Positions 1 through 64,000 of a DNA stretch of 64,000 bases are shown here, piece by piece. Below the pieces are notes generated by a model. It was not told where the DNA came from and did no database searches. It was given only the letters and a program-made list of their open reading frames with translations. Made by a program: the position numbers and the translations under genes. Source of the DNA: Terrimonas sp. (GTDB taxonomy: Bacteria > Bacteroidota > Bacteroidia > Chitinophagales > Chitinophagaceae); the NCBI GenBank assembly GCA_016125075.1, contig WGMO01000014.1, positions 124,001 through 188,000 of the forward strand. Reading direction: 5' to 3'. The first letter of the stretch is position 1, and the number at the start of each line of letters is the position of its first letter.

Positions 1-105
1 GATGGAACAGCGGGTGCTGTGTTTGAAAATGACCTGTGGCTTTTCATGCGAAAGCCTTATAATTTCATTGAATTTGCCTTCATCGGTCAGGGGAATCCAT
101 GTCAT
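1..105 (-). CDS. ytxJ: YtxJ/BrxC-like bacillithiol redoxin, N-terminal part only
   Basis: The first 35 codons of a minus-strand gene that continues off the left edge. The start ATG is the complement of 105..103. It begins MTWIPLTDEGKF and reaches KHSTRCSI, which matches the N terminus of the thioredoxin-fold YtxJ family (BrxC, monothiol bacilliredoxin). In that family the cysteine of the TRCSIS-type motif reacts with bacillithiol-mixed disulfides in the cytoplasm. Here that cysteine is residue 33. The bacillithiol synthesis gene bshC lies about 44 kb away in this window, so the pathway is present. The rest of the fold cannot be judged because of the truncation. Confidence 0.8.
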   Translation of the reverse strand, partial: MTWIPLTDEGKFNEIIRLSHEKPQVIFKHSTRCSI

Positions 106-119
106 ATGGGAATAACAAT

Positions 120-248
120 CTAGGCCCTGAAGGGTTTGCTTGAGTTATTCATATTGGCAGGGCAACCTGTCTTACGTGAAGAGTAACAGGAACTTATGAT
201 AATTGCCGTTGAAAAAAGAAAGATAATTGCCAGGACAGTTTTTTTCAT
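120..248 (-). CDS. Very small putative lipoprotein
   Basis: A 42-residue reading frame starting MKKTVLAIIF. It has a lysine-rich start, a hydrophobic stretch and a lipobox ending in SSC, followed by a short polar tail containing KTGCPAN. This is the form of many tiny Bacteroidota lipoproteins with no assigned function. A longer frame reaches back to 341, but the MKK start at 248 gives a normal signal peptide and follows a TATATTTG box by about 45 bases. It sits 14 bases upstream of the ytxJ start on the same strand, so the two may be cotranscribed. Function unknown. Confidence 0.55.
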   Translation of the reverse strand: MKKTVLAIIFLFSTAIIISSCYSSRKTGCPANMNNSSKPFRA

Positions 249-294
249 TATTCGGATTTTTGTTCTAAAACGGTTGAAAATCAGAATTATTATG

Positions 295-302
295 CAAATA
301 TA
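295..302 (-). promoter_or_regulatory. Possible Bacteroidota -7 box (TATATTTG)
   Basis: On the minus strand this octamer fits the TAnnTTTG -7 consensus and lies about 45 bases before the small lipoprotein start. I see no good TTTG -33 partner at the usual spacing, so the call is weak. Confidence 0.3.
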
Positions 303-331
303 ATGCAAGAATTTGTGCTGTTTGGTTATTA

Positions 332-358
332 TTGGAGCCAAACAAAAACTTACCTTTA
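332..358 (+). promoter_or_regulatory. Possible promoter for the exonuclease gene
   Basis: TTG at 332-334 and TACCTTTA at 351-358 resemble the -33 (TTG) and -7 (TAnnTTTG) elements, with one mismatch in the last position of the -7 box. They lie 32 bases before the start at 390. Confidence 0.3.
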
Positions 359-389
359 CCGCCCTAACAAAAAGAAATAATAAAATCTG

Positions 390-1157
390 ATGCTGAACCT
401 AAAGAAACCACTGGCTTTTATCGACCTTGAAACGACAGGAATTAACCTCGGAATCGACCGGATTGTAGAAATTGCCATCGTTAAACTGCTCCCGGATGGC
501 AACCGCAGTACGAAAAGGAAACTGATTAACCCTGAAATGCCAATACCGCCCCAGGCGAGTGAAATTCATGGAATCACCAATGAAATGGTTAAAGATGCCC
601 CCACCTTTAAACAGGTGGCCCAGGAATTAAAACAGATGCTCGATGGCTGTGATATCGGGGGTTATAATTCCAACCGTTTTGATATACCCCTCCTGATGGA
701 AGAGTTTATCAGGGTGGAAGTGGATTTTGATATGAAAGGCAGGCGCCTCCTGGACGTGCAGAAAATTTATCATCTTATGGAGCCCCGCACCCTCAGTGCT
801 GCCTATAAGTTCTATTGCCAGAAAGATCTTGATAATGCGCATAGTGCAGAAGCGGATGCATCTGCCACTGCCGAAATTCTCGAAGCACAACTGGAAAAGT
901 ATAAAGAATTGGGAGATTCAGTCGAATCGGTACTCAAGGTTATTGGTGAAGAAGTAATTGTTGACTTTGCCAGGCGTTTCGGGTTTGAAAACGGCACCGA
1001 GGTCTTCAATTTCGGAAAACATAAAGGGCGACCTGTATCCGATGTGCTGAAATCTGAACCCCAGTATTACGACTGGATGATGAAAGGGGATTTTCCACGT
1101 CATACCAAGCAGAAACTCACTGAGATATACACCCGGACCCTGCTGAAAAAAAATTAA
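390..1157 (+). CDS. DEDDh 3'-5' exonuclease (DnaQ/PolC-epsilon-like)
   Basis: A 255-residue protein with an N-terminal RNase T/DnaQ fold (about 8-170). The ExoI motif is D12-L-E14 in FIDLETTG, ExoII is the NSNRFDIPLL segment with its Asp, and ExoIII is HSAEADA with the His and Asp of the DEDDh class. Such enzymes release 3'-terminal nucleotides using two metal ions, for proofreading or nucleic-acid turnover. The C-terminal 60 residues (FNFGKHKGRPVSDVL onward) form a small domain often appended to this exonuclease type in Bacteroidota. It is not within a polymerase gene, so it is probably a stand-alone exonuclease rather than the epsilon subunit. Flanking genes are unrelated. Confidence 0.85.
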   Translation: MLNLKKPLAFIDLETTGINLGIDRIVEIAIVKLLPDGNRSTKRKLINPEMPIPPQASEIHGITNEMVKDAPTFKQVAQELKQMLDGCDIGGYNSNRFDIPLLMEEFIRVEVDFDMKGRRLLDVQKIYHLMEPRTLSAAYKFYCQKDLDNAHSAEADASATAEILEAQLEKYKELGDSVESVLKVIGEEVIVDFARRFGFENGTEVFNFGKHKGRPVSDVLKSEPQYYDWMMKGDFPRHTKQKLTEIYTRTLLKKN

Positions 1158-1227
1158 CATTTGCGGTATAAAATTTGTTAGTTTACTGTATCAATTATTG
1201 TAAATTCGTTATCCCGCAATGCTCTGA

Positions 1228-2031
1228 TTGGAAAAGCTTGTTATTATACCGACCTATAACGAAAAGGATAATATCTCTACTATTCTCCTCGCTATCTTTT
1301 CTTTGGATCAGGGTTTTCACGTCCTGGTCATCGATGACAATTCCCCCGATGGTACAGCCGATATAGTTAGGAAGTTACAGGTTAAATATCCCGGTCTGCT
1401 TTATCTCGAAGAGCGGAAAGGGAAATTGGGACTCGGCACCGCCTATATCCATGGATTTAAATGGGGTCTTGAAAAAGGCTATCAATATATCTTTGAAATG
1501 GATGCCGATTTTTCCCATAATCCCGGTGACCTGCAAAGGCTATATGAGGTCTGTAAATATGAAGAGGCCGATGTTGTTGTTGGTTCCCGCTATGTATATG
1601 GAGGGGGATTTGTTGATTGGCCAAGAAACAGGATCGCCCTTTCTAAAGGGGCCTCTTTGTATGCCAGGATGATATTATGGATGCCCGTAAAAGATACCAC
1701 GGCCGGATTTGTTTGCTATCACCGAAGAGTGCTCGATGCCATCAATATGGACCAGATCCGCTTTGTCGGTTATGCCTTCCAGATCGAAATGAAATTTGTT
1801 GCCTGGAAGCTGGGCTTCCGGATCAAGGAAGTGCCGATCATTTTCAGGGACCGTACAAACGGTACTTCCAAAATGAATAAGGGCATTGTGAAAGAAGGTA
1901 TCCTGGGTGTATTGAAATTAAGGTTATACTCCATTTTCACCCATTACCGGAAAAGGGTAAAAAAAACGGTTAGCTATACCATGCAGCATGATCAGTTAAC
2001 CAACCAAAAGATCGTAGCAGAAACCAAGTAG
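1228..2031 (+). CDS. Polyprenol-phosphate mannosyltransferase-like GT2 glycosyltransferase
   Basis: A 267-residue GT-A glycosyltransferase of family 2. It opens with MEKLVIIPTYNE, the nucleotide-sugar binding start of this family. It has a DDNSPDGT segment, the metal-binding DADFSHNP (DxD) around residue 90, and VVGSRY downstream. These are typical of dolichol/polyprenol-phosphate mannose synthases, which transfer a hexose from GDP- or UDP-sugar to a lipid phosphate on the cytoplasmic face. There is no C-terminal membrane domain, as in the soluble subgroup. The start is a TTG at 1228, directly after an in-frame stop at 1225-1227. No upstream ATG is possible, and family proteins begin at this point. 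Sugar and acceptor are not determinable. Confidence 0.85.
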   Translation: MEKLVIIPTYNEKDNISTILLAIFSLDQGFHVLVIDDNSPDGTADIVRKLQVKYPGLLYLEERKGKLGLGTAYIHGFKWGLEKGYQYIFEMDADFSHNPGDLQRLYEVCKYEEADVVVGSRYVYGGGFVDWPRNRIALSKGASLYARMILWMPVKDTTAGFVCYHRRVLDAINMDQIRFVGYAFQIEMKFVAWKLGFRIKEVPIIFRDRTNGTSKMNKGIVKEGILGVLKLRLYSIFTHYRKRVKKTVSYTMQHDQLTNQKIVAETK

Positions 2032-2080
2032 ATCACTCCCCACTTTCACTTAACTTCATCTTTTTTAGTGCAGTTACCGA

Positions 2081-2953
2081 ATGAAAAAGGCATTCATCTA
2101 CCTTCATATCGCGATATTCCTGGCCGGTTTTACCGGTATCATCGGTAAATACATCACCCTGAATGAAGGTTTGCTGGTATGGTACCGCCTGATGATCAGC
2201 GCCGCTACCTTATGGATTTTCTTTTTATGGAAAAGGAAAATAAGACGCATTTCAAAGTCAGATATCCTCAAACTGGCGGGTATTGGTTTTCTTTCCGCCC
2301 TGCATTGGGTCACTTTTTTCGGTTCCGTGAAATATGCCAATGTTTCTGTAGCACTGGTTTGTTTTTCTTCGGTGGGTTTTTTTACCGCGGTACTGGAACC
2401 GCTGATAAGCAGAAAAAGGATGCGGTTGTTTGACCTCTTGCTGGGAATAATGGTGATTGCCGGGATCTATATCATATTTCATTTTGATACCCGGTTCAAA
2501 ACCGGGATCGTGCTGGGGGTGCTCTCTGCATTATTACTGGCATTTGTAATGATTTTTATCCGGCAATCTGTGCAAAGAATCAGCCCGGAAACGCTGCTGA
2601 CCTGGCAATTAAGCGGGGGATTCCTCACCCTTACCCTTTTACTGCCCTTTTACCTCCAGGTTTTTCCAGCAACACATATCTGGCCTTCTGCGCGTGACTG
2701 GTTCTGGCTACTACTGCTGTCCTGGTTCTGCTCGGTGATTGCTTTCCAGCTTTCTGTTTCCGCTTTAAAAAAACTCTCCGCCTTTACGGTCAATCTTTCC
2801 TACAACCTCGAACCGGTGTATGGTATCCTGCTGGCCTTCCTTTTATTCCATGAGAACAGGGACCTCGATGCCAGTTTCTTCATTGGCCTGGGTTTGATCA
2901 TTCTTTCATTGTTACTTCAAATGTTGCGGATACGGTATAACCGGGCTGGCTGA
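2081..2953 (+). CDS. EamA/DMT-superfamily transporter
   Basis: A 290-residue, strongly hydrophobic protein with about ten predicted membrane segments arranged as two EamA repeats. The second repeat includes the NLEPVYGILLAFLLFHE segment typical of the family. Such inner-membrane proteins export or import small metabolites such as amino acids or nucleotide sugars; the substrate cannot be read from sequence. It starts 49 bases after the glycosyltransferase on the same strand, so cotranscription is possible without an evident functional link. Confidence 0.85.
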   Translation: MKKAFIYLHIAIFLAGFTGIIGKYITLNEGLLVWYRLMISAATLWIFFLWKRKIRRISKSDILKLAGIGFLSALHWVTFFGSVKYANVSVALVCFSSVGFFTAVLEPLISRKRMRLFDLLLGIMVIAGIYIIFHFDTRFKTGIVLGVLSALLLAFVMIFIRQSVQRISPETLLTWQLSGGFLTLTLLLPFYLQVFPATHIWPSARDWFWLLLLSWFCSVIAFQLSVSALKKLSAFTVNLSYNLEPVYGILLAFLLFHENRDLDASFFIGLGLIILSLLLQMLRIRYNRAG

Positions 2954-3004
2954 AATTGTTTTATGCTTTCCTGAACCTATCTTTATCCCTTACAAATCCT
3001 GGAA

Positions 3005-5860
3005 ATGAAGTATATTTTTTTACCGGTATTATTATTTTCCGCTTTGATCGTTTTCAGCCAGAAAAAACAGCTCGATCATACGGTGTATGATCACTGGCAA
3101 AGTATCGGCGAAAAACAGATCAGTCATAATGGTCAATGGGTCGTTTACTCCATCGACGTTCAGGAAGGCGATAATGAACTGGTGATCCAGCGTGCAGATA
3201 CCTCCTTTAAAATGATTGTGCCGAGGGGTTACCAGGCAACCATAACCGATGATAACCGGTTTGTCATCTTCCTCATTAAGCCACTTTACAAGGATACCCG
3301 TGAGGCCAGGATAAAGAAAAAGAAGCCTGCCGAATTTCCAAAGGATTCCCTGGGTATCCTGGATCTGGGCACATTATCCCTGTGGAAACGAGCAGCCGTT
3401 AGCGGGTATAAAATACCAGAACATACAAAGGGCTGGATGGCTTATCTCAATGGCAACAGTCAACCGGATACGAAAGAAGGGGCTGAACTGGTTGTTCATA
3501 ATCTAACAAGCGGTAATGAGCTCAATTTTAAGAATATTGCAGCGTATTTATTTGACCGCAATGGCAAAAAAATATTGCTCTATCAGGTGAAAACCGCCAA
3601 AGACTCCAGTTCCCAATCTGCCGTTCTTTATTATGACATGAGTCTATATGTTACCGATACCCTGAGCAGAGGTGGCGCCGATTTCTGTAATTTTTCGATT
3701 TCGGAAGATGGTCTCCAGGTTGCTTATACGGCACAGCGGGACAGCAGTGATAAAGCCTTGCAACAGTTTTATAAATTATGGTATTACAGGGAAGGGATGG
3801 ACAGCGCTATGCTCGTGGTAGACTATAATAATGTCGGTATGCAGTTAGGGATGACCGTGAGCCAGTACGGTGCCACCTCTTTCAGCAAGTCCGGAAAAAG
3901 ATTGTTTTTTGGAACTGCCCCGATCCAGCCCCCTATTGATACACTGACCCCGGAGATCGATAAAGTGAATGTAGATATCTGGCATTACGCTGATGATGAC
4001 CTCCAGACTGTGCAACTTGCCAGGTTGCAGAAGGACCTGAAGAAAAATTTTCTCTCCGTTTATGAACTGGAAACCGGCCTGGTACAACAACTGGCAAAAC
4101 CCGAAATCCCGGTTGTTTATCCTTCCGGTGAAGGAGACGGGGATATCTTTACCGGTATTGCTGATCAAAATTACCGTTTAGAAAGCCAGTGGACAGGTGC
4201 TGCAAAAAAGGATATCTATGCGATCGACCTGGTCAGAGGCACCCGGAAACTGGTCAAAAAAGCGCTGGACGGCATCATCAATGCTTCGTATTGCTCACCC
4301 TCCGGTAAATTTATCCTCTGGTATGATTTTAAGGCCAGGAACTATTTTCTCTACGACGGGAAACAAACCCATGCTATTTCCACAGGTATCAAATTCCCCT
4401 TATATGAAGAGGAAAATGATATGCCGGCGGATGCCCGGCCTTATGGTTTGATGGGTTGGGAAAAAGGCGATTCAGCTGTTTATGTTTATGACCGTTATGA
4501 TATCTGGAAACTGGTACCCGGATCGAAAGAAGCTCCCAGGCGGGTATTATCCGGCCGGGATAAAAAAGTCGTATTTCGTTACCTGCAAACTGATCCCGAA
4601 GAAAAATATATCGACCCCGATAAACCCCTTACCTTTTTAACCTTCCATGAAACCAGTAAATCGTACGGCCTCTGGGAAGCTTTTTTCAGTGTGACAAAAA
4701 ATAATATTTGTTGTTTGTCACCGATCGTCCTCGATGATATCAGTCTCTCCGGCGAGCCCCTCAAAACCGGTGTCCCGCCTGCATCGGTTGTACAGTCCAT
4801 AAAACTGGCAAACCTGATCAGGGCAAAAGACCGGGCAATTTTCCTGTACACCAAAGAGAGCTTTTCCAAATCCCCCGACCTCTATGTTGGACAAAAATGG
4901 TCTTCCGGGATGCTATCTTCCGGCGATTCGGTTCTTTCTCACCCGAATGAAACAAGGCTTTCCCATATCAATCCGCAACAGGATGAATATTACTGGGGTA
5001 CCGCGGAGCTGTTTACTTGGAAAGCCTATGATGGGAAAAATGCCACAGGTATCCTCTATAAGCCGGAAAATTTTGATCCCCGGAAAAAATATCCGATGAT
5101 CTGTTATTTTTATGAGCAATTAAGTAATACACTCCATAACTATTATCCACCTGCTCCCATCCGCAGTGCCATCAATATCCCTTTTTATACCAGCAGGGGC
5201 TATGTGATCTTTGTGCCTGATATCCGGTACAAAATCGGTTACCCGGGTCAAAGCGCCTATAATTATGTTGTCAGTGGTGCAAGAGCGGTTGTCAAAAAAG
5301 GTTTTGTAGACAGCACGCGCATGGCGATTCAGGGTCATAGCTGGGGTGGTTACCAGGTGGCCTTTTTAATCACCCGGACCAGTCTCTTTAAAGCAGCCTG
5401 GGCGGGAGCACCTGTCGCCAATATGACCAGCGCTTACGGGGGCATCAGGTGGGAATCAGGCCTCAACCGCCAGTTCCAGTATGAAAAAACGCAAAGCCGG
5501 ATCGGAGCGACCCTTTGGGAAAAAAGGAACCTGTATATAGAAAACTCACCGCTTTTTTTCCTGGATAAGGTGAAGACACCGGTGGTGATCATGCATAATG
5601 ATGGCGACGGTGCCGTACCCTGGTACCAGGGAATTGAAATGTTTACCGGGCTTCGGCGGCTGGGTAAAAAAGTATGGATGCTGAATTATAACGGCGAAGG
5701 GCATGGATTAACGGTTCGAAAAGATAAATTGGATTACCAGGTTCGGATGCAGCAGTTTTTTGACTGGATCCTCAAAGGCGAGCAACCCGCAAAATGGATC
5801 CTTGAAGGGGTCCCGGCCACAGAAAAAGGGAAGGACCGGGGACTTGAGCTCATGGAATAA
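3005..5860 (+). CDS. S9 (prolyl oligopeptidase) family serine peptidase, exported
   Basis: A 951-residue protein with an N-terminal signal peptide (cleavage near FSQKK). A long beta-propeller-like central part is followed by an alpha/beta hydrolase peptidase domain from about residue 670. The catalytic triad is visible: Ser779 in GHSWGGYQ, Asp868 in DGDGAVPW and His900 in GEGHGL. S9 peptidases cleave short peptides, the propeller excluding folded proteins. The export signal suggests the periplasm or outer membrane and a role in peptide scavenging. It is longer than a typical dipeptidyl peptidase IV (about 700-750), the excess lying in the N-terminal half. It lies 52 bases after the EamA gene. 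Confidence 0.88.
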   Translation: MKYIFLPVLLFSALIVFSQKKQLDHTVYDHWQSIGEKQISHNGQWVVYSIDVQEGDNELVIQRADTSFKMIVPRGYQATITDDNRFVIFLIKPLYKDTREARIKKKKPAEFPKDSLGILDLGTLSLWKRAAVSGYKIPEHTKGWMAYLNGNSQPDTKEGAELVVHNLTSGNELNFKNIAAYLFDRNGKKILLYQVKTAKDSSSQSAVLYYDMSLYVTDTLSRGGADFCNFSISEDGLQVAYTAQRDSSDKALQQFYKLWYYREGMDSAMLVVDYNNVGMQLGMTVSQYGATSFSKSGKRLFFGTAPIQPPIDTLTPEIDKVNVDIWHYADDDLQTVQLARLQKDLKKNFLSVYELETGLVQQLAKPEIPVVYPSGEGDGDIFTGIADQNYRLESQWTGAAKKDIYAIDLVRGTRKLVKKALDGIINASYCSPSGKFILWYDFKARNYFLYDGKQTHAISTGIKFPLYEEENDMPADARPYGLMGWEKGDSAVYVYDRYDIWKLVPGSKEAPRRVLSGRDKKVVFRYLQTDPEEKYIDPDKPLTFLTFHETSKSYGLWEAFFSVTKNNICCLSPIVLDDISLSGEPLKTGVPPASVVQSIKLANLIRAKDRAIFLYTKESFSKSPDLYVGQKWSSGMLSSGDSVLSHPNETRLSHINPQQDEYYWGTAELFTWKAYDGKNATGILYKPENFDPRKKYPMICYFYEQLSNTLHNYYPPAPIRSAINIPFYTSRGYVIFVPDIRYKIGYPGQSAYNYVVSGARAVVKKGFVDSTRMAIQGHSWGGYQVAFLITRTSLFKAAWAGAPVANMTSAYGGIRWESGLNRQFQYEKTQSRIGATLWEKRNLYIENSPLFFLDKVKTPVVIMHNDGDGAVPWYQGIEMFTGLRRLGKKVWMLNYNGEGHGLTVRKDKLDYQVRMQQFFDWILKGEQPAKWILEGVPATEKGKDRGLELME

Positions 5861-5921
5861 ATATAATGGGTCTTTTGTTATTGATTTCCTTTACTACAAC
5901 CTTTATTGGTAAAAAAATGAT

Positions 5922-6437
5922 ATGAAAAAGATATTGGCAGGGGTCGTTTTGGAATTCCTGTTTACTGTTGCTCATGCACAGCAAGACTGGCAAAGATTTG
6001 TTCTTGATGACAGGGTTTCTGTCCTCGTTCCCGGTATCCCGGAAAAAGTGGAGTTGGAACAGGTTGAAATGTATAACCTAACTATCTCCGACAGCACAAA
6101 TTATAGTACCAGTATTGTTGATTTCAATGATTTCGGGTTGGATGCTACGATGCTCCAGTCGATGGTCGCCACAGATGAATTCGAGGAACAATTCAAGACT
6201 GGTTTTATGATGCAGATGGAGGGGTCCACCCTACGCAGTTCCACCAGGGGCCGGTTTCAAAACTTCACCACCTATCTCTTCGAGATCGACTTTGCTGACA
6301 AGGAATCCGGGGGAGAAAGTAAGTTGTCTTCCTATTCCATTTTTGTTGGGTCAAAAGTTTATACCTTAAATTATACCGCAAAAGTTCCCAGGCCGGAAGA
6401 CAAAGAAAAATTCTTTTCATCTTTAATTATATTGTAA
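5922..6437 (+). CDS. Exported hypothetical protein
   Basis: A 171-residue protein with a signal peptide (MKKILAGVV to AHAQQ). The mature part begins with DWQRFVLDDRVSVLVPG, followed by alternating strand-like segments, with no recognised catalytic motif. I do not recognise the family. The PGIPEKVE segment and overall size recall small periplasmic Bacteroidota proteins of unknown role. It follows the S9 peptidase by 61 bases on the same strand and converges on the next gene with 14 bases between the stops. Confidence 0.65.
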   Translation: MKKILAGVVLEFLFTVAHAQQDWQRFVLDDRVSVLVPGIPEKVELEQVEMYNLTISDSTNYSTSIVDFNDFGLDATMLQSMVATDEFEEQFKTGFMMQMEGSTLRSSTRGRFQNFTTYLFEIDFADKESGGESKLSSYSIFVGSKVYTLNYTAKVPRPEDKEKFFSSLIIL

Positions 6438-6451
6438 GCATCCCTGATCAG

Positions 6452-7168
6452 TCAGGCTGCCCTTGACAGAAATTTTACCAGGCTTCTTTTTGCAACCGGT
6501 AATAAGGTTTCTTCCATGGGTATGGCGAGTTCCGTTTCTATAGCATATACAGCCGGGTTAGGTAAATGATTCCGGTAACGGATCAGTTCTGTTTTGATCC
6601 CCTCATAGGTATTCACAATATTCCTTTGCCAGGAACTTACAAAGCTGGTCTTGATGCTCCTGTATTTCTCATCGTGTTTTTCAAAAAAGGAAAGCCTGTA
6701 ATGATAGGCAAATGTGTATTTTGTTGTGCCTGCACACAATAAAAAATATCCCTCTTTGGTGTCAAGCGGTATCAGCCCGACCGGCGAAATGACAATTTTG
6801 TCTTCCACAAAGTCATATATTTCTGAACCGTTTTCAATGGTTCGTTTCATTTTTTCTGCAGCATATTGAATGATATCTTCCAATTCTTTTATCAAAGCAT
6901 CATCTTCTATCATTTGTTCATAGAGTAATTGCAGTTTTTCAAGTTGAAATCCAGATAACTTCTTGGGGAAATGCTCCTGGAGGAATTTCTTGTTTTCCCG
7001 GAAGGCAACCAGGTTGTTGTAGTGAAAAACGATATCAGCCAACTGTGGATACAGCTTGTGCTGCCCGAAATATTTATTCACTTCCTGCAAATAAGCTAAA
7101 AGGGTATATTTTTTTAGCTCAAAATCAATATAGCCTTCAGCGAACCAGGTTTCAGATAATGTTTTCAT
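6452..7168 (-). CDS. Hypothetical protein, helical N-terminal half
   Basis: A 238-residue cytoplasmic-looking protein without signal or membrane segments. Residues 1-130 are helix-rich and charged (QLEKLQLLYEQMIEDD, EDIIQYAAEKMK). The second half carries a strand-rich segment (DKIVISPVGLIPLDTKEGYFLL) and a conserved-looking SFVSSWQRNIVNTYEGIK. I do not recognise a characterised family, though this looks like a protein conserved within Bacteroidota. It is transcribed alone, divergent from the histidine phosphatase gene. Confidence 0.65.
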   Translation of the reverse strand: MKTLSETWFAEGYIDFELKKYTLLAYLQEVNKYFGQHKLYPQLADIVFHYNNLVAFRENKKFLQEHFPKKLSGFQLEKLQLLYEQMIEDDALIKELEDIIQYAAEKMKRTIENGSEIYDFVEDKIVISPVGLIPLDTKEGYFLLCAGTTKYTFAYHYRLSFFEKHDEKYRSIKTSFVSSWQRNIVNTYEGIKTELIRYRNHLPNPAVYAIETELAIPMEETLLPVAKRSLVKFLSRAA

Positions 7169-7255
7169 AATTTATACAGGTTAATTACTTTAAATTAAAA
7201 AATTTGATCGAAAAAAGGAAATGAGGTTTATCTTGGTCTTGTTAAAATAAATATT

Positions 7256-7753
7256 ATGCGGATTCTTTTAGTGATCTCGGTCTTCCTGGTTTTATCTTCC
7301 TGCAGCCATTCCTATTATATTGTCCGGCATGCAGAAAAAATGCCTACCGGGCCGGGGATGACCAGTGATGTACCGCTTTCCGTACCGGGTCAGCAAAGGG
7401 CCGATGATTTACTGGCCGTTCTTAAAAAAAAGAAAATAGGATATGTGTTTTCGACACAGACCGTCAGGACGATTTCAACGGCTACCCCAACTGCTGATTT
7501 TTTTGGATTGCCAATCGAGCCCTATGGCCCAAGACCCGATACTGCCTTTATCCGGCAATTACAATCCCTGCATAAAAACACCCTGGTGGTGGGGCACTCC
7601 AATACAGTGGATGATATTGTCAATATGCTGTGTGGTTCAGTTAAAATAACCTCAGACCTCAGGGATAAGGAATATGACAATCTCTATGTAGTAAAGAAGA
7701 AAGGGAAGCAATATATTTTTATTCCCAAAAAATTCGGGGCTGCCTCCGAATAA
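7256..7753 (+). CDS. Histidine phosphatase family lipoprotein
   Basis: A 165-residue protein starting with a lipoprotein signal ending in SSC. It is followed by YYIVRHAEK, the RHG-type phosphohistidine motif (here RHAE) of the phosphoglycerate-mutase superfamily. The second catalytic His lies in LVVGHSNTV. A middle TQTVRTISTATPTA segment supplies the conserved Arg. These enzymes hydrolyse phosphomonoesters through a phosphohistidine. The lipobox places it on a periplasmic membrane face. It is shorter than classic mutases (about 210-250), as is usual for the SixA-like and small phosphatase branch. Substrate unknown. Confidence 0.82.
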   Translation: MRILLVISVFLVLSSCSHSYYIVRHAEKMPTGPGMTSDVPLSVPGQQRADDLLAVLKKKKIGYVFSTQTVRTISTATPTADFFGLPIEPYGPRPDTAFIRQLQSLHKNTLVVGHSNTVDDIVNMLCGSVKITSDLRDKEYDNLYVVKKKGKQYIFIPKKFGAASE

Positions 7754-7777
7754 AAAAGCCGGGAAGCATACCCGGCT
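7751..7777 (-). terminator. Intrinsic terminator for the E2 gene
   Basis: A 7-bp perfect stem, AGCCGGG (7757-7763) and CCCGGCT (7771-7777) with a 7-base loop. On the minus strand it is followed by six T. It lies about 40 bases past the E2 stop. It begins just past the stop of the plus-strand phosphatase, so it may also slow transcripts from that side. Confidence 0.7.
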
Positions 7778-7817
7778 AAAAAATATGTCTTATAGCAATA
7801 CTTCGATCCTGTACGGG

Positions 7818-9182
7818 TTAAATATCGCGGTCTTCATCAAAGTTTTCCAGTTCTTTGGCAACGGCAGTCAGGAAAGTGGCGCCGAGGCTTCCGTCAACGA
7901 TCCGGTGATCATAACTCATGCTCAGGTACATCATGTGCCTGATGGCAATACTGTCTCCCTGGGGTGTTTCGATCACGACGGGTCTTTTCTTGATAGCACC
8001 CACCGCCATGACCGCAACCTGCGGTTGGTTGATGATCGGTGTACCCATAAGACTGCCAAAGGTTCCCACATTCGTCATGGTAAAGGTTCCGCCCGTCGTG
8101 TCATCCGGGCTGAGTTTGTTATTCCTTGCATTTTCAGCCAGTGAATTCACTTTACGGGATAAGCCCACGAGATTCAGTTGGTCGGCACCTTTTATCACAG
8201 GAACAATGAGGTTTCCATTGGGAAGGGCCGTGGCCATACCGATATTGATATCTTTTTTGATGATTATTTTATCACCATCGAGTGAGCAGTTGATAAGCGG
8301 GAATTTCTTGATGCATTTCACAATGGCTTCTATGAACAGGGGAGTGAAGGTGATCTTTGTTCCCTCCCTTTTTTCAAAATCTTTTTTGATCCTGTTTCGC
8401 CACATGACCATATTGGTGACATCTGCCTCGGTAAAACTGGTCACATGCGGACTCGTTTGCTTACTGCGCACCATATGTTCAGCGATCATTTTTCTCATCC
8501 TGTCCATCTCAATTATTTCCACATTTCCCGAATAGGAAGTGACGGCAGCGGTCTGCCGGGCAACCGCCTGGTTACCGGTAGTAACAGGAGTAGCGGGGAT
8601 CTCAACATTTTGAGCAACTGCTGCTGCCGTTGTTTTCAGTTTTCCTGCCTTTTTATCCGAAACATATTGAAGAATATCTTTTTTGGTCACCCTTCCTTCA
8701 TTTCCTGTTCCGCTGATCAATTCCAGTTCTGACATGCTCACACCTTCACTGGCTGCAATATTGAGAACAAGCGGCGAAAAAAACCGGCCGGCGGAGCCAT
8801 TCGATGCCGGAGGCTGGTAGGGAGCGGTGCTGGTTTCGGCAGCTATGTCTTCTGTAATTTCCTGTTCTCTTCCTTGGTGGGGCAGGGCAATGGAAGGAGT
8901 TTCCGGCACGGGATGCAAAGTTGCATCTCCTGAAGCTGATACAGCTGTTTTAATTCTGGCGATTACCGTACCGACAGGTACAACATCATTGACCTGGAAG
9001 AGTATTTCTGTGATCTCTCCGCTGGCGGTGCTGGGCACTTCACTGTCCACCTTATCTGTTGCGATTTCCAGAACGGTTTCATCATTTTCTACAAGGTCTC
9101 CGGGTTGTTTATGCCATTTCAGGATGGTCGCTTCCGTAATACTTTCACCCAATTTTGGAATTACTAAGTCAACTATTGCCAT
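7818..9182 (-). CDS. Dihydrolipoamide acyltransferase (E2) of a 2-oxo acid dehydrogenase
   Basis: A 454-residue E2 component. A single lipoyl domain (about 2-77) has the lipoylation lysine K44 in ATDKVDSEV. An Ala/Pro-rich linker precedes a peripheral E3-binding domain (about 128-168, with GNEGRVTKKDIL). The catalytic acyltransferase domain runs from about 222 to the end, with His426 in YDHRIVDG. It passes acyl groups from lipoyl to CoA in the core of the complex. The E3 partner, lipoamide dehydrogenase, is at 23791-25194; no E1 gene is in the window. One lipoyl domain fits a branched-chain or 2-oxoglutarate-type E2. Substrate specificity is not assigned. Confidence 0.92.
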   Translation of the reverse strand: MAIVDLVIPKLGESITEATILKWHKQPGDLVENDETVLEIATDKVDSEVPSTASGEITEILFQVNDVVPVGTVIARIKTAVSASGDATLHPVPETPSIALPHQGREQEITEDIAAETSTAPYQPPASNGSAGRFFSPLVLNIAASEGVSMSELELISGTGNEGRVTKKDILQYVSDKKAGKLKTTAAAVAQNVEIPATPVTTGNQAVARQTAAVTSYSGNVEIIEMDRMRKMIAEHMVRSKQTSPHVTSFTEADVTNMVMWRNRIKKDFEKREGTKITFTPLFIEAIVKCIKKFPLINCSLDGDKIIIKKDINIGMATALPNGNLIVPVIKGADQLNLVGLSRKVNSLAENARNNKLSPDDTTGGTFTMTNVGTFGSLMGTPIINQPQVAVMAVGAIKKRPVVIETPQGDSIAIRHMMYLSMSYDHRIVDGSLGATFLTAVAKELENFDEDRDI

Positions 9183-9290
9183 AATTATTTTTTATGTAAT
9201 ACCTAAATATAACTGTTATCGGTGGATGCCTGGCGGTCTGCTGCTACCCGTTAAAAATAGGGCAGGGGTACAGGCTTTTCCGGGATCAGG

Positions 9291-9298
9291 CAAAGGTA
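9291..9298 (-). promoter_or_regulatory. Possible -7 box (TACCTTTG) for the E2 gene
   Basis: A perfect TAnnTTTG octamer on the minus strand, about 110 bases upstream of the E2 start in a 226-base gene-free gap. I see no strong -33 partner. The rest of the 9183-9408 gap shows nothing I can name. Confidence 0.4.
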
Positions 9299-9408
9299 AT
9301 TATTTCTCCAGAAACCTTACGATTGTTAGTGTACGAGCAAATATTTATAGAAATGTAATAGTGTGTTAGCCTTTTTTGGCCATTGACCCGGGGATAATAT
9401 TTTTCCTA

Positions 9409-10674
9409 TTATAGTTGTTCCGGAACATCAAGAATGAATTTTCGTAACAGGTTCATGGCATTTTGTGCTGTCATTTCTATATTCCGCTCCCGGTTGAACC
9501 TGAAATGAAACTGTTTCGTTACCAGTTTTTCTTTGCTGCCGGCAGCCACCCATACGGTGCCTACCGGTTTTTCGGGGGTGCCGCCATCAGGACCCATGAT
9601 ACCCGATGTTGCTACCGCATAATCAACATGGAGAGCATGGATTACCCCGTTCAACATCTGTTTTACGGTTTCCTCACTGACTGCTCCTGCCGATTGAAGT
9701 GTTTCGGTTGATACGCCCAGCAGGTTTTGTTTTACTTCATTGGCATAACTGACGATGCTTCCTTTAAAATAGGCGGATGAACCCGGGATAGATGTGATCA
9801 GGTGTGCAATATACCCCCCGGTGCAACTTTCGGCGGTGGCCATGGTTTTTCCTTTTGCCTGTAAGAGGATACCCAGCATTTCCTCCAGTCCTTTGTCTTC
9901 ATCGGCAACAAGTATATCCCTTACCAGGAACTTGAGTTTTTCAAATTCAGCTTGCAAACTGCTTTCCAGTTTTTCTTTGTCAAAGCCACTGGTGGTAAGC
10001 CGCAGCCTTACCATACCATAGTTCGGCAGGTAGGCAAGCTTGATAGAGGGGGGTAGTAAGGATTCGAAATCCTTTATCATTTCTGCGATCATGGATTCTC
10101 CCATACCGGCCGTAAAGGCCGTTCTGTGCAGGATAAAGGGTAGTGTAAAATGGGTTTTGAGCCTGGGAAGGACCTCCTGCAGCATCAGGCCCTTCATTTC
10201 ATGGGGCACCCCTGGCAGGGAAATAAAAACCTTTTTATCCTTTTCGAACCACATCCCGGGAGCTGTTCCTCTTTCGTTATGGAGAACAGTACAGGTGTCC
10301 GGCACTTCTGCCTGTTTGATATTCCGTTCTAACAAAGGCCCGGGTCTGCGGAATACTTTTTCAAAAAGTGACTTGATATGGGTCAGCACTTTTTCATCCA
10401 GCACCAGCTTTCCATTAAAATATTTACACAATAATGGTTTGGTAATATCATCGGCCGTAGGACCCAGGCCACCGGTAATGAAAATGATGTCAGCTCTTTG
10501 GCTTTCTTCATCCAATGCATCCCAGATATCATCCCAAACATCCCCGACAGCTACCCGGTGTTTAACCCAGATGCCTGCCTTATTCAATTCCTGCGCCATC
10601 CAGGCACTGTTGGTGTCGATGGTCTGGCCAATCAGGAGTTCGTCGCCAATCGTAATGATCGATGCATTCACCAT
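9409..10674 (-). CDS. cinA: CinA family protein (NMN deamidase / ADP-ribose pyrophosphatase type)
   Basis: A 421-residue, two-domain protein. The N-terminal MoCF-like domain (about 3-170) starts ASIITIGDELLIGQTIDTNS and contains FITGGLGPTADD. The C-terminal CinA amidohydrolase domain (about 255-415) contains ATAESCTGGYIAHLI with the catalytic Ser-Cys region, plus ATSGIMGPDGGTPEKPVG. The C-terminal domain of this family deamidates nicotinamide mononucleotide in NAD recycling, and the N-terminal domain hydrolyses ADP-ribose. Length and motif order match full-length CinA. The older competence-related name does not imply transformation here, since no competence gene is adjacent. Confidence 0.9.
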   Translation of the reverse strand: MVNASIITIGDELLIGQTIDTNSAWMAQELNKAGIWVKHRVAVGDVWDDIWDALDEESQRADIIFITGGLGPTADDITKPLLCKYFNGKLVLDEKVLTHIKSLFEKVFRRPGPLLERNIKQAEVPDTCTVLHNERGTAPGMWFEKDKKVFISLPGVPHEMKGLMLQEVLPRLKTHFTLPFILHRTAFTAGMGESMIAEMIKDFESLLPPSIKLAYLPNYGMVRLRLTTSGFDKEKLESSLQAEFEKLKFLVRDILVADEDKGLEEMLGILLQAKGKTMATAESCTGGYIAHLITSIPGSSAYFKGSIVSYANEVKQNLLGVSTETLQSAGAVSEETVKQMLNGVIHALHVDYAVATSGIMGPDGGTPEKPVGTVWVAAGSKEKLVTKQFHFRFNRERNIEMTAQNAMNLLRKFILDVPEQL

Positions 10675-10723
10675 GGATAAATGAGTTGTGAAAAGTTTAA
10701 AAGAAAAACCAGTAATTTGAACG

Positions 10724-10731
10724 CAAAGTTA
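10724..10731 (-). promoter_or_regulatory. Possible -7 box (TAACTTTG) for cinA
   Basis: A perfect TAnnTTTG octamer on the minus strand 50 bases before the cinA start, in the 70-base divergent gap with dacB. No clear -33 partner. Confidence 0.35.
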
Positions 10732-10744
10732 TAAACCGCAGGAT

Positions 10745-12151
10745 ATGAAAAAAGTTTTATTGCCGCTCTTCTGTTTTCATTTATCCTATTGTGCAATGGG
10801 TCAGACCGTGACGCAAAAATTGCAGGCAGCCTGGAAACAATTTGAAAATGATCCGCAATTAAGCCATGCTATCAGTTCCCTCTATGTGGTGGATGCCACA
10901 ACAGGCGGGGTGCTGTTTGACAGGAACGGGCAGACGGGTCTTGCCCCGGCCTCCACGCAAAAGATCATTACTGCAGCAGCTGCCTATGCGTTGTTGGGCA
11001 AGGATTACCGGTATAAAACAGAGCTGCGTTACAATGGACAATTGACGGATGGTTTTTTGATTGGGGATCTTTTCATAACAGGAAAAGGGGACCCCACCCT
11101 GGGCAGCTGGCGATGGGACCGGACAAATGCCGAAAAGGTTATCGGTGATTTTACCGGGGCCATGCAACGGGCCGGCATCCGTTCCATGAAAGGTCATGTG
11201 TACGTTGATATTTCAGAATGGGAAGATCAATCGGTCAATGACAGGTGGATATGGCAGGATATTGGCAATTATTATGGTTCGGGTATCAGTGCCCTGCCCT
11301 GGAGGGAAAATCAATTCGATATTCATCTGCGTTCAGGCGACAAAGTGGGTGACCTGGTCAGCATCCGGTATACTGTCCCCACAGTAGTTTATTTCAATGA
11401 ATATACATCTGCGTTGACATCCGGGCCGCCCGGATCAGGGGATCAGGCTTATGCTTATATCGCACCCCGGGTGTTGCGGGGCACCATCCCGGTGAAGGAG
11501 AACGATTTTGTGATCGGCGTCTCTTTGATCAATGGTCCTGTGCAACTGGCCTGGAGTATCACGGACAGCCTGAAAAAAATGGGTTTTGGCGATCAGGTGC
11601 TTCCCACGGTCATTAACCAGGAAAATAAGGAGGCAATGGGGAAGATTGACAAAGGTGATCCAGTTTTGTATACAGCCGTATCTCCCTCCCTTGATACCAT
11701 CATCTATTGGCTGAATAAGAAAAGTATTAATCTCTATGCCGAGGCATTATTAAAGACCATGGCGTTTGAGAAGAAAGGCTTTGGTACTACGGAAAACGGG
11801 ATAAACACCGTGAAAGATTTCTGGAAAGGGCAGGGGATCGACCCCGGCGAACTGAATATCTATGATGGTTCCGGGTTATCGCCCATGAACCGGGTTACAA
11901 CACATGCCCAGGTTCAGGTGCTGCAATATGCCCGGAAGCAGGAATGGTACAGTTCTTTTGTTCATTCATTGCCTGAATACAATGGCATGAGCATGAAAAG
12001 CGGTACCATTGGGGATGTAAAGGCCTTTACTGGTATACAAAAGGCCAAAAACGGGAGGGAGTACCTGTTTTCTTTTATTGTCAATAATTATAACGGGTCA
12101 TCTTCAGCACTGGTAGGAAAAATGTATAAAGTACTGAACAATTTAAAATAA
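10745..12151 (+). CDS. dacB: D-Ala-D-Ala carboxypeptidase/endopeptidase (PBP4, S13)
   Basis: A 468-residue low-molecular-weight penicillin-binding protein with a signal peptide (to about residue 20, AMGQ). The three active-site motifs are present: S70-T-Q-K73 (SxxK, in APASTQK), S327-I-N329 (SxN) and K418-S-G-T (KTG box). A large insertion lies between SxxK and SxN, as in the S13 family. The enzyme trims D-Ala from peptidoglycan stem peptides and cleaves crosslinks in the periplasm. Length matches E. coli PBP4 (about 477). It is divergent from cinA and followed 47 bases later by the DUF6526-like gene. Confidence 0.92.
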   Translation: MKKVLLPLFCFHLSYCAMGQTVTQKLQAAWKQFENDPQLSHAISSLYVVDATTGGVLFDRNGQTGLAPASTQKIITAAAAYALLGKDYRYKTELRYNGQLTDGFLIGDLFITGKGDPTLGSWRWDRTNAEKVIGDFTGAMQRAGIRSMKGHVYVDISEWEDQSVNDRWIWQDIGNYYGSGISALPWRENQFDIHLRSGDKVGDLVSIRYTVPTVVYFNEYTSALTSGPPGSGDQAYAYIAPRVLRGTIPVKENDFVIGVSLINGPVQLAWSITDSLKKMGFGDQVLPTVINQENKEAMGKIDKGDPVLYTAVSPSLDTIIYWLNKKSINLYAEALLKTMAFEKKGFGTTENGINTVKDFWKGQGIDPGELNIYDGSGLSPMNRVTTHAQVQVLQYARKQEWYSSFVHSLPEYNGMSMKSGTIGDVKAFTGIQKAKNGREYLFSFIVNNYNGSSSALVGKMYKVLNNLK

Positions 12152-12198
12152 GAACGCAGGCTGATCGTCCTACAACTACAACCATCAATATTAAATGT

Positions 12199-12627
12199 AT
12201 GCAGCAACAAAATTTCAGCAATCACAGAAGATATATCACATTATGGCATGTCGTGACCGGTTTGGCCGTCATCGCCCTGATCGGCGGCAGTATTGTAAAC
12301 CTGTTCCATGCCGACGCTGCCACACATTATGGAGCAGCCCTGCTGGTACTGATATCCTTAGTACTGGCCAGTATATTCTGGTATGCCCGCTCATTTGCCC
12401 TCCGGGCCCAGGACAGGGCGATCAGGGCAGAGGAAAATTTCCGGCATTTTGTGCTCACCGGCCAGCCCCTCGATAAAACACTGAGGATGTCCCAGATCAT
12501 TGCCTTACGGTTTGCCTCAGACGAAGAATTGCCTGAATTGGCAAAAAAAGCAGTCGCTGAAAAGATGGGGAACCGGGCCATCAAGGAAGCCATCCGGCAA
12601 TGGAAGGCGGATCATCACCGGGTCTGA
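12199..12627 (+). CDS. Two-TM membrane protein, DUF6526-like
   Basis: A 142-residue protein. Two hydrophobic segments (about 18-38 and 46-66, with WHVVTGLAVIALIGG and LLVLISLVLASIFWYA) are followed by a charged cytoplasmic tail with LRAQDRAIRAEENFRHFVLTG and LRFASDEELPELA. This tail pattern matches what I recall of the DUF6526 family, common in Bacteroidota and of unknown function. Its 3' end overlaps the convergent site-2 protease gene by 13 bases. Confidence 0.7.
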   Translation: MQQQNFSNHRRYITLWHVVTGLAVIALIGGSIVNLFHADAATHYGAALLVLISLVLASIFWYARSFALRAQDRAIRAEENFRHFVLTGQPLDKTLRMSQIIALRFASDEELPELAKKAVAEKMGNRAIKEAIRQWKADHHRV

Positions 12628-13619
12628 AAAATATTCATGGGCATATTGAGTAAAAAAGGGCTGTAGAAACAGGCCACCCACACCAGGATCACAATGATCT
12701 TCCCGGCGATACCCAGGTCCATGGTGATCAATCGCTGCAGCAAACCCTGTAGCGTATAGATCACCTTGTCTTCCCTGGCATCATAAACATAAGGTGGGGC
12801 AGGGGGTATATCCCTGAGGTCCGGGTGATATTGAATCAGTATATTTCTGGTTTCCCAGTATTCCTGGTCGCCGATGTCTTCATATGCCTTATTGAGATCG
12901 GCCCCTGCCTGTTCGATCTTTCTGATGATATGGTCATTGTCAATTTCCTGTTTCAACCGCATCAGGATTGTAACGGGGAAATACAGTAACAGGTAAAAGA
13001 TGAAATTAGGATAAAAGAACTTCCAGGAGACCCAGGCCATGGCCAATGCAGAAAGTAATACAAATGACCGGCTGATGATATGGTGTTCGTCCAGGAAAAG
13101 GCGGTTTAAGATCTGGCCACCATCCAGTGGATAAATGGGCAAGAGGTTGAGCAGGTTCAGGAACAGGAGTAAGATGGCAGTATTTTCCAAAAGGGGTTGC
13201 TGGTAATGCTGGTTGACCAGGTGCAGGAATATGCCCAGCAGGATACCCGGCAGAGGGCCCGCTAAAAGTATGATGATCGATTGACGTTGGGAGACCTCCT
13301 GTTTGGTACCTGATGCATAGGCCCCCAGCAAGGGGATAAAGAAGATGCCCAGTTCCTTATATTTAAATAATTTCATGGCGGTGAAATGCCCAAGCTCATG
13401 AAAGATCACAATTGCAGTAATGATCAACAATAAGGTCAGATCTCTGAATACGACATATCCGAATGCCAGGTAAAGCGCCAGCGAGGCAGCCGACTTCAGC
13501 CAGACATTGGTTTTTTTTACATCCAGTTCGGGACGGGAGGGATAAATTACGGGATCGCCGGAACCACTGGGTTGGTGGTCCTGCTCCTGCGATCGAAAAG
13601 GCTGTTGTAAATTATCCAT
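12615..13619 (-). CDS. Site-2 protease (M50) family membrane metalloprotease
   Basis: A polytopic protein of 334 residues from the ATG at 13619. The zinc-binding motif is HELGH in IVIFHELGHFTAM within a membrane segment. The second metal site is in the NLLPIYPLDGGQ segment, the LDG motif of M50 peptidases. These cleave substrates within the membrane, often anti-sigma factors. No PDZ domain is evident. A further ATG at 13646 would extend it by nine residues into the thioesterase gene. I prefer 13619, which leaves a short gap after the thioesterase stop at 13627. It is probably cotranscribed with the thioesterase and DoxX genes. Confidence 0.82.
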   Translation of the reverse strand: MDNLQQPFRSQEQDHQPSGSGDPVIYPSRPELDVKKTNVWLKSAASLALYLAFGYVVFRDLTLLLIITAIVIFHELGHFTAMKLFKYKELGIFFIPLLGAYASGTKQEVSQRQSIIILLAGPLPGILLGIFLHLVNQHYQQPLLENTAILLLFLNLLNLLPIYPLDGGQILNRLFLDEHHIISRSFVLLSALAMAWVSWKFFYPNFIFYLLLYFPVTILMRLKQEIDNDHIIRKIEQAGADLNKAYEDIGDQEYWETRNILIQYHPDLRDIPPAPPYVYDAREDKVIYTLQGLLQRLITMDLGIAGKIIVILVWVACFYSPFLLNMPMNIFQTR

Positions 13620-13626
13620 GTAAGGT

Positions 13627-14037
13627 TTATTGAAAATATTTTTCAAGTTGTTGACGAAGTGATTCCGGCATGGTACTGCGATGCCCGGTTGTTTTATCCA
13701 TAAAATAAAGGATGATCCTGCCGGTCGTTAAAAGTTGTTCTTTTTCATTATACACTTCATGGTGAAATTCAATTTTATGATGAAGCGGTAATTCTTTAAG
13801 CATGGTTTTTACAGTTACCAGTTCATCATAACGGGCGGGCCTGAGAAAACGGGCATGGACATCAATGACAGGCATGATGATGCCCATCTTTTCCATATCG
13901 GCATAGGTTAACCCCATTTCCCTGATCGCTTCCGCCCTGGCGTATTCAAACCAGGCGAAATAATTGCCATGGTATACGACCCCCATCTGGTCGGTTTCCG
14001 CATAGCGTACCCTTATGGTCGTGGATGATATGAACAT
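13627..14037 (-). CDS. Acyl-CoA thioesterase, YbgC/4HBT hotdog family
   Basis: A 136-residue single hotdog-fold protein. The segment RVRYAETDQMGVVYHGNYFAWFE holds the family signature with the catalytic Asp of TDQMG and the HGNY loop. Such enzymes hydrolyse short- or medium-chain acyl-CoA or acyl-ACP thioesters in the cytoplasm. Its start overlaps the DoxX stop by one base, so the two are translationally coupled. The partnership with DoxX and the membrane protease gives no clear pathway. Confidence 0.88.
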   Translation of the reverse strand: MFISSTTIRVRYAETDQMGVVYHGNYFAWFEYARAEAIREMGLTYADMEKMGIIMPVIDVHARFLRPARYDELVTVKTMLKELPLHHKIEFHHEVYNEKEQLLTTGRIILYFMDKTTGHRSTMPESLRQQLEKYFQ

Positions 14038-14444
14038 TATTTACCCAATAGTTTATCCAAACTCAGCTTGCCGGGACCCAGTAATAAGAGAACAAGATAA
14101 CCGGTAAAAAAGAGTGCCAAAGTTTCACCCCTGCCCCCTGTTTGGCCCTTATAAACTAAAAAGAGGGTCAATAGGGTAGCGATGATCAATGCCAGACTGC
14201 AATATCTTGTGAACAGCCCCAGTAAAATAAAAACAGAACAAAAGAATTCTGCAAAAATGATGTAGACCCCTAAAAGGTAAGCTACCCAGCCTGTTTGTCC
14301 CATGAACCCTGATTGGTAACCCGAAAAATGCAATAGCCTGTCATATCCATGGGGCAGCATCATCCATCCCAGGGATATCCTCAAAACCAACATGGATAAC
14401 TGAAAGGAGGTGTCGGAATATTTTGTGCTCAACAGTTTCTTCAT
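14037..14444 (-). CDS. DoxX family membrane protein
   Basis: A 135-residue protein with four hydrophobic segments. It has the DoxX pattern: LVLRISLGWMMLPHGYDRLL near the N terminus, then AEFFCSVFILLGLFTRY, and a C-terminal GPGKLSLD. DoxX-type proteins are inner-membrane proteins of uncertain role, some linked to quinone or thiol redox chemistry. It is the first gene of a three-gene minus-strand set with the thioesterase and the site-2 protease. The 202-base gap up to the TPR gene at 14647 is AT-rich and shows no gene. Confidence 0.85.
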   Translation of the reverse strand: MKKLLSTKYSDTSFQLSMLVLRISLGWMMLPHGYDRLLHFSGYQSGFMGQTGWVAYLLGVYIIFAEFFCSVFILLGLFTRYCSLALIIATLLTLFLVYKGQTGGRGETLALFFTGYLVLLLLGPGKLSLDKLLGK

Positions 14445-14646
14445 CCGGCTTTTATTAACGTTTTATGTGCAATGATAAGAAAAAGCAAATTCTGATTCAA
14501 TGCCAGGTGTCCGTTTCACCAAATATTTGTTAAATCCTTACAAATAAATCACTTATCCACACTTGTTTGGAACGATGTTTGGCTGAGGTGAAAATAATAT
14601 GAATATTTACAACGTTTATCCAGATATCGGTTAAAGGACACCCAAT

Positions 14647-17600
14647 ATGAAATATTTCTTTCTTTTTTTTGCGGCCATTTCTATTGGCCATTACGCTCCT
14701 GCACAACAAACGGCTATCAACAATGATCCTGCTGAAAAATTCAATTTGGCTAAAGATCTTTTCCAAAAAGAGCAGTATAGCCTGGCCTATCCTCTTTTAA
14801 AGGAGTTGCAGCAATCAGTAACCGAAACTGATAAGGCCAATCATGCACTGGAATCGCAGGAAATTGAATATTACACCACTGTTTGCGGTTTAAAGCAGAA
14901 TGAGGAGCAGGCCGTACTCAGGGCCACTGATTTTATCGACCTCCAAAAGAACAATACCCGTGTGCAGCAGATGGAATTCCACCTGGCAGAATATTATTTC
15001 AGGAAGGAGGATTTTGCCAAAGCTGTTCAATTGTATGAACAAACCGGGATTGCCAACCTGAGCAACAGGGAAATAGCCGATATGAAATTTCACCAGGGTT
15101 ACAGTTATTTTACCCTTCAGCGCTTTACGCAGGCCAAACCATTATTCAATGCGATCAGGGTGATGAAGGATGACCCGAATTATATAGATGCCAACTATTA
15201 CTATGGCTTCCTGGCTTTCAGGGACAAGAATTACAATGATGCTTTACAAAGCTTCAGGATTGTGGAAAATGAAAAGCAATATGACCGGGTTGTGCCTTAT
15301 TATATTGCGCAGATCTATTTTATTCAGGGCAGAAAGGATGAGGCGCTTGCATATGCCGAAAGTAAAATAAAAACGGGTGCTACCCAGTACTATGACCTGG
15401 ACCTGAAACAGCTCCTGGGGCATGCTTATTTTGAAAAGAAGGAATATGGAAAGGCCTTACCCTACCTGGAAGACTATGTCGGTAAATCCGGAAAGGTCAC
15501 CCGGGAAAATCTCTACGAATTATCATATGCCTATTACCAGGCAAAAAATTACCCAAAGGCGATTGAAGGGTTCAAACAACTGAGCGGCAAGGATGACTCG
15601 CTGAGCCAGCATGCCATGTACCTGCTGGGGGATGCTTACCTGAAAACGGGTGAAAAAGCCAATGCCCGGAATGCATTTCTGTTTTGTGCGGCCAATAGCA
15701 GTAACCCGACGCAAAAGGAGATTTCCAAGTACCAGTATGCAAAACTTTCCTATGAACTGGGTTTCCAGGATGAAGCCTTAAAAAGTCTCCAGGCTTTCTT
15801 ACAGGAATATCCTTCATCCGGTTACAATGCAGAAGCAAGGGAATTGCTGGTTGGTGTTTTAGCCAATACCAATAATTACCGGGAAGCATTGTCCCTGCTC
15901 GAGGGGATTTCCAGCCCTTCGGCCAATGCCAAAAGGTATTATGCGCAGATCTTATACGGGCGTGCCACCGAGCTGATCAATGACGGCAGGCTGGCAGAAG
16001 CTGATGCCTTGTTGAATAAAGCCCTGAAAGATCCTAATAACAGCAGGGTCCTCCCATTTATCAATTTTTGGAAAGGAGAGATCGCTTATCGGAACAATGA
16101 TCTTGATAATGCCATTCGCTATTATAATGCATATAAAGATGCAGGTTCCCCGGTAAACGGGGAAGCCAATGCCAATACCGTTCGGTACAACCTGGGGTAT
16201 TGTTACCTGCGAAAGGAAAATTATCCTGTTGCACTCCAGTTCTTCGAACCCCTGGGAAGAAACCCGGCGCTGAATTCAGACCAGCTTACCCAGGATGCTT
16301 ACCTGCGTACGGCAGACTGTTATTACATGGACCGCAATTATACAAAGGCAAAACCCATGTATGATAATATTGTCAGGTTTTCCTGGCCGGAAGAGGATTA
16401 TGCCACTTTTCAGCTGGCGATGCTGGCCGGGGTTAAGAATGCTTCGGAAAAGATAAGACTGATGAATAACCTGACGAGGAAATTCCCTTCCTCCCCATTG
16501 GTAGATGATGCCAATATGGAAGTGGCCAATGCTTACCTGGCTGATGAAAAATTCAGTGAAGCTATCCCTTACCTGGATAAACTGATCAACGGCAACGATA
16601 ATAATTATAAACCCCAGGCCTATCTCAAATCAGGGACCGCTTATTATAATATCAATAATAACAATGAGGCGCTGAATCGCTATAAAAAACTGGTTACCAT
16701 CTATCCCAATACCCAGGAGGCAGATGATGCTATTTATAATATCAGGATGATTTACGTGGAAGAGGCTAAACCGGATGAATTTGCAGGTTTCATGCGCCAG
16801 GCAGGAAGACCTTTGAGTGTGAGTACCGAAGATTCATTGACCTGGGCGGCAGCCGAGTTACAGTACCAGAATGGAAATAAGGAAGCTGCCCTGAATGCGT
16901 TTAATGCCTACCTCCAAAAATTTCCCGGTGGAGCCAATACACTGGATGCCCATTTTTATACCGCTGAAATTTATGCAGGTCGTAAAGAATGGGACAAAGC
17001 ATTGCAGGGTTATACTTATGCTGCTGAAAAAGCACCCAATAAATTTGCAGAAGCCAGTGTGCTGCAGGCGGCAAGGATTTATTTCTTCGAACAAAAGGAT
17101 TACGGAAAAGCAGCCAACTATTTTGCCCAGTTAAAAAAGATTACCGACAAACAGGAAAACAGGCTGGAAGCCATGAGGGGCCTGCTGCGCTGCCAGTACC
17201 AGCTGCAACAATGGTCTGATGCCCTTGACAATGCCCGTGAACTGGTCAATGAAAAAGGCAGTAGTACTGATGACAAAACCCTGGCCAATATGGCGATTGC
17301 GAAATCGTACCAGGTAAACGGACAGTATGATCTCGCCATTGCCAATTATAAAACCGTTGTCACCCTCAATAAGGCGGCGCTGGCTGCCGAGGCCCGGTAT
17401 GAGATTGCCAATAGTTGGCTGGCGCTCAACAGGCTCAAGGATGCAGAAAAAGCGGCATTCGAAGTGATCAACAAATCGGGGTCCTATGATTATTGGGTGA
17501 CCCGCGCTTATATTTTGCTGGGGGATGTTTTCTTTAAACAGAAAGATTATTTCAATGCTAAGGCCACCTTCCAGAGCATTGTAGATAACAGCCTTAACCC

Positions 17601-17679
17601 TGAATTGAAAACAGAAGCCCAGTCAAAGCTTACAAAAGTGATGGAAGAGGAACAAAAAGAAAGTAAGGTGAACGGATAA
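14647..17679 (+). CDS. Large exported TPR-repeat protein
   Basis: A 1010-residue protein with a signal peptide (MKYFFLFFAAIS to APAQQ). Almost its entire length is helical TPR-like repeats. Repeated cores are easy to see, such as YYFRKEDFAKAVQLYEQ, YFEKKEYGKALPYLE, AYYQAKNYPKAIEGFKQL and YCYLRKENYPVALQFFE. A glutamate-rich C terminus ends EEEQKESKVNG. TPR arrays form protein-binding superhelices, and export suggests a periplasmic scaffold. The next gene, 30 bases on, encodes an outer-membrane barrel, so the two probably work as a unit. I cannot name a specific system. Confidence 0.85.
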   Translation: MKYFFLFFAAISIGHYAPAQQTAINNDPAEKFNLAKDLFQKEQYSLAYPLLKELQQSVTETDKANHALESQEIEYYTTVCGLKQNEEQAVLRATDFIDLQKNNTRVQQMEFHLAEYYFRKEDFAKAVQLYEQTGIANLSNREIADMKFHQGYSYFTLQRFTQAKPLFNAIRVMKDDPNYIDANYYYGFLAFRDKNYNDALQSFRIVENEKQYDRVVPYYIAQIYFIQGRKDEALAYAESKIKTGATQYYDLDLKQLLGHAYFEKKEYGKALPYLEDYVGKSGKVTRENLYELSYAYYQAKNYPKAIEGFKQLSGKDDSLSQHAMYLLGDAYLKTGEKANARNAFLFCAANSSNPTQKEISKYQYAKLSYELGFQDEALKSLQAFLQEYPSSGYNAEARELLVGVLANTNNYREALSLLEGISSPSANAKRYYAQILYGRATELINDGRLAEADALLNKALKDPNNSRVLPFINFWKGEIAYRNNDLDNAIRYYNAYKDAGSPVNGEANANTVRYNLGYCYLRKENYPVALQFFEPLGRNPALNSDQLTQDAYLRTADCYYMDRNYTKAKPMYDNIVRFSWPEEDYATFQLAMLAGVKNASEKIRLMNNLTRKFPSSPLVDDANMEVANAYLADEKFSEAIPYLDKLINGNDNNYKPQAYLKSGTAYYNINNNNEALNRYKKLVTIYPNTQEADDAIYNIRMIYVEEAKPDEFAGFMRQAGRPLSVSTEDSLTWAAAELQYQNGNKEAALNAFNAYLQKFPGGANTLDAHFYTAEIYAGRKEWDKALQGYTYAAEKAPNKFAEASVLQAARIYFFEQKDYGKAANYFAQLKKITDKQENRLEAMRGLLRCQYQLQQWSDALDNARELVNEKGSSTDDKTLANMAIAKSYQVNGQYDLAIANYKTVVTLNKAALAAEARYEIANSWLALNRLKDAEKAAFEVINKSGSYDYWVTRAYILLGDVFFKQKDYFNAKATFQSIVDNSLNPELKTEAQSKLTKVMEEEQKESKVNG

Positions 17680-17709
17680 TACATTCATTAAAAATTTAAG
17701 ATTATATAT

Positions 17710-19371
17710 ATGAAGCGTGGATTCAATAGAAATGTATCATTGCTCCTGTTATTGGTTACGTATAGCATTCCCCTGCTGTCACAACAGGATACGTCAAAGA
17801 AAAAAACAGTCGATATCATTTCGGAATTCAAACCGGTACTCAAGGCATCGGCCAAGATCAATTTCAATCCTTCCCCGGCTCCCAACGATACGGTAAGACC
17901 TGTATTGAATTACAATATACCTAATCAAAACCTCTTATTTGCTTATCAACCGGGTACTTTACAACCCCTGGCATTGAGTATTGATTCTGGCGGTAGATGG
18001 GACAACAGCAGTTATGTGAAGGCGGGATTTGGAAGCCTGAAGTCCCCCCTGGTGGAAGCCGGGTTCTCCCTGGGTGATGGTAAGACCGCCGGTCTGAATA
18101 TTTACGCGAAACATATTTCCGCAGAAGGCAAGCGGGACTTTCAGGATTTTTCTAATACAAAATTTGCCTTAAAGGGCTTTTTGCAAACATCCAAAAACCT
18201 CGAATGGGATGCGACACTCGGCATGCAGCAGGACCGATACAATAAATACGGTTTCATGCCTGCTACGCTGAGCTTCCCCAAAGATTCCATCCAGCAGCGG
18301 TTTCAAACTATAACCGGGGGTCTCGGTTTTCACAATTTAAAACTGACAGATTTCGGGTTATCCTATTCACCCCGGGTAAAGATGGATGTTTTCAGTGATA
18401 ATCATAAGAATAACGAAAGCAATACCTTTATCGATCTGCCGCTTCAAAAAACCATTGGGAAGGTATTTGCCGTCAATCTGGGTGTGACCTTTGACCTGAC
18501 CCGTTTGAAACCGGACAACAAATCCGCCATCAATAATACCTTTTATTATATTTCACCGTCGGTGCTTTTTAAGACGCCCAATATCAATTTGCAGGCGGGT
18601 GTGCGTCCATCCTGGGATAATAAGACCTTTAAGATGTTTCCCAATATCATGGCCGAAATTGGTACCGATGATCAGCGCTTTACATTCCAGGCCGGTTTGA
18701 TCGGTTATCTTCGAAAAACATCTTACCAGTACCTGAGCAGTCAAAACCCCTGGCTGTATGTTCCGGGAATGTTGAATAATTCTGCCATTGAAGAAAGGTA
18801 TGCAGGCTTTAAAGGCTCGGCCGGTGACCATTTGACCTATAGTGCAAAAGTGGGCTTCAATAAGATCACCAATCAGCCCTTGTTCGTCAACGATGATGTG
18901 GACGGAAAATCTTTTTTTGTAATCAATGAACCCGGACTGAATGTACTTCATTTTGGTGCGGAACTGGGCTATACCGTGCAGGAGAAATTTTCATTATTGA
19001 CTGGTCTTAATTTTAACCAGTATACCAAGCTGAAAGAAAATGAAAAGGCATGGGGATTGCTGCCGCTCGAACTCAAAGCGGCCATGCGGTTACAGGTGCT
19101 GAAAGACCTTTGGCTGAAGTCAGACCTTTTTGCCTGGAGCGGACCCCAATATAAAACCATGTCAGGTGGAGCTGATAAGCTCAGCGGCGCTTTTGATCTC
19201 AATGCAGGTCTCGAATTCAGGTTTTCAAAAAGCCTAAACTTCTGGGCGCAGTTCAATAACCTGTTTAATAATACCTACCAGCGCTGGAACCAATATCCTG
19301 TTTACGGATTTAATTTCCAGGCGGGGATTATTTTTTCCTTTGATCAGAAAAATATTTTTACCCAAAAATAA
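17710..19371 (+). CDS. Outer-membrane beta-barrel protein (TonB-receptor-like barrel without plug)
   Basis: A 553-residue protein with a signal peptide (to LLSQQ) and a polar linker containing DIISEFKPVLKASAKI. It then alternates amphipathic strands with aromatic ends to the C terminus (FWAQFNNLFNNTYQRW, FNFQAGIIFSFD). The FNNLFNNTYQRW segment resembles the last strands of TonB-dependent receptors, but there is no recognisable plug domain or TonB box. It is probably an outer-membrane barrel partnered with the upstream TPR protein (30-base gap, same strand). Substrate unknown. Confidence 0.75.
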   Translation: MKRGFNRNVSLLLLLVTYSIPLLSQQDTSKKKTVDIISEFKPVLKASAKINFNPSPAPNDTVRPVLNYNIPNQNLLFAYQPGTLQPLALSIDSGGRWDNSSYVKAGFGSLKSPLVEAGFSLGDGKTAGLNIYAKHISAEGKRDFQDFSNTKFALKGFLQTSKNLEWDATLGMQQDRYNKYGFMPATLSFPKDSIQQRFQTITGGLGFHNLKLTDFGLSYSPRVKMDVFSDNHKNNESNTFIDLPLQKTIGKVFAVNLGVTFDLTRLKPDNKSAINNTFYYISPSVLFKTPNINLQAGVRPSWDNKTFKMFPNIMAEIGTDDQRFTFQAGLIGYLRKTSYQYLSSQNPWLYVPGMLNNSAIEERYAGFKGSAGDHLTYSAKVGFNKITNQPLFVNDDVDGKSFFVINEPGLNVLHFGAELGYTVQEKFSLLTGLNFNQYTKLKENEKAWGLLPLELKAAMRLQVLKDLWLKSDLFAWSGPQYKTMSGGADKLSGAFDLNAGLEFRFSKSLNFWAQFNNLFNNTYQRWNQYPVYGFNFQAGIIFSFDQKNIFTQK

Positions 19372-19448
19372 CGGATCCGCATTTTATACCCTTTCCCAAC
19401 GGTTTTTTCAGTTTCTTTGTGCCTGTATAAAAAAACGGGCCCAGGCCA

Positions 19449-20072
19449 ATGCCGATAACAACAGTATTATATAAATATTTTGTCCTTTTTGGTGAATTGC
19501 CCTTGCCGGGTGTGGGCACATTAGTGATCAGGAGAAATCCTGCCACCCATGATATTGCTGAAAAATGTTTTCATCCGCCGGTGTATTCCTTTATACTTGA
19601 AAATGCCACTGTAAGGGGAGAGCGGAAATTATTTAACTGGTTACAGGAGGAATGGAAGCTGGAAGAGGGCGATGCGGTTCAGGCATTCAATGAACTTTCA
19701 CAGGCACTGAAAAAGGAATTAGAAGAAAACAAACAGGCAAGATGGGAGGGGGTCGGCCTTTTTAAACGATTGACCGGGGGGCAAATGTCATTTGAGTCAG
19801 AACAGATCGAATTACCCGGATTTAACAGTGTTTATGCAGAAAAAGTGATCCATGAAAACAGTTCCCATACCTTGCTGGTGGGAGACCGGGAACAGACATC
19901 CGAACAGATGACAGAAATGTTCACCGGGGAAATGCCGAAAAAAGATTACAGTTTATTGGTCGCCCTGATCCTGCTCATCCTGTCCATCATGTTCCTGGGT
20001 TTTCATTTTTCGGAGAAGGGATTGCATCCCGCAGCAGTAGCGAATCAAAAACACCTGGTTACCGGTGAATAA
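19449..20072 (+). CDS. HU-CCDC81-like domain protein with a membrane anchor
   Basis: A 207-residue protein. Residues 1-130 match the prokaryotic HU-CCDC81-like pattern: FGELPLPGVGTLVI, the phenylalanine-rich HPPVYSFILEN stretch, and ARWEGVGLFKRLTGGQMSFE. The family is related to HU DNA-binding folds and is found in Bacteroidota. Near 168-186 lies one hydrophobic segment (LLVALILLILSIMFLGF), followed by a short tail, so the fold sits on the cytoplasmic side of the membrane. No SPOR domain follows, unlike several relatives. The stop overlaps the next gene's GTG start region by eight bases. Role unknown. Confidence 0.72.
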   Translation: MPITTVLYKYFVLFGELPLPGVGTLVIRRNPATHDIAEKCFHPPVYSFILENATVRGERKLFNWLQEEWKLEEGDAVQAFNELSQALKKELEENKQARWEGVGLFKRLTGGQMSFESEQIELPGFNSVYAEKVIHENSSHTLLVGDREQTSEQMTEMFTGEMPKKDYSLLVALILLILSIMFLGFHFSEKGLHPAAVANQKHLVTGE

Positions 20073-21030
20073 TACAGAGCTTTCCCATGATGCAAAAAGA
20101 GAGGATATTGCCAACCACTACAAGGAATTTATGATCGGGAAAATACATCATGTTGTTTGCCCCATATGCGGCGCCGGGGATGTGAAAAATATTTTTTCTG
20201 TCAGGGACAGAACCGTCAGCCAGGAGAATTTCCGGGTTGTTGAATGTAATTCCTGCGGTCTCCGTTATACACAGGATGCTCCCGACCAGGCATCCATCGG
20301 GGATTATTATAAATCCGAAGATTATATCTCCCATACCGATTCATCAAAAACTGTAATCAACCGGCTCTATAAATTCGTCAGGCATTTTACGATACGTTCA
20401 AAAATGAAAATCGTCCAGCGCATGACTGCTTTAAAAAGGGGCAACTTACTGGATGTAGGAAGTGGTACCGGTTTTTTTGCCGGGGCCATGAAAAAGGCGG
20501 GTTGGCAGGTTACGGGTCTGGAACCTGACCAGGGGGCAAGAAATGTGGCATTGGCATCTCATCAGGTCAAACTGGAGGGGATGGATGAGTTATTCAGGTT
20601 GCCGGAAAGTTCATTTGATGCCATCACTTTATGGCATGTACTGGAGCATGTTCATGAACTGAAGCGATATGTGCATCAATTCAGGTTACTCCTCAGGGAA
20701 AAGGGGAGGATACTGATAGCCGTCCCCAATTATACCGCGCATGACGCGACTGTTTACCAGGAATACTGGGCGGCCTATGATGTACCCCGTCATCTTTATC
20801 ATTTTTCCCCGGAAAGTATGAAGCGATTGATGGATGAACAGGGCATGATCATCGAGAAAAAGATTCCCATGTTTGTTGACAGTTATTATGTAAGCCTGCT
20901 GAGCAGTAAGTATAAAAAAGGAAAGACCAACTGGTGGGGTGCCCTCTTTACGGCTTCGGTGTCAAATGCAAAAGCGTTGTTTCGTCCGGAACGTTGCAGT
21001 TCTGTTATTTATGTGATCCGAAAAAGATGA
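20065..21030 (+). CDS. Class I SAM-dependent methyltransferase with N-terminal zinc-ribbon-like segment
   Basis: A 321-residue protein with CPICG and CNSCG cysteine pairs at about residues 32-70, a zinc-ribbon-like lead common to one branch of class I methyltransferases. The SAM-binding motif is LLDVGSGTGFFAGAM, with LEPDQGA as the acidic loop and ITLWHVLEHVHEL further on. Acceptor unknown; this branch is often found with polysaccharide or lipid genes. The start is the GTG at 20065, overlapping the previous stop, because no in-frame ATG precedes the zinc motif except Met at residue 30. It converges on the next gene with abutting stops. Confidence 0.82.
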   Translation: MNNTELSHDAKREDIANHYKEFMIGKIHHVVCPICGAGDVKNIFSVRDRTVSQENFRVVECNSCGLRYTQDAPDQASIGDYYKSEDYISHTDSSKTVINRLYKFVRHFTIRSKMKIVQRMTALKRGNLLDVGSGTGFFAGAMKKAGWQVTGLEPDQGARNVALASHQVKLEGMDELFRLPESSFDAITLWHVLEHVHELKRYVHQFRLLLREKGRILIAVPNYTAHDATVYQEYWAAYDVPRHLYHFSPESMKRLMDEQGMIIEKKIPMFVDSYYVSLLSSKYKKGKTNWWGALFTASVSNAKALFRPERCSSVIYVIRKR

Positions 21031-21837
21031 TCAGTTACTGAACTGAACTTCAAATAATTTCGGCCAGCGTTTACCCGTGATATATATTTTCTTATCAGTA
21101 GAATCATAAGCAATTCCATTGGGAACATCGGCATCCGGGTCTTCGGCTTTCACCCTGTTCCATATAACCTGCATATCGGCTTTCGCCACTACTTTACCAT
21201 TTGATGGATCAATTTTGAGGATATACGGGTACTGCCACTGGTTAGCGTAAACGAATCCATCAATATATTCCAGCTCATTGAGGTTGAACGCCAGCTCGCC
21301 ATTGTCATAAACGCCCTGGGTCCTTAATAACTTAAATGTGGAGGGCTCATAAAAATAGAGGTTGCTCGAGCCGTCACTGATAATGAGTTCTTTCCCATCT
21401 GTTGTGATTCCCCAGCCTTCCGTGCTGAGGGGGAATTCTTTTAATTTTTTGAAACTGCGGAGATCATACAGGAAAACGGTATTTTCCTTCCAGGTGAGCT
21501 GAAATATGCTGTCGTGGAGGATGGCGATCCCTTCTCCAAAATATTGACGGTCAAGCGATATTTCTTTCAAAGCCTTACCCGAATGAAGGTCCACTTTCAT
21601 GAGTTTTGACCGGCCATATTCTCCGGTGCCTTCATAGAGCTCGCCGTTCGCAAAAGTAAGCCCCTGTGTGAAGGAACTGGTATCATGCACAAAGCTGTTC
21701 TGGATAGAATAACTGATGGCTTTTACTGTATTGATCCTCCGGGCAGTGGTATCTGAACCGCTTCCCGGATGTTCTGTACCGTTGTTACAGGCAAATAAAA
21801 AGCTGAGGGCCAATGATAAGTAAACCAGTTTTTTCAT
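21031..21837 (-). CDS. Glutaminyl-peptide cyclotransferase lipoprotein (five-blade propeller type)
   Basis: A 268-residue protein with a lipoprotein signal (MKKLVYLSLALSFLFAC). It then has the glutamine cyclotransferase pattern: SFTQGLTFANGELYEGTGEYG, EGIAILHDSIFQLTWKE and the C-terminal VPNGIAYD with YITGKRWPKLFEV. This plant-type five-blade propeller family converts N-terminal glutamine to pyroglutamate. The lipobox places it in the periplasm or outer membrane. An ATG nine bases upstream (21846) is possible; I chose the MKK start. Its stop directly abuts that of the methyltransferase. Confidence 0.85.
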   Translation of the reverse strand: MKKLVYLSLALSFLFACNNGTEHPGSGSDTTARRINTVKAISYSIQNSFVHDTSSFTQGLTFANGELYEGTGEYGRSKLMKVDLHSGKALKEISLDRQYFGEGIAILHDSIFQLTWKENTVFLYDLRSFKKLKEFPLSTEGWGITTDGKELIISDGSSNLYFYEPSTFKLLRTQGVYDNGELAFNLNELEYIDGFVYANQWQYPYILKIDPSNGKVVAKADMQVIWNRVKAEDPDADVPNGIAYDSTDKKIYITGKRWPKLFEVQFSN

Positions 21838-21846
21838 GAAAGACAT

Positions 21847-22148
21847 CCATTTTAATAAAACGTAAAAATAAGCGCTGTCCGGCTATGCATTTAGCTAAAC
21901 AACGGCATAAAAATAGCCATACTTGTTATATTTTTTTGATAAGGTATTGCAAATACTAGAAATTAAAACTATGTTTATACCGGATTAGGTTAATAAATAC
22001 CACAAATTTTCGCTAATTCTATCTCCGTATCCGGGAAAGATCTATTCCCAATAGCCAATTATTTTAAAATCTGTTAATTCCAATTCCGGTCAAAACCTCG
22101 TAGTCCCCCCCTGTGGAGCCGTTTTTTTCATTCTTTACCTTTTGAAAC
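21847..22148. other. Gene-free gap upstream of the M43 protease
   Basis: About 300 bases, AT-rich in the middle, between the cyclotransferase and protease genes, which are transcribed divergently. It presumably holds both promoters. I find no convincing TAnnTTTG box with spacing, no hairpin and no RNA gene. Confidence 0.5.
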
Positions 22149-23411
22149 ATGATGAAAAAGCTGGCCGGAGTCGCTGTATTTGTATTGTTTGCTGTTTCTC
22201 TTTTTGCCCAACGCAACTGCGAGAGTTACCAGTATGGGAAAGCTATGCTGGCTCAATATCCCAGCCTTGCCGAAAAAGTAGCAACGATTGAATCCTTCAC
22301 GCATCGAAATAACAGTACGGTAACTGTCAATGAATTACCCGGGGCGCCTGTAGCACAGGACATCATCACCATCCCGGTAGTTGTACACATTATATATCAT
22401 TTCCCCGAAGAAAATATTTCTGACGAAAGGGTTCTTGAACAGATTGATATCCTGAACAGGGATTTTCGAAAGATGAACAGTGATACTGTCAATACACCTG
22501 CAGGGTTTGCAACATTGGCAGCCGATACAAAGATTGAATTTAAACTGGCATCGGCCGATCCAAAGGATAGGGCCACCAAAGGGATACTTCACCAGTACAG
22601 TCCCATTAAGCAATGGCAGATGGATGATAAAGTGAAGTTTTCCTCCGAAATGGGTGATGACGCCTGGGATGCTACCAGTTATCTGAATATCTGGGTTTGT
22701 AACCTTGATGAGATACTGGGGTATGCCAGTTTTCCCGGTACGCCGGCAGACCGTGATGGGGTAGTGATCAATTATAAAGCATTTGGCGCTGTTAACTACT
22801 TCTCTCAGTACAACAAAGGAAGAACAGCTGTACACGAAGTTGGTCATTGGCTCAACCTTCGTCATATTTGGGGTGATGCTGACTGTGGTGATGATGCAGT
22901 GGATGATACGCCCCGTCAAAGAAGTTATACCCCCGGATGTCCTTCCGGTATCCGGGTGACCTGCGACAATGCTTCCCTGGGTGGTGATATGTACATGAAT
23001 TATATGGATTTTACCAGCGATCCCTGTGTCAATATGTTTACATATGGTCAGAAGCAGAGAATGCGTTCGCTTTTTGAACCCGGAGGATTCCGGAATTCAA
23101 TATTGTATTCCGGAGGTTTGGGTGTTCCGGCTATTGAGCAGGCTGCATTACCAAAAGATCCTCCAAGATGGCTGCATATCAGGGTTTACCCCAATCCTGT
23201 TAATAATGTGGTGATGCTCAATTTTGAATATGATACCCGTTGGGTGGGCACGACCCTTACCGTTACGGATATTATGGGAAGAGTGATGATCCGGACAAAG
23301 GTCACCAGGCCCCTCCAGCAAATCGATTTGAGTCAGTTGAAACAGGGCATTTATTTTATCCGGGGCGATAAAGGTGATGAAAAGATGATGGAGAAGATTG
23401 TTAAAATGTAA
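22149..23411 (+). CDS. Secreted M43 (pappalysin-type) zinc metalloprotease with T9SS sorting tail
   Basis: A 420-residue protein with a signal peptide (to about LFAQ). The catalytic zinc site is H229-E-V-G-H233 in VHEVGHWLNLRHIWG, the extended HExxHxxGxxH-type motif of metzincins. The downstream Met-turn is in YMNYMDFTSDPC. The last 75 residues (VYPNPVNNVVMLNF, TDIMGRV, LKQGIYFIRGD) form a type A C-terminal sorting domain for the type IX secretion system. It is therefore probably secreted or placed on the cell surface for extracellular proteolysis. It is monocistronic, with its own terminator. Confidence 0.9.
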   Translation: MMKKLAGVAVFVLFAVSLFAQRNCESYQYGKAMLAQYPSLAEKVATIESFTHRNNSTVTVNELPGAPVAQDIITIPVVVHIIYHFPEENISDERVLEQIDILNRDFRKMNSDTVNTPAGFATLAADTKIEFKLASADPKDRATKGILHQYSPIKQWQMDDKVKFSSEMGDDAWDATSYLNIWVCNLDEILGYASFPGTPADRDGVVINYKAFGAVNYFSQYNKGRTAVHEVGHWLNLRHIWGDADCGDDAVDDTPRQRSYTPGCPSGIRVTCDNASLGGDMYMNYMDFTSDPCVNMFTYGQKQRMRSLFEPGGFRNSILYSGGLGVPAIEQAALPKDPPRWLHIRVYPNPVNNVVMLNFEYDTRWVGTTLTVTDIMGRVMIRTKVTRPLQQIDLSQLKQGIYFIRGDKGDEKMMEKIVKM

Positions 23412-23442
23412 TTGCTTTTTTAAGTACCAATACAGAGAACAG

Positions 23443-23467
23443 AAAAGGGCTTTAACCGGCCCTTTTT
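23443..23467 (+). terminator. Intrinsic terminator of the M43 protease gene
   Basis: An 8-bp perfect stem, AAAAGGGC (23443-23450) and GCCCTTTT (23459-23466) with an 8-base loop, ending in a run of five T. It lies 32 bases after the stop. Confidence 0.75.
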
Positions 23468-23483
23468 ATATGTAGGATTCTTT

Positions 23484-23726
23484 TTAACCTGGTTGCACCG
23501 ATAAAGAAGGTTTTTTGTGTTCTGTCTGATGATTGTGGAATCTTATCGTTGTGAACAGGATGGTAATCAGCAGACCACCGGCCAGCGTTAGCCATAACAT
23601 CTTTTTATTCGACCTGGCCCTGAATACATTTATTGAAAACAGGAGGGCGACCAGCATCGCACTGATAAAACAGGCAATAGAGAAGATGAGCAGCACGGAG
23701 ATGATGAGAACCCAGTTGATCACCAT
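23484..23726 (-). CDS. Small two-TM membrane protein
   Basis: An 80-residue frame with two hydrophobic segments, about 3-33 (WVLIISVLLIFSIACF onward) and 44-60 (WLTLAGGLLITILF). A basic RARSNKK loop sits between them and a His-rich polar tail follows. Size, hydrophobicity and positive-inside loop support a real inner-membrane protein. I do not recognise a family. It lies between two terminators and appears to be its own unit. Confidence 0.5.
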   Translation of the reverse strand: MVINWVLIISVLLIFSIACFISAMLVALLFSINVFRARSNKKMLWLTLAGGLLITILFTTIRFHNHQTEHKKPSLSVQPG

Positions 23727-23740
23727 TGGTAAAAATTTAA

Positions 23741-23769
23741 AAAGGATAACAGGAAACCCTGTTATCCTT
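23741..23769 (-). terminator. Strong hairpin terminator of lpdA
   Basis: A 13-bp perfect stem, AAAGGATAACAGG (23741-23753) and its complement (23757-23769) with a 3-base AAA loop. It is followed on the minus strand by an AT-rich tail. It lies 22 bases beyond the lpdA stop, between lpdA and the small membrane protein gene. Confidence 0.7.
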
Positions 23770-23790
23770 TCCTGAAATTATAGTTTACGT

Positions 23791-25194
23791 TTACAGATGG
23801 ATGGCTTCTCCATAAGCAACTTCAATGGCATCCTTCACGCTCTCACTAATCGTGGGGTGGGGATGGATGCTGTTTAACACCTCATGATAGGTGGTTTCAA
23901 GTTTCCGGGCCACCACGGTTTCGGCGATGATCTCGGTTACATTATAACCGATCATATGCGTGCCCAGCCATTCACCATATTTAGCATCAAATATCACTTT
24001 TACAAAGCCTTCGGTATGCCCTGCTGCAGAAGCTTTTCCGCTGGCGCTCAAAGGGAATTTACCCACTTTAATCTCATAACCTGCTTCTTTCGCCTGTTTT
24101 TCAGTATAGCCGACGGAGGCGATTTCGGGCGAGCAGTAGGTACATCCCGGCACATTTCCATAATCGAGTCCTTCCGGCTGATGGTTATATTTTTTTTCGT
24201 TATAGGCGATATTTTCAACGCAGATAATGCCTTCTTTGGATGCCACATGGGCCAGTGCCTGGCCGGGGGCACAATCCCCGATGGCATAGATCCCGGGAAC
24301 GTTGGACTGGTAGTATTTATCAACCAGTATCCTTCCCTTATCTGTTTTGATACCCAGTTCTTCCAGTCCGATACCCTCGATATTTGCGGCCACACCCACT
24401 GCACTTAAAAGGATATCCGCTTCCAGCACCACTTCTCCGTTGGCAGTTTTAACGGTTGCCTTAACGCCATTCCCCGAGGTATCCACTTTTGTCACTTCAC
24501 TGCTTGTCATGATATCGATGCCTTTCTTCTTGAAATTCTTTTCCAGTTCCCTGGAGATATCCTCATCCTCTACAGGCACCACGCGCGGCAGGAACTCTAC
24601 AATGGTGACCTTGGTTCCGATACTGTTATAAAAATAACCGAACTCAACCCCGATCGCACCGCTGCCCACCACGATCATACTTTTGGGTTGAGAAGCCAGC
24701 GACATGGCTTCCCGGTAACCGATGATTTTTTGACCGTCCTGTTTCAGGGCCGGGAGTTCACGGCTCCGGCCACCGGTGGCGATGATAATATTTTTGCCTG
24801 CTACGATCGATTTACTGCCATCGGCCGCGGTCACTTCCACCTGGCCCTTTGCTTTCAGTTTCCCAAAACCCATCACCACATCAATCTTGTTTTTCTTCAT
24901 TAAAAACTGTACCCCTTTACTCATCTTATCTGCCACGGCCCGGCTTCTTTTGATCACCGCATCAAAATTGTGGGTACCGCTTGCTTCAATACCAAAATCC
25001 TTTGAATGGTTAATATATTCCATCACCTGGGCGCTTTTGAGGAGTGCCTTGGTGGGGATACAACCCCAGTTGAGACAAACGCCTCCCAGGCTTTCTTTTT
25101 CAATAATGGCCGTTTTAAAGCCTAATTGGGATGCCCGGATTGCCGCTACATATCCTCCCGGTCCGCTGCCAATAACTACTACATCGTATGCCAT
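23791..25194 (-). CDS. lpdA: Dihydrolipoyl dehydrogenase (E3)
   Basis: A 467-residue flavoprotein disulfide reductase. The FAD-binding motif is VIGSGPGGYVAA near the N terminus. The redox-active disulfide is C40-C45 in GGVCLNWGCIPTK. The NAD-binding glycine motif is VVGSGAIGVEFG. The C-terminal HPHPTISE supplies the catalytic His-Glu pair. It reoxidises the dihydrolipoyl groups of 2-oxo acid dehydrogenase complexes and the glycine cleavage system. The E2 gene lies about 15 kb away on the same strand rather than in an operon with it. Length matches the family. Confidence 0.96.
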   Translation of the reverse strand: MAYDVVVIGSGPGGYVAAIRASQLGFKTAIIEKESLGGVCLNWGCIPTKALLKSAQVMEYINHSKDFGIEASGTHNFDAVIKRSRAVADKMSKGVQFLMKKNKIDVVMGFGKLKAKGQVEVTAADGSKSIVAGKNIIIATGGRSRELPALKQDGQKIIGYREAMSLASQPKSMIVVGSGAIGVEFGYFYNSIGTKVTIVEFLPRVVPVEDEDISRELEKNFKKKGIDIMTSSEVTKVDTSGNGVKATVKTANGEVVLEADILLSAVGVAANIEGIGLEELGIKTDKGRILVDKYYQSNVPGIYAIGDCAPGQALAHVASKEGIICVENIAYNEKKYNHQPEGLDYGNVPGCTYCSPEIASVGYTEKQAKEAGYEIKVGKFPLSASGKASAAGHTEGFVKVIFDAKYGEWLGTHMIGYNVTEIIAETVVARKLETTYHEVLNSIHPHPTISESVKDAIEVAYGEAIHL

Positions 25195-25352
25195 AAATAA
25201 TGCTGATTGGTTAATTTTATAAATGATTGCTTCCTAAAGAGGTTGCGAAGTTATTTGAATTGGAGGAATTGACAAAAGCCGGCCACCGGGGGACGAAATC
25301 CATAACCCTGTAAAAACCAGCTGATTTTGACTATTTTCGTCTCTCCGGCATC

Positions 25353-25373
25353 TTTCCCACAGGCTGTGGGAAA
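25353..25373. repeat. 21-bp perfect dyad upstream of rpmB
   Basis: Arm TTTCCCACAG (25353-25362), one central G, then the exact inverse complement (25364-25373). No T-tract follows. It lies in the 270-base divergent gap between lpdA and rpmB, about 92 bases before the rpmB start, so an operator is a possible role. Confidence 0.5.
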
Positions 25374-25433
25374 AACCAGGGCTTTACGGTTAATATTTTT
25401 GTCCTTATTTATTCATTTTTCATAAGTTATCCT

Positions 25434-25441
25434 TACCTTTG
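25434..25441 (+). promoter_or_regulatory. -7 box (TACCTTTG) for the rpmB operon
   Basis: A perfect TAnnTTTG octamer 23 bases before the rpmB ATG, in a strongly AT-rich stretch. I see no TTTG at the standard -33 distance. Confidence 0.45.
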
Positions 25442-25464
25442 CCGTCCTAAATTTTTTAAAAACC

Positions 25465-25701
25465 ATGGCTAGAGTATGTCAGATAACAGGTAAAGTGCCG
25501 ATGACTGGTAATCGTGTTTCTCACTCAAACATCAAGACCAAGCGTCGTTTTCTGCCCAATTTGCAGACCAAGCGTTTTTTCCTCGCCGAAGAAGATAAAT
25601 GGATCACGATGAAAGTATCGACAGAGGGCATTCGTACGATCAATAAAAAGGGTCTGTTCAATGTGGTGAAGGAACTGAGAGCCAAAGGTCAACATATCTA
25701 A
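25465..25701 (+). CDS. rpmB: Large-subunit ribosomal protein bL28
   Basis: A 78-residue basic protein beginning [21 protein letters not shown], with the [19 protein letters not shown] core. This is the classic bL28 sequence. It binds 23S rRNA near the E site. It is the first gene of rpmB-rpmG-DUF4295, a gene order typical of Bacteroidota, with gaps of 21 and 2 bases. Confidence 0.97.
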
Positions 25702-25722
25702 TCTCTAAAACTGATATAGAAA

Positions 25723-25905
25723 ATGGCAAAGAAAGGAAACCGTGTACAGGTAATTATGGAATGCACTGAGCATAAAAACAGTGGTCTGCCTGGAACAAGC
25801 CGGTATATTACGGTGAAAAACAAAAAGAACAACCCCGAAAGAATGGAGTTGAAGAAGTACAACCCGATTTTGAAAAAAGTAACTGTTCATAAAGAAATCA
25901 AATAA
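25723..25905 (+). CDS. rpmG: Large-subunit ribosomal protein bL33
   Basis: A 60-residue basic protein ([18 protein letters not shown]) with [22 protein letters not shown], the bL33 core. Only one cysteine (C15) is present, so this is the zinc-free form rather than the four-cysteine form; zinc-free paralogues are usual where zinc is spared. It lies between rpmB and the DUF4295 gene in one operon. Confidence 0.97.
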
Positions 25906-25907
25906 TC

Positions 25908-26081
25908 ATGGCAAAAGCAGCAAAAACAGCGATCAAGACAAAAGATGCCAGGGCCGCAGCGGAAGCAAAGAACTGGACAAAAGTGGTAAGAGCTGTCCGT
26001 AGCCCTAAAACAGGTGCCTATACTTTTAAGGAGGCGATCATCCATAAGGATAAGATTAAAGAATACCTGGCCCAGAAATAA
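25908..26081 (+). CDS. DUF4295 ribosome-associated small protein (probably bL38)
   Basis: A 57-residue, very basic protein (MAKAAKTAIKTKDAR, with KVVRAVRSPKTGAYTFKEAI) that starts two bases after the rpmG stop. DUF4295 proteins are found in Bacteroidota directly after bL28-bL33. From memory, the Flavobacterium johnsoniae ribosome structure described a new large-subunit protein, bL38, which I believe is this family; I cannot verify that here. Position, size and charge all support a ribosomal protein. Confidence 0.88.
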   Translation: MAKAAKTAIKTKDARAAAEAKNWTKVVRAVRSPKTGAYTFKEAIIHKDKIKEYLAQK

Positions 26082-26102
26082 TTTTGTGTCAATTATCATA
26101 TT

Positions 26103-26134
26103 CAAAAGCTATTCGTATTCACGGATGGCTTTTG
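26103..26134 (+). terminator. Probable terminator of the rpmB operon
   Basis: Outer stem CAAAAGC/GCTTTTG with an inner ATTCGT/ACGGAT stem (one G-T pair), followed by TTGTTT. It lies 21 bases after the DUF4295 stop and before ftsY. Confidence 0.5.
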
Positions 26135-26221
26135 TTGTTTAATTTGATGAATATGCTGGGTCAGTAAGGAACCGGGATATTTTTCAATTCCTGTTCTTTT
26201 TCATTGAATACAATTACGGCA

Positions 26222-27184
26222 ATGGGTTTTTTTAATAAATTATTTGGCAAAAAAGAGAAGGAAAGCCTTGACCAGGGGCTTCAAAAGACCAAAGAAAATT
26301 TCCTGTCCAAGATCACAAAGGCGATTGCCGGCAAAACTTCTGTGGATGATGAAGTGCTGGATAACCTGGAAGAGGCATTGGTGGGCGCGGATGTCGGGAT
26401 CGATACCACCGTCCAGATCATCGACAGGATTGAAAAAAGGGTGGCAAGGGACAAATACCTGAACAGTTCGGAACTGAACAGGTTATTACAGGAAGAAATT
26501 GAGCAGATACTGGTCGATGCCCCGGCTGCCAACAGTTATGCCTTTGATTCGGAACTACCCGCCAAACCCTATATCATCCTGGTTGTGGGGGTGAATGGTG
26601 TCGGTAAAACAACCACCATCGGAAAACTGGCTTATAATTTCAAACAGGCCGGTAAATCTGTCCTGCTGGGTGCTGCCGATACTTTCCGGGCGGCCGCTGT
26701 TGACCAACTGACCATCTGGAGTGAGAGGGCAGGTGTTCCCATTGTTAAACAGGATATGGGCAGTGACCCTGCTGCTGTTGCCTTTGATACGGCCCAAAGC
26801 GCTGTATCCAGGGGGTCTGAGGTGGTGCTGATCGATACGGCAGGGCGCCTGCACAATAAGGCCCACCTGATGGAAGAATTGAGTAAGATCAAAAGGGTTA
26901 TACAGAAAGTAATTCCGGAAGCCCCCCACGAAATCTTACTGGTCCTGGATGGCAGCACGGGTCAGAATGCCCTTGAACAGGCAAAACATTTTACAGCCGC
27001 TACCGATGTTACGGCACTGGCCATCACAAAGCTCGATGGTACTGCAAAAGGCGGTGTGGTCCTGGCCATTGCCAACCAGTTCAAAATACCGGTGAAATTT
27101 ATTGGCGTGGGAGAAAAGATAGAAGACCTGCTGGTGTTTGATAAACATGAGTTTGTCGATTCCCTGTTCAGCCTGGAGCAATAA
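26222..27184 (+). CDS. ftsY: Signal recognition particle receptor FtsY
   Basis: A 320-residue SRP-type GTPase from the ATG at 26222. The N domain (about 10-95) is followed by the G domain with the P-loop GVNGVGKTTTIGKLA, then ADTFRAAAVDQL, DTAGRLHNKAHLM and TKLDGTAKGG. The protein receives SRP-bound ribosomes at the inner membrane for cotranslational insertion. It lacks the long acidic A domain of E. coli FtsY, as is usual outside Enterobacteria. A start six codons upstream (26204) is possible, but family members begin MGFF/MGLF. It is followed 21 bases later by rimO. Confidence 0.95.
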   Translation: MGFFNKLFGKKEKESLDQGLQKTKENFLSKITKAIAGKTSVDDEVLDNLEEALVGADVGIDTTVQIIDRIEKRVARDKYLNSSELNRLLQEEIEQILVDAPAANSYAFDSELPAKPYIILVVGVNGVGKTTTIGKLAYNFKQAGKSVLLGAADTFRAAAVDQLTIWSERAGVPIVKQDMGSDPAAVAFDTAQSAVSRGSEVVLIDTAGRLHNKAHLMEELSKIKRVIQKVIPEAPHEILLVLDGSTGQNALEQAKHFTAATDVTALAITKLDGTAKGGVVLAIANQFKIPVKFIGVGEKIEDLLVFDKHEFVDSLFSLEQ

Positions 27185-27205
27185 CAACCAGTGTCAAATT
27201 AAACC

Positions 27206-28513
27206 ATGAAGTCAAAAACATTCAAAAAAGACAAAGTAAATATCATCACCCTGGGGTGCAGTAAGAATATGGTGGACAGCGAGGTGTTGAGTGGACAGTT
27301 GCAGGCAAACGAAATCGAGGTAGTGCATGAGTCCGGAAAGAAAGATCATAATATTGTGATCGTGAATACCTGTGGTTTTATTGAAAAGGCAAAAGAGGAA
27401 TCGGTCAATACGATTCTCGACCAGGTGGCACTCAAGCAAAAAGGCAGGATCGATAAGGTATATGTTACTGGCTGCCTCAGCCATCGTTATCGCGACGACC
27501 TTGAAAAGGAAATACCGGAAGTGGATGCCTGGTTCGGTACTATGGAACTGCCCCTGATCTTAAAGCAATTTGAAGCGGATTATCAATCGGAACTGATCGG
27601 GGAAAGGCTGCTGGCCACCCCGCAGCATTATGCTTATGTGAAAATCAGTGAAGGCTGCAACCGCACCTGTGCATTTTGTGCCATCCCCCTGATGCGGGGT
27701 AACCATATCAGCAGGAGTATTCCCGATATCGTCAAGGAAGCGGAAACCCTGGTAAAGAGGGGAGTGAAAGAGATCATGCTGATTGCCCAGGAACTGACCT
27801 ACTATGGGTTGGATATTTATAAGAAAAGAATGCTGGCCGACCTTTTAAAGGAACTTAGTGATGTTAAAGGTTTGGAGTGGATTCGGTTGCACTATGCTTA
27901 CCCGCACAAATTCCCCCTTGAAATTCTCGAAGTCATGCGGGACCGGGATAATATTTGCAACTACCTCGACATGCCATTGCAACATGCCTCCGATCATATG
28001 CTGAAGGCCATGAAAAGGAATATTACAAGGGGTGAAATGGAAGAACTCATTTTGGCGATCAGGCAAAAAGTCCCGGGTATTTGTTTAAGGACCACATTGA
28101 TCGCCGGTTTCCCGGGTGAGACGGAAGAGGATGTGGAAGCGGTAAAAATATTTCTGCAACAACAAAGGTTCGACCGGGTAGGCATATTTACTTACAGCCA
28201 TGAAGAAGGCACATCTGCCTATGGCCTGGAAGATAATATAACGGATGTCGATAAAGAAAGAAGGGCGCAGGAGATCATGGAAGTGCAACAGGAAATATCC
28301 TATGAACTCAACCAGCAAAAACTTGGACAGGTGTATAAAACACTGATCGATAAAAAAGAAGCAGGGCGGTATCTTGGCCGCACAGAATTTGACAGTGTTG
28401 AAGTGGATAATGAGGTAATCATACATACTGAAAAAAAACTCGCTATCGGGCAATTCTATGACGTCAGGATCACAAAGGCCTATGATTATGATCTTGAAGG
28501 GAAGGTCCTATGA
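27206..28513 (+). CDS. rimO: Ribosomal protein S12 methylthiotransferase RimO
   Basis: A 435-residue radical-SAM methylthiotransferase. The UPF0004 domain has cluster ligands C18 (LGCSKNMVDSE), C56 (VNTCGF) and C90 (VTGCLSHR). The radical-SAM domain has C151-x3-C155-x2-C158 in EGCNRTCAFCAIP. A C-terminal TRAM domain covers about 370-435. RimO adds a methylthio group to an aspartate of ribosomal protein S12. LGCSKNMVDSE is typical of RimO rather than the tRNA enzyme MiaB. It sits between ftsY and rluF in a translation-related block. Confidence 0.95.
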   Translation: MKSKTFKKDKVNIITLGCSKNMVDSEVLSGQLQANEIEVVHESGKKDHNIVIVNTCGFIEKAKEESVNTILDQVALKQKGRIDKVYVTGCLSHRYRDDLEKEIPEVDAWFGTMELPLILKQFEADYQSELIGERLLATPQHYAYVKISEGCNRTCAFCAIPLMRGNHISRSIPDIVKEAETLVKRGVKEIMLIAQELTYYGLDIYKKRMLADLLKELSDVKGLEWIRLHYAYPHKFPLEILEVMRDRDNICNYLDMPLQHASDHMLKAMKRNITRGEMEELILAIRQKVPGICLRTTLIAGFPGETEEDVEAVKIFLQQQRFDRVGIFTYSHEEGTSAYGLEDNITDVDKERRAQEIMEVQQEISYELNQQKLGQVYKTLIDKKEAGRYLGRTEFDSVEVDNEVIIHTEKKLAIGQFYDVRITKAYDYDLEGKVL

Positions 28514-28540
28514 TATTTTCAGCTCTATAAAATCAATGCC

Positions 28541-29431
28541 TTGGATAATTCACTAAGTTTAAACAAATTCATCAGTGATACGGGTTATTGCTCGAAGAGG
28601 GAGGCCGATCAACTGATCGTAGCCGGCAGGGTATTGCTTAACGGGCAGATCGCTGTATTGGGTAACCGCTATGCACCGGGAGATGAGGTGGTTGTGGATG
28701 GAAGCCTGATGACGGCCGCCAAAAAAGAAAAACTTATCTACATTGCCTTGAACAAACCTGCAGGCATCACCACAACTGCGGAAAGGCATATCAAAGGGAA
28801 TATCATCGATTTTGTCAATCATCCAAAGCGGATTTTCCCGGTGGGCCGGCTTGACAAGGATTCAGAAGGGCTCATACTTTTGACCAATGACGGAGACATT
28901 GTTAACCGTGTATTGCGTGCCGGTAATCAGCATGAGAAGGAATATATTGTAAGGGTGAATAAACCTGTTACAGCGGATTTTATCAAAACTATGTCTGAAG
29001 GCTTGCCGATTCTGGGAACTACCACCCTGCCTTGTAAAGTACAGATGATGGGCAGGCAAACTTTCAGGATTGTTTTGATACAGGGCCTGAACAGGCAGAT
29101 CAGGAGGATGTGTGAATTCCTTGGATATAAGGTAGTCAGTCTTCAGCGGATCCGGATTATGCATATAAAACTGGATAAACTGGCCACCGGGAAATGGCGG
29201 TATTTAAGTGAAATGGAAATAATGACTTTAAAATCATCCGTTGAAAAATCCTTACCCGATCAGAAGCGCCCATTACCGGCCGGTCAAAAATTCAGGGCAA
29301 AAAAAATTACCGGGGCTGCCAAAGAGGGTAAGGAAACTCAATACAAAAAAGAAGATAAATCAAAACCTAAAACCGGCCAACCCCGGTCTTCCAGCTTTAA
29401 AGAATTCAGAAAAAGGGGCAAACGCCGATAA
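28541..29431 (+). CDS. rluF: 23S rRNA pseudouridine synthase, RluF-like
   Basis: A 296-residue protein. An N-terminal S4 RNA-binding domain (about 5-60, LNKFISDTGYCSKREADQLI) precedes the RsuA/RluB/E/F catalytic domain with the nucleophile D105 in VGRLDKDSEGL. RQIRRMCEFLGYKV resembles RluF, which modifies U2604 of 23S rRNA. The last 55 residues are a Lys/Arg-rich tail (KKITGAAKEGK, FKEFRKRGKRR), probably disordered and RNA-binding. The start is a TTG at 28541; no ATG occurs in frame back to the stop at 28511. It follows rimO by 27 bases. Confidence 0.88.
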   Translation: MDNSLSLNKFISDTGYCSKREADQLIVAGRVLLNGQIAVLGNRYAPGDEVVVDGSLMTAAKKEKLIYIALNKPAGITTTAERHIKGNIIDFVNHPKRIFPVGRLDKDSEGLILLTNDGDIVNRVLRAGNQHEKEYIVRVNKPVTADFIKTMSEGLPILGTTTLPCKVQMMGRQTFRIVLIQGLNRQIRRMCEFLGYKVVSLQRIRIMHIKLDKLATGKWRYLSEMEIMTLKSSVEKSLPDQKRPLPAGQKFRAKKITGAAKEGKETQYKKEDKSKPKTGQPRSSSFKEFRKRGKRR

Positions 29432-29451
29432 TTGGCTTTAAGTAAAAACGG

Positions 29452-30243
29452 TCAGCCAAATATTTCGTTGAGCAGTTTGGCCAATCGTACTCCGCCTTTT
29501 TGTAACTGCTCGTTCAATGTGGCAATATGGTCAAAATTATACCGGAAACTTAACCGCATATCTGGAGCTATTATTTCGCTGTACAATCGCTGACTGATCG
29601 AATAAGATTCATAGAACCAGGTGGAAACAGGTGTTTGTTGCCATTTTTCCCTGGTGGATTTAGGGATGGGATGCAGGTAATCTGCATATTCGGTATAGCT
29701 CAGTTGCTGAAAACCGATGAGCTGTTCATCCCAAAGCCGGTGCAGGTTTGTTTTTTCGTTGAACCAGAATACATCGATCTTATTGCCCCCCTGGTCTCCG
29801 GCCCTGCTTACATGCATGGGCTGGTGGAGGTCGCCTGTTAAATGAATCAGTAAACGCAGATAAAGTACCGCTGAATCCCGGGGTAGTTCTTTTTTCTTTA
29901 ATGAGGCAACGATAAAATTCAGTTTTGTATACAGATCGGTTACGTTATCCGTTTCCAGGTAGCTGTCAAATTCAGATTCCGAAAGGCCATCTTTAAGGTT
30001 GATATAATGCCAGGGTCCCAGGAAATTGAAGGAGGGGTCTGACTTGATAAAATCGGCCCAGTTACTGGTCATGGCAAGGGATTCGCCGCCCAATAAGGCG
30101 CTGATGTTTCTTTTTGCTTTTGCGGTAAGGTAGTCTTCAGCAATTTGACCGATGATCCTGTGGCCCAATACCCCCCAGGCCATCGAGGAGAAAGGCAGGT
30201 AAAGAAAAAGAAACAGGGTAACTAACCGTTGATATGTTTTCAT
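29452..30243 (-). CDS. S1/P1 family nuclease, exported
   Basis: A 263-residue zinc-dependent nuclease with a signal peptide. The mature N terminus is expected at W23 in MAWGVLGHR, because in this family the first tryptophan is itself a zinc ligand. Other ligands are visible: His28, and HLTGDLHQPMHV with DQGGNKI. Such enzymes cleave single-stranded DNA and RNA in the periplasm or outside the cell, probably for phosphate or nucleotide scavenging. It lies 17 bases downstream of the TMEM175-like gene on the same strand. Confidence 0.9.
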   Translation of the reverse strand: MKTYQRLVTLFLFLYLPFSSMAWGVLGHRIIGQIAEDYLTAKAKRNISALLGGESLAMTSNWADFIKSDPSFNFLGPWHYINLKDGLSESEFDSYLETDNVTDLYTKLNFIVASLKKKELPRDSAVLYLRLLIHLTGDLHQPMHVSRAGDQGGNKIDVFWFNEKTNLHRLWDEQLIGFQQLSYTEYADYLHPIPKSTREKWQQTPVSTWFYESYSISQRLYSEIIAPDMRLSFRYNFDHIATLNEQLQKGGVRLAKLLNEIFG

Positions 30244-30260
30244 GATAGTATTTATATTAT

Positions 30261-30842
30261 TTAATTTTCTTTTATCGATCTTTCAATATTCCTGTCCGGG
30301 ACCAGCCAGATAATACCCACAACAACAATGATAATCCCTGCTATAAGAGGACTAACAAAAGCAACACCTATTGCGGTAGTGTAAGCAATAAGGGAGATCA
30401 TGCCTTTGCGCATTTGGTGTTTTAATAGATCCAGGAGTTTCCTGTTTCCGGCATTACAGTTTTTCATCACTGTGAGTAAAATAAAATAAGCAAGACCGCA
30501 AAGGTTTAACAGGAGGGCATAAACCACAATTGTATTTTGGGCAAAATTATTTTCTCCCATCCAGGCTGTTGCAAAAGGGATAAGGGACAACCAGAAAAGA
30601 AGGTGGGTGTTGGCCCAGAGGATTCCGCTGTTAACATGGCTGATGGTATGCATAAGGTGGTGATGGTTGCCCCAGTATATGGCAATCATCAGGAAACTGA
30701 TGATATAACTCCCCAATACGGGTAGCAGGTGTATCAGCGATTCCCAGCTGGCTTCATGCGGGGCTTTCATTTCCAGCACCATGATGGTTATTACAATTGC
30801 CAGTACCCCGTCGCTAAAAGCTTCCAACCTGTTTTTTGTCAT
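30261..30842 (-). CDS. TMEM175/DUF1211 family potassium channel-like protein
   Basis: A 193-residue protein with about six hydrophobic segments. It starts MTKNRLEAFSDGVLAIVITIMVLEMK, which holds the RxxxFSDG motif that defines bacterial TMEM175 homologues. WGNHHHLMHT follows in the third segment. Bacterial members form leaky potassium-selective tetrameric channels in the inner membrane. One repeat per chain, as expected for bacteria. It is probably cotranscribed with the downstream S1/P1 nuclease, with no evident functional link. Confidence 0.87.
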   Translation of the reverse strand: MTKNRLEAFSDGVLAIVITIMVLEMKAPHEASWESLIHLLPVLGSYIISFLMIAIYWGNHHHLMHTISHVNSGILWANTHLLFWLSLIPFATAWMGENNFAQNTIVVYALLLNLCGLAYFILLTVMKNCNAGNRKLLDLLKHQMRKGMISLIAYTTAIGVAFVSPLIAGIIIVVVGIIWLVPDRNIERSIKEN

Positions 30843-31032
30843 AAAACATGGCTTTGTTAAGTGGCTAAAATTAAAGGAAACTGGTAAATTAAAATAAAAT
30901 GTCTGGCAGAATAAAGGGATGTTATTTCTAAAAAAAGTTTAACATATTAAGGGAAGTAGTTAACAGGTCTTTAATAACTTTTTTGACGCCTATGTCATCT
31001 TACTGTTAATTATTCATTTTTAAATATGGACT

Positions 31033-31410
31033 ATGAAAAAGACATTAACTTTTATATTGATGATGAGTGCTTCGGCTTTGGCATTTGCACAACCTGGACA
31101 ATCCTATCCACCTCGCAGGGGGCCAGTGGTCGTTAATCGGCCTGCAGCATCCCGTGGAAATATGTACACTTTCACTGCCAGGCAAAGAGACCGGGCCATG
31201 GCAAAAATTCACCGGAATTATGACAAAAAGATCCGGCAGGTCAATAAAAGGATTTTCATGAACCGGTACAGGAAGGCAGATAAAATCCGTCAACTGGAAC
31301 GACAAAGGAATGTGGAAATCGGGCGCATCAATGCCAGGTATTTCAGTGTGAGGAACCGTGCGAACCCAAGGGTAAACCCCAGGATCGACCATCACCGGAG
31401 AAGATATTAA
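31033..31410 (+). CDS. Exported, highly basic small protein
   Basis: A 125-residue protein with a clear signal peptide (MKKTLTFILMMSASALAFAQ). The mature part is dominated by Arg and Lys (RQRDRAMAKIHRNYDKK, NRYRKADKIRQLERQR, ending in HHRRRY) and probably contains one long amphipathic helix around residues 48-105. I do not recognise a family with known function. A strongly cationic exported protein might bind nucleic acid, lipopolysaccharide or polyanions; that is inference. A large perfect hairpin follows its stop. Confidence 0.65.
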   Translation: MKKTLTFILMMSASALAFAQPGQSYPPRRGPVVVNRPAASRGNMYTFTARQRDRAMAKIHRNYDKKIRQVNKRIFMNRYRKADKIRQLERQRNVEIGRINARYFSVRNRANPRVNPRIDHHRRRY

Positions 31411-31421
31411 AGCGCTATAAT

Positions 31422-31463
31422 CCGTAGTCAACAGCCCCGTCAATGTGGGGCTGTTGACTACGG
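31422..31463. terminator. Large perfect hairpin, 17-bp stem
   Basis: Arm CCGTAGTCAACAGCCCC (31422-31438), loop of 8 bases, and exact inverse complement (31447-31463). It begins 12 bases after the basic-protein stop, which fits a terminator, although no T-tract follows on either strand. It also marks the left edge of an AT-rich islet. Confidence 0.55.
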
Positions 31464-31751
31464 GATGATTGCCGGGGTTATTTTGAACTTATCCATAGAA
31501 TATTATTCTCTTGAACCAAATTATGGTAAATTCACTGGATTAAATTTTGCCTAGCATTTATAGCAAGACTCATCAGAATATCGAATAGAATATTTTAAAA
31601 AAAAGTTACTAATTCAAAAAAATAATGAAATAGGTATTATTATTTCATACTAAATTTTAGATGAAATCATAGCTATTAGCTGATCGTAGACTTTGAACAT
31701 CGATATAGAGATTTTTTAAAATTTTATTCGTAATATCTTAATTATAATTTA
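31464..31751. other. AT-rich gene-free stretch at the left of the islet
   Basis: About 290 bases, with poly-A and poly-T stretches and frequent stop codons in all frames. I see no RNA gene and no insertion-sequence end. It presumably holds the promoter of the lipoprotein gene at 31752. Confidence 0.5.
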
Positions 31752-32537
31752 ATGAAGCAAATATTTATCTACATTACATTTGCATCCACATTTCTAGGTT
31801 GCAGTTCGGGGTTAAAAAATAAAAAGACGAGTAAGATTTTATCAGAAGTTACTCCAAAAGGATTTTGCTTAAATAAAGCTCCGAATACTTTAGATGTGCC
31901 AGGAAAAATATTCAGAGTTGATACTGTAACTGAAGAGGTTTTTTACTTTGACTATTTGCCAGTAAAAACAAATAGCGGAGAAGTTGCTTTATCGTCTTAT
32001 CAAACAAATAATATTTTTAATGGCAGATTTTTATTTTCAATGCTTGGGGTAAATCAAATTGGGCCATCGTATCGAATTTTTGCTGAAAGAAAATACAATT
32101 TTGAGTTTCAGTTGACTAAGCCTGTGCTTAATCAAATTAGTGATGTTGATTTTGCAGAATATAGGGAAGCTTTAGCTGAAAAAATCAAAGAAATTGAGAA
32201 AAAATCAGGGTTTAAAAATTGTAGCTATCATATAATTAGGGAAACTATTTCAACTAATGAAATTCTCCTTTCCCTAAATTCAATTAAAGGTTTCTCTGAT
32301 AGTTTAGATATTCAAACTAAAAATAATATTGTTAATTCTAACTCTAATTTAAGTTTTATTGATACTACTAAAAGTGGAATAAAGGCAACTTTTAATAAGC
32401 CGTTACAGGTCTTTTATAAAACTGAAGCGTTAAGGTTTGGAGGTGGAGATGGGCCTATTAATATTAAATTTCGAAAAACAACATCAAAAGAACTTGAAAT
32501 TATAAATAAAGAACAATCTATTTCATGTTTTAATTAA
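31752..32537 (+). CDS. Orphan lipoprotein in an AT-rich islet
   Basis: A 261-residue protein with a lipoprotein signal (MKQIFIYITFASTFLGC), then a polar, Asn/Lys/Ile-rich mature part including DVDFAEYREALAEKIKEIEKK and a final ISCFN. I recognise no domain. Its base composition is unlike its neighbours: a hand count gives 14 G+C in 60 bases at 31741-31800 against 29 in 60 at 33301-33360. Codon use is correspondingly AAA-, AAT- and TTT-rich. This suggests acquisition from an AT-rich source. Nothing around it hints at function. Confidence 0.65.
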   Translation: MKQIFIYITFASTFLGCSSGLKNKKTSKILSEVTPKGFCLNKAPNTLDVPGKIFRVDTVTEEVFYFDYLPVKTNSGEVALSSYQTNNIFNGRFLFSMLGVNQIGPSYRIFAERKYNFEFQLTKPVLNQISDVDFAEYREALAEKIKEIEKKSGFKNCSYHIIRETISTNEILLSLNSIKGFSDSLDIQTKNNIVNSNSNLSFIDTTKSGIKATFNKPLQVFYKTEALRFGGGDGPINIKFRKTTSKELEIINKEQSISCFN

Positions 32538-32831
32538 AGACTTTTCTTTGCAAAATATTAATTATCAATTAGTAAGAAAGATAGTTTACATTAATATTTT
32601 GATTTTTTTTTCTAACAAAAAGACTTGGGAATTAAATAAGTGAGCAAAGTATTTGGTATTATTTTTTAGCCAAAAATTTTAAACAACTTTATTAGGATTT
32701 TGTGGGAAATGTCCATAAAGTTTGTTTGTCAAATACAAAAAGTGTATTCGATTATTTGAAATAATGTATAAAAACTACTGCAACCGGATGGGTGAAAGAA
32801 AAATTAATACGGTAGATTTGAAAAAAAAATT
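32538..32831. other. AT-rich gene-free stretch upstream of the hydroxyproline cluster
   Basis: About 290 AT-rich bases with no open frame worth calling. A TAGATTTG box at 32813-32820 fits the -7 consensus but lies only 11 bases before the next ATG, so it would leave almost no leader. No terminal repeats of a mobile element are visible. Confidence 0.45.
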
Positions 32832-33734
32832 ATGCAATTTGAATGGGAAGGGGTTTTTCCGGCCATGATAACCGCTTTTACGAAAGATGACCAACTGGAT
32901 CTGTCCACATTTGAAAAAAGCATCCAGGCACAGGTGGATGCCGGTGTTCAGGGGATCATTTTGGGTGGTTCCCTGGGTGAAGCCAGCACCCTTACCACGG
33001 AAGAAAAGAAAACACTTGTTTCACTTTCCCTTGAGAAACTAAGGGGAAAGATTCCTGTTATACTCAATATTGCTGAAAGTGCAACGAAAGATGCGCTCGC
33101 ACAAGTGGCCCTCGGTGAAAAATGGGGTGTCGATGGATTTATGCTGTTGCCACCCATGCGTTATAAAAGTGATGACCGGGAAACGGTGGCGTATTTCAAG
33201 ACTGTTGCCGGTGCCACCAGTCTGCCGGTGATGATTTACAACAACCCGGTGGATTATAAGATCAATGTAACACTGGACATGTTTGCCGAACTCGCCACCT
33301 GTCCAAACATTACGGCTATCAAGGAAAGTACCCGGGATGTGACCAATGTAACACGGCTGATCAACCGCTTTGGTAACCGGTTTAAGATCCTTTGTGGTGT
33401 TGACACCTTAGCCATGGAAGAACTTTGTTTGGGCGCCGATGGCTGGGTGGCGGGACTGGTATGTGCATTTCCCAGGGAAACAGTGGCCATTTACAACCTG
33501 GTAAAAAACGGAAAGATCAAGGAAGCTACTGCCATATACAGGTGGTTCATGCCCCTGCTGGAGCTGGATATCCATCCTAAACTTGTACAGTATATCAAAC
33601 TGGCAGCATCTGAAACCGGTACGGGAAGTGAATGGGTCAGGGCGCCCCGTTTGGTGCTGGAAGGAGAAGAAAGAGCAAACATTCTTGCAGTGATCAGGGA
33701 AGGGATTGCCAATAGACCATTATTAGTTGAATGA
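32832..33734 (+). CDS. DapA-family lyase, probable 1-pyrroline-4-hydroxy-2-carboxylate deaminase
   Basis: A 300-residue class I aldolase-fold protein of the dihydrodipicolinate synthase family. It has GGSLGEASTLT (phosphate/carboxylate loop), Tyr136 in MIYNNPVDY and the Schiff-base Lys164 in AIKEST. DapA itself is unlikely, because the following aldehyde dehydrogenase and the nearby hydroxyproline epimerase and dehydrogenase fit the hydroxyproline route, in which this family removes ammonia to give 2-oxoglutarate semialdehyde. A second option is 2-keto-3-deoxy-L-arabonate dehydratase, a same-fold enzyme with the same product; the arabinofuranosidase genes nearby make this plausible. The dehydrogenase begins 12 bases later. 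Confidence 0.8.
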   Translation: MQFEWEGVFPAMITAFTKDDQLDLSTFEKSIQAQVDAGVQGIILGGSLGEASTLTTEEKKTLVSLSLEKLRGKIPVILNIAESATKDALAQVALGEKWGVDGFMLLPPMRYKSDDRETVAYFKTVAGATSLPVMIYNNPVDYKINVTLDMFAELATCPNITAIKESTRDVTNVTRLINRFGNRFKILCGVDTLAMEELCLGADGWVAGLVCAFPRETVAIYNLVKNGKIKEATAIYRWFMPLLELDIHPKLVQYIKLAASETGTGSEWVRAPRLVLEGEERANILAVIREGIANRPLLVE

Positions 33735-33746
33735 TAAAATATATTT

Positions 33747-35234
33747 ATGCGGTTTACTGATGCCACCCCAGATGAAATCAACCAGGTGATGGAACTTGCC
33801 CACCGGGCCTTTGTTGAATACGGGAAGAAAAGCCTCGCGGAAAGGGCTTCCTTCATGAAAGCCATTGCCCTTGCCCTGGAAGAAAGTGGAGATGAACTCA
33901 TCCATACGGCCATGCGGGAAACGAATTTGCCCGAAGCCCGGCTCAGGGGCGAACGGGCAAGAACTATTTTCCAGTTGAATAGTTATGCCGATGCCTGCTT
34001 ACAGGGCAACTGGCTGGAAGTGCGGATTGATACAGCGATCCCCGACAAAAATCCACCAAAACCTGATATCAGGAAGATGCTTGTTCCCCTTGGGCCGGTG
34101 GTGGTTTTTGGGGCCTCTAATTTCCCATTTGCCTATTCCACAGCCGGGGGTGATACGGCCTGTGCTTTTGCGGCTGGTTGCCCGGTCATTGTAAAAGCCC
34201 ATCCGGCCCATGCAGCAACATCACAACTGGTAGCGGATGCCATATTAAAAGCAGCCCGGCAATCTAACATGCCCGAAGGCATATTTGCGCATGTGCATGG
34301 TTTTTCTTTTGAAGTAGGTAAGGCATTGGTGATGCATCCCTTAACCAAGGCTGTCGGTTTTACCGGGTCCTTTACAGGTGGCAAACAATTATTCGATTGG
34401 GCCAGTCAGCGGAAGGAACCTATCCCGGTGTTTGCAGAAATGGGCAGTATCAACCCGGTTTTTTTGTTACCGGATATATTAAAGGATGCCGCAGGGGCAA
34501 CAGCAAAAATGTATGCCGCATCCATTACATTGGGTGTTGGACAATTTTGTACCAATCCAGGACTGATCATTGGCCTGGAAAGTGATGCCTTGCAACAATT
34601 CATACATGACCTGGGAAAAGAAATCCAGCAATCGGCCCCTGCCGCCATGCTGCATCCGGGTATTATAAAAGCATACAAGGAAAATAAAGGGATGGCATTG
34701 CTGCAGGAAGAAGTTCACCTCGTGGCTGAGTCGGAAAAAGAAGTCAGGGACATTGAAGCCTTACCCACCATCGCTACTGCCACCGGCCAGGCATTTTTGC
34801 AGAATCCCTTTTTACACAAAGAAGTGTTTGGACCCTATTCAATTGTCATCCGGTGCAAGGATAAAAATGAGATGATGGCGGTGGCCGCTCATTGTGAGGG
34901 TCAGCTGACCTGTACGATCATGGCGACCGATAATGATATTGAAAATAATATGGACCTGGTGACGGCCGTGAAAAACATTTGTGGAAGGCTGATCATGAAC
35001 GGTGTCCCAACCGGTGTGGAAGTCTGCCTGAGTATGCAGCATGGCGGCCCCTTTCCCGCCACCACAGACAGCCGGTTTACTTCTGTGGGCGCTGATGGCA
35101 TTAAAAGATTTGCACGGCCGCTTGCCTTTCAAAACTGGCCCGGCCAATTCCTGCCCCTGGAATTACAGGATGAGAATGTGATGGGAATCTGGCGGACGGT
35201 AAATAATGAACTGACAAAAGCACCGGTGAAATAA
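33747..35234 (+). CDS. 2-oxoglutarate semialdehyde (2,5-dioxopentanoate) dehydrogenase
   Basis: A 495-residue aldehyde dehydrogenase with general-base Glu231 in FAEMGSINPV and nucleophile Cys268 in GQFCTNPG. The FGASNFPFAYSTAGGDTACA segment and overall pattern match 2-oxoglutarate semialdehyde dehydrogenases. It oxidises the semialdehyde to 2-oxoglutarate with NAD(P), the last step of hydroxyproline degradation and also of oxidative L-arabinose and glucarate routes. It lies 12 bases after the DapA-family gene and is probably cotranscribed with it. The epimerase and oxidative enzymes of the pathway lie beyond an antisense gene. Confidence 0.85.
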   Translation: MRFTDATPDEINQVMELAHRAFVEYGKKSLAERASFMKAIALALEESGDELIHTAMRETNLPEARLRGERARTIFQLNSYADACLQGNWLEVRIDTAIPDKNPPKPDIRKMLVPLGPVVVFGASNFPFAYSTAGGDTACAFAAGCPVIVKAHPAHAATSQLVADAILKAARQSNMPEGIFAHVHGFSFEVGKALVMHPLTKAVGFTGSFTGGKQLFDWASQRKEPIPVFAEMGSINPVFLLPDILKDAAGATAKMYAASITLGVGQFCTNPGLIIGLESDALQQFIHDLGKEIQQSAPAAMLHPGIIKAYKENKGMALLQEEVHLVAESEKEVRDIEALPTIATATGQAFLQNPFLHKEVFGPYSIVIRCKDKNEMMAVAAHCEGQLTCTIMATDNDIENNMDLVTAVKNICGRLIMNGVPTGVEVCLSMQHGGPFPATTDSRFTSVGADGIKRFARPLAFQNWPGQFLPLELQDENVMGIWRTVNNELTKAPVK

Positions 35235-35252
35235 TCTTTGTAACAACGCTCT

Positions 35253-36527
35253 TCAATAGGAAACGCTTAGTTGAAGACTGTCTTCTTTTCTGTGCCGTAT
35301 CACGAACCAGCCGGTGATAAGGGTGGCTGCAATAAAATAGGTAGCCAGCAGGTAATTGATGCCCGGTATCATATTCCCGGCACCGAACCAATCATTTTTT
35401 TGGTATAAGATATACAGCCCTGCCATATTTTTCAGGGATTCAAATACAATGGCATAGGGGTTCCTGTCCATCAGTTCCGTATAAGCGTATACGGTCAGAA
35501 AGATAAAACCTCCGTAAATAAAAATACCCGGGCTGCCGATGCTGGCTATGTTGCCAAAAAAATAGCTGATCATCAGGAGTGTCATGGTGATCTGAATCCA
35601 GGACCAGGTATGTAAGGCCCGGGAAGCTTTCGTGTCGTATTTCTGAAAATGGTAAGGATCTTCGATTTTTTTGACCGGGTATTGTTCAGCCACATCTGCC
35701 GGCCGCCACCCCGTGGGCATAAACCATATTCTGAGTTTATCCCAAAAATTTTTAGTGCGCCAGGCATCTTTTATCAGCAGCCAGGCATGCTGGAAATTGA
35801 TCCTGATGGGATTCCAGGTGGCCGCAGGTCTTGTGATGCCATAAACCGGTGGCTTATCGGGTAATTCTTCCTGGAATGTTCCGAATAATTTATCCCAGAT
35901 GATAAATATCTGGGAGAGGTTCTTATCGAGGTATTCGGGGTTAATGGCATGATGAACCCGGTGATGGGAAGGGGTGACAATGATCTTTTCCAGGAACCCC
36001 ATTTTTTTAATGTGTTGCGTATGATACCAGAACTGTGCAAACAGCTGCAAAGGGGCCACGACGGCAATGACCTGCACTGGAACTCCCAGGATGGCAGCGG
36101 GTAATAATAAGAAGGTGAAAAATTCAAAAATGGATGAAATACTTTGGCGCAGGGCGCAGGCAAGATTGAAATCTTCACTGCTGTGGTGAATGATATGGCG
36201 GTTCCAGAAAATATTAATGTGGTGGCTCCACCGGTGCACCCAATATCCCTGGAAATCGATGGCGATAAATGCGATGACATATACCAGCCAGGAGGCCCTG
36301 ATCTGGAAAACAGCAAGATGATCCACCATCCAGCCATAACTCAGGATGCCGATACTTAACCCTAAGACGTCTTTGGTGACATTCGTGATGCCGGAACTCA
36401 GGCTGGAGATCATATCCAAATTCCTCACCGTATCTTTCCCTTTGTACCAGCCATACCATTTTTCAAACAGTACAAGCGCCAGGAATGCCGGCATGGCAAT
36501 GAGCAGTATCTTTCCGTAGGTTTCCAT
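35253..36527 (-). CDS. Sterol desaturase/fatty acid hydroxylase family membrane protein
   Basis: A 424-residue polytopic protein with the eight-histidine di-iron pattern: HRWSHH, the IIHHSSEDF histidines and HHRVHH. This superfamily hydroxylates or desaturates lipids at the membrane; alkylglycerol monooxygenase-like members have a similar C-terminal membrane extension. It lies antisense within an otherwise plus-strand catabolic cluster, 18 bases after the dehydrogenase stop (convergent) and divergent from the epimerase. No obvious role in hydroxyproline use; probably an inserted or independently regulated gene. Confidence 0.85.
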   Translation of the reverse strand: METYGKILLIAMPAFLALVLFEKWYGWYKGKDTVRNLDMISSLSSGITNVTKDVLGLSIGILSYGWMVDHLAVFQIRASWLVYVIAFIAIDFQGYWVHRWSHHINIFWNRHIIHHSSEDFNLACALRQSISSIFEFFTFLLLPAAILGVPVQVIAVVAPLQLFAQFWYHTQHIKKMGFLEKIIVTPSHHRVHHAINPEYLDKNLSQIFIIWDKLFGTFQEELPDKPPVYGITRPAATWNPIRINFQHAWLLIKDAWRTKNFWDKLRIWFMPTGWRPADVAEQYPVKKIEDPYHFQKYDTKASRALHTWSWIQITMTLLMISYFFGNIASIGSPGIFIYGGFIFLTVYAYTELMDRNPYAIVFESLKNMAGLYILYQKNDWFGAGNMIPGINYLLATYFIAATLITGWFVIRHRKEDSLQLSVSY

Positions 36528-36696
36528 TTGACAGCAATTACCCTGTAAAATTATTAAAAATATTGGCCGGGAAGCCGGGAAATACTTTCATTGCAGGGTT
36601 CCTGTTACCAGGCAGGAATTCGGATTCACAAAAGGAAAGCGGCAAACAGCAGCCCGATTCATGTTTGGGTTTTGAATCTCTGTAACTTTATCGAAC

Positions 36697-37752
36697 ATGA
36701 TAACAAATCCTATTGCAGTAAATGCCCCGCAGTTTTCAAAGACCCGGTTAGGCGGTTCAGTGTTTCATTGTATCGATGCCCATACCTGTGGAAACCCGGT
36801 CAGGGTGGTGGCCCTTGGGGGGCCGGGATTGGAAGGCCTCAATATGAGTGAGAAAAGACAGCATTTTATCCGGGAATATGACTGGATCCGGAAGGGATTG
36901 ATGTTTGAACCCCGTGGCCATGATATGATGAGCGGAAGCATTTTATATCCGCCCCATGACCGGCAGAACGATGTGGCTGTCCTTTTTATCGAAACCAGTG
37001 GTTGCCTGCCCATGTGTGGGCATGGGACCATTGGTACAATCACAGTGGCCATCGAAGAAGGTATGATTGAACCCCGGATTCCGGGTACGGTTAAAATGGA
37101 AACACCCGCCGGTATTATAGAAGTGCAGTATGAAATGGAAAACGGGAAATGTAAAAAAGTGCGGTTGACAAATGTGGTTTCATTTCTTCATTCGGAGGGA
37201 TTAACAGCCATTTGCCCCGACCTGGGTGAGTTGGTGATTGATGTATCCTATGGAGGAAATTTTTATGCCATCATTGATGTGCAGGAAAATTTCAGGGGAT
37301 TGGAACATTACAGTGCCGACAGGCTTATACAATGGGCAAGGGCTTTGCGGCAACAGATCAATGAAAAATATGAATTTGTACATCCCGGTGACAGTACCAT
37401 CCGGGGTTGCAGTCATATCTTATGGACGGGCGCGGTGTTGAATAAACAGGCAACTGCCAGGAATGCGGTTTTCTACGGTGACAAAGCGATCGACCGGTCT
37501 CCCTGTGGTACGGGTACTTCGGCAAGAATGGCCCAGTGGTATGCAAAAGGCAAACTGAAAAAAGGGGACCTGTTTATTCATGAAAGTATCATCGGCAGTA
37601 CATTTACCGGAAGGATAGCGGAAGAAACGATGATGGAAGGCCGCCCGGCTATCCGTCCATCGATCGAAGGATGGGCAAAGATCATCGGTTATAACAGTAT
37701 CAGTATTGACCCCGATGATGATCCTTATGCTTATGGTTTCCAGGTACTGTGA
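36697..37752 (+). CDS. 4-hydroxyproline 2-epimerase (proline racemase family)
   Basis: A 351-residue protein with both catalytic cysteines of the proline racemase family: Cys107 in PMCGHGTIG and Cys270 in RSPCGTGTSA. Retention of both cysteines argues for an epimerase or racemase rather than trans-3-hydroxyproline dehydratase, where one is replaced. The linked D-amino acid dehydrogenase, DapA-family and semialdehyde dehydrogenase genes point to trans-4-hydroxy-L-proline to cis-4-hydroxy-D-proline conversion. The N terminus has about 20 extra residues before GGSVFHCIDAHTCGNP. It starts the right-hand half of the cluster, 28 bases before the glycosidase region. Confidence 0.88.
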   Translation: MITNPIAVNAPQFSKTRLGGSVFHCIDAHTCGNPVRVVALGGPGLEGLNMSEKRQHFIREYDWIRKGLMFEPRGHDMMSGSILYPPHDRQNDVAVLFIETSGCLPMCGHGTIGTITVAIEEGMIEPRIPGTVKMETPAGIIEVQYEMENGKCKKVRLTNVVSFLHSEGLTAICPDLGELVIDVSYGGNFYAIIDVQENFRGLEHYSADRLIQWARALRQQINEKYEFVHPGDSTIRGCSHILWTGAVLNKQATARNAVFYGDKAIDRSPCGTGTSARMAQWYAKGKLKKGDLFIHESIIGSTFTGRIAEETMMEGRPAIRPSIEGWAKIIGYNSISIDPDDDPYAYGFQVL

Positions 37753-37842
37753 ACGAACTCATCAGTAAAATGCTGAATCATGGACAGAAAGTACAAGGGT
37801 GCGACGCAAGCAAAGCACCATCAACATTTAAAAGCCGGTAAT

Positions 37843-39807
37843 ATGAAAAAAATATTTTTCTTTTTGATGGCAGCCTTATCACTGACCCGCTTGAAGGGGC
37901 AGGAACCCATCCGGAAAATTGAACCCATCAATTTTTCGCAGGTCAATATTACCGATGAATTCTGGAAACCCAAGATCGATAAGGTAGCCACCAAAACACT
38001 CGAAGCCTGTATTTACCAGACGGAAATTGCCACGCCCCGGATCAGGAATTTCCTGAAAGTGGCCAGGGGGAAAGGGGAGGAGCATGAGGGCATATTTTAT
38101 GATGACAGCGATGTTTTTAAAGCACTGGAGGCAATGGCCTATTCCTTAAAGACGCATCCGAATGCAGCCATGGAAAAAAAATGTGATGAATGGATCGATA
38201 TTATTGCAGCTGCCCAGCAGCCGGATGGATATCTGAATACCTGGTATACCTTGAAAGGATTGGAAAACAGGTATACGGACATGAGTATGCATGAAGATTA
38301 TAATGCCGGACATATGATAGAAGCTGCTGTGGCCTATTTTGATGTTACCGGCAAGAGAAAATTCCTGGATGTCTGTATTCGTTGGGCCGACCAGTTTGAC
38401 CGTTTGTTCGGGCCGGGGAAGCGGCATTGGGTAACGGGTCATGAAGAACTGGAGCTGGCACTGGTGAAATTGTATAAAGTAACCAACAACCAAAAATACC
38501 TGAAGTTGGCGGACTGGCTGCTCAGTGAAAGGGGGCATGGTTATGCAAAAGGGTATACATGGACCGACTGGAAAGACACAGCCTATGCGCAGGACCTGTT
38601 ACCGGTCAAAGAACAGACAGAAATTACCGGTCATGCAGTGAGGGCCATGTACCTGTATACCGGAACAGCAGACGTTGCCGCACAAACCGGAGATACCGCC
38701 TATTTGAAAGCCATGAAAAAAGTTTGGGAGGACGTGGTGTACAGGAACATGTATATCACAGGGGGCATTGGATCAGCAGGAAGCAATGAAGGCTTTACTG
38801 TGGATTACGACCTGCCCAATGAACAGGCCTATTGTGAAACCTGTGCCAGTGTGGGTATGGTTTTCTGGAACCAGCGGATGAATGCACTCACCGGTGATGC
38901 CGCCTATATCGATGTGCTCGAAAGAAGCCTGTATAATGGCGCACTGGATGGATTAAGCTTAAGCGGTGACCGTTTCTTTTATGGCAACCCGCTTGCCTCG
39001 AGGGGGCAGCATGCCCGGAGAGAATGGTTCGGTACCGCCTGTTGCCCGGCCAATATCGCCAGGCTGGTTACTTCGCTTGGGAATTATATTTATGCAAAAT
39101 CGGATGATGCTTTGTATGTGAACCTCTTTGTGGGCAGTAATACAATGATCCCCTTGAAAAAAACCAACCTGGCGGTTCATCTGGAAACTGATTATCCCTG
39201 GGAAGGAAATATTAAACTCAAGTTGGATCCGGATAAGCCGGCAAAATTTAAGGTGTATATAAGGGTGCCCGGTTGGGCTCAAAATAATGAAGTTCCGGGA
39301 GGATTATATAATGCTACCATTGATATTTCAGAACCCTCCTATTATATTGCCGTGAACGGCAAAAAATTTGATGCTGTTCTTAAGAACGGTTATGTGATCA
39401 TTGACAGGGCCTGGCAAAAAGGAGACCAGGTTGAAATGAGACTGCCGGTAATGACAAAAGTCATTGAAGCCCGGAAAGAACTCAAACAGGATAATAACCG
39501 TATTGCCCTGCAGCGGGGACCACTGGTCTATTGTGTGGAAGGAGCGGATAATCAGGGAAAGGCCTGGAATATCATCGTACCCCCCCAAACAGATTTCCGG
39601 GTGATGGATTACAAAGTGTTGGGAGAACCGGTTAAGGCCATCCAGGCAGTAGTACCAGTTGTAGTGGTGAATGAAGAAGGGACTGCCCTCAAAACAGAAA
39701 AAAGAAATATCATTGCCATACCCTATTACACCTGGGCCAACAGGGGAAAAAATGAAATGCAGGTTTGGTTGCCCACAAAGATTTCAGATGTGAAAATCAA
39801 TTATTGA
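37843..39807 (+). CDS. GH127-type beta-L-arabinofuranosidase (DUF1680), exported
   Basis: A 654-residue protein from the ATG at 37843, with a signal peptide ending near LKGQE. An (alpha/alpha)6 catalytic domain is followed by beta domains. The zinc and nucleophile site known from Bifidobacterium HypBA1 is present: Glu332 and Cys334 in CETCASVG, and Cys400-Cys401 in GTACCPAN. In HypBA1 the corresponding cysteine is the nucleophile that releases L-arabinose from beta-arabinofuranosyl chains on plant hydroxyproline. Lying between hydroxyproline-catabolic genes strengthens that substrate. A longer frame back to 37780 would put residues before the signal peptide. The stop overlaps the next start in a TGATG junction. 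Confidence 0.88.
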   Translation: MKKIFFFLMAALSLTRLKGQEPIRKIEPINFSQVNITDEFWKPKIDKVATKTLEACIYQTEIATPRIRNFLKVARGKGEEHEGIFYDDSDVFKALEAMAYSLKTHPNAAMEKKCDEWIDIIAAAQQPDGYLNTWYTLKGLENRYTDMSMHEDYNAGHMIEAAVAYFDVTGKRKFLDVCIRWADQFDRLFGPGKRHWVTGHEELELALVKLYKVTNNQKYLKLADWLLSERGHGYAKGYTWTDWKDTAYAQDLLPVKEQTEITGHAVRAMYLYTGTADVAAQTGDTAYLKAMKKVWEDVVYRNMYITGGIGSAGSNEGFTVDYDLPNEQAYCETCASVGMVFWNQRMNALTGDAAYIDVLERSLYNGALDGLSLSGDRFFYGNPLASRGQHARREWFGTACCPANIARLVTSLGNYIYAKSDDALYVNLFVGSNTMIPLKKTNLAVHLETDYPWEGNIKLKLDPDKPAKFKVYIRVPGWAQNNEVPGGLYNATIDISEPSYYIAVNGKKFDAVLKNGYVIIDRAWQKGDQVEMRLPVMTKVIEARKELKQDNNRIALQRGPLVYCVEGADNQGKAWNIIVPPQTDFRVMDYKVLGEPVKAIQAVVPVVVVNEEGTALKTEKRNIIAIPYYTWANRGKNEMQVWLPTKISDVKINY

Positions 39808-42164
39808 TGTCTATAAGATTCCTCTTTCTTTTTCTTTTCTTACTGGCAAAGGTTGCGTTCACGCAGTCCTATGTCCCGGAACTGAAGGATCAAAGACTCC
39901 GGGTGCAAAATTCCATACCGGTAAAAGCCTATTCCTTTGATCTTCGAGATGTAAGGCTTACGGAAAGCCCATTCCGGAAAGCCCAGTCGCTGGATGCCGC
40001 CTACCTTTTATCCCTGGAACCCGATCGATTATTACATCGTTTTCATGCCTTTGCAGGCCTGCCGGTGAAGGATACTGTATATGGCGGTTGGGAACAGGAA
40101 GGCTTGTCGGGACATACGCTGGGTCATTATTTATCGGCTTGTTCGATGATGTATGCCAGTACCGGAGACCCGGCATTTAAAAAAAGAGTGGAATATATTG
40201 TCCATGAACTGGACCGATGCCAGCAGGCCCGTAAAACCGGTTATGTCGGTGCCATTCCTGGTGAAGATTCCATTTTTGGAAAACTGTCGAGAGGGGTTAT
40301 ACAATCGGGCGGTTTTGACCTGAACGGCGGGTGGAGCCCCTGGTATACGGTGCATAAAGTGATGGCAGGGCTGGTGGATGCCTACCTGTATTGCAATAAC
40401 CAGGAAGCGCTGGGTATTGTTACGGGCATGGCTGACTGGACTTACCAAACGGTATTTCATTTGTCTGATTCCCTAAGGTTAAAAATGCTGAATTGCGAAT
40501 ATGGAGGGATGAATGAGGTACTGGCCAATATATATGCCATCACCGGCAATAAAAAATATCTTGATCTGTCCTATAAATTCTATGATGAGTTTGTGATGGG
40601 CCAACTGGCAAAGCAGGTCGACCCCATGCCGGGCAAACATTCCAATACCAATGTACCCAAAGCCATTGGCAGCGCCAGGCAATTTGAACTCACCGGCAAC
40701 AAAAGAGACCAGACCATTGCAGGCTTTTTCTGGAGAACCATGGTGTATCACCACAGTTATGTAATTGGAGGGAACAGTAATTATGAGTATTGTGGCCAGC
40801 CGGATTCTTTGAATGACCGTTTAAGCGATAATACCTGTGAAACCTGTAATACCTACAATATGCTGAAACTGACCAGGCACCTTTTTGCCTGGGAGCCCTC
40901 CGCCGCCCTGATGGATTATTATGAGCGGGCGCTGTATAACCATATACTGGCTTCACAAAACCCGGAGAATGGCATGATGACTTATTTTGTTCCGCTCAGG
41001 ATGGGTACCAAAAAAGAGTTCAGTACTCCGTTTTCCACCTTCACCTGCTGTGTCGGCAGCGGAATGGAAAATCATGCCAAGTATGCAGAACAGATCTATA
41101 GCACGGACGGAAAAAATACTTTATATGTAAACCTTTTTATTCCATCTGTCCTGAACTGGAAGGATAAAGATGTACAGGTGGAACAATTGAATTTTATTCC
41201 TGCAACCAGCGAAGTGAAATTGGAGGTTCATTGTAAAACAAAAAAATTCTTTCAGTTAAAGATCCGTAAGCCCTCCTGGGCAACCCGTAATCCGGTCATC
41301 CGGGTTAACGGTAATGCCGTGAAAACAGATGGGGACCCTGCAGGATACCTATCTGCCGAAAGAAACTGGGAGGATGGTGATATTGTGACCCTTGACCTGG
41401 GAATGGATATTTATACAGAGGCCATGCCCGATAATCCCAACAGGATTGCTATTAAATACGGACCTGTTGTACTGGCAGGTCAATTAGGAAAAGAAAGACC
41501 CGACCCGGTTTATGGAACACCTGTGCTGATGACAGATGACCGGAATGCAAAAGACTGGGTACAACCGGTAGCCGGTGAAAATCTTGGTTTTTTGATGAAA
41601 GCTGTTGGCAAACCCTTTGATGTGGTGCTGCGGCCTTTTTATCAGACCTATGACCAGTTTTACAGTGTGTACTGGGATTACTTTACACCCGCAGAATGGT
41701 TAGCAAGAGAAAATGAATATGAAGCGGAGAAAAAGCGACAATCGGAAATTGCGGCCCGCACCATCGATGATTTCCGGATTGGGGAAATGCAACCGGAACG
41801 GGATCATCATCTCAGGGCGGGTGAAAGAAGTTATGTCAGTGATGCCCTGGGCCGGTTGGGTAGAGAGGCCAGGAGCAATGATTATTTTTCTTTTGAGATG
41901 AAATTGGAGAAAGGAATAAAAATGAGTCTGGTGCTGACCTATCTCGGGGATGATAAGGGAAGAAAATTCGATATCAATATTGACGGCGTTTTATTCAAAA
42001 CCATTGATTGGGAGGGAGGTGCCACCGGGAGGTTTTATGATGAGGTCTATCCATTACCTGAACTATTGGTGAAAGATAAGGAGCGGATCACGATCAGCAT
42101 CCTTGCCAATCATGGAAAAACAGCGGGCAGGATCTTCAATGTTAAAGTGATTAAGGATCATTAA
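39807..42164 (+). CDS. Second DUF1680 arabinofuranosidase, GH146-like, exported
   Basis: A 785-residue protein with a signal peptide (MSIRFLFLFLFLLAKVAFTQ). The all-helical catalytic domain carries EYGGMNEVLANIYAITGN, Glu345 and Cys347 in CETCNTYN, and Cys414-Cys415 in FTCCVGSG, the same metal/nucleophile arrangement as the upstream gene. Its N terminus, the GWSPWYTVHK motif and the C-terminal beta domain (GDDKGRKFDINIDG onward) look more like GH146 relatives than GH127, so the pair may act on different linkages. The start overlaps the first glycosidase's stop by one base, so expression is coupled. Nine bases separate it from the dehydrogenase gene. Confidence 0.85.
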   Translation: MSIRFLFLFLFLLAKVAFTQSYVPELKDQRLRVQNSIPVKAYSFDLRDVRLTESPFRKAQSLDAAYLLSLEPDRLLHRFHAFAGLPVKDTVYGGWEQEGLSGHTLGHYLSACSMMYASTGDPAFKKRVEYIVHELDRCQQARKTGYVGAIPGEDSIFGKLSRGVIQSGGFDLNGGWSPWYTVHKVMAGLVDAYLYCNNQEALGIVTGMADWTYQTVFHLSDSLRLKMLNCEYGGMNEVLANIYAITGNKKYLDLSYKFYDEFVMGQLAKQVDPMPGKHSNTNVPKAIGSARQFELTGNKRDQTIAGFFWRTMVYHHSYVIGGNSNYEYCGQPDSLNDRLSDNTCETCNTYNMLKLTRHLFAWEPSAALMDYYERALYNHILASQNPENGMMTYFVPLRMGTKKEFSTPFSTFTCCVGSGMENHAKYAEQIYSTDGKNTLYVNLFIPSVLNWKDKDVQVEQLNFIPATSEVKLEVHCKTKKFFQLKIRKPSWATRNPVIRVNGNAVKTDGDPAGYLSAERNWEDGDIVTLDLGMDIYTEAMPDNPNRIAIKYGPVVLAGQLGKERPDPVYGTPVLMTDDRNAKDWVQPVAGENLGFLMKAVGKPFDVVLRPFYQTYDQFYSVYWDYFTPAEWLARENEYEAEKKRQSEIAARTIDDFRIGEMQPERDHHLRAGERSYVSDALGRLGREARSNDYFSFEMKLEKGIKMSLVLTYLGDDKGRKFDINIDGVLFKTIDWEGGATGRFYDEVYPLPELLVKDKERITISILANHGKTAGRIFNVKVIKDH

Positions 42165-42173
42165 GCATAATCT

Positions 42174-43418
42174 ATGGGTAAAATCCTTGTGGTCGGTGGA
42201 GGTGTTATCGGTCTGAGTTGCGCCTATTATCTGGAGAAAGCAGGATATGAAGTTACGGTGCTGGATAATACCGGCATGGATGATGGCGCTTCCTATGGGA
42301 ATGCCGGTCATGTAGTACCCAGTCATTTTGTACCGCTTGCTGCTCCGGGCATTGTTGCACAGGGTTTACGCTGGATGCTGAACGCATCAAGCCCTTTTTA
42401 TATTAAACCAAGGTGGAATACAGACCTGTTTCGGTGGGGACTTCAATTCTGGCGTAGTTCCGGGGCCGATACCATGAAAAGAAATATTCCAGATTTACAC
42501 CGTTTGTTATCCTTCAGCCGTGAATTATTTGAGGATTGGCAGGCTGATCTGGGGAATTCATTTTCCATGACATCGAAGGGTATATTGATTGCTTATAAAA
42601 CGCCTGAAAGCGAAAGGCACGAGGCCTTTCTCGCCGCTGAAGCCGGGAAAATGGGGCTGCATGCCCGGATCCTGTCTGCCCGGGAGGTACAGGACCTTGA
42701 AAGTTCCACCGTCTTTGAGGTAAGAGGGGGAGTACTTTACGAAGAAGATGCCCATCTGCAACCCGGTTTATTGATGGCATCACTGAAAAAATACCTGGAT
42801 GAAAAAGGGGTGACCTTACTTTCAAATACAGCAGTACAGGGGTTTCAGCATTCAGGTAATCGCATCCATGCTGTTCTTACAGACAGTGGGGAATACTTTG
42901 CTGATGAATTTGTGCTGGCCAATGGGGCATGGATGCCGGCCCTGGCTGGAGAATTAGGAATTAACCTGCTCATGCAGGGTGGAAAAGGATATAGCATCAC
43001 CTATAAAAATTTTCTACCGCAACTGCAATATCCTGCGATCCTGGTAGATCACCGGGTAGTCACCACTCCAATGGGAAATAATCTCCGTTTGGCCGGCACC
43101 ATGGAGATAAATGGCCTTTCATCACCCATCATGCCCAAAAGGGTCAATGCGATTGTGGCGTCAGTAAAAAGTTATTATCCTGAGCTTGACCTTCGTTTAA
43201 ACGGAGAGCAGGTGATCTGGAGTGGCATCCGTCCACTGAGCCCAGATGGGTTACCCTATATCGGACGCCCTTCAAACTATGAAAATTGTGTGATGGCAGG
43301 TGGTCATGCCATGCTTGGTCTTTCTTTGGCCACCGGAACAGGTAAACTGGTAGAGGAGATCATCAGCCATAAAAAATTGTCGCTCTCCACCCTTGCCTTT
43401 TCACCGGAACGTTTTTAA
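42174..43418 (+). CDS. FAD-dependent D-amino acid dehydrogenase, probable D-hydroxyproline dehydrogenase
   Basis: A 414-residue DAO-family flavoprotein. The dinucleotide motif is VGGGVIGLSCAYYLE at the N terminus. GAWMPALAGELG and the C-terminal PYIGRPSNYEN with GGHAMLGLSLATGTGKLV match DadA-like dehydrogenases. In a hydroxyproline cluster, this family oxidises cis-4-hydroxy-D-proline to 1-pyrroline-4-hydroxy-2-carboxylate, feeding the DapA-family gene at 32832. No separate small ferredoxin-like subunits are present, so it is the single-subunit type. A general D-amino acid dehydrogenase cannot be excluded. Confidence 0.85.
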   Translation: MGKILVVGGGVIGLSCAYYLEKAGYEVTVLDNTGMDDGASYGNAGHVVPSHFVPLAAPGIVAQGLRWMLNASSPFYIKPRWNTDLFRWGLQFWRSSGADTMKRNIPDLHRLLSFSRELFEDWQADLGNSFSMTSKGILIAYKTPESERHEAFLAAEAGKMGLHARILSAREVQDLESSTVFEVRGGVLYEEDAHLQPGLLMASLKKYLDEKGVTLLSNTAVQGFQHSGNRIHAVLTDSGEYFADEFVLANGAWMPALAGELGINLLMQGGKGYSITYKNFLPQLQYPAILVDHRVVTTPMGNNLRLAGTMEINGLSSPIMPKRVNAIVASVKSYYPELDLRLNGEQVIWSGIRPLSPDGLPYIGRPSNYENCVMAGGHAMLGLSLATGTGKLVEEIISHKKLSLSTLAFSPERF

Positions 43419-43476
43419 GCGTTCCTGAACTTATTAATTGTACGGCTGTTAGTATCTTTATCAAAACTGCTGAACA

Positions 43477-44355
43477 ATGAATTATTTATTTTCCTTGATT
43501 TTCCTTTCTCTAATGCTGACGGCTTGTAATAACGCTGCAAAAGAGCCTGCAGCTGTCAATACGAATGAAGCGTTAAGTGCCCCGGTAGAACATACACTTG
43601 AAAAAAAATGGGAAACCGATACGGTATTGAAGGTTCCTGAGTCTGTTTTATTTGACGGCGGGCGCCAGGTCTTGTATGTTTCTAATATCGATGGAGAACC
43701 CTGGGCCGCGGATGGAAAGGGTTCTGTCGGAAAACTGGGACTGGATGGAACGATCATCAATGCGGATTGGGTCACGGGTTTGAATGCACCCAAAGGCCTG
43801 GGTATGTTTGGGGGTAGATTATATGTAGCAGATCTTACCGACCTGGTGGTCATTGACATCGCGAAAGGAGCGATTGAAAAAAAGATTGTAGTGGCCGGTG
43901 CGGAAGGATTAAATGATGTTACTGTCGATAAACAGGGAGTGGTATATGTGTCGGATTCAAAGCAGAAAAAGATTTTCCGTATTGAAAATGATCAGCCACA
44001 ACTTTTTCTGGATAGTTTACAGGGTCCCAATGGCGTACTGGCCCGGGGGGATGATTTTTTTATACTGGACAAGGGGGCTTTGTACAAAGTTGGCAGTGAT
44101 AAATCGCTTACCAAAATAGCAGATGGGATGGAAGGTGGAACCGATGGGGTTGAGAATGTGGAGGGCAATGATTTCCTGGTTTCCTGCTGGTCGGGAACCA
44201 TCTGGTATGTATCCGAAAATGGCAGCAAACAATTACTGCTGGATACTTCAAAGGAACAGAAGAATACGGCTGATATCGGGTTTGACCCTGTTTCTAAAAC
44301 GGTTTATGTGCCGACATTCTTTAAGAAATCTGTAGTGGCATATGCGGTAAAGTAA
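43477..44355 (+). CDS. SMP-30/lactonase-like beta-propeller lipoprotein
   Basis: A 292-residue lipoprotein (signal ending LTAC) with a six-blade propeller pattern. Possible metal ligands of the SMP-30 family can be placed: Glu in KVPESVLFD, Asn in GPNGVL and Asp in GGTDGVEN. SMP-30 proteins include gluconolactonases and L-arabinonolactonases, although many exported members have no proven activity. It lies 58 bases after the D-hydroxyproline dehydrogenase on the same strand. If a lactonase, it could act on an arabinose oxidation product, but it is exported and no arabinose dehydrogenase is nearby. A binding or structural role is equally possible. Confidence 0.65.
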   Translation: MNYLFSLIFLSLMLTACNNAAKEPAAVNTNEALSAPVEHTLEKKWETDTVLKVPESVLFDGGRQVLYVSNIDGEPWAADGKGSVGKLGLDGTIINADWVTGLNAPKGLGMFGGRLYVADLTDLVVIDIAKGAIEKKIVVAGAEGLNDVTVDKQGVVYVSDSKQKKIFRIENDQPQLFLDSLQGPNGVLARGDDFFILDKGALYKVGSDKSLTKIADGMEGGTDGVENVEGNDFLVSCWSGTIWYVSENGSKQLLLDTSKEQKNTADIGFDPVSKTVYVPTFFKKSVVAYAVK

Positions 44356-44415
44356 AGTTAAATTTGAAGCATTATTGAAGAAGGACAGGTCCTGTTAATA
44401 TTTTTATCACAACTT

Positions 44416-46014
44416 ATGAATTGCACAGCCCAGCGGATTCCATACAGGCAGACCCAAAAGTTTACACCCATCGTACTGGATTATATTGATCAGATGGATT
44501 CCTTACGCCCTTTTTACGGGTATCCGCCTTCCCGGCAAGGGGTGCAAAAAGCAGTGGAACAGAAAAAGCAGGTACCGGTGAACCGCACTCTGCTGGTAGA
44601 ACAGTTACAGCTGCAGTATCAGGATATAACCACCAGTGAAAAAGTAAAAGAAAATATCAGGAAGCTGGCAGACCCAAACACTTTTACTATCACCACTGCA
44701 CACCAGCCGAATATACTAACCGGCCCCCTTTATTTCCTCTATAAGATCATCCACGCCATTAAACTGGCCAATGATTTATCCGCTGCTGATGAACAGCATG
44801 CTTATGTCCCTGTTTTTTACATGGGTTCGGAGGATGCGGATCTGGAAGAGTTGGGCCATCTGTATATCAATGGTGAAAAACTGAACTGGGAGACCCGGCA
44901 AAAAGGCGCTGTAGGCAGGATGAAAATTGATAAAGCCTTTCTCGCGATCATCCACAGGATCCGGGGAGAAGTGAAGGTGGAGCCCCATGGTGCAGCAATT
45001 GCCGAACTGATGGAAACCAGTTTCCGGGAAGGGGTGACGGTTCAAATGGCTACATTTCATTTTTTGAACAGTTTGTTTGCTGACAGGGGTTTGATTGTGC
45101 TGATCCCGGATAACCCTGCCTATAAGGAAACCCAGCATCAGGTTTTTAAAGACGACCTGCTCCGGCAGGTGGCATCCGGTATCGTTGAAAAGACTTCTGA
45201 AAAACTGGGTCTTGCTTATAAACTACAGGCTACTCCCCGTGATATCAATCTTTTTTATTTGAAAGACGACCTGCGTAACCGGATCGAAAAGGTTGGAGAC
45301 CAGTATGTAATTCATGATACGGATTTACGGTTTAGTGAGGAGGAAATACTGCAAGAACTGGATAATCATCCTGAACGCTTTAGTCCGAATGTGATACTTC
45401 GGGGAATTTTCCAGGAAACCCTGCTGCCCAATATTATATTTATCGGTGGCGGGGGAGAAATCGCTTATTGGTTACAGTTAAAAGACCTGTTTGAATATTA
45501 TGGAATTCCTTACCCGGTGCTGGTGGTCAGGAACTCCTTCCTGCTGATAGAAGAAAAATGGAATACCCGTATCGCCAGGACAGGATTTACAGCGGAAGAT
45601 TATTTTTTAACCGGGCAGGAACTATTGAACAGGCTGGTGCAACGGGAAACTCATAAAGAATTATCCCTGAAGGGTTCCTTATCCGAAGCGGAATCGGTTT
45701 TTGACAAGATCAGGGACCAGGCAAAATCGATTGACCCGACACTTGCACAACACACCGAAGCATTAAAGGTGCAGGCCGTAAAAAAACTCCGGGAACTGGA
45801 GAAAAAAATGCTGCGCACCGAGAAGAAAAAATTTTCTGCCGCTGAGCGACAAATCAATGCCCTGCTGGAACATCTCTTTCCGGGCAATGGCCTCCAGGAG
45901 CGAAAGGATAATTTCATTCCCTACTATGCTAAATGGGGTAAGGCTTTGCTGGATACGCTCTATGACCAATCACTGGGCTTTGAACAGGAATTTGTTATGC
46001 TTGTGGAGAGTTGA
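44416..46014 (+). CDS. bshC: Bacillithiol biosynthesis cysteine-adding enzyme BshC
   Basis: A 532-residue protein with the BshC layout. It has TITTAHQPNILTGPLYFLYKI (nucleotide-binding-fold start), the VPVFYMGSEDADLEELGH segment, GGGGEIAYWLQL, and a helical coiled-coil region near 430-490 (KVQAVKKLRELEKKM). BshC joins cysteine to glucosaminyl-malate, giving bacillithiol. Many Bacteroidota make bacillithiol, and the partial YtxJ gene at the left edge belongs to the same thiol system. bshA and bshB are not in the window. It lies 60 bases after the SMP-30-like gene. Confidence 0.92.
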   Translation: MNCTAQRIPYRQTQKFTPIVLDYIDQMDSLRPFYGYPPSRQGVQKAVEQKKQVPVNRTLLVEQLQLQYQDITTSEKVKENIRKLADPNTFTITTAHQPNILTGPLYFLYKIIHAIKLANDLSAADEQHAYVPVFYMGSEDADLEELGHLYINGEKLNWETRQKGAVGRMKIDKAFLAIIHRIRGEVKVEPHGAAIAELMETSFREGVTVQMATFHFLNSLFADRGLIVLIPDNPAYKETQHQVFKDDLLRQVASGIVEKTSEKLGLAYKLQATPRDINLFYLKDDLRNRIEKVGDQYVIHDTDLRFSEEEILQELDNHPERFSPNVILRGIFQETLLPNIIFIGGGGEIAYWLQLKDLFEYYGIPYPVLVVRNSFLLIEEKWNTRIARTGFTAEDYFLTGQELLNRLVQRETHKELSLKGSLSEAESVFDKIRDQAKSIDPTLAQHTEALKVQAVKKLRELEKKMLRTEKKKFSAAERQINALLEHLFPGNGLQERKDNFIPYYAKWGKALLDTLYDQSLGFEQEFVMLVES

Positions 46015-46122
46015 ATTTGAGACAGTCTCCTGAAACCCGCTGCTGGCATGTCTTTCAGCTATTTACTTTTTATCTTTTACTGCGATAATGATGCCGGCTT
46101 TCGCCCTTCATTAAAAAATCTT

Positions 46123-46130
46123 TATCTTTG
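46123..46130 (+). promoter_or_regulatory. -7 box (TATCTTTG) for the symporter operon
   Basis: A perfect TAnnTTTG octamer with a TTTCG at 46099-46103, a weak match to the -33 element, 19 bases upstream. It lies 75 bases before the symporter ATG in the 190-base gap after bshC. This supports a separate transcript for the five-gene operon. Confidence 0.45.
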
Positions 46131-46204
46131 CTGCTTCTTGACCCGAACCTGTCTTGCACTTACCCGGGTTATATTCTAATTATTTCACCTGATAAATATT
46201 CATC

Positions 46205-47656
46205 ATGCACTGGATTGACGCCGGGATATTTATTTTTTATATGTTAGTGTTGTTAGGTGTGGGGGTATATTTTCTGCGAAAAAATAAAAACGCGGAAGAC
46301 TTTTTTGTCAGTGGCAGAAACATGACCCGTTGGCATATTGGACTTTCTGTTGTTGCCACCGATGTAGGAGGCGGTTTTTCAATAGGATTGGGCGGGCTTG
46401 GTTTCATGATGGGTTTATCGGGTTCGTGGATGCTGTTTACAGGACTGATTGGTGCATGGGTAAGCGCAGTGTTGCTCATACCCCGTATACATCCCCTGGG
46501 AAAAGAGATCAGGTTATTTACTTTTCCACAGGTGTTTGAACATTTTTTTAATAAAAAAGTGGCCCTGGTAGCAGGCATCATTTCTGCAATCGGGTATCTT
46601 GGTTTTACCAGCTCGCAGATACTCGCGGGTGCCAAGCTGGCTTCAGCTTCTTTTGTATCCCTGGATATGGAGACAGCCCTGATTGTAATGGGAGCTATAA
46701 CGGTGGGGTATACTGTTTTGGGCGGGATGAATGCTGTTATTTATACCGACACCATTCAATGGATTGTGCTGATCAGCGGTTTGTGCTTTATTGGTATCCC
46801 TTTGTCCTATCATGCGATTGGAGGTATGGATGCCATCCGTAATACCCTGAGCCGGGATTTTCTTTCGCTGGGAAATGTAACCTGGCAAACACTCGTGAAC
46901 TGGGGGGTCACGATCATCCCCATCTGGTTTGTTGGAATGACCCTGTACCAGCGGATCTATGCCAGCCGCGATGTAAAAGAAGCCAGGAAGGCCTGGTTTA
47001 TTGCGGGATTGTTTGAATGGCCTGTGATGGCCTTTATGGGGGTGGCACTGGGTTTGTTTGCAAGAGTGGCAGCAGAACAGGGTATGTTTGCACAGCTGGG
47101 TTACCCGACCGCTATGAGCATGGATCCTGAAATGGGTTTACCGGTCCTGCTCAGGACAATCCTTCCGGTGGGACTGATGGGAGTGATGATGGCGGTATAT
47201 TTTTCTGCTATTTTATCAACAGCCGACAGCTGTTTAATGGCTGCTTCGGGAAATTTGCTGACTGATATTGTGAGCAGGTTTTTTCATATTGATCATGACA
47301 GCAAAAGGATGTTGCACCTCTCACAGGTATTCACGCTGGTATTAGGTCTCTTGTCCATCCTGTTGGCTTCTTTCATGGGCAATGTTTTGGAACTGATGCT
47401 ATATTCTTATGCTTTTATGGTATCGGGATTGTTCGTACCCCTGATCGCTGCGTTATTCTTTAAGAAAAGGAATGCCAGGGCTGCTATGATGGCGATGATA
47501 GCAGGAGGCGCGACAACAGTCCTGCTCAGCATCTTTATTAAAAAGTTGCCATTGGGTCTGGATGCAAACCTATTTGGGATTTCGGTCTCCCTGTTTGTAT
47601 TTATTTCAGTGAGTTATTGCTGGCCGACAGCATCTGTTAATTTAAAAGTAAAATAA
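46205..47656 (+). CDS. SLC5-type sodium:solute symporter
   Basis: A 483-residue protein with about 12-13 membrane segments. SSF-family features include EDFFVSGRNMTRWHIGLSVVATD near the N terminus, GGMNAVIYTDTIQW, and AAVYF-type segment MMAVYFSAILSTADSCLMAASGN, where the Ser-Thr pair contributes to the Na2 sodium site. It imports a small solute with sodium. Downstream amino-acid genes suggest an amino acid or N-acyl amino acid. Proximity to the hydroxyproline cluster makes proline/hydroxyproline another option. Its stop overlaps the next ATG (TAATG), so the operon is translationally coupled. Confidence 0.88.
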   Translation: MHWIDAGIFIFYMLVLLGVGVYFLRKNKNAEDFFVSGRNMTRWHIGLSVVATDVGGGFSIGLGGLGFMMGLSGSWMLFTGLIGAWVSAVLLIPRIHPLGKEIRLFTFPQVFEHFFNKKVALVAGIISAIGYLGFTSSQILAGAKLASASFVSLDMETALIVMGAITVGYTVLGGMNAVIYTDTIQWIVLISGLCFIGIPLSYHAIGGMDAIRNTLSRDFLSLGNVTWQTLVNWGVTIIPIWFVGMTLYQRIYASRDVKEARKAWFIAGLFEWPVMAFMGVALGLFARVAAEQGMFAQLGYPTAMSMDPEMGLPVLLRTILPVGLMGVMMAVYFSAILSTADSCLMAASGNLLTDIVSRFFHIDHDSKRMLHLSQVFTLVLGLLSILLASFMGNVLELMLYSYAFMVSGLFVPLIAALFFKKRNARAAMMAMIAGGATTVLLSIFIKKLPLGLDANLFGISVSLFVFISVSYCWPTASVNLKVK

Positions 47657-48090
47657 TGGAATATAAATTCATCGATAAAGTATCCGGAGTGGATACACAG
47701 TTTACCAACGAAACAATTGCCGATTTTCTTTTTTTGCACCTGGATCAGTTTGGTGACAAGAAGGATTATATCCTTAAATGTCTTGATTTTGTTTTTGCAC
47801 CTGATCATGGTGGTTTTGTGTTAGTGAGCTATGAAAACGGGGATATCACCGGGGCAGTCATTGTCAATGAAACAGGCATGGAGTATTATATACCGGAAAA
47901 TATCCTGGTCTATATTGCGGTGCATAGGGATCAGCGGGGTAAAGGGTTGGGAAAGACCCTTCTGCAAAAAACGATGGAAAGGGCAAAAGGAAGTATTGCC
48001 CTGCACGTGGAACCCGATAATCCTGCAAAGAAATTGTATGAAAAGCTGGGATTTACCAATAAATATCTTGAAATGCGTTTACAACGTTGA
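47656..48090 (+). CDS. GNAT family N-acetyltransferase
   Basis: A 144-residue GNAT protein with acetyl-CoA-binding motif A in IAVHRDQRGKGLGKTLL and motif B near LHVEPDNPAKKLYEKLGF. The start overlaps the symporter stop by one base. GNAT enzymes acetylate amines; here the neighbour encodes an M20 deacylase, so the two might add and remove acyl groups on the same amino compound, which is inference. The amidohydrolase follows within six bases. Confidence 0.85.
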   Translation: MEYKFIDKVSGVDTQFTNETIADFLFLHLDQFGDKKDYILKCLDFVFAPDHGGFVLVSYENGDITGAVIVNETGMEYYIPENILVYIAVHRDQRGKGLGKTLLQKTMERAKGSIALHVEPDNPAKKLYEKLGFTNKYLEMRLQR

Positions 48091-48096
48091 TTGAGT

Positions 48097-49242
48097 ATGG
48101 AAAATCATTCACAACAACTCACACCACTACGGCATTGGCTGCATCAGCATCCTGAAATTTCAGGCCAGGAAAAAAATACAGCCGATCATGTTTTTTCTTT
48201 TTTGCAGACCTGCAATCCTGACCAATTGGTCCGTCACATCGGGGGCGAAGGGATCCTGGCCTTATTTGATTCGGGGTTACCCGGCCCGGTGATACTCTGC
48301 AGGAGTGAACTGGATGCTTTGCCCATCCGGGAAACGAATGATATTGCCCACCGGTCTGTAATGGAAAACACTATGCATGCCTGCGGGCATGATGGTCATA
48401 CCGCCATTTTATGCGGATTGGCCAAAAGGCTTTCCGCGAATAAACCTGCTTTGGGAAAGGTTTACCTGCTCTTCCAACCCGCTGAGGAAACGGGTGAAGG
48501 TGCTAAAAAGGTTATGGAAGATGAGCAATTCAATATCCGGCCCGATTTTGTTTTTGCCCTGCATAACCTGCCTGGTTTTGCATCCGGAAACATTGTAATA
48601 AAACAGGGATTATTCTCAGCTGCCGTGCAAAGTGTGATCCTGAAGTTAATGGGGAAAACCACCCATGCTGCCGAGCCGGAGTCCGGGATCAATCCGGCCC
48701 TTGCTATAAGCGAAATGATCTGCCTTGCAGACCGTTTAAAGAACCAGGACCCTGCTTCGGAAGCCTACAGCCTGGTGACACCCATCCAGATCAGGATGGG
48801 TTCAGCGGCCTATGGTACAGCCGCCGGGGAGGGTGAATTGCACTATACCCTGCGTTGCCGGGATCAGGTACACCTGGATCAACTCCGTGAACAACTCGTA
48901 GAGGGCTGCCATCAAATTGCATTAACCCACGGACTTTCATTTTCGTTTGAGTTGCTGCAAACATTTTATGCGAACAACAATCATGCAGCGGCAAATCAAT
49001 TGGTGAAAAATGCGGCATTGGATCTTGGGTATACAGTTGAAGAAAGGGAAATTCCCTTTCAGTGGGGAGAGGATTTTGGCTATTTCACATCTTCATTCAA
49101 GGGGTGCATGTTTGGTATAGGAGCCGGAAAGAACCATCCCGCATTGCATAATCCGGATTATGATTTTCCGGACGATTTACTCGATAAAGGGGTCAATATG
49201 TTTAACCGGATCATTCAACTTTTATCACAACATTATGTTTGA
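48097..49242 (+). CDS. M20-family amidohydrolase (N-acyl amino acid deacylase-like)
   Basis: A 381-residue metallohydrolase of the M20D/AbgB type. It has HACGHDGHTAIL with the metal-bridging residues, the general-base Glu in PAEETGEGAKK, and HTAEPESGI-like KTTHAAEPESG in the dimerisation domain. Relatives remove acyl groups from amino acids, such as hippurate or N-acetyl-diaminopimelate. A TTG two codons earlier (48091) could also start it; I prefer the ATG at 48097. Its 3' end overlaps the alanine racemase gene by eight bases, indicating coupling. Confidence 0.88.
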   Translation: MENHSQQLTPLRHWLHQHPEISGQEKNTADHVFSFLQTCNPDQLVRHIGGEGILALFDSGLPGPVILCRSELDALPIRETNDIAHRSVMENTMHACGHDGHTAILCGLAKRLSANKPALGKVYLLFQPAEETGEGAKKVMEDEQFNIRPDFVFALHNLPGFASGNIVIKQGLFSAAVQSVILKLMGKTTHAAEPESGINPALAISEMICLADRLKNQDPASEAYSLVTPIQIRMGSAAYGTAAGEGELHYTLRCRDQVHLDQLREQLVEGCHQIALTHGLSFSFELLQTFYANNNHAAANQLVKNAALDLGYTVEEREIPFQWGEDFGYFTSSFKGCMFGIGAGKNHPALHNPDYDFPDDLLDKGVNMFNRIIQLLSQHYV

Positions 49243-50386
49243 AACATCTGTCATAGAGATCAGCAAATCGGCGCTGCAGACCAACCTGAAATTTCTCAAA
49301 CAAAGAACGGGCCCGCACGTCAAATTCTGTTCGGTGGTGAAAGGTAATGCCTATGGCCATGGGCTGTCGGAGTTTGTCAACTTATCGATGGAATGCGGTG
49401 TCGGATATTTTGCCGTTTATGCTGCTGATGAAGCCTACCGGATCGTGCAAAGCATCAAAACGCCTCCTGAAATTTATATCATGGGGATGGTTGAAAACGA
49501 TGCCCTGGAATGGGCAATTCAGGAAGGAATTGAATTTTGTGTGTTTGACCGGCAGCGGTTAGAAGCGGCAGCAAGCTTTGCCAAAAGAATAGGCAAAAAG
49601 GCAAAGATCCACCTCGAAGTTGAAACGGGCATGAACAGGACCGGTTTGGATGAAAAGGAAATAGCCCTCGTGGGAGAACGAATCGCTAAAGAAAACCAGT
49701 TCTTTGAAGTCAGGGGTGTTTGCACCCATTTTTCCGGGGCCGAAAGCATGGCTAACAATTTCCGGGTCTCCCAGCAGATATCGCGTTTTTACAAATCCAT
49801 GCTGACGGTGGGGCGATCGGGACTGAAGCCCGTATACCAGCATGCAGCCTGTTCTGCCGGTGTAATGAACTACCCGGAAACGATGGGTAATATGGTCAGG
49901 GTTGGAATCATGCAGTATGGTTTTTGGCCCAATGATGAAACCTTTATTCGTTATAACGGAGATAAGGAACGGAATAACAGAATCCTGAAGAGACTGATCA
50001 CCTGGAAAAGCAGGATCATGAGTATGAAGCAGGTCAAAAAGGGAGAATTCATCGGCTATGGCACTTCTTTTCTCGCTCATAGGGATATGAAAGTGGCAAC
50101 CGTGCCCATTGGCTATTCGCATGGGTACAGCCGCAACCTGAGTAATACCGGCAAAGTGCTGGTTCGGGGATCAGAGGCTTCCGTAACGGGAATTGTCAAT
50201 ATGAATGCGATCACGATCGATATCACCGGGATCGACGGTGTTGAAAAAGGAGATGAAGTGGTGCTGATCGGTACCCAGAAAAACAAAACCGTGAGTGTGG
50301 TTTCTTTCAGCGAAATGAGTCACCAGCTGAACTATGAAATGCTGACCCGTTTACCAAAAGATATTCCACGGTTGACCGTAACATAA
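49235..50386 (+). CDS. Alanine racemase-like PLP enzyme
   Basis: A 383-residue fold-III PLP enzyme. The PLP lysine is K36 in CSVVKGNAYGHG. The second domain has YGTSFLAHRDM and VPIGYSHGYSRNL, the alanine-racemase pattern with its catalytic tyrosine. A start at 49160 would bury 25 residues inside the amidohydrolase frame; ATG 49235 gives a standard N terminus and an eight-base overlap. Placement in a symporter, acetyltransferase and deacylase operon suggests a catabolic or special racemase rather than the cell-wall enzyme, but the main alr may be elsewhere or this may be it. Confidence 0.88.
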   Translation: MFETSVIEISKSALQTNLKFLKQRTGPHVKFCSVVKGNAYGHGLSEFVNLSMECGVGYFAVYAADEAYRIVQSIKTPPEIYIMGMVENDALEWAIQEGIEFCVFDRQRLEAAASFAKRIGKKAKIHLEVETGMNRTGLDEKEIALVGERIAKENQFFEVRGVCTHFSGAESMANNFRVSQQISRFYKSMLTVGRSGLKPVYQHAACSAGVMNYPETMGNMVRVGIMQYGFWPNDETFIRYNGDKERNNRILKRLITWKSRIMSMKQVKKGEFIGYGTSFLAHRDMKVATVPIGYSHGYSRNLSNTGKVLVRGSEASVTGIVNMNAITIDITGIDGVEKGDEVVLIGTQKNKTVSVVSFSEMSHQLNYEMLTRLPKDIPRLTVT

Positions 50387-50390
50387 AGCA

Positions 50391-51461
50391 ATGGCATTTA
50401 TAAAACTATATAAAGATATTTTAAAGCATAACTACCTCAAGCTGGACAAGCTTTTCAAGGGGCATTGTATTGAATGGGGCGTGGTGTCGAAATTATTATG
50501 CGGGAATAAATTGTACATACAGGAATTGGTGAACCTGGGGGTAAAACAACTGCACGATACCCGGATCACCAACCTGAAAGCGATTAAACAGGTGGCACCC
50601 GGTGTTCAAACTGTTTATATCAAACCGCCCCCTAAACGAAGTATCGCCAATGTGATCCGGTTTGCGGACGTAAGCTTTAATACCGATTTTTCCACGATCC
50701 GCCTCCTGAGCCAGGAAGCCGTGAAGCAGGACAAACTGCACAAGATCATCATCATGATTGAAATGGGCGATCTTCGCGAAGGAGTAATGGGAGATGACCT
50801 GCTCGCTTTTTATGAACAGGTGTTTCGGCTACCCAATATCGATATAGTGGGCATTGGCACCAACCTCAATTGCCTGAATGGCATCATGCCCTCCCAGGAC
50901 AAACTGGTACAGCTTTCCTTATACAAGCAGTTGATCGAAGTAAAGTTCAACCGCAGGATCCCCTGGATATCCGGTGGTACCACGGTTACCATTCCCATGC
51001 TCATCCATAAAGAATTACCCGGGTCCATCAATCATTTCAGGGTGGGGGAGGCATTGTATTTTGGGAAAGACCTCTTTACCGGCGGATTGATCAATGGCCT
51101 GCGTTCAGATGTATTCCGATTGTTCGCGGAAATTATTGAGTTACACGAAAAACCCATGTTACCCAGCGGGGAACAGATGGAAAACCCTTCGGGCAAAAAA
51201 ACAGAATTTGATGAAACGAATTACGGTCGTACCGCTTACAGGGCCATCCTTGATATCGGGCTGCTGGATTGCAATCCCCAATTTTTAATCCCCGAGGATG
51301 ATTCTGTTTCAGTGATTGAAGCCAGTTCGGATATGCTTGTGCTGGATCTTGGCAGGAATGAACAACAGTATAAAGTCGGGGACCTTGTCACATTTCAGTT
51401 AAAATACATGGGGGCGTTGGGCATCATGAATTCGAACTATATCGCTAAACACGTGGAGTGA
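50391..51461 (+). CDS. Ornithine/alanine racemase-like PLP enzyme
   Basis: A 356-residue fold-III PLP protein, distinct from the preceding gene. The likely PLP lysine is K34 in WGVVSKLLCGN, with IEMGDLREGV and GIGTNLNCLNG further on, which resembles the ornithine racemase and YhfX-like branch. ISGGTTVTIPML and FRVGEALYFGKD bind the PLP phosphate in relatives. An inserted polar segment around 265-280 (GEQMENPSGKKTEFD) stands out. It follows the first racemase by four bases. Substrate unknown; two different racemases in tandem suggest that one amino acid is processed in both configurations. Confidence 0.82.
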   Translation: MAFIKLYKDILKHNYLKLDKLFKGHCIEWGVVSKLLCGNKLYIQELVNLGVKQLHDTRITNLKAIKQVAPGVQTVYIKPPPKRSIANVIRFADVSFNTDFSTIRLLSQEAVKQDKLHKIIIMIEMGDLREGVMGDDLLAFYEQVFRLPNIDIVGIGTNLNCLNGIMPSQDKLVQLSLYKQLIEVKFNRRIPWISGGTTVTIPMLIHKELPGSINHFRVGEALYFGKDLFTGGLINGLRSDVFRLFAEIIELHEKPMLPSGEQMENPSGKKTEFDETNYGRTAYRAILDIGLLDCNPQFLIPEDDSVSVIEASSDMLVLDLGRNEQQYKVGDLVTFQLKYMGALGIMNSNYIAKHVE

Positions 51462-51494
51462 TAAAATAGTCAGTTTGACCGGCCTGTGTCCAGG

Positions 51495-52007
51495 TTAATC
51501 AAAATGGTTTTCCCAACCATCCTGCTTCATTTTCTCGACTTTGGTGATCACATCCTGGTTCAGTGCGTCTTTATAAGCTGCGACCTTTGCAGAAACCGAT
51601 TCGTCGAAGGAACCGATGATCTCTGCTGCCAGGATGCCGGCATTTTTTGCGGCATTCAGGGCAACAGTAGCGACAGGAACACCGTTTGGCATCTGTAAAA
51701 TTGATAGCACCGAATCCCATCCATCGATGGAATTCGAAGACTTGATCGGCACGCCTACTACCGGCAGGGGAGTGATAGCAGCTACCATGCCCGGTAAATG
51801 AGCAGCCCCGCCAGCTCCGGCAATGATCACTTTCAGTCCCCTTTCTTTCGCCTGTTGCGCATAGGAAACCATTCTGAGGGGGGTGCGGTGTGCAGAAACG
51901 ACCGTCACTTCGTGCGGAATATCAAATTGTTTCAGGATATCCGAAGCTGCCTGCATAACGGCCATGTCACTGTCGCTGCCCATGATAATTCCAATAAGGG
52001 GTGCCAT
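51495..52007 (-). CDS. purE: N5-carboxyaminoimidazole ribonucleotide mutase PurE
   Basis: A 170-residue class I PurE with MGSDSDMAVMQ at the N terminus, VVSAHRTPLRM (the catalytic His region) and GAGGAAHLPGMVAA. It converts N5-CAIR to CAIR in purine synthesis together with PurK. The purK gene is upstream on the same strand but separated by a three-gene efflux operon. It converges with the racemase operon, with 33 bases between stops. Confidence 0.95.
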   Translation of the reverse strand: MAPLIGIIMGSDSDMAVMQAASDILKQFDIPHEVTVVSAHRTPLRMVSYAQQAKERGLKVIIAGAGGAAHLPGMVAAITPLPVVGVPIKSSNSIDGWDSVLSILQMPNGVPVATVALNAAKNAGILAAEIIGSFDESVSAKVAAYKDALNQDVITKVEKMKQDGWENHFD

Positions 52008-52171
52008 GAATAGTTGATCTTTTTGGTTTTGCCATTTGTGGAACTGCGCATAGACTGATGATACTCAGGATACGCGATCCCGCAAAAAAGCGAATTCATC
52101 TCTGTAGCGAAGTTGGCAATTTTCGATGAAACTTTATCAGTTTCTTTCTTTTTTATCGGCAATGGACCGGC

Positions 52172-53485
52172 TTACTGAACCAGGTCTCCCTTTAGTCTTA
52201 ACAATTCCGTTTCTGCGAGTTTAGTATTATAGCGGGCCGCTATCAGCCGGTTATAGGCATCTTCAAGGCTTTTTTGCGCTTCCCGCAATTGCAGAAAAGT
52301 GGCTGCACCTAATTTATAAGTTTGAAAAACAATATCCACATTCTCTTTTGCCAGCAGGATATTGGATTCCTCCAAATCAAGTGCTTTCTTTTGCTGCTCA
52401 TAATCCTTCCAGGCATTGATAATGCTCAGTGAAATCAGTGAGCGCTGGTTGTCGTAGAGCAATTGTTGATAGCGGATATCAAGTTCGGCTTGTTTCACAC
52501 CTCTTTTTGTCGTGAGGTTGTTCAGGATCGGGATACTGGCGGTGAGGCCGTAATTCAATCCTTTGTTCCGGCTGAATAAAGGCTGAAAGGGATTGACCAC
52601 AACCTTATTATCGGTCCGGGTGAAATTATAATTACTGTTGAAACTTAAGACCGGGAACCGGTCGGCCTTTTTTTCCTTCAGGGTCAACCCTGCAATTTCA
52701 ATATTCTTTTTCCCCAACTGGAGCAGGGGGTTGGTTTTATCAATATCATGCTGGATATCGCCCAAAAGGATATTATGATTAACCGGGATGGAGTCGGTGA
52801 CCGTGAAATTATTTTTAACGGTCAATCCCATCAGTTGGTTGAGGTCTTCTTTCAGTTGCGCGATCAGCGTTTCCTGGGTAAGGATAGCCGCTTTTTGCGC
52901 ATTCAGGTCCACCTTGCTTTGCAGGATATCGGGTTTAGTACCCACCCCTATATCCAGTTTGTACTGGGCCAGTTTTACCCTTTCTTCATTAATCGACATC
53001 TGCTCTAAAATAGCTTTGAGCTGTTGCTGCTGCCGCACAATATTATAATAGTTATTGATGATGGTGGCTACCGTATTGACAACCTGGTTTTTGATGGCCA
53101 GTTCCCCCAATTGGACAAACTGCTGGGCTTTATCCCGCAGGACAAACATTTTCATACCGTCAAACAGGGTCCAGTTAAGAGCAAGATTGGCATTGATATT
53201 ATTGGATTTAACACCATTGGCTTCGCGTTTCGTACCATCGGCAAATACCTGCTTTTGGTTATTGTCATTCCAGGTGGTTCCCAGGTTGCCATTCAACTTT
53301 GGGATAAATGCAGCATTCCGGAAGGAATAATCCAGAGCCGCCACAGCCGAATCATTTCTGGATAACTGGATATCGTAATTATTTTTGAGCGCCAGGCTGA
53401 TGGCATCATCCAGGGTCAGGAGCTGCTGGGAGCTTGCAGTCAGGCTTAAAGAAAGCAATAGAAATAAACTGAAATTTTTCATCAT
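52172..53485 (-). CDS. TolC-family outer membrane efflux protein
   Basis: A 437-residue protein with a signal peptide (to about TASSQ). Two related halves are each built from long coiled helices (LTLDDAISLALKNNYDIQLS at the start; ESNILLAKENVDIVFQTYKLGAATFLQL late). This is the TolC/OMF fold, which forms the trimeric outer-membrane channel of an RND pump. It is the last gene of the efflux operon, 18 bases after the RND gene. Confidence 0.92.
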   Translation of the reverse strand: MMKNFSLFLLLSLSLTASSQQLLTLDDAISLALKNNYDIQLSRNDSAVAALDYSFRNAAFIPKLNGNLGTTWNDNNQKQVFADGTKREANGVKSNNINANLALNWTLFDGMKMFVLRDKAQQFVQLGELAIKNQVVNTVATIINNYYNIVRQQQQLKAILEQMSINEERVKLAQYKLDIGVGTKPDILQSKVDLNAQKAAILTQETLIAQLKEDLNQLMGLTVKNNFTVTDSIPVNHNILLGDIQHDIDKTNPLLQLGKKNIEIAGLTLKEKKADRFPVLSFNSNYNFTRTDNKVVVNPFQPLFSRNKGLNYGLTASIPILNNLTTKRGVKQAELDIRYQQLLYDNQRSLISLSIINAWKDYEQQKKALDLEESNILLAKENVDIVFQTYKLGAATFLQLREAQKSLEDAYNRLIAARYNTKLAETELLRLKGDLVQ

Positions 53486-53503
53486 ATTTGGCTGGTCGGT
53501 GTA

Positions 53504-56500
53504 TCAATGTGCAGCAATCGCTGTATCTGTTTCTGTTTTTATTTTTTTCAATTGTTGTGCTTCAATGACCTGGTCAATCTCACTCCTTTTTTTTGCTGTG
53601 GACAGGAAGGAGTACATCGCCGGTATCACGAATAAGGTTAGAATTAAGGAGAACATGATACCACCCACGATGACAACTCCTAACGGGATGCGGCTGGTGG
53701 CAGCGGCTCCCAGTGACAGGGCTAAAGGCAGGGCACCGAGTGACATGGCAAGACTGGTCATGAGGATCGGCCTTAAGCGTTGTGTGGCGGCAAATATGGC
53801 AGCATCCATTTTTTTCATGCCCTTATTCAGCCTGTTCTGGTTGGCGAATTCCACGATCATGATCCCATTCTTGGTTACCAGTCCGATCAGCATGATCATA
53901 CCGATCTGCGAAAAGATATTGAGGGTATGGCCAAATAATTTTAAAGACAATACGGCTCCGGCAATAGCCAGTGGTACGGTAAACATGATGATAAAGGGAT
54001 CGATGAAGCTTTCAAACTGGGCTGCCAGCACCAGGAATATCAGAATCAGGGCCAGCATGAATGCAAAAGCGGTGTTCCCGGAGCTTTCCTGGTAATCCCG
54101 TGAAGATCCTGCCAGGGAAGTGGTGAAACTATCATCCAGCAATTGTTTCTTGATCTGGTTCATAGCTTCAATACCATCACCCACCGTTTTGCCGGGTGCC
54201 AGGTTAGCTGATATGGTAGCCGATTTATAACGGTTGAAATGAAAAATTGCAGGGGTGGCGATTGCGTCTTTGATATTGATAAGGTTATCAAGGGAGATCA
54301 TATCTCCCCTGTTATTCCGGACAAAGATGGTTTTAAGGTCAGAGGGTTCATCCCTGTCGTTCCTCGCCACCTGTCCTAATACATTATATTGTTTTCCGTC
54401 TTTAATGAAATTACCCAAACGCCTGTTGCTGAAAGCCAGCTGCAGGGTTTGGGAAATGTCTTCAATACTCACGCCCAGTTCACTGGCTTTTAACCTGTCA
54501 ATATCCACCTGCACTTCGGGTTTGTTGAATTTAAGGTCCGCATCCACTCCCTGTAAAACGGGGTTATTGTTGGCCGCTTCCAGGAACTTGGGCAATACAC
54601 TCCTGATCTTCTCAAAGTCATTATTCTGCAGTACGAATTGAACGGCCTGGCTGCTTCTTCTCCCTACCTGTATGGTCTGTTCCTGGGTGGCAAAGGCCCG
54701 GCCCTTATTGAATTTCATCAGCCCCCTGTTGACCTGGTCAACAATTTCCTGCTGACTCCGCTTCCTGTATTCAGGGTCTACCAGGGATATCCTGATAAAT
54801 CCCGTATTGGCAGCACCAGTTCCGGCAAAACTGGGTGATGTGACCGAGAGAATCTGTTTCCTTTCCGGTATGGAGTCCATCAGGTAATAGACCATACTGT
54901 CGATATACTTATCCATATAATCAAAGGAAGTACCCTCCGGTGCGGTTACAGATAACCGAAACTGGCTCCGGTCTTCCAGGGGCGCCAGTTCAGATTGAAG
55001 GGTCTTGCCCACAAAAAAGATGGAAGCAATACAGGCAGCAATGATCAGAAAGGCTACCCACCTGACCTTCATAAATTTTTCCAGCAGCTTGCGGTAATTA
55101 TTTTCAAGGCCTTTGAAAAAAGGTTCAGTTTTATTGTAGAACCAGGAATGTTTGTGGATATTCTTCCGCGTGAGTTTTACGTTCAGCACCGGGGTTAGGG
55201 TGAGCGAAACAAAGGCAGAGATCAGCACGGCACCGGCCAGTACGATCCCGAATTCGCGGAAAAGACTACCCACAAATCCCTGCAGAAAAATGACCGGGAG
55301 GAAAACAATTGCCAGGGTAATCGAAGTGGCGATCACCACAAAATAGATTTCTTTCGAACCTTCAAATGCTGCCTGCCATTTACCCATCCCTTTTTCCATC
55401 TTTTTATAGATGTTCTCCGTAACTACAATACCGTCGTCCACTACCAGGCCCGTTGCTAATACAATAGCCAGCAGGGTTAGTACATTGATGGTATACCCCA
55501 TCAGGTACATGATAAAAAAAGCACCGATCAGGGAAACGGGTATATCGATAAGGGGCCGTATAGCGATAAGCCAGTCGCGGAAAAAGAGATAGATGATCAG
55601 GATCACCAGCGAAATAGCAATCAGCAGGGTTTCTTCCACTTCCGAGATGGAACGCTTGATATATTTAGTGGAATCGAACAGCACATCGATCTTGATGTCT
55701 TCGGGCATGTCTTTTTTGATTTGTTCCACCCTTTTATAGAATTCATCGCCAATCGACACATAGTTGGCGCCCGGTAGGGGGATCACCGCCATCCCGATCA
55801 TGGGTATGGCACTTTCTTTCAGGATGGTTTCTTCGTTTTCAGGGCCCAGCACAGCTTCGCCAATATCCCTGATTTTGATATCGCTGCCATTTCTGTTCGC
55901 AACGATCAGGTCGTTAAATTCTTCTTCCGTATTGATCCGGCCAAAAGTCCTGACATTCAGTTCTGTTGCATTGCCAGACAGTTTACCACTGGGCAATTCG
56001 ATATTTTGTTGTTGGAGTGCCACCTGTACATCCCGCGGGGTCAGTTGGTAGGCATTGAGTTTTACGGGGTCGAACCAAATACGCATGGCATATTTTTTTT
56101 CACCCCAGATCTGGATCCCGCTTACGCCGGGGATGGTCTGTAACCTCTCCAATAAAACATTGTTCGCAAACTCCGTCAGTTGCAACTGGTTCCTGGTATT
56201 GCTTTGCACCGTCATCGCCATGATGGGACTTGAACTGGCGTCTGATTTAGAAACGGTAGGTTGCCCGTCAAGGTCAGGCGGCAGGTTACCGATTGTCTGG
56301 GAAACCTTATCCCTTACATCATTGGCCGCGGTTTCCAGGTTCACCCCCAGTTCAAATTCAACATTGATATTACTGGAACCCTGGCTGCTGGTGGAAGTAA
56401 TATTCTTTACCCCCGCAATACCGTTTACTGCTTTTTCGAGGGGTTCTGTGATCTGTGACTCGATGATATCTGAATTCGCTCCGGGGTAGGATGTCCGGAT

Positions 56501-56638
56501 GCTGATATTGGGCGGGTCGATGGCCGGGTAATCGCGCACGCCCAGGAACGTAAACCCAATGATCCCAAAAAGAATGATGATCAGGTTCAGCACTATCGCT
56601 AATACAGGCCTCCGTAAACTGAGTTCTGAGATATTCAT
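53504..56638 (-). CDS. RND (HAE1 type) multidrug efflux transporter
   Basis: A 1044-residue inner-membrane pump of the AcrB/MexB type. It begins MNISELSLRRPVLAIVLNL and has the TM4 proton-relay DD in GLVVDDGIVVTENI. The two large periplasmic loops and the C-terminal GLVTKNGIMIVEFANQ are present. Twelve membrane segments are expected. It pumps hydrophobic compounds out through the adjacent adaptor and TolC proteins; actual substrates are not determinable. The adaptor gene is 13 bases upstream. Confidence 0.95.
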   Translation of the reverse strand: MNISELSLRRPVLAIVLNLIIILFGIIGFTFLGVRDYPAIDPPNISIRTSYPGANSDIIESQITEPLEKAVNGIAGVKNITSTSSQGSSNINVEFELGVNLETAANDVRDKVSQTIGNLPPDLDGQPTVSKSDASSSPIMAMTVQSNTRNQLQLTEFANNVLLERLQTIPGVSGIQIWGEKKYAMRIWFDPVKLNAYQLTPRDVQVALQQQNIELPSGKLSGNATELNVRTFGRINTEEEFNDLIVANRNGSDIKIRDIGEAVLGPENEETILKESAIPMIGMAVIPLPGANYVSIGDEFYKRVEQIKKDMPEDIKIDVLFDSTKYIKRSISEVEETLLIAISLVILIIYLFFRDWLIAIRPLIDIPVSLIGAFFIMYLMGYTINVLTLLAIVLATGLVVDDGIVVTENIYKKMEKGMGKWQAAFEGSKEIYFVVIATSITLAIVFLPVIFLQGFVGSLFREFGIVLAGAVLISAFVSLTLTPVLNVKLTRKNIHKHSWFYNKTEPFFKGLENNYRKLLEKFMKVRWVAFLIIAACIASIFFVGKTLQSELAPLEDRSQFRLSVTAPEGTSFDYMDKYIDSMVYYLMDSIPERKQILSVTSPSFAGTGAANTGFIRISLVDPEYRKRSQQEIVDQVNRGLMKFNKGRAFATQEQTIQVGRRSSQAVQFVLQNNDFEKIRSVLPKFLEAANNNPVLQGVDADLKFNKPEVQVDIDRLKASELGVSIEDISQTLQLAFSNRRLGNFIKDGKQYNVLGQVARNDRDEPSDLKTIFVRNNRGDMISLDNLINIKDAIATPAIFHFNRYKSATISANLAPGKTVGDGIEAMNQIKKQLLDDSFTTSLAGSSRDYQESSGNTAFAFMLALILIFLVLAAQFESFIDPFIIMFTVPLAIAGAVLSLKLFGHTLNIFSQIGMIMLIGLVTKNGIMIVEFANQNRLNKGMKKMDAAIFAATQRLRPILMTSLAMSLGALPLALSLGAAATSRIPLGVVIVGGIMFSLILTLFVIPAMYSFLSTAKKRSEIDQVIEAQQLKKIKTETDTAIAAH

Positions 56639-56651
56639 TCCCGAAATTATT

Positions 56652-57716
56652 TTATTGATTTACGATATTCCCAACAGCAATTTTTGTTCCCGGCCGGATA
56701 CTTAATAAGCCGGTGATGACAACGGTATCTCCTGATTTGATTCCCTCGGTCACCTGTACAAAGGCAGAATCCCTCACACCGGTGTTTACGTCGACAAAAC
56801 TGGCCATGCCACCGTCATAGCGAATGATTTTTTTCCCCCTTGCCTGTGGAATAATAGCTTCCGAAGGCACCATCAGGGCATTGGGATCGGGATCAAATTG
56901 TAAAATCACATTGGCAAAGGTACCGGGTAATAATTCAGCATTTTTATTGGCGACAACCGACCGGACAATAAGGCTCCGGGTTGTTTCTGCAACACTGGTT
57001 TCGGTGGCCATCACTTTAGCCGTATACAGTTTATCTTTTCCCTGTACTTTGAAGGAAACAGCCTGGCCGGTCTTGATCCGGTCTGTATATTTCTCCGGAA
57101 CGGTAAAGTCGAGTTTCAGCGGGTCCGTCTGTGTGATGGTGGTAATGATTGTGGAAGGAGTAATATAAGCCCCGGGGCTTATATTTTTCAAACCCAGTCT
57201 GCCATTATAAGGTGAGCGGATCTCTGTTTTCGCGATGCTCGTTTTGATGATTTCAATATCTGCGTTGATATTGTTCACATTCAAAAGACTGAGGTCGTAA
57301 TCCTGCTGGCTGATCCCCTGGATTTTCAGCAACTGCGACTGCCTGTCTTCGGTTTGCTGTGCAATTTTTAACTGGACTTCCAGTTTCCGCAACTGGGCCT
57401 GCAGGTCGCCGTCATAGAGTTTGACCAGGAGGGTGCCTTTGGAAATATACTTTCCTTCGCTGATATGGATTTCCGTCACTTTACCTGAAACTTCCGGGTG
57501 GATTTCAGTTGTTTCATTCGCCATCAGGGTTCCGGGCACTTCGATAGTTTCGCTGATGGTCTTAGGGGTAACGATATAGCCATCTACTTTCATAATGGCC
57601 GTGCGGGCATTAAAGGCAGGTGTAGCGTCTTTGTCCTTTTTGTTGGCGCAACCGGCAATGAAAAGAAGGATAGCCGGAAGGAATGTGTTTGCGAAAACAG
57701 CTGCAGTTTTATTCAC
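56652..57716 (-). CDS. RND efflux periplasmic adaptor (membrane fusion protein), lipoprotein
   Basis: A 354-residue HlyD/AcrA-type adaptor with a lipobox (LLFIAGC). A barrel-sandwich segment starts EVSGKVTEIHISEGKYISKG, a short coiled hairpin includes QLRKLEVQLKIAQQ, and SPYNGRLGLKNISPGAYI and the beta-barrel domain follow. It bridges the RND pump to TolC. It is the first gene of the efflux operon. No regulator gene is adjacent, so control is unclear. The 135-base gap towards purK shows no hairpin or gene. Confidence 0.93.
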   Translation of the reverse strand: MNKTAAVFANTFLPAILLFIAGCANKKDKDATPAFNARTAIMKVDGYIVTPKTISETIEVPGTLMANETTEIHPEVSGKVTEIHISEGKYISKGTLLVKLYDGDLQAQLRKLEVQLKIAQQTEDRQSQLLKIQGISQQDYDLSLLNVNNINADIEIIKTSIAKTEIRSPYNGRLGLKNISPGAYITPSTIITTITQTDPLKLDFTVPEKYTDRIKTGQAVSFKVQGKDKLYTAKVMATETSVAETTRSLIVRSVVANKNAELLPGTFANVILQFDPDPNALMVPSEAIIPQARGKKIIRYDGGMASFVDVNTGVRDSAFVQVTEGIKSGDTVVITGLLSIRPGTKIAVGNIVNQ

Positions 57717-57851
57717 TGTATATGTAATTGAGTTTAGGTTATAACGTATCGAAAGATAAATAGTTGGATACCATTTAGGTATAAAACTTGCGAAATAATA
57801 TTAATTCATCCTGGTACTTACACCAGCGGTAATTTAATTGGATAAAAGGAT

Positions 57852-58970
57852 TCAGGTTCGGACTTTTATTAAATTTTTGATTTTATTGGCTTTGTGGAGT
57901 AAATCCTGTTTTTCCTGGCTGAGTACCGTTACATGTCCCATTTTCCGGCCCGGCTTGGTTAGCTTTTTGCCATAAATATGGAGAAAGGCATTGTCAATTT
58001 TCAATACCTCCTCCAGGCCTTCATATACAGCCGGCCCCGAAAAGCCATTGGCCCCGATGATATTCACCATGACTGAGGGTAGGATGGCATCCGTATTGCC
58101 AAGGGGGTATCCCAGCATGATCCGCCACAACATGTCAAACTGGGAGCTGTAATGGCCTTCTATCGTATGATGCCCACTGTTATGCACCCTGGGTGCTGTT
58201 TCGTTTACAAATACATTGCCATCTGCATCGATAAAAAGCTCTACGGCAAAAAGCCCGGGTGATTTGAAATGTTTTGCCGCAGCCTGGGCCACTGCTTCTG
58301 CCTTCCAAAGCACGGATTTAGTCAGTTCTGCCGGGCAAAGCTGATAATCGAGTAGATTCAGGTCCTGGTCAAAATGCATTTGAACAGGCGGAAATAATTT
58401 TAATTCCCCGGTACTGGCGATGGCCACAGTAATGGCAATTTCCTTGTCGATTTTCACCATTTTCTCCAGGACACCCGGAGCGTCGAATCCTTTTTCCATT
58501 TCAGCGGCCGTACCGATCAGCTGAACACCCCTTCCATCATAACCGCCTTCACCCAGTTTATGTACCGCCGGAAGGAAATCGGTATGTTTCTGCAGGTCAT
58601 CTTTCGAATGTGTCACCACAAACGCAGCCGAAGGGATCTCGTTTTGCTGGTAATATTGTTTCTGTAAGATCTTGTTTTTTATGATCCTTAGTACAGAGGG
58701 AGCGGGGAATACTTTCACGCCTTCCTTTTCGAGTTGCTCCAGTGCATCTACATTGACATTTTCTATTTCAACGGTAATGGCATCCAGGCACTTTCCGAAA
58801 CGGTAAACGGCTTCATAGTCTTTTATATCGCCCAGGGTGAAATGATGACATAAATGCGCGGCAGGGCAGTCCTGATCGTTTTCAAGTACATAGGTATCTA
58901 CCTGGTAATTGGCTGCTGCCTGTAAAAGCATGCGGCCAAGCTGTCCACCCCCAAGGATTCCGATTTTCAT
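57852..58970 (-). CDS. purK: 5-(carboxyamino)imidazole ribonucleotide synthase PurK
   Basis: A 372-residue ATP-grasp enzyme from the ATG at 58970, beginning MKIGILGGGQLGRML. It continues with KLGEGGYDGRGVQLI (ATP-binding loop) and NEIAPRVHNSGH-like NETAPRVHNSGHHTIEG. It carboxylates AIR with ATP and bicarbonate to N5-CAIR for PurE. A longer open frame reaches 59150, but its extra 60 residues are not part of the family. It is separated from purE by the efflux operon. Confidence 0.94.
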   Translation of the reverse strand: MKIGILGGGQLGRMLLQAAANYQVDTYVLENDQDCPAAHLCHHFTLGDIKDYEAVYRFGKCLDAITVEIENVNVDALEQLEKEGVKVFPAPSVLRIIKNKILQKQYYQQNEIPSAAFVVTHSKDDLQKHTDFLPAVHKLGEGGYDGRGVQLIGTAAEMEKGFDAPGVLEKMVKIDKEIAITVAIASTGELKLFPPVQMHFDQDLNLLDYQLCPAELTKSVLWKAEAVAQAAAKHFKSPGLFAVELFIDADGNVFVNETAPRVHNSGHHTIEGHYSSQFDMLWRIMLGYPLGNTDAILPSVMVNIIGANGFSGPAVYEGLEEVLKIDNAFLHIYGKKLTKPGRKMGHVTVLSQEKQDLLHKANKIKNLIKVRT

Positions 58971-59050
58971 GGCGCAAAGATAAAGGCTGGAAGCAGAATC
59001 TTCATTTGTGTTTCGAATAAATGACAACTGGGTATTCCGTTTATATTTTT

Positions 59051-59058
59051 TAGTTTTG
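59051..59058 (+). promoter_or_regulatory. Possible -7 box (TAGTTTTG) upstream of hppD
   Basis: It fits TAnnTTTG and lies about 180 bases before the hppD start, in the divergent gap with purK. A 31-codon frame begins nine bases later (59067). No -33 partner is obvious. Confidence 0.3.
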
Positions 59059-59236
59059 TACACAATATGCGACCTGATTTTTCCCATAAGATATTCTCCG
59101 ACAGGCGTACGCACTATAATTTGTTGATGGAAACGCTGGCGCTGGAACATCCCTGCACCTGAACCTGCCCAGGTGATGATCGCTATCTTAAACAGGTCGA
59201 TGAGCCCATTCTATTCAATTAATTTTAATTCAGCAT

Positions 59237-60370
59237 ATGTCAACAAACGTTGAAACCCGAACGAATCCGGCAAAACAGGCAGATTTCCTCCCATTACTGG
59301 GTACAGATTATGTAGAACTCTATGTAGGAAATGCGAAACAGGCGGCCCATTATTATATGAGCGCTTTTGGTTTCCAGTCATTGGCGTATGCCGGTCCTGA
59401 AACCGGTATAAAGGATAAAGTGAGTTATGCAGTAAACCAGCACAAATTAACCTTGTTGCTGACCACACCACTCAGGGCCAATAACCCTGTCGCCGATCAT
59501 ATTTATAAACATGGAGATGGGGTAAAGAACCTGGCTTTACGGGTGGATGATGCCACAAAGGCCTGGGAAGAGACAACAAAAAGAGGTGCCAGAAGTTTTT
59601 TATCACCCACTATATTAAAGGATAATGACGGGGAACTGGTGATGAGCGGGATCCATACTTATGGCGAAACGGTGCATTTATTCATCGAAAGGAATAATTA
59701 TTCAGGGGCTTTTATGCCGGGATTCAGAAAATGGGAGAATGAATATTTTAAACCGGCTGATACCGGCTTATTGTATGTCGATCATTGTGTCGGCAATGTA
59801 GGATGGAACCAAATGAACAAATGGGTTGAATTTTACGAACAGGTTATGGGATTCCGCAATATCCTTTCCTTCGATGATAGTGATATATCAACCGAATATT
59901 CTGCCCTGATGAGTAAAGTGATGAGCAATGGAAACGGGTATGTAAAATTCCCCATCAACGAACCGGCGGAAGGAAAAAAGAAAAGCCAGGTAGAGGAATA
60001 CCTTGAATTTTATGACGGGGAGGGTTGTCAGCATGTAGCCATGGCTACCAATGATATTGTACATACGGTTACCGAACTTCGAAACAGGGGGGTAGAATTT
60101 CTTCGTGTTCCTACTACGTATTATGATGACCTGCTTGACCGGGTCGGTCAAATTGACGAGGACCTCGGGCCCCTGAAAGAACTGGGTATATTGGTGGACA
60201 GGGATGACGAGGGCTATCTATTGCAACTGTTTACCAAGCCGGTAGAAGACAGACCTACACTTTTTTTTGAAATAATACAACGTAAGGGTGCGAAGAGTTT
60301 TGGCAAGGGAAATTTCAAGGCCCTCTTCGAAGCCATCGAAAGAGAGCAGGAACAAAGAGGTAATTTATAG
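59237..60370 (+). CDS. hppD: 4-hydroxyphenylpyruvate dioxygenase
   Basis: A 377-residue two-domain vicinal-oxygen-chelate enzyme. The iron ligands are His183 (YVDHCVGNV), His266 (GCQHVAMAT) and Glu345 (LFFEIIQRKG). The C-terminal helix with GNFKALFEAIEREQ closes the active site in known structures. It converts 4-hydroxyphenylpyruvate to homogentisate in tyrosine degradation. The homogentisate dioxygenase and later genes are not in the window. A terminator follows the stop at once, so it ends its transcript. Confidence 0.96.
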   Translation: MSTNVETRTNPAKQADFLPLLGTDYVELYVGNAKQAAHYYMSAFGFQSLAYAGPETGIKDKVSYAVNQHKLTLLLTTPLRANNPVADHIYKHGDGVKNLALRVDDATKAWEETTKRGARSFLSPTILKDNDGELVMSGIHTYGETVHLFIERNNYSGAFMPGFRKWENEYFKPADTGLLYVDHCVGNVGWNQMNKWVEFYEQVMGFRNILSFDDSDISTEYSALMSKVMSNGNGYVKFPINEPAEGKKKSQVEEYLEFYDGEGCQHVAMATNDIVHTVTELRNRGVEFLRVPTTYYDDLLDRVGQIDEDLGPLKELGILVDRDDEGYLLQLFTKPVEDRPTLFFEIIQRKGAKSFGKGNFKALFEAIEREQEQRGNL

Positions 60371-60376
60371 ATAATT

Positions 60377-60409
60377 AACCCCTTAAATTTTTAAGGGGTT
60401 CTTTTTTTT
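60377..60409 (+). terminator. Rho-independent terminator of hppD
   Basis: A 10-bp perfect stem, AACCCCTTAA (60377-60386) and TTAAGGGGTT (60391-60400) with a 4-base loop, followed by C and eight T. It lies six bases after the stop. Confidence 0.92.
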
Positions 60410-60487
60410 ATACTATTTTTATATAAATTTCACAATAACCTGATACCAGCCTTGCAATATTATCGTTAAGAAACCAGGAAATCAATT

Positions 60488-61669
60488 ATGAAAAACCTAA
60501 CCCTGTTGATACTTGTTTTATCCTGCTCGTCCATTACCGTTTTTTCCCAGAACGGAGGTTATGGTGCTTCCTTTACTTCTTCCAGTTCATTTATTGACAT
60601 GCAGCGTACTTTGCCCCGGCCCGGTGACGCGTTGAAAAGAAAGGAGGATACCCTCCAAAAGCAGTTTGAAGAAAAAAAACTGGAGTGGCCTGCCAAATAT
60701 GTTTATATCCGCTCGTTCAAATATGACAGCGAACTGGAGTTGTGGGTGAAGAACGAAAGAAATGAAAAATTCAAGCTTTTTAAAAAGTACAAAGTATGTG
60801 CCCTGGCCGGGACGCTGGGACCCAAACGTTTTGAAGGAGATTACCAGGTACCGGAAGGATTTTATTATATCAATGAGTTTAACCCTAACAGCAGTTATCA
60901 CTTATCGCTGGGATTGAATTATCCCAATGTTTCAGACAGGATGCTCAGTGACAGCTATAAGCCCGGCGGGGATATTTATATCCATGGCAGCTGCGTGACA
61001 GTGGGTTGCATACCCCTTACCGATCCGATGATCGAAGAGGTCTATATTATTGCCGCACATGCACAGAATGAAGGTCAGGATTTTATTCCTGTTCATATTT
61101 TCCCTATCCGGTATAATGTGAAAAAAAGCGTTGATTATCTCGCTAAAATGACAAAGACCGATGAGGAACTGAAAACCTTTGAATCAAAACTGGAGGGGGC
61201 ATTTGATTATTTTGAACAATATCATCAGTTACCTGTGATCATGACCGATGAGGATGGCGGCTATGTGGTTGGAAATTTAAAAAGTTTTCAACCAGCCGTG
61301 AAAGTGGAAAGGATCGCAAAACCCCATAAAACAAGGGTGGTTCAGAACCTTGCTGATGTAGTGCACCAATGGCCGGTTTATCCCGGTGGCGGCCAGGTTA
61401 TGCTTGATTTTTTGAATACCGTTGGTAAACAGATGGGTGATATGCTGCCCGAAAATATAAACAAGGCCTTTGTACAGGTTCAGTTTATCATCGATGCGGA
61501 TGGAACCCCGGTAAACTTTAAAGTACTTCGCGGTGTGGAAAATGATTTTGATGATGAACTGATCACGCAACTGGAAGAAAAAATGGCTAAATGGAAACCT
61601 GCACTCCTGAATAACAAGCCGGTAGCGAAGTTGATGAAACAAAATATTGAAATCATTCGCCCTGAATAA
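60488..61669 (+). CDS. L,D-transpeptidase-like protein fused to a TonB-C-like domain
   Basis: A 393-residue exported protein (signal to about FSQN). A YkuD-type L,D-transpeptidase domain covers about 70-205, with His166 and Cys174 in HGSCVTVGCIPL, the catalytic HGxxxxxGC-type pattern. After a linker, residues 290-393 resemble the TonB C-terminal domain as used in Bacteroidota energy-transducer-like proteins (FVQVQFIIDADGTPVNFKVLRG, WKPALLNNKPV). L,D-transpeptidases make 3-3 crosslinks or attach proteins to peptidoglycan in the periplasm. The fusion may combine wall anchoring with protein contact. No membrane anchor other than the signal is seen. Confidence 0.8.
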   Translation: MKNLTLLILVLSCSSITVFSQNGGYGASFTSSSSFIDMQRTLPRPGDALKRKEDTLQKQFEEKKLEWPAKYVYIRSFKYDSELELWVKNERNEKFKLFKKYKVCALAGTLGPKRFEGDYQVPEGFYYINEFNPNSSYHLSLGLNYPNVSDRMLSDSYKPGGDIYIHGSCVTVGCIPLTDPMIEEVYIIAAHAQNEGQDFIPVHIFPIRYNVKKSVDYLAKMTKTDEELKTFESKLEGAFDYFEQYHQLPVIMTDEDGGYVVGNLKSFQPAVKVERIAKPHKTRVVQNLADVVHQWPVYPGGGQVMLDFLNTVGKQMGDMLPENINKAFVQVQFIIDADGTPVNFKVLRGVENDFDDELITQLEEKMAKWKPALLNNKPVAKLMKQNIEIIRPE

Positions 61670-61674
61670 TCACC

Positions 61675-62334
61675 TTGAAAGTCTACTTTATACCCGGACT
61701 GGGCGCTGATCGACGGGTCTTCAAACATATCAGATTACCCAACGGATTTGATCCGGTTTACCTGGAATGGCTGGTTCCGGAAAAAAAAGAATCCCTTAAA
61801 CATTACGCCAGCCGTTTATCCGAAAGTATCGATGACCGGGAGGATTTTGTCCTCTGCGGACTTTCATTTGGTGGTATGCTGGCTTCGGAAATATCGATGT
61901 ATAAAAAACCTGCCTTACTGGTTTTGATTTCCAGCATACCTGTTTCTTCACAACTGCCGGGTTATTACCGCAAGGCTGCTGCCATAGGGTTACACAAAAT
62001 AATCCCGGTCTCGTTTTTTAAATCGGCAGCATTGATCAAACGCATATTTACAACTGAAACGGAGGCTGAAAAAAAAATGCTGCGCGAAATGATACGGGAG
62101 GTTGACCCGGCGTTTATTGATTGGGCCCTGCAGGCCATCCTGGATTGGAAAAAAGAAGAATGGCCCACTCATTATATCCATATTCACGGTGCCAGCGATG
62201 AATTATTACCCGTTCGGTATACAAAACCCACCCATATTCTTCAAAAAGCGGGGCACCTGGCGGTATTGAACCAGGCTGCGGGGATTAACGCCATCCTTTC
62301 GGCCCAGTTTCAGGGGTTAGTCGTCAATACCTGA
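61675..62334 (+). CDS. Small alpha/beta hydrolase
   Basis: A 219-residue alpha/beta hydrolase-fold protein without signal peptide. The oxyanion start is VYFIPGLGADRRVF, the nucleophile Ser lies in LCGLSFGGMLASE, and the C-terminal His in KAGHLAVLNQ. The IHGASDELLP segment contains the acid. Substrate unknown. The start is a TTG at 61675, six bases after the L,D-transpeptidase stop, so it is probably cotranscribed. Its 3' end overlaps the convergent aspartate kinase gene by 25 bases. Confidence 0.8.
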   Translation: MKVYFIPGLGADRRVFKHIRLPNGFDPVYLEWLVPEKKESLKHYASRLSESIDDREDFVLCGLSFGGMLASEISMYKKPALLVLISSIPVSSQLPGYYRKAAAIGLHKIIPVSFFKSAALIKRIFTTETEAEKKMLREMIREVDPAFIDWALQAILDWKKEEWPTHYIHIHGASDELLPVRYTKPTHILQKAGHLAVLNQAAGINAILSAQFQGLVVNT

Positions 62335-63578
62335 ATGGTTGCTGTTGTCTGTTGCCGCAACAGGATTTTTTTACTGCCTACTAGCTTTTCAAAAATATCC
62401 CTGTTATAATGCCGGATGGTCAGTAACTGCATCCCTTTGATCACCTGTACCTCAAAAATAGCGGATGCCTCCAAAGCCAGTTTTTCAATTTTATCCTGCC
62501 GGTTATCCAAAACACATAAGAAAGTGATTGCGCCATTCTGGGTAAGATTGGGTTTGATGTTCAATTGCTGGAAGAGGCGGTAAAGTGTGGTCAGGGGTTC
62601 ACCCTCGACAAATGAAAAATCTTTTGATTTCATCTGTATCAGGACTTGGTCCTCTTTCAGCACGATGATCGGGGGCAGGTCCTTCAATACCTGTTTTTTA
62701 ATAACGGTTCCGGGCAGGGAAGGATCCAGGAAACATTTGGCATAAAGCGGGATCAGCTTATTCTGTAATGGCTTGATCGTTTTTGGATGAATGACCTGTG
62801 CCCCATAATAGGCCATTTCAATGACTTCCGTATAGTTGAGTTCGCTGATCACTTTTGCATCCAGAAAATGTTTGGGGTCTGCATTCATGACCCCTTCCAC
62901 ATCTTTCCAGATGGTCAGGCTTTCCGCATCAAGCATATTGGCAAAAATGGCCCCGGTATAATCACTTCCTTCGCGCCCAAGGGTGGTACTCTCATTTTCA
63001 TCGGTAGCCCCGATAAACCCCTGGGTAAGGACAATCCCGGTTGTATGCAGTTGGGGGATGATGATGTCTTTAACATGTTGCAGGGTCTGCTCCTGGTTGA
63101 CGATGGCATCCCGGAAATTATCATCCGTTCTCAACACATCCCGTACATCAACCCAAGTATTCCGGATCCCGGTTTCATTGAGGTAAGCACTGATGATGGA
63201 AGTCGATAAAAGTTCCCCTACACATACAATCTGGTCATAATAATAATCGAATTCCCTGACCGGCTGATCATAGAGCAGCCATTCCACTTCCGTAAAAAAA
63301 TTACTGAGTTGTTCTGCACAGGCCAGGTAATGGGTGACCAGTACATATTTTGCAGTGGTTAAGTGCTGCTGTTTTACCTGTCCGAAAAGCAGAAGTGCGT
63401 CATCTTTTCTACCTTCATAAAATGCAGTCGCCACTTTTTCAAGGGCATTGGTGGTTTTGCCCATGGCGGAAATGATGATCATGAGCTGCTCACCCGGAAA
63501 CTGGTTGATGATAAGCGGAATGTTTTTGATTCTTTCTACACTATTTACCGATGCCCCGCCAAATTTGAATACTTTCAT
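62310..63578 (-). CDS. lysC: Aspartate kinase
   Basis: A 422-residue amino acid kinase from the ATG at 63578, beginning MKVFKFGGASVNSVERI, the ATP-binding KFGGxSV motif of aspartokinases. TLGREGSDYTGAIFANML and WKDVEGVMNADP follow. A C-terminal part of about 130 residues carries ACT-like repeats (FSFVEGEPLTTLYRLFQQL), where lysine or threonine may bind for feedback control. It is monofunctional, without fused homoserine dehydrogenase. It makes aspartyl phosphate for lysine, threonine and methionine synthesis. An upstream start at 63614 is less likely. Confidence 0.92.
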   Translation of the reverse strand: MKVFKFGGASVNSVERIKNIPLIINQFPGEQLMIIISAMGKTTNALEKVATAFYEGRKDDALLLFGQVKQQHLTTAKYVLVTHYLACAEQLSNFFTEVEWLLYDQPVREFDYYYDQIVCVGELLSTSIISAYLNETGIRNTWVDVRDVLRTDDNFRDAIVNQEQTLQHVKDIIIPQLHTTGIVLTQGFIGATDENESTTLGREGSDYTGAIFANMLDAESLTIWKDVEGVMNADPKHFLDAKVISELNYTEVIEMAYYGAQVIHPKTIKPLQNKLIPLYAKCFLDPSLPGTVIKKQVLKDLPPIIVLKEDQVLIQMKSKDFSFVEGEPLTTLYRLFQQLNIKPNLTQNGAITFLCVLDNRQDKIEKLALEASAIFEVQVIKGMQLLTIRHYNRDIFEKLVGSKKILLRQQTTATIQVLTTNP

Positions 63579-63718
63579 ATAGATCGTGTACTGAATACAT
63601 TGATAAATCTGCAAATGTCGTAATATTTCCTATTAACAGGGTGGTTCTTCCTTTTTTTCAACTCTGACTTTATACCTTACATTTGTCCCTATCTGTTATT
63701 CCAAAAAAATCGCTGAAT

Positions 63719-64000
63719 ATGATCGTGAACCGTAAGGTGCTGACACTGGACGAATTTACCATTCAACAGCTGCGGAATTTTCCCCATGCTACCGGAGAAT
63801 TAAGCAGTTTGTTGCGGGATATCGGCCTGGCGGCCAAACGCGTCAATGTGGAAGTCAATAAAGCGGGGCTGGTGGATATCCTGGGGGATGATGGTTCCGT
63901 GAACGTACAGGGAGAAGACGTAAAAAAGCTGGATGTGTTTGCTAATAACCAGTTTACGGGTGTCCTTCAGCATGGTATCAGTTGTGCTGGCATTGCCAGT
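63719..64000 (+). CDS. fbp: Class I fructose-1,6-bisphosphatase, N-terminal part
   Basis: The first 94 codons of a plus-strand gene that runs off the right edge. It starts MIVNRKVLTLDEFTIQQL and has LSSLLRDIGLAAKRVNVEVNKAG, then NVQGEDVKKLDVFANNQF. This matches class I fructose-1,6-bisphosphatases, where the GEDVKKLD segment precedes the metal site. The enzyme hydrolyses fructose-1,6-bisphosphate in gluconeogenesis. The catalytic residues lie beyond the window. Confidence 0.88.
   Translation, partial: MIVNRKVLTLDEFTIQQLRNFPHATGELSSLLRDIGLAAKRVNVEVNKAGLVDILGDDGSVNVQGEDVKKLDVFANNQFTGVLQHGISCAGIAS

Follow-up and report, generated by a model that had tools for sequence, protein, structure and literature searches.

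Among the tough parts of plant and green-algal walls are extensins and similar hydroxyproline-rich proteins, and the bacterial enzymes for these proteins that we found in the literature are described as taking the arabinose. The bacterial trans-4-hydroxy-L-proline pathway comprises 4-hydroxyproline 2-epimerase (HypE), D-hydroxyproline dehydrogenase, a DapA-family deaminase and 2-oxoglutarate semialdehyde dehydrogenase; to our knowledge it includes no glycosidases. The main text of PMC4113996, which deals with proline racemase neighbourhoods, contains no word beginning with glycos- or arabino-, nor with extensin, plant, Bacteroidetes or collagen. Among glycosidases, the GH146 enzymes XeHypBA1 from Xanthomonas and Bll4HypBA1 from Bifidobacterium are reported to cleave the Araf-β1-Hyp linkage itself (PMC10850190), and in X. 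euvesicatoria a putative prolyl oligopeptidase pseudogene adjoins xehypAA (PMC6085000). Here we describe a Terrimonas locus whose parts are known but whose combination of glycosidases with hydroxyproline catabolism is apparently undescribed in the literature found.

Gene content and layout of the locus

The window is the whole stretch of DNA analysed, 64,000 nucleotides of contig WGMO01000014.1. An earlier note on this DNA had placed at positions 32832–43418 a DapA-family enzyme and a semialdehyde dehydrogenase, with two exported DUF1680 glycosidases farther on between hydroxyproline epimerase and D-hydroxyproline dehydrogenase. For each of these a gene of the matching Pfam family was found at the coordinates given (DHDPS, Aldedh, Pro_racemase, PF07944 in two proteins, and DAO). 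The features are as follows.

32832–33734, plus strand: HypD, DapA-family, probable pyrroline-4-hydroxy-2-carboxylate deaminase (PF00701, 197 bits)
33747–35234, plus strand: HypH, probable 2-oxoglutarate (alpha-ketoglutaric) semialdehyde dehydrogenase (PF00171)
35253–36527, minus strand: fatty-acid hydroxylase/sterol-desaturase family protein (PF04116)
36697–37752, plus strand: HypE, 4-hydroxyproline 2-epimerase (NF010578, 568 bits, cut-off 376)
37843–39807, plus strand: predicted exported GH127 β-L-arabinofuranosidase (PF07944, PF20736 and PF20737 above cut-off)
39807–42164, plus strand: predicted exported GH146-type β-L-arabinofuranosidase (PF07944, PF20736 and PF20620 above cut-off)
42174–43418, plus strand: DadA-like FAD oxidoreductase, probable cis-4-hydroxy-D-proline dehydrogenase (PF01266, 219 bits)
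43477–44355, plus strand: SMP-30/NHL-type protein with a lipobox-like LTAC (PF08450, 24.3 bits, just under the cut-off of 26.3)

The genes for HypE, GH127, GH146 and the oxidase are consecutive, the DUF1680 pair indeed being enclosed by the epimerase and the oxidase, and neighbouring genes are closely spaced or overlap: the GH146 start, an ATG at 39807, overlaps the GH127 stop by one base, and nine bases separate GH146 from the oxidase. The GH127 frame is open from 37780, but its likely start is the ATG at 37843, from which the N-terminus resembles a signal peptide. The SMP-30-like gene begins 58 bases past the oxidase gene and is a possible last member of the operon. Upstream, the cluster is split by the minus-strand fatty-acid hydroxylase-family gene and is therefore not one unbroken transcript. 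The Bacteroidota-type promoter pattern TTTG/TANNTTTG, sought between 30 and 48 kb, has no match upstream of the cluster genes; its three matches (plus 43779, plus 47057 and minus 30575) are all intragenic.

In the window, the tight operon itself includes neither a transporter nor a peptidase nor any recognised regulator. A PutP-like SSF symporter (46205–47656) and an M20-family peptidase (at 48091) lie a few kilobases downstream, and an S9-family peptidase is encoded at 3005–5860. As a conserved component the symporter is unsupported, occurring at none of the 80 HypE loci compared below. Genes at 14647–19371, suspected from their size to encode SusC and SusD, turned out to encode one protein with TPR repeats and another that matches no Pfam family, and none of the genome's 13 SusD matches is inside the window.

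The hydroxyproline enzymes

The epimerase clearly exceeds the cut-off of NF010578, an NCBIfam 4-hydroxyproline epimerase model, and does not reach those of two more models of that name, NF052296 and NF010577. Alignment identifies Cys107, Cys270, Ser79 and His240; the protein has both catalytic cysteines, His at site 4 and a residue other than Phe at site 1, a pattern reported for HypE and not for proline racemase (PMC4364671). No NCBIfam cut-off was reached by the DapA-like protein, the dehydrogenase or the oxidase (the last two against their best 25 models). HypD scores 180 bits with TIGR00674 (cut-off 206), a DapA superfamily assignment only, and the oxidase 254 bits with NF001933, D-amino acid dehydrogenase (cut-off 383). 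HypH scores 88 bits with NF042993 (cut-off 770), its best solved relatives being the aldehyde dehydrogenases 3v4c (NADP+) and 1eyy. The cluster had been called complete: for the epimerase this stands by family cut-off, while the other three enzymes are assigned by homology and context.

The two glycosidases

A search found two PF07944 genes in the genome, both in the cluster, and their products belong to different families. The first is a GH127 protein whose closest solved relative is 6ex6 (553 bits), with 4qjy and 3wkw as further solved relatives; it scores 343 bits with PF07944 and 79 and 87 bits with the middle and C-terminal GH127 domains, all above cut-off. The second is GH146-like, scoring 492 bits with 5opj, which we take to be the GH146 enzyme BT0349, 231 with 8k7x and 214 with 8k7y, against 64 bits for the top GH127 structure. 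Both N-termini resemble signal peptides by eye.

The E-x-C...CC zinc/nucleophile site, described earlier as intact, is so in both proteins by alignment and motif check. The GH127 protein has ETC at residues 333–335 and CC at 401–402 (numbered from 37840), and its Glu-x-Cys plus Cys-Cys zinc site and acid/base Glu are all in place; the E...ETC pattern recurs in all 58 GH127 rows, and the second motif reads CCP in 50 of them and CC in the remaining eight. In the GH146 protein the Cys3-Glu zinc site is kept, again as ETC and CC motifs, and the 20 other GH146 rows all have E-S/T-C (17 by pattern, three as ESCC by eye) and CC-x-G. Membership of the aceric acid (RG-II) hydrolase family is rejected, the GH127 and GH146 proteins scoring 432 and 81 bits where the NF049879 cut-off is 950. 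From its sequence, the GH127 protein is predicted to be an exported β-L-arabinofuranosidase for β-1,2-Araf. The earlier note had drawn its analogy from the GH127 enzyme HypBA1; by the same kind of analogy, the reported GH146 cleavage of Araf-β1-Hyp would fit the locus even better.

Recurrence in related genomes

The conservation of DUF1680 genes beside the epimerase, to which the earlier note had pointed as a check, was sought in relatives and is readily seen, so that the outcome which the note had named as refuting, no such neighbourhood in any relative, did not occur. HypE was found in 94 of 195 sampled genomes of the family and, among the matches listed, 39 of these 94 have a GH127 or GH146 gene within 10 kb of it. 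The 53 such pairs, again among the matches listed, are about 70 times the number expected (about 0.8, from 160 listed genes and an assumed 4.8 Mb per genome), which rules out chance adjacency. The sampled genomes are related, so that linkage counts are not independent.

Linkage is confined to particular lineages of the typed genes. Among the matches listed, 22 of 48 genes in the GH127 orthologue clade, 11 of 70 typed genes in a second GH127 lineage and 20 of 42 in the GH146 clade are HypE-linked, and not one of the 36 typed GH146 paralogues has HypE within 10 kb. For GH146 genes of HypE genomes the comparison is 20/37 against 0/31 linked (Fisher p = 2.6e-7, uncorrected for kinship, among the matches listed). 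These counts do not support a link between GH146 genes at large and the hydroxyproline cluster. The absence of paralogues near HypE holds for the 36 typed only, since an untyped, distant DUF1680 gene in one genome (G030, locus L191; 26–30% identity) is about 6.5 kb away. Also among the matches listed, 52 of the 94 HypE genomes have no GH127 or GH146 gene within 20 kb of HypE, an absence that is uncertain where HypE is on a short contig, and 12 of the 48 genomes with a GH127 orthologue have no HypE match.

Typing covered 48 GH127 orthologues, the 70 GH127 sequences ranked below them (down to E ~1e-126), 42 members of the GH146 clade and 36 weaker GH146 sequences. Only the top candidates of each genome were scored, and weaker rows stayed outside the linkage counts, as did a few fragments (second halves in G025, G059 and G134; an additional, broken copy in G176) and the second epimerase match in each of G035 and G102. 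Of the 11 pairs from the second lineage, the one in G183 has as its epimerase only a broken 44% fragment. The linked/unlinked label changes seven times on the GH127 tree, at least five changes being forced; there, 9 of the 58 rows have no flank and are unlabelled, 'linked' also covers HypD or HypH within 6 kb, and the second lineage is represented solely by rows picked for being linked. Outside the family the HypE–GH146 link is rare, with one case in 55 HypE genomes of a phylum-wide draw judged by eye with GH146 as sole probe.

We compared 37 glycosidase-linked loci (L180, just past the 10 kb rule, is excluded) with 43 loci from the 52 genomes in which no GH127 or GH146 gene is within 20 kb of HypE (nine of the 52 were left out). 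Within 10 kb of HypE, HypD occurs in 27/37 and 36/43 loci, HypH in 26/37 and 31/43, and the oxidase in 30/37 and 37/43. The SMP-30-like gene is near HypE in 6/37 and 5/43, and the fatty-acid hydroxylase-family gene, in 24 of all 80, is a recurrent passenger. No single family of accessory peptidases or glycosidases is common at HypE loci; four of 27 accessory families are enriched in the linked set at nominal p below 0.05, none after correction, and several HypE loci without GH127 or GH146 carry GH51, GH27, GH43 or M24.

A genome of the same genus (G021) has the same cluster, but there HypE and the oxidase are 14 bases apart and the glycosidases are missing. Some linked loci are flanked by prolyl-type peptidases, alpha-arabinofuranosidase, alpha-galactosidase or amino-acid transporters; SusD occurs at L228. 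At L180, HypD-HypH-HypE is accompanied by GH27, an amino-acid permease, GH51, aminopeptidase P, GH146 and GH43. Sabulibacter ruber, of another order (Cytophagales), has the order SusC-SusD-GH146-GH127-SNF symporter-M1-S9-AraC-HypD-HypH-HypE-oxidase, its stretch opening with a TonB-receptor end and SusD.

Proposed function and alternatives

Given the observed genes, their motifs and arrangement, and the way the set recurs in relatives, the locus is likely to be a utilisation operon for O-arabinosylated trans-4-hydroxy-L-proline. For the glycosidases we infer a specificity in which the exported GH127 takes off β-1,2-linked arabinofuranose and the exported GH146 the last arabinofuranose, linked directly to hydroxyproline. 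Their substrates would be peptides or free Hyp-arabinosides from cell-wall hydroxyproline-rich glycoproteins, with extensin and green-algal proteins both as candidates. The hydroxyproline, freed by peptidases encoded elsewhere (in the same cluster in some relatives), would be taken into the cell, epimerised by HypE and oxidised by the DadA-like enzyme; the DapA-like enzyme would then deaminate the product and the dehydrogenase give 2-oxoglutarate. Released arabinose would pass to separate arabinose genes of the genome, and the two gene sets together would allow the use of arabinose and hydroxyproline, as carbon and nitrogen, from one glycan–protein linkage. The genome's arabinose isomerase and GH51 matches lie outside this contig, some of them jointly on contig C18. 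An aldose epimerase homologue and a gene that looks kinase-like by eye are near the isomerase there. No arabinose dehydrogenase for an oxidative route via the SMP-30-like gene appeared among the scanned genes. As for the earlier proposal of extensin glycopeptide utilisation, the conserved synteny (39/94, among the matches listed) is strong, but the evidence does not favour extensin over other arabinosylated hydroxyproline proteins.

It is possible, if tentative, that the same mechanism serves the green-algal wall of hydroxyproline-rich glycoproteins, or else plant lectins or signalling peptides that are arabinosylated, in place of land-plant extensin; such a variant is compatible with the explanation above. 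Volvocine algae carry Hyp-arabinosides and several related loci come from records with titles suggestive of lakes or reservoirs (titles only), but the cluster is also present in isolates such as Lacibacter luteus, whose habitat is soil, and the genes do not distinguish a plant from an algal substrate. Algal extensins and AGPs have been proposed as food of GH127-bearing Latescibacteria (PMC4454575).

We consider it unlikely that the two gene sets merely share a diet, the glycosidases acting on pectic arabinan, RG-I/RG-II or AGPs, the hydroxyproline genes using free or collagen-derived hydroxyproline, and both foods arriving in debris from plants or algae. The closest GH146 of solved structure, BT0349, is indeed an arabinan/RG-I enzyme acting on arabinan-derived oligosaccharides and β1,2-arabinobiose (PMC10850190), and at L117, L119, L121 and L124 the same GH127 accompanies GH51 and GH146, with no hydroxyproline gene in the stretch examined. 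The genome may also degrade arabinan, having three GH51 matches and GH43 matches in four frames, so that an argument from absent arabinan enzymes failed. However, its GH51, arabinose isomerase and SusD matches lie apart from both β-arabinofuranosidases, the typed GH146 paralogues are never HypE-linked, and neither a β-galactanase nor a pectin-backbone enzyme was named when 33 representative neighbour proteins from relatives were compared with Pfam. The two enzymes may nonetheless act on arabinan or AGPs. That the HypE–oxidase gap is a mere insertion spot for unrelated cargo is very improbable: at L182 and L224 it contains an aldose epimerase, at L206 a GH5-like gene and at L208 an oxidoreductase, but genes of one and the same GH127 and GH146 clades are seen repeatedly, far above expectation among the matches listed, in varied orders, strands and positions and even in another bacterial order.

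Returning to arabinosylated hydroxyproline as the substrate, we see an evenly balanced case for Bacteroidota having dedicated glycopeptide utilisation loci for hydroxyproline-rich cell-wall proteins, repeatedly assembled by adding β-arabinofuranosidases to an older hydroxyproline cluster. The full form would combine outer-membrane capture, removal of alpha- and β-arabinose (GH51/GH43, GH127, GH146) and of galactose linked to serine (GH27), prolyl peptidases, uptake of amino acids and conversion of hydroxyproline to 2-oxoglutarate, with an AraC-type regulator alongside; the window would then hold a reduced version, and Sabulibacter ruber and genome G179 fuller ones. If true, use of the amino acid too would explain the return of wall-protein carbon and nitrogen to the food web. 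HypE adjoining GH127 or GH146 would serve as a gene marker by which such bacteria could be counted in metagenomes, and a specific function can be predicted for two lineages of GH127 and one clade of GH146.

Comparison with known systems

The locus shares with the bacterial trans-4-hydroxy-L-proline pathway the same four enzyme types in one cluster, three of them as probable assignments. Like SusC/SusD-type Bacteroidota loci, the Sabulibacter ruber version has a TonB-receptor end and SusD; unlike them, the window has no SusD match, and the amino acid at a glycoprotein linkage would be part of the target. XeHypBA1/XeHypBA2/XeHypAA of Xanthomonas euvesicatoria are similar in including a GH146 (XeHypBA1) that cleaves Araf-β1-Hyp (PMC10850190), but the text of PMC6085000 makes no link to hydroxyproline degradation and lacks the words catabol-, cluster and transporter. 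Also similar is HypBA1-HypBA2-HypAA of Bifidobacterium longum, with a GH127 for arabino-oligosaccharides of hydroxyproline-rich glycoproteins (PMC10850190, PMC6085000). That cluster differs in having GH121, GH43 and an ABC transporter and in taking the arabinose (PMC6085000, PMC7263609), the text of these two sources describing no hydroxyproline catabolism. Unlike B. longum, the Terrimonas locus pairs a GH146 with the GH127 and has the amino-acid pathway in the same cluster.

Gene content and organisation of the cluster

The window lies on contig C5 of its genome (3.92 Mb, 32 contigs), where the hydroxyproline genes and the two exported DUF1680 glycosidases form one cluster spanning 32832 to 44355, followed by a BshC homologue:

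First gene, from 32832: HypD, DapA-family gene (Pfam), probable deaminase
After HypD: HypH, aldehyde dehydrogenase
35253-36527, minus strand, between HypH and HypE: fatty-acid hydroxylase/sterol-desaturase family gene
After the minus-strand gene: HypE, hydroxyproline epimerase
After HypE: GH127 glycosidase
After GH127: GH146 glycosidase
After GH146: DadA-like oxidase, probable D-hydroxyproline dehydrogenase
43477-44355, plus strand, last of the cluster span: SMP-30/NHL-like protein
44416-46014, plus strand, after the SMP-30-like gene: BshC homologue

HypE scores 568 bits against the 4-hydroxyproline epimerase model (cut-off 376) and, in alignment, retains both catalytic cysteines, 107 and 270. 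By the criteria given in PMC4364671, it has serine at the proline-racemase phenylalanine site and the histidine typical of HypE. The stop codon of GH127 overlaps the start codon of GH146 by 1 base and only 9 bases separate GH146 from the oxidase, which suggests a single transcript running from HypE through the oxidase. Among the compared loci, a fatty-acid hydroxylase-family gene lies near HypE in 24 of 80, on the opposite strand in each locus whose gene order was compared, and SMP-30/NHL-like (11/80 HypE loci) and BshC (22/80) genes trail the cluster in several relatives.

The first glycosidase belongs to GH127, its solved relatives being 6ex6 (553 bits), 4qjy (496) and 3wkw (347), the last being Bifidobacterium longum HypBA1. 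Assignment as an aceric acid hydrolase was rejected, the score of 432 bits falling far under the cut-off of 950. The second is GH146-like, with 492 bits to 5opj against 64 for the best GH127; judged by these scores, the pair differ in family and are not twins. The Glu-x-Cys and Cys-Cys motifs are intact in both, each protein has a signal peptide-like stretch at its start, and a whole-genome search finds no other PF07944 genes in the window genome. Motifs, coordinates and Pfam matches thus confirm the earlier note's description of glycosidases with an intact zinc/nucleophile site among hydroxyproline genes, a description that now extends to relatives.

Conservation of the linkage

The best-matching named loci, one from Lacibacter luteus among them, place the window most likely in the family Chitinophagaceae. 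A GH127 search of 195 genomes of the family yielded an orthologue clade of 48 genes, 47 of them sharing 55-76% identity with the window's own, below which, one broken extra copy in genome G176 apart, all rows are at 49% or less. HypE is present in 94 of these genomes, and GH146 was searched in the same 195. Among the genes counted, 22 of 48 GH127 orthologues, 11 of 70 members of a second GH127 lineage and 20 of 42 members of the GH146 clade lie within 10 kb of HypE; for GH146 paralogues the figure is 0 of 36. A conserved DUF1680-HypE neighbourhood, proposed beforehand as a test, was indeed found: GH127 or GH146 lies within 10 kb in 39 of the 94 HypE genomes and within 20 kb in 42, and the 53 linked pairs at 10 kb compare with a chance expectation of about 0.8. 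Of 80 named GH127 relatives taken as a separate set, many of them on short contigs, 23 show a HypE homologue within the stretch examined.

Against the link, 52 of the 94 HypE genomes have neither glycosidase within 20 kb, and a HypE match is missing in 12 of the 48 genomes carrying a GH127 orthologue. The hydroxyproline cluster is therefore the commoner unit, to which the glycosidases look like an addition. Outside the genes counted, genome G030 (contig C22, locus L191) has a distant DUF1680 gene, 26-30% identical to the window's, about 6.5 kb from HypE, possibly a third kind of partner.

Genome G021 is of the same genus. Its locus (L181) contains HypD, HypH, the opposite-strand hydroxylase, HypE, oxidase, SMP-30-like and BshC genes in the order of the window, with a glycosidase-free gap of 14 bases between HypE and oxidase. 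The window's GH127 and GH146 occupy exactly this gap; in G021, GH146 and a second-lineage GH127 adjoin each other elsewhere in the genome. Other genomes hold aldose epimerase, GH5-like or oxidoreductase cargo at the same place. On the GH127 tree the linked/unlinked label changes seven times, with at least five changes forced by well-supported branches, so that linkage was gained or lost repeatedly; the tree does not separate gain from loss.

Fuller clusters in relatives

Some relatives have richer loci. In G179 (L180) these comprise an AraC-type gene, HypD, HypH, HypE, GH27, an amino-acid permease, DUF5695, GH51, aminopeptidase P (M24), GH146 and GH43, of which GH27 and GH43 were scanned directly and the others named by likeness to scanned representatives; no oxidase gene was seen in this stretch. 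G192 (L173) has HypH, HypE, oxidase, DUF885, an S9 peptidase, GH146, GH127 and GH51. One locus from beyond the family (L228) belongs to Sabulibacter ruber SYSU D00434, of the Hymenobacteraceae (Cytophagales), and holds within 20 kb a TonB receptor truncated by the end of the stretch, SusD, GH146, GH127, an SNF-type sodium symporter, M1 and S9 peptidases, a divergent AraC-type gene, HypD, HypH, HypE and oxidase. G329 (L227), of the same class and another family, carries GH146, an AraC-type gene, oxidase, HypE, HypH, HypD, M1, M24 and a second GH146.

Of 296 genomes drawn from the phylum, 61 have HypE (E up to 1e-120) and 31 match GH146, the only glycosidase probe used (E up to 1e-150). By eye, the two lie within 10 kb in four genomes, of which only G329 is outside the family; linkage elsewhere in the phylum is uncommon.

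Two further proteins recur. A large exported VPS10/BNR-repeat protein is encoded in the clusters of L031, L033, L034, L036 and L068; its gene lies between HypH and HypE in four of these loci and downstream of the oxidase in the other. Near HypE and GH146, the loci L178, L179 and L180 encode a DUF5695 protein about 920 residues long, possibly a further enzyme of this system that is not yet described; GH51 accompanies it in two of these loci.

Proposed function

Extensin bears Araf-beta1,2-Araf-beta1,2-Araf-beta1-Hyp; GH127 HypBA1 degrades Araf-beta1,2-Ara, the GH146 enzyme XeHypBA1 has Araf-beta1-Hyp as its main target of hydrolysis, and Araf-beta1-linked Hyp is also a substrate of GH146 Bll4HypBA1 (PMC10850190). 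Given these linkage preferences, GH127 and GH146 could jointly remove the beta-linkages down to hydroxyproline. The freed amino acid would then pass to HypE, the entry step of catabolism. The four-step hydroxyproline pathway ends in 2-oxoglutarate. Extensin serines bear a single alpha-linked galactose (PMC4908140), which the GH27 of L180 could remove.

Family membership alone does not settle the substrate, since the substrates of BT0349, another GH146, are arabinan oligosaccharides and beta1,2-arabinobiose, and its gene is part of an RG-I locus (PMC10850190). The window genome has three GH51 matches and GH43 matches in four frames, so that arabinan use is possible. GH51 occurs twice at C18:12026-14613, and the arabinose isomerase is likewise away from the cluster (C18:39133), where an aldose epimerase homologue and what looks by eye like a kinase gene are its neighbours. 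HypE loci without GH127 or GH146 also carry GH51 and GH27 (L211) or GH43 and M24 (L188), and no accessory family is significantly commoner in 37 linked than in 43 other HypE loci, allowing for 27 tests. The window's tight operon contains no SusD, transporter or peptidase, the genome's 13 SusD matches lying in other places; a PutP-like symporter and an M20-family peptidase are found a few kb downstream, the former not conserved near HypE in the compared loci. A GH51-GH127-GH146 trio, with no hydroxyproline genes in the stretch examined, was seen in L117, L119, L121 and L124, from MAGs labelled Cytophagales, Cyclobacteriaceae or Bacteroidetes.

Overall, we consider the cluster quite probably an operon for the utilisation of arabinosylated hydroxyproline. 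The extensin glycopeptide system suggested earlier is partly supported: its link to hydroxyproline genes is conserved, and land-plant extensin and algal wall protein are both candidates for the natural source.

Comparison with described systems

The combined locus is apparently undescribed. A full-text search, with most subscription papers outside its reach, returned no paper that mentions both 4-hydroxyproline epimerase and arabinofuranosidase, nor one that brings hydroxyproline, Chitinophagaceae and extensin together. Among the matches listed on GH127 and GH146, HypBA1, extensin, utilisation loci and the catabolism of hydroxyproline, titles and abstract openings show each paper to deal with one half alone. 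Six words relating to glycans, plants or collagen are all absent from the main text of a study of proline-racemase neighbourhoods (PMC4113996). In Xanthomonas, a peptidase pseudogene adjoins the genes, and the available portion of that paper (PMC6085000) does not treat hydroxyproline breakdown. Extensin use has previously been proposed, from GH127, for Latescibacteria (PMC4454575).
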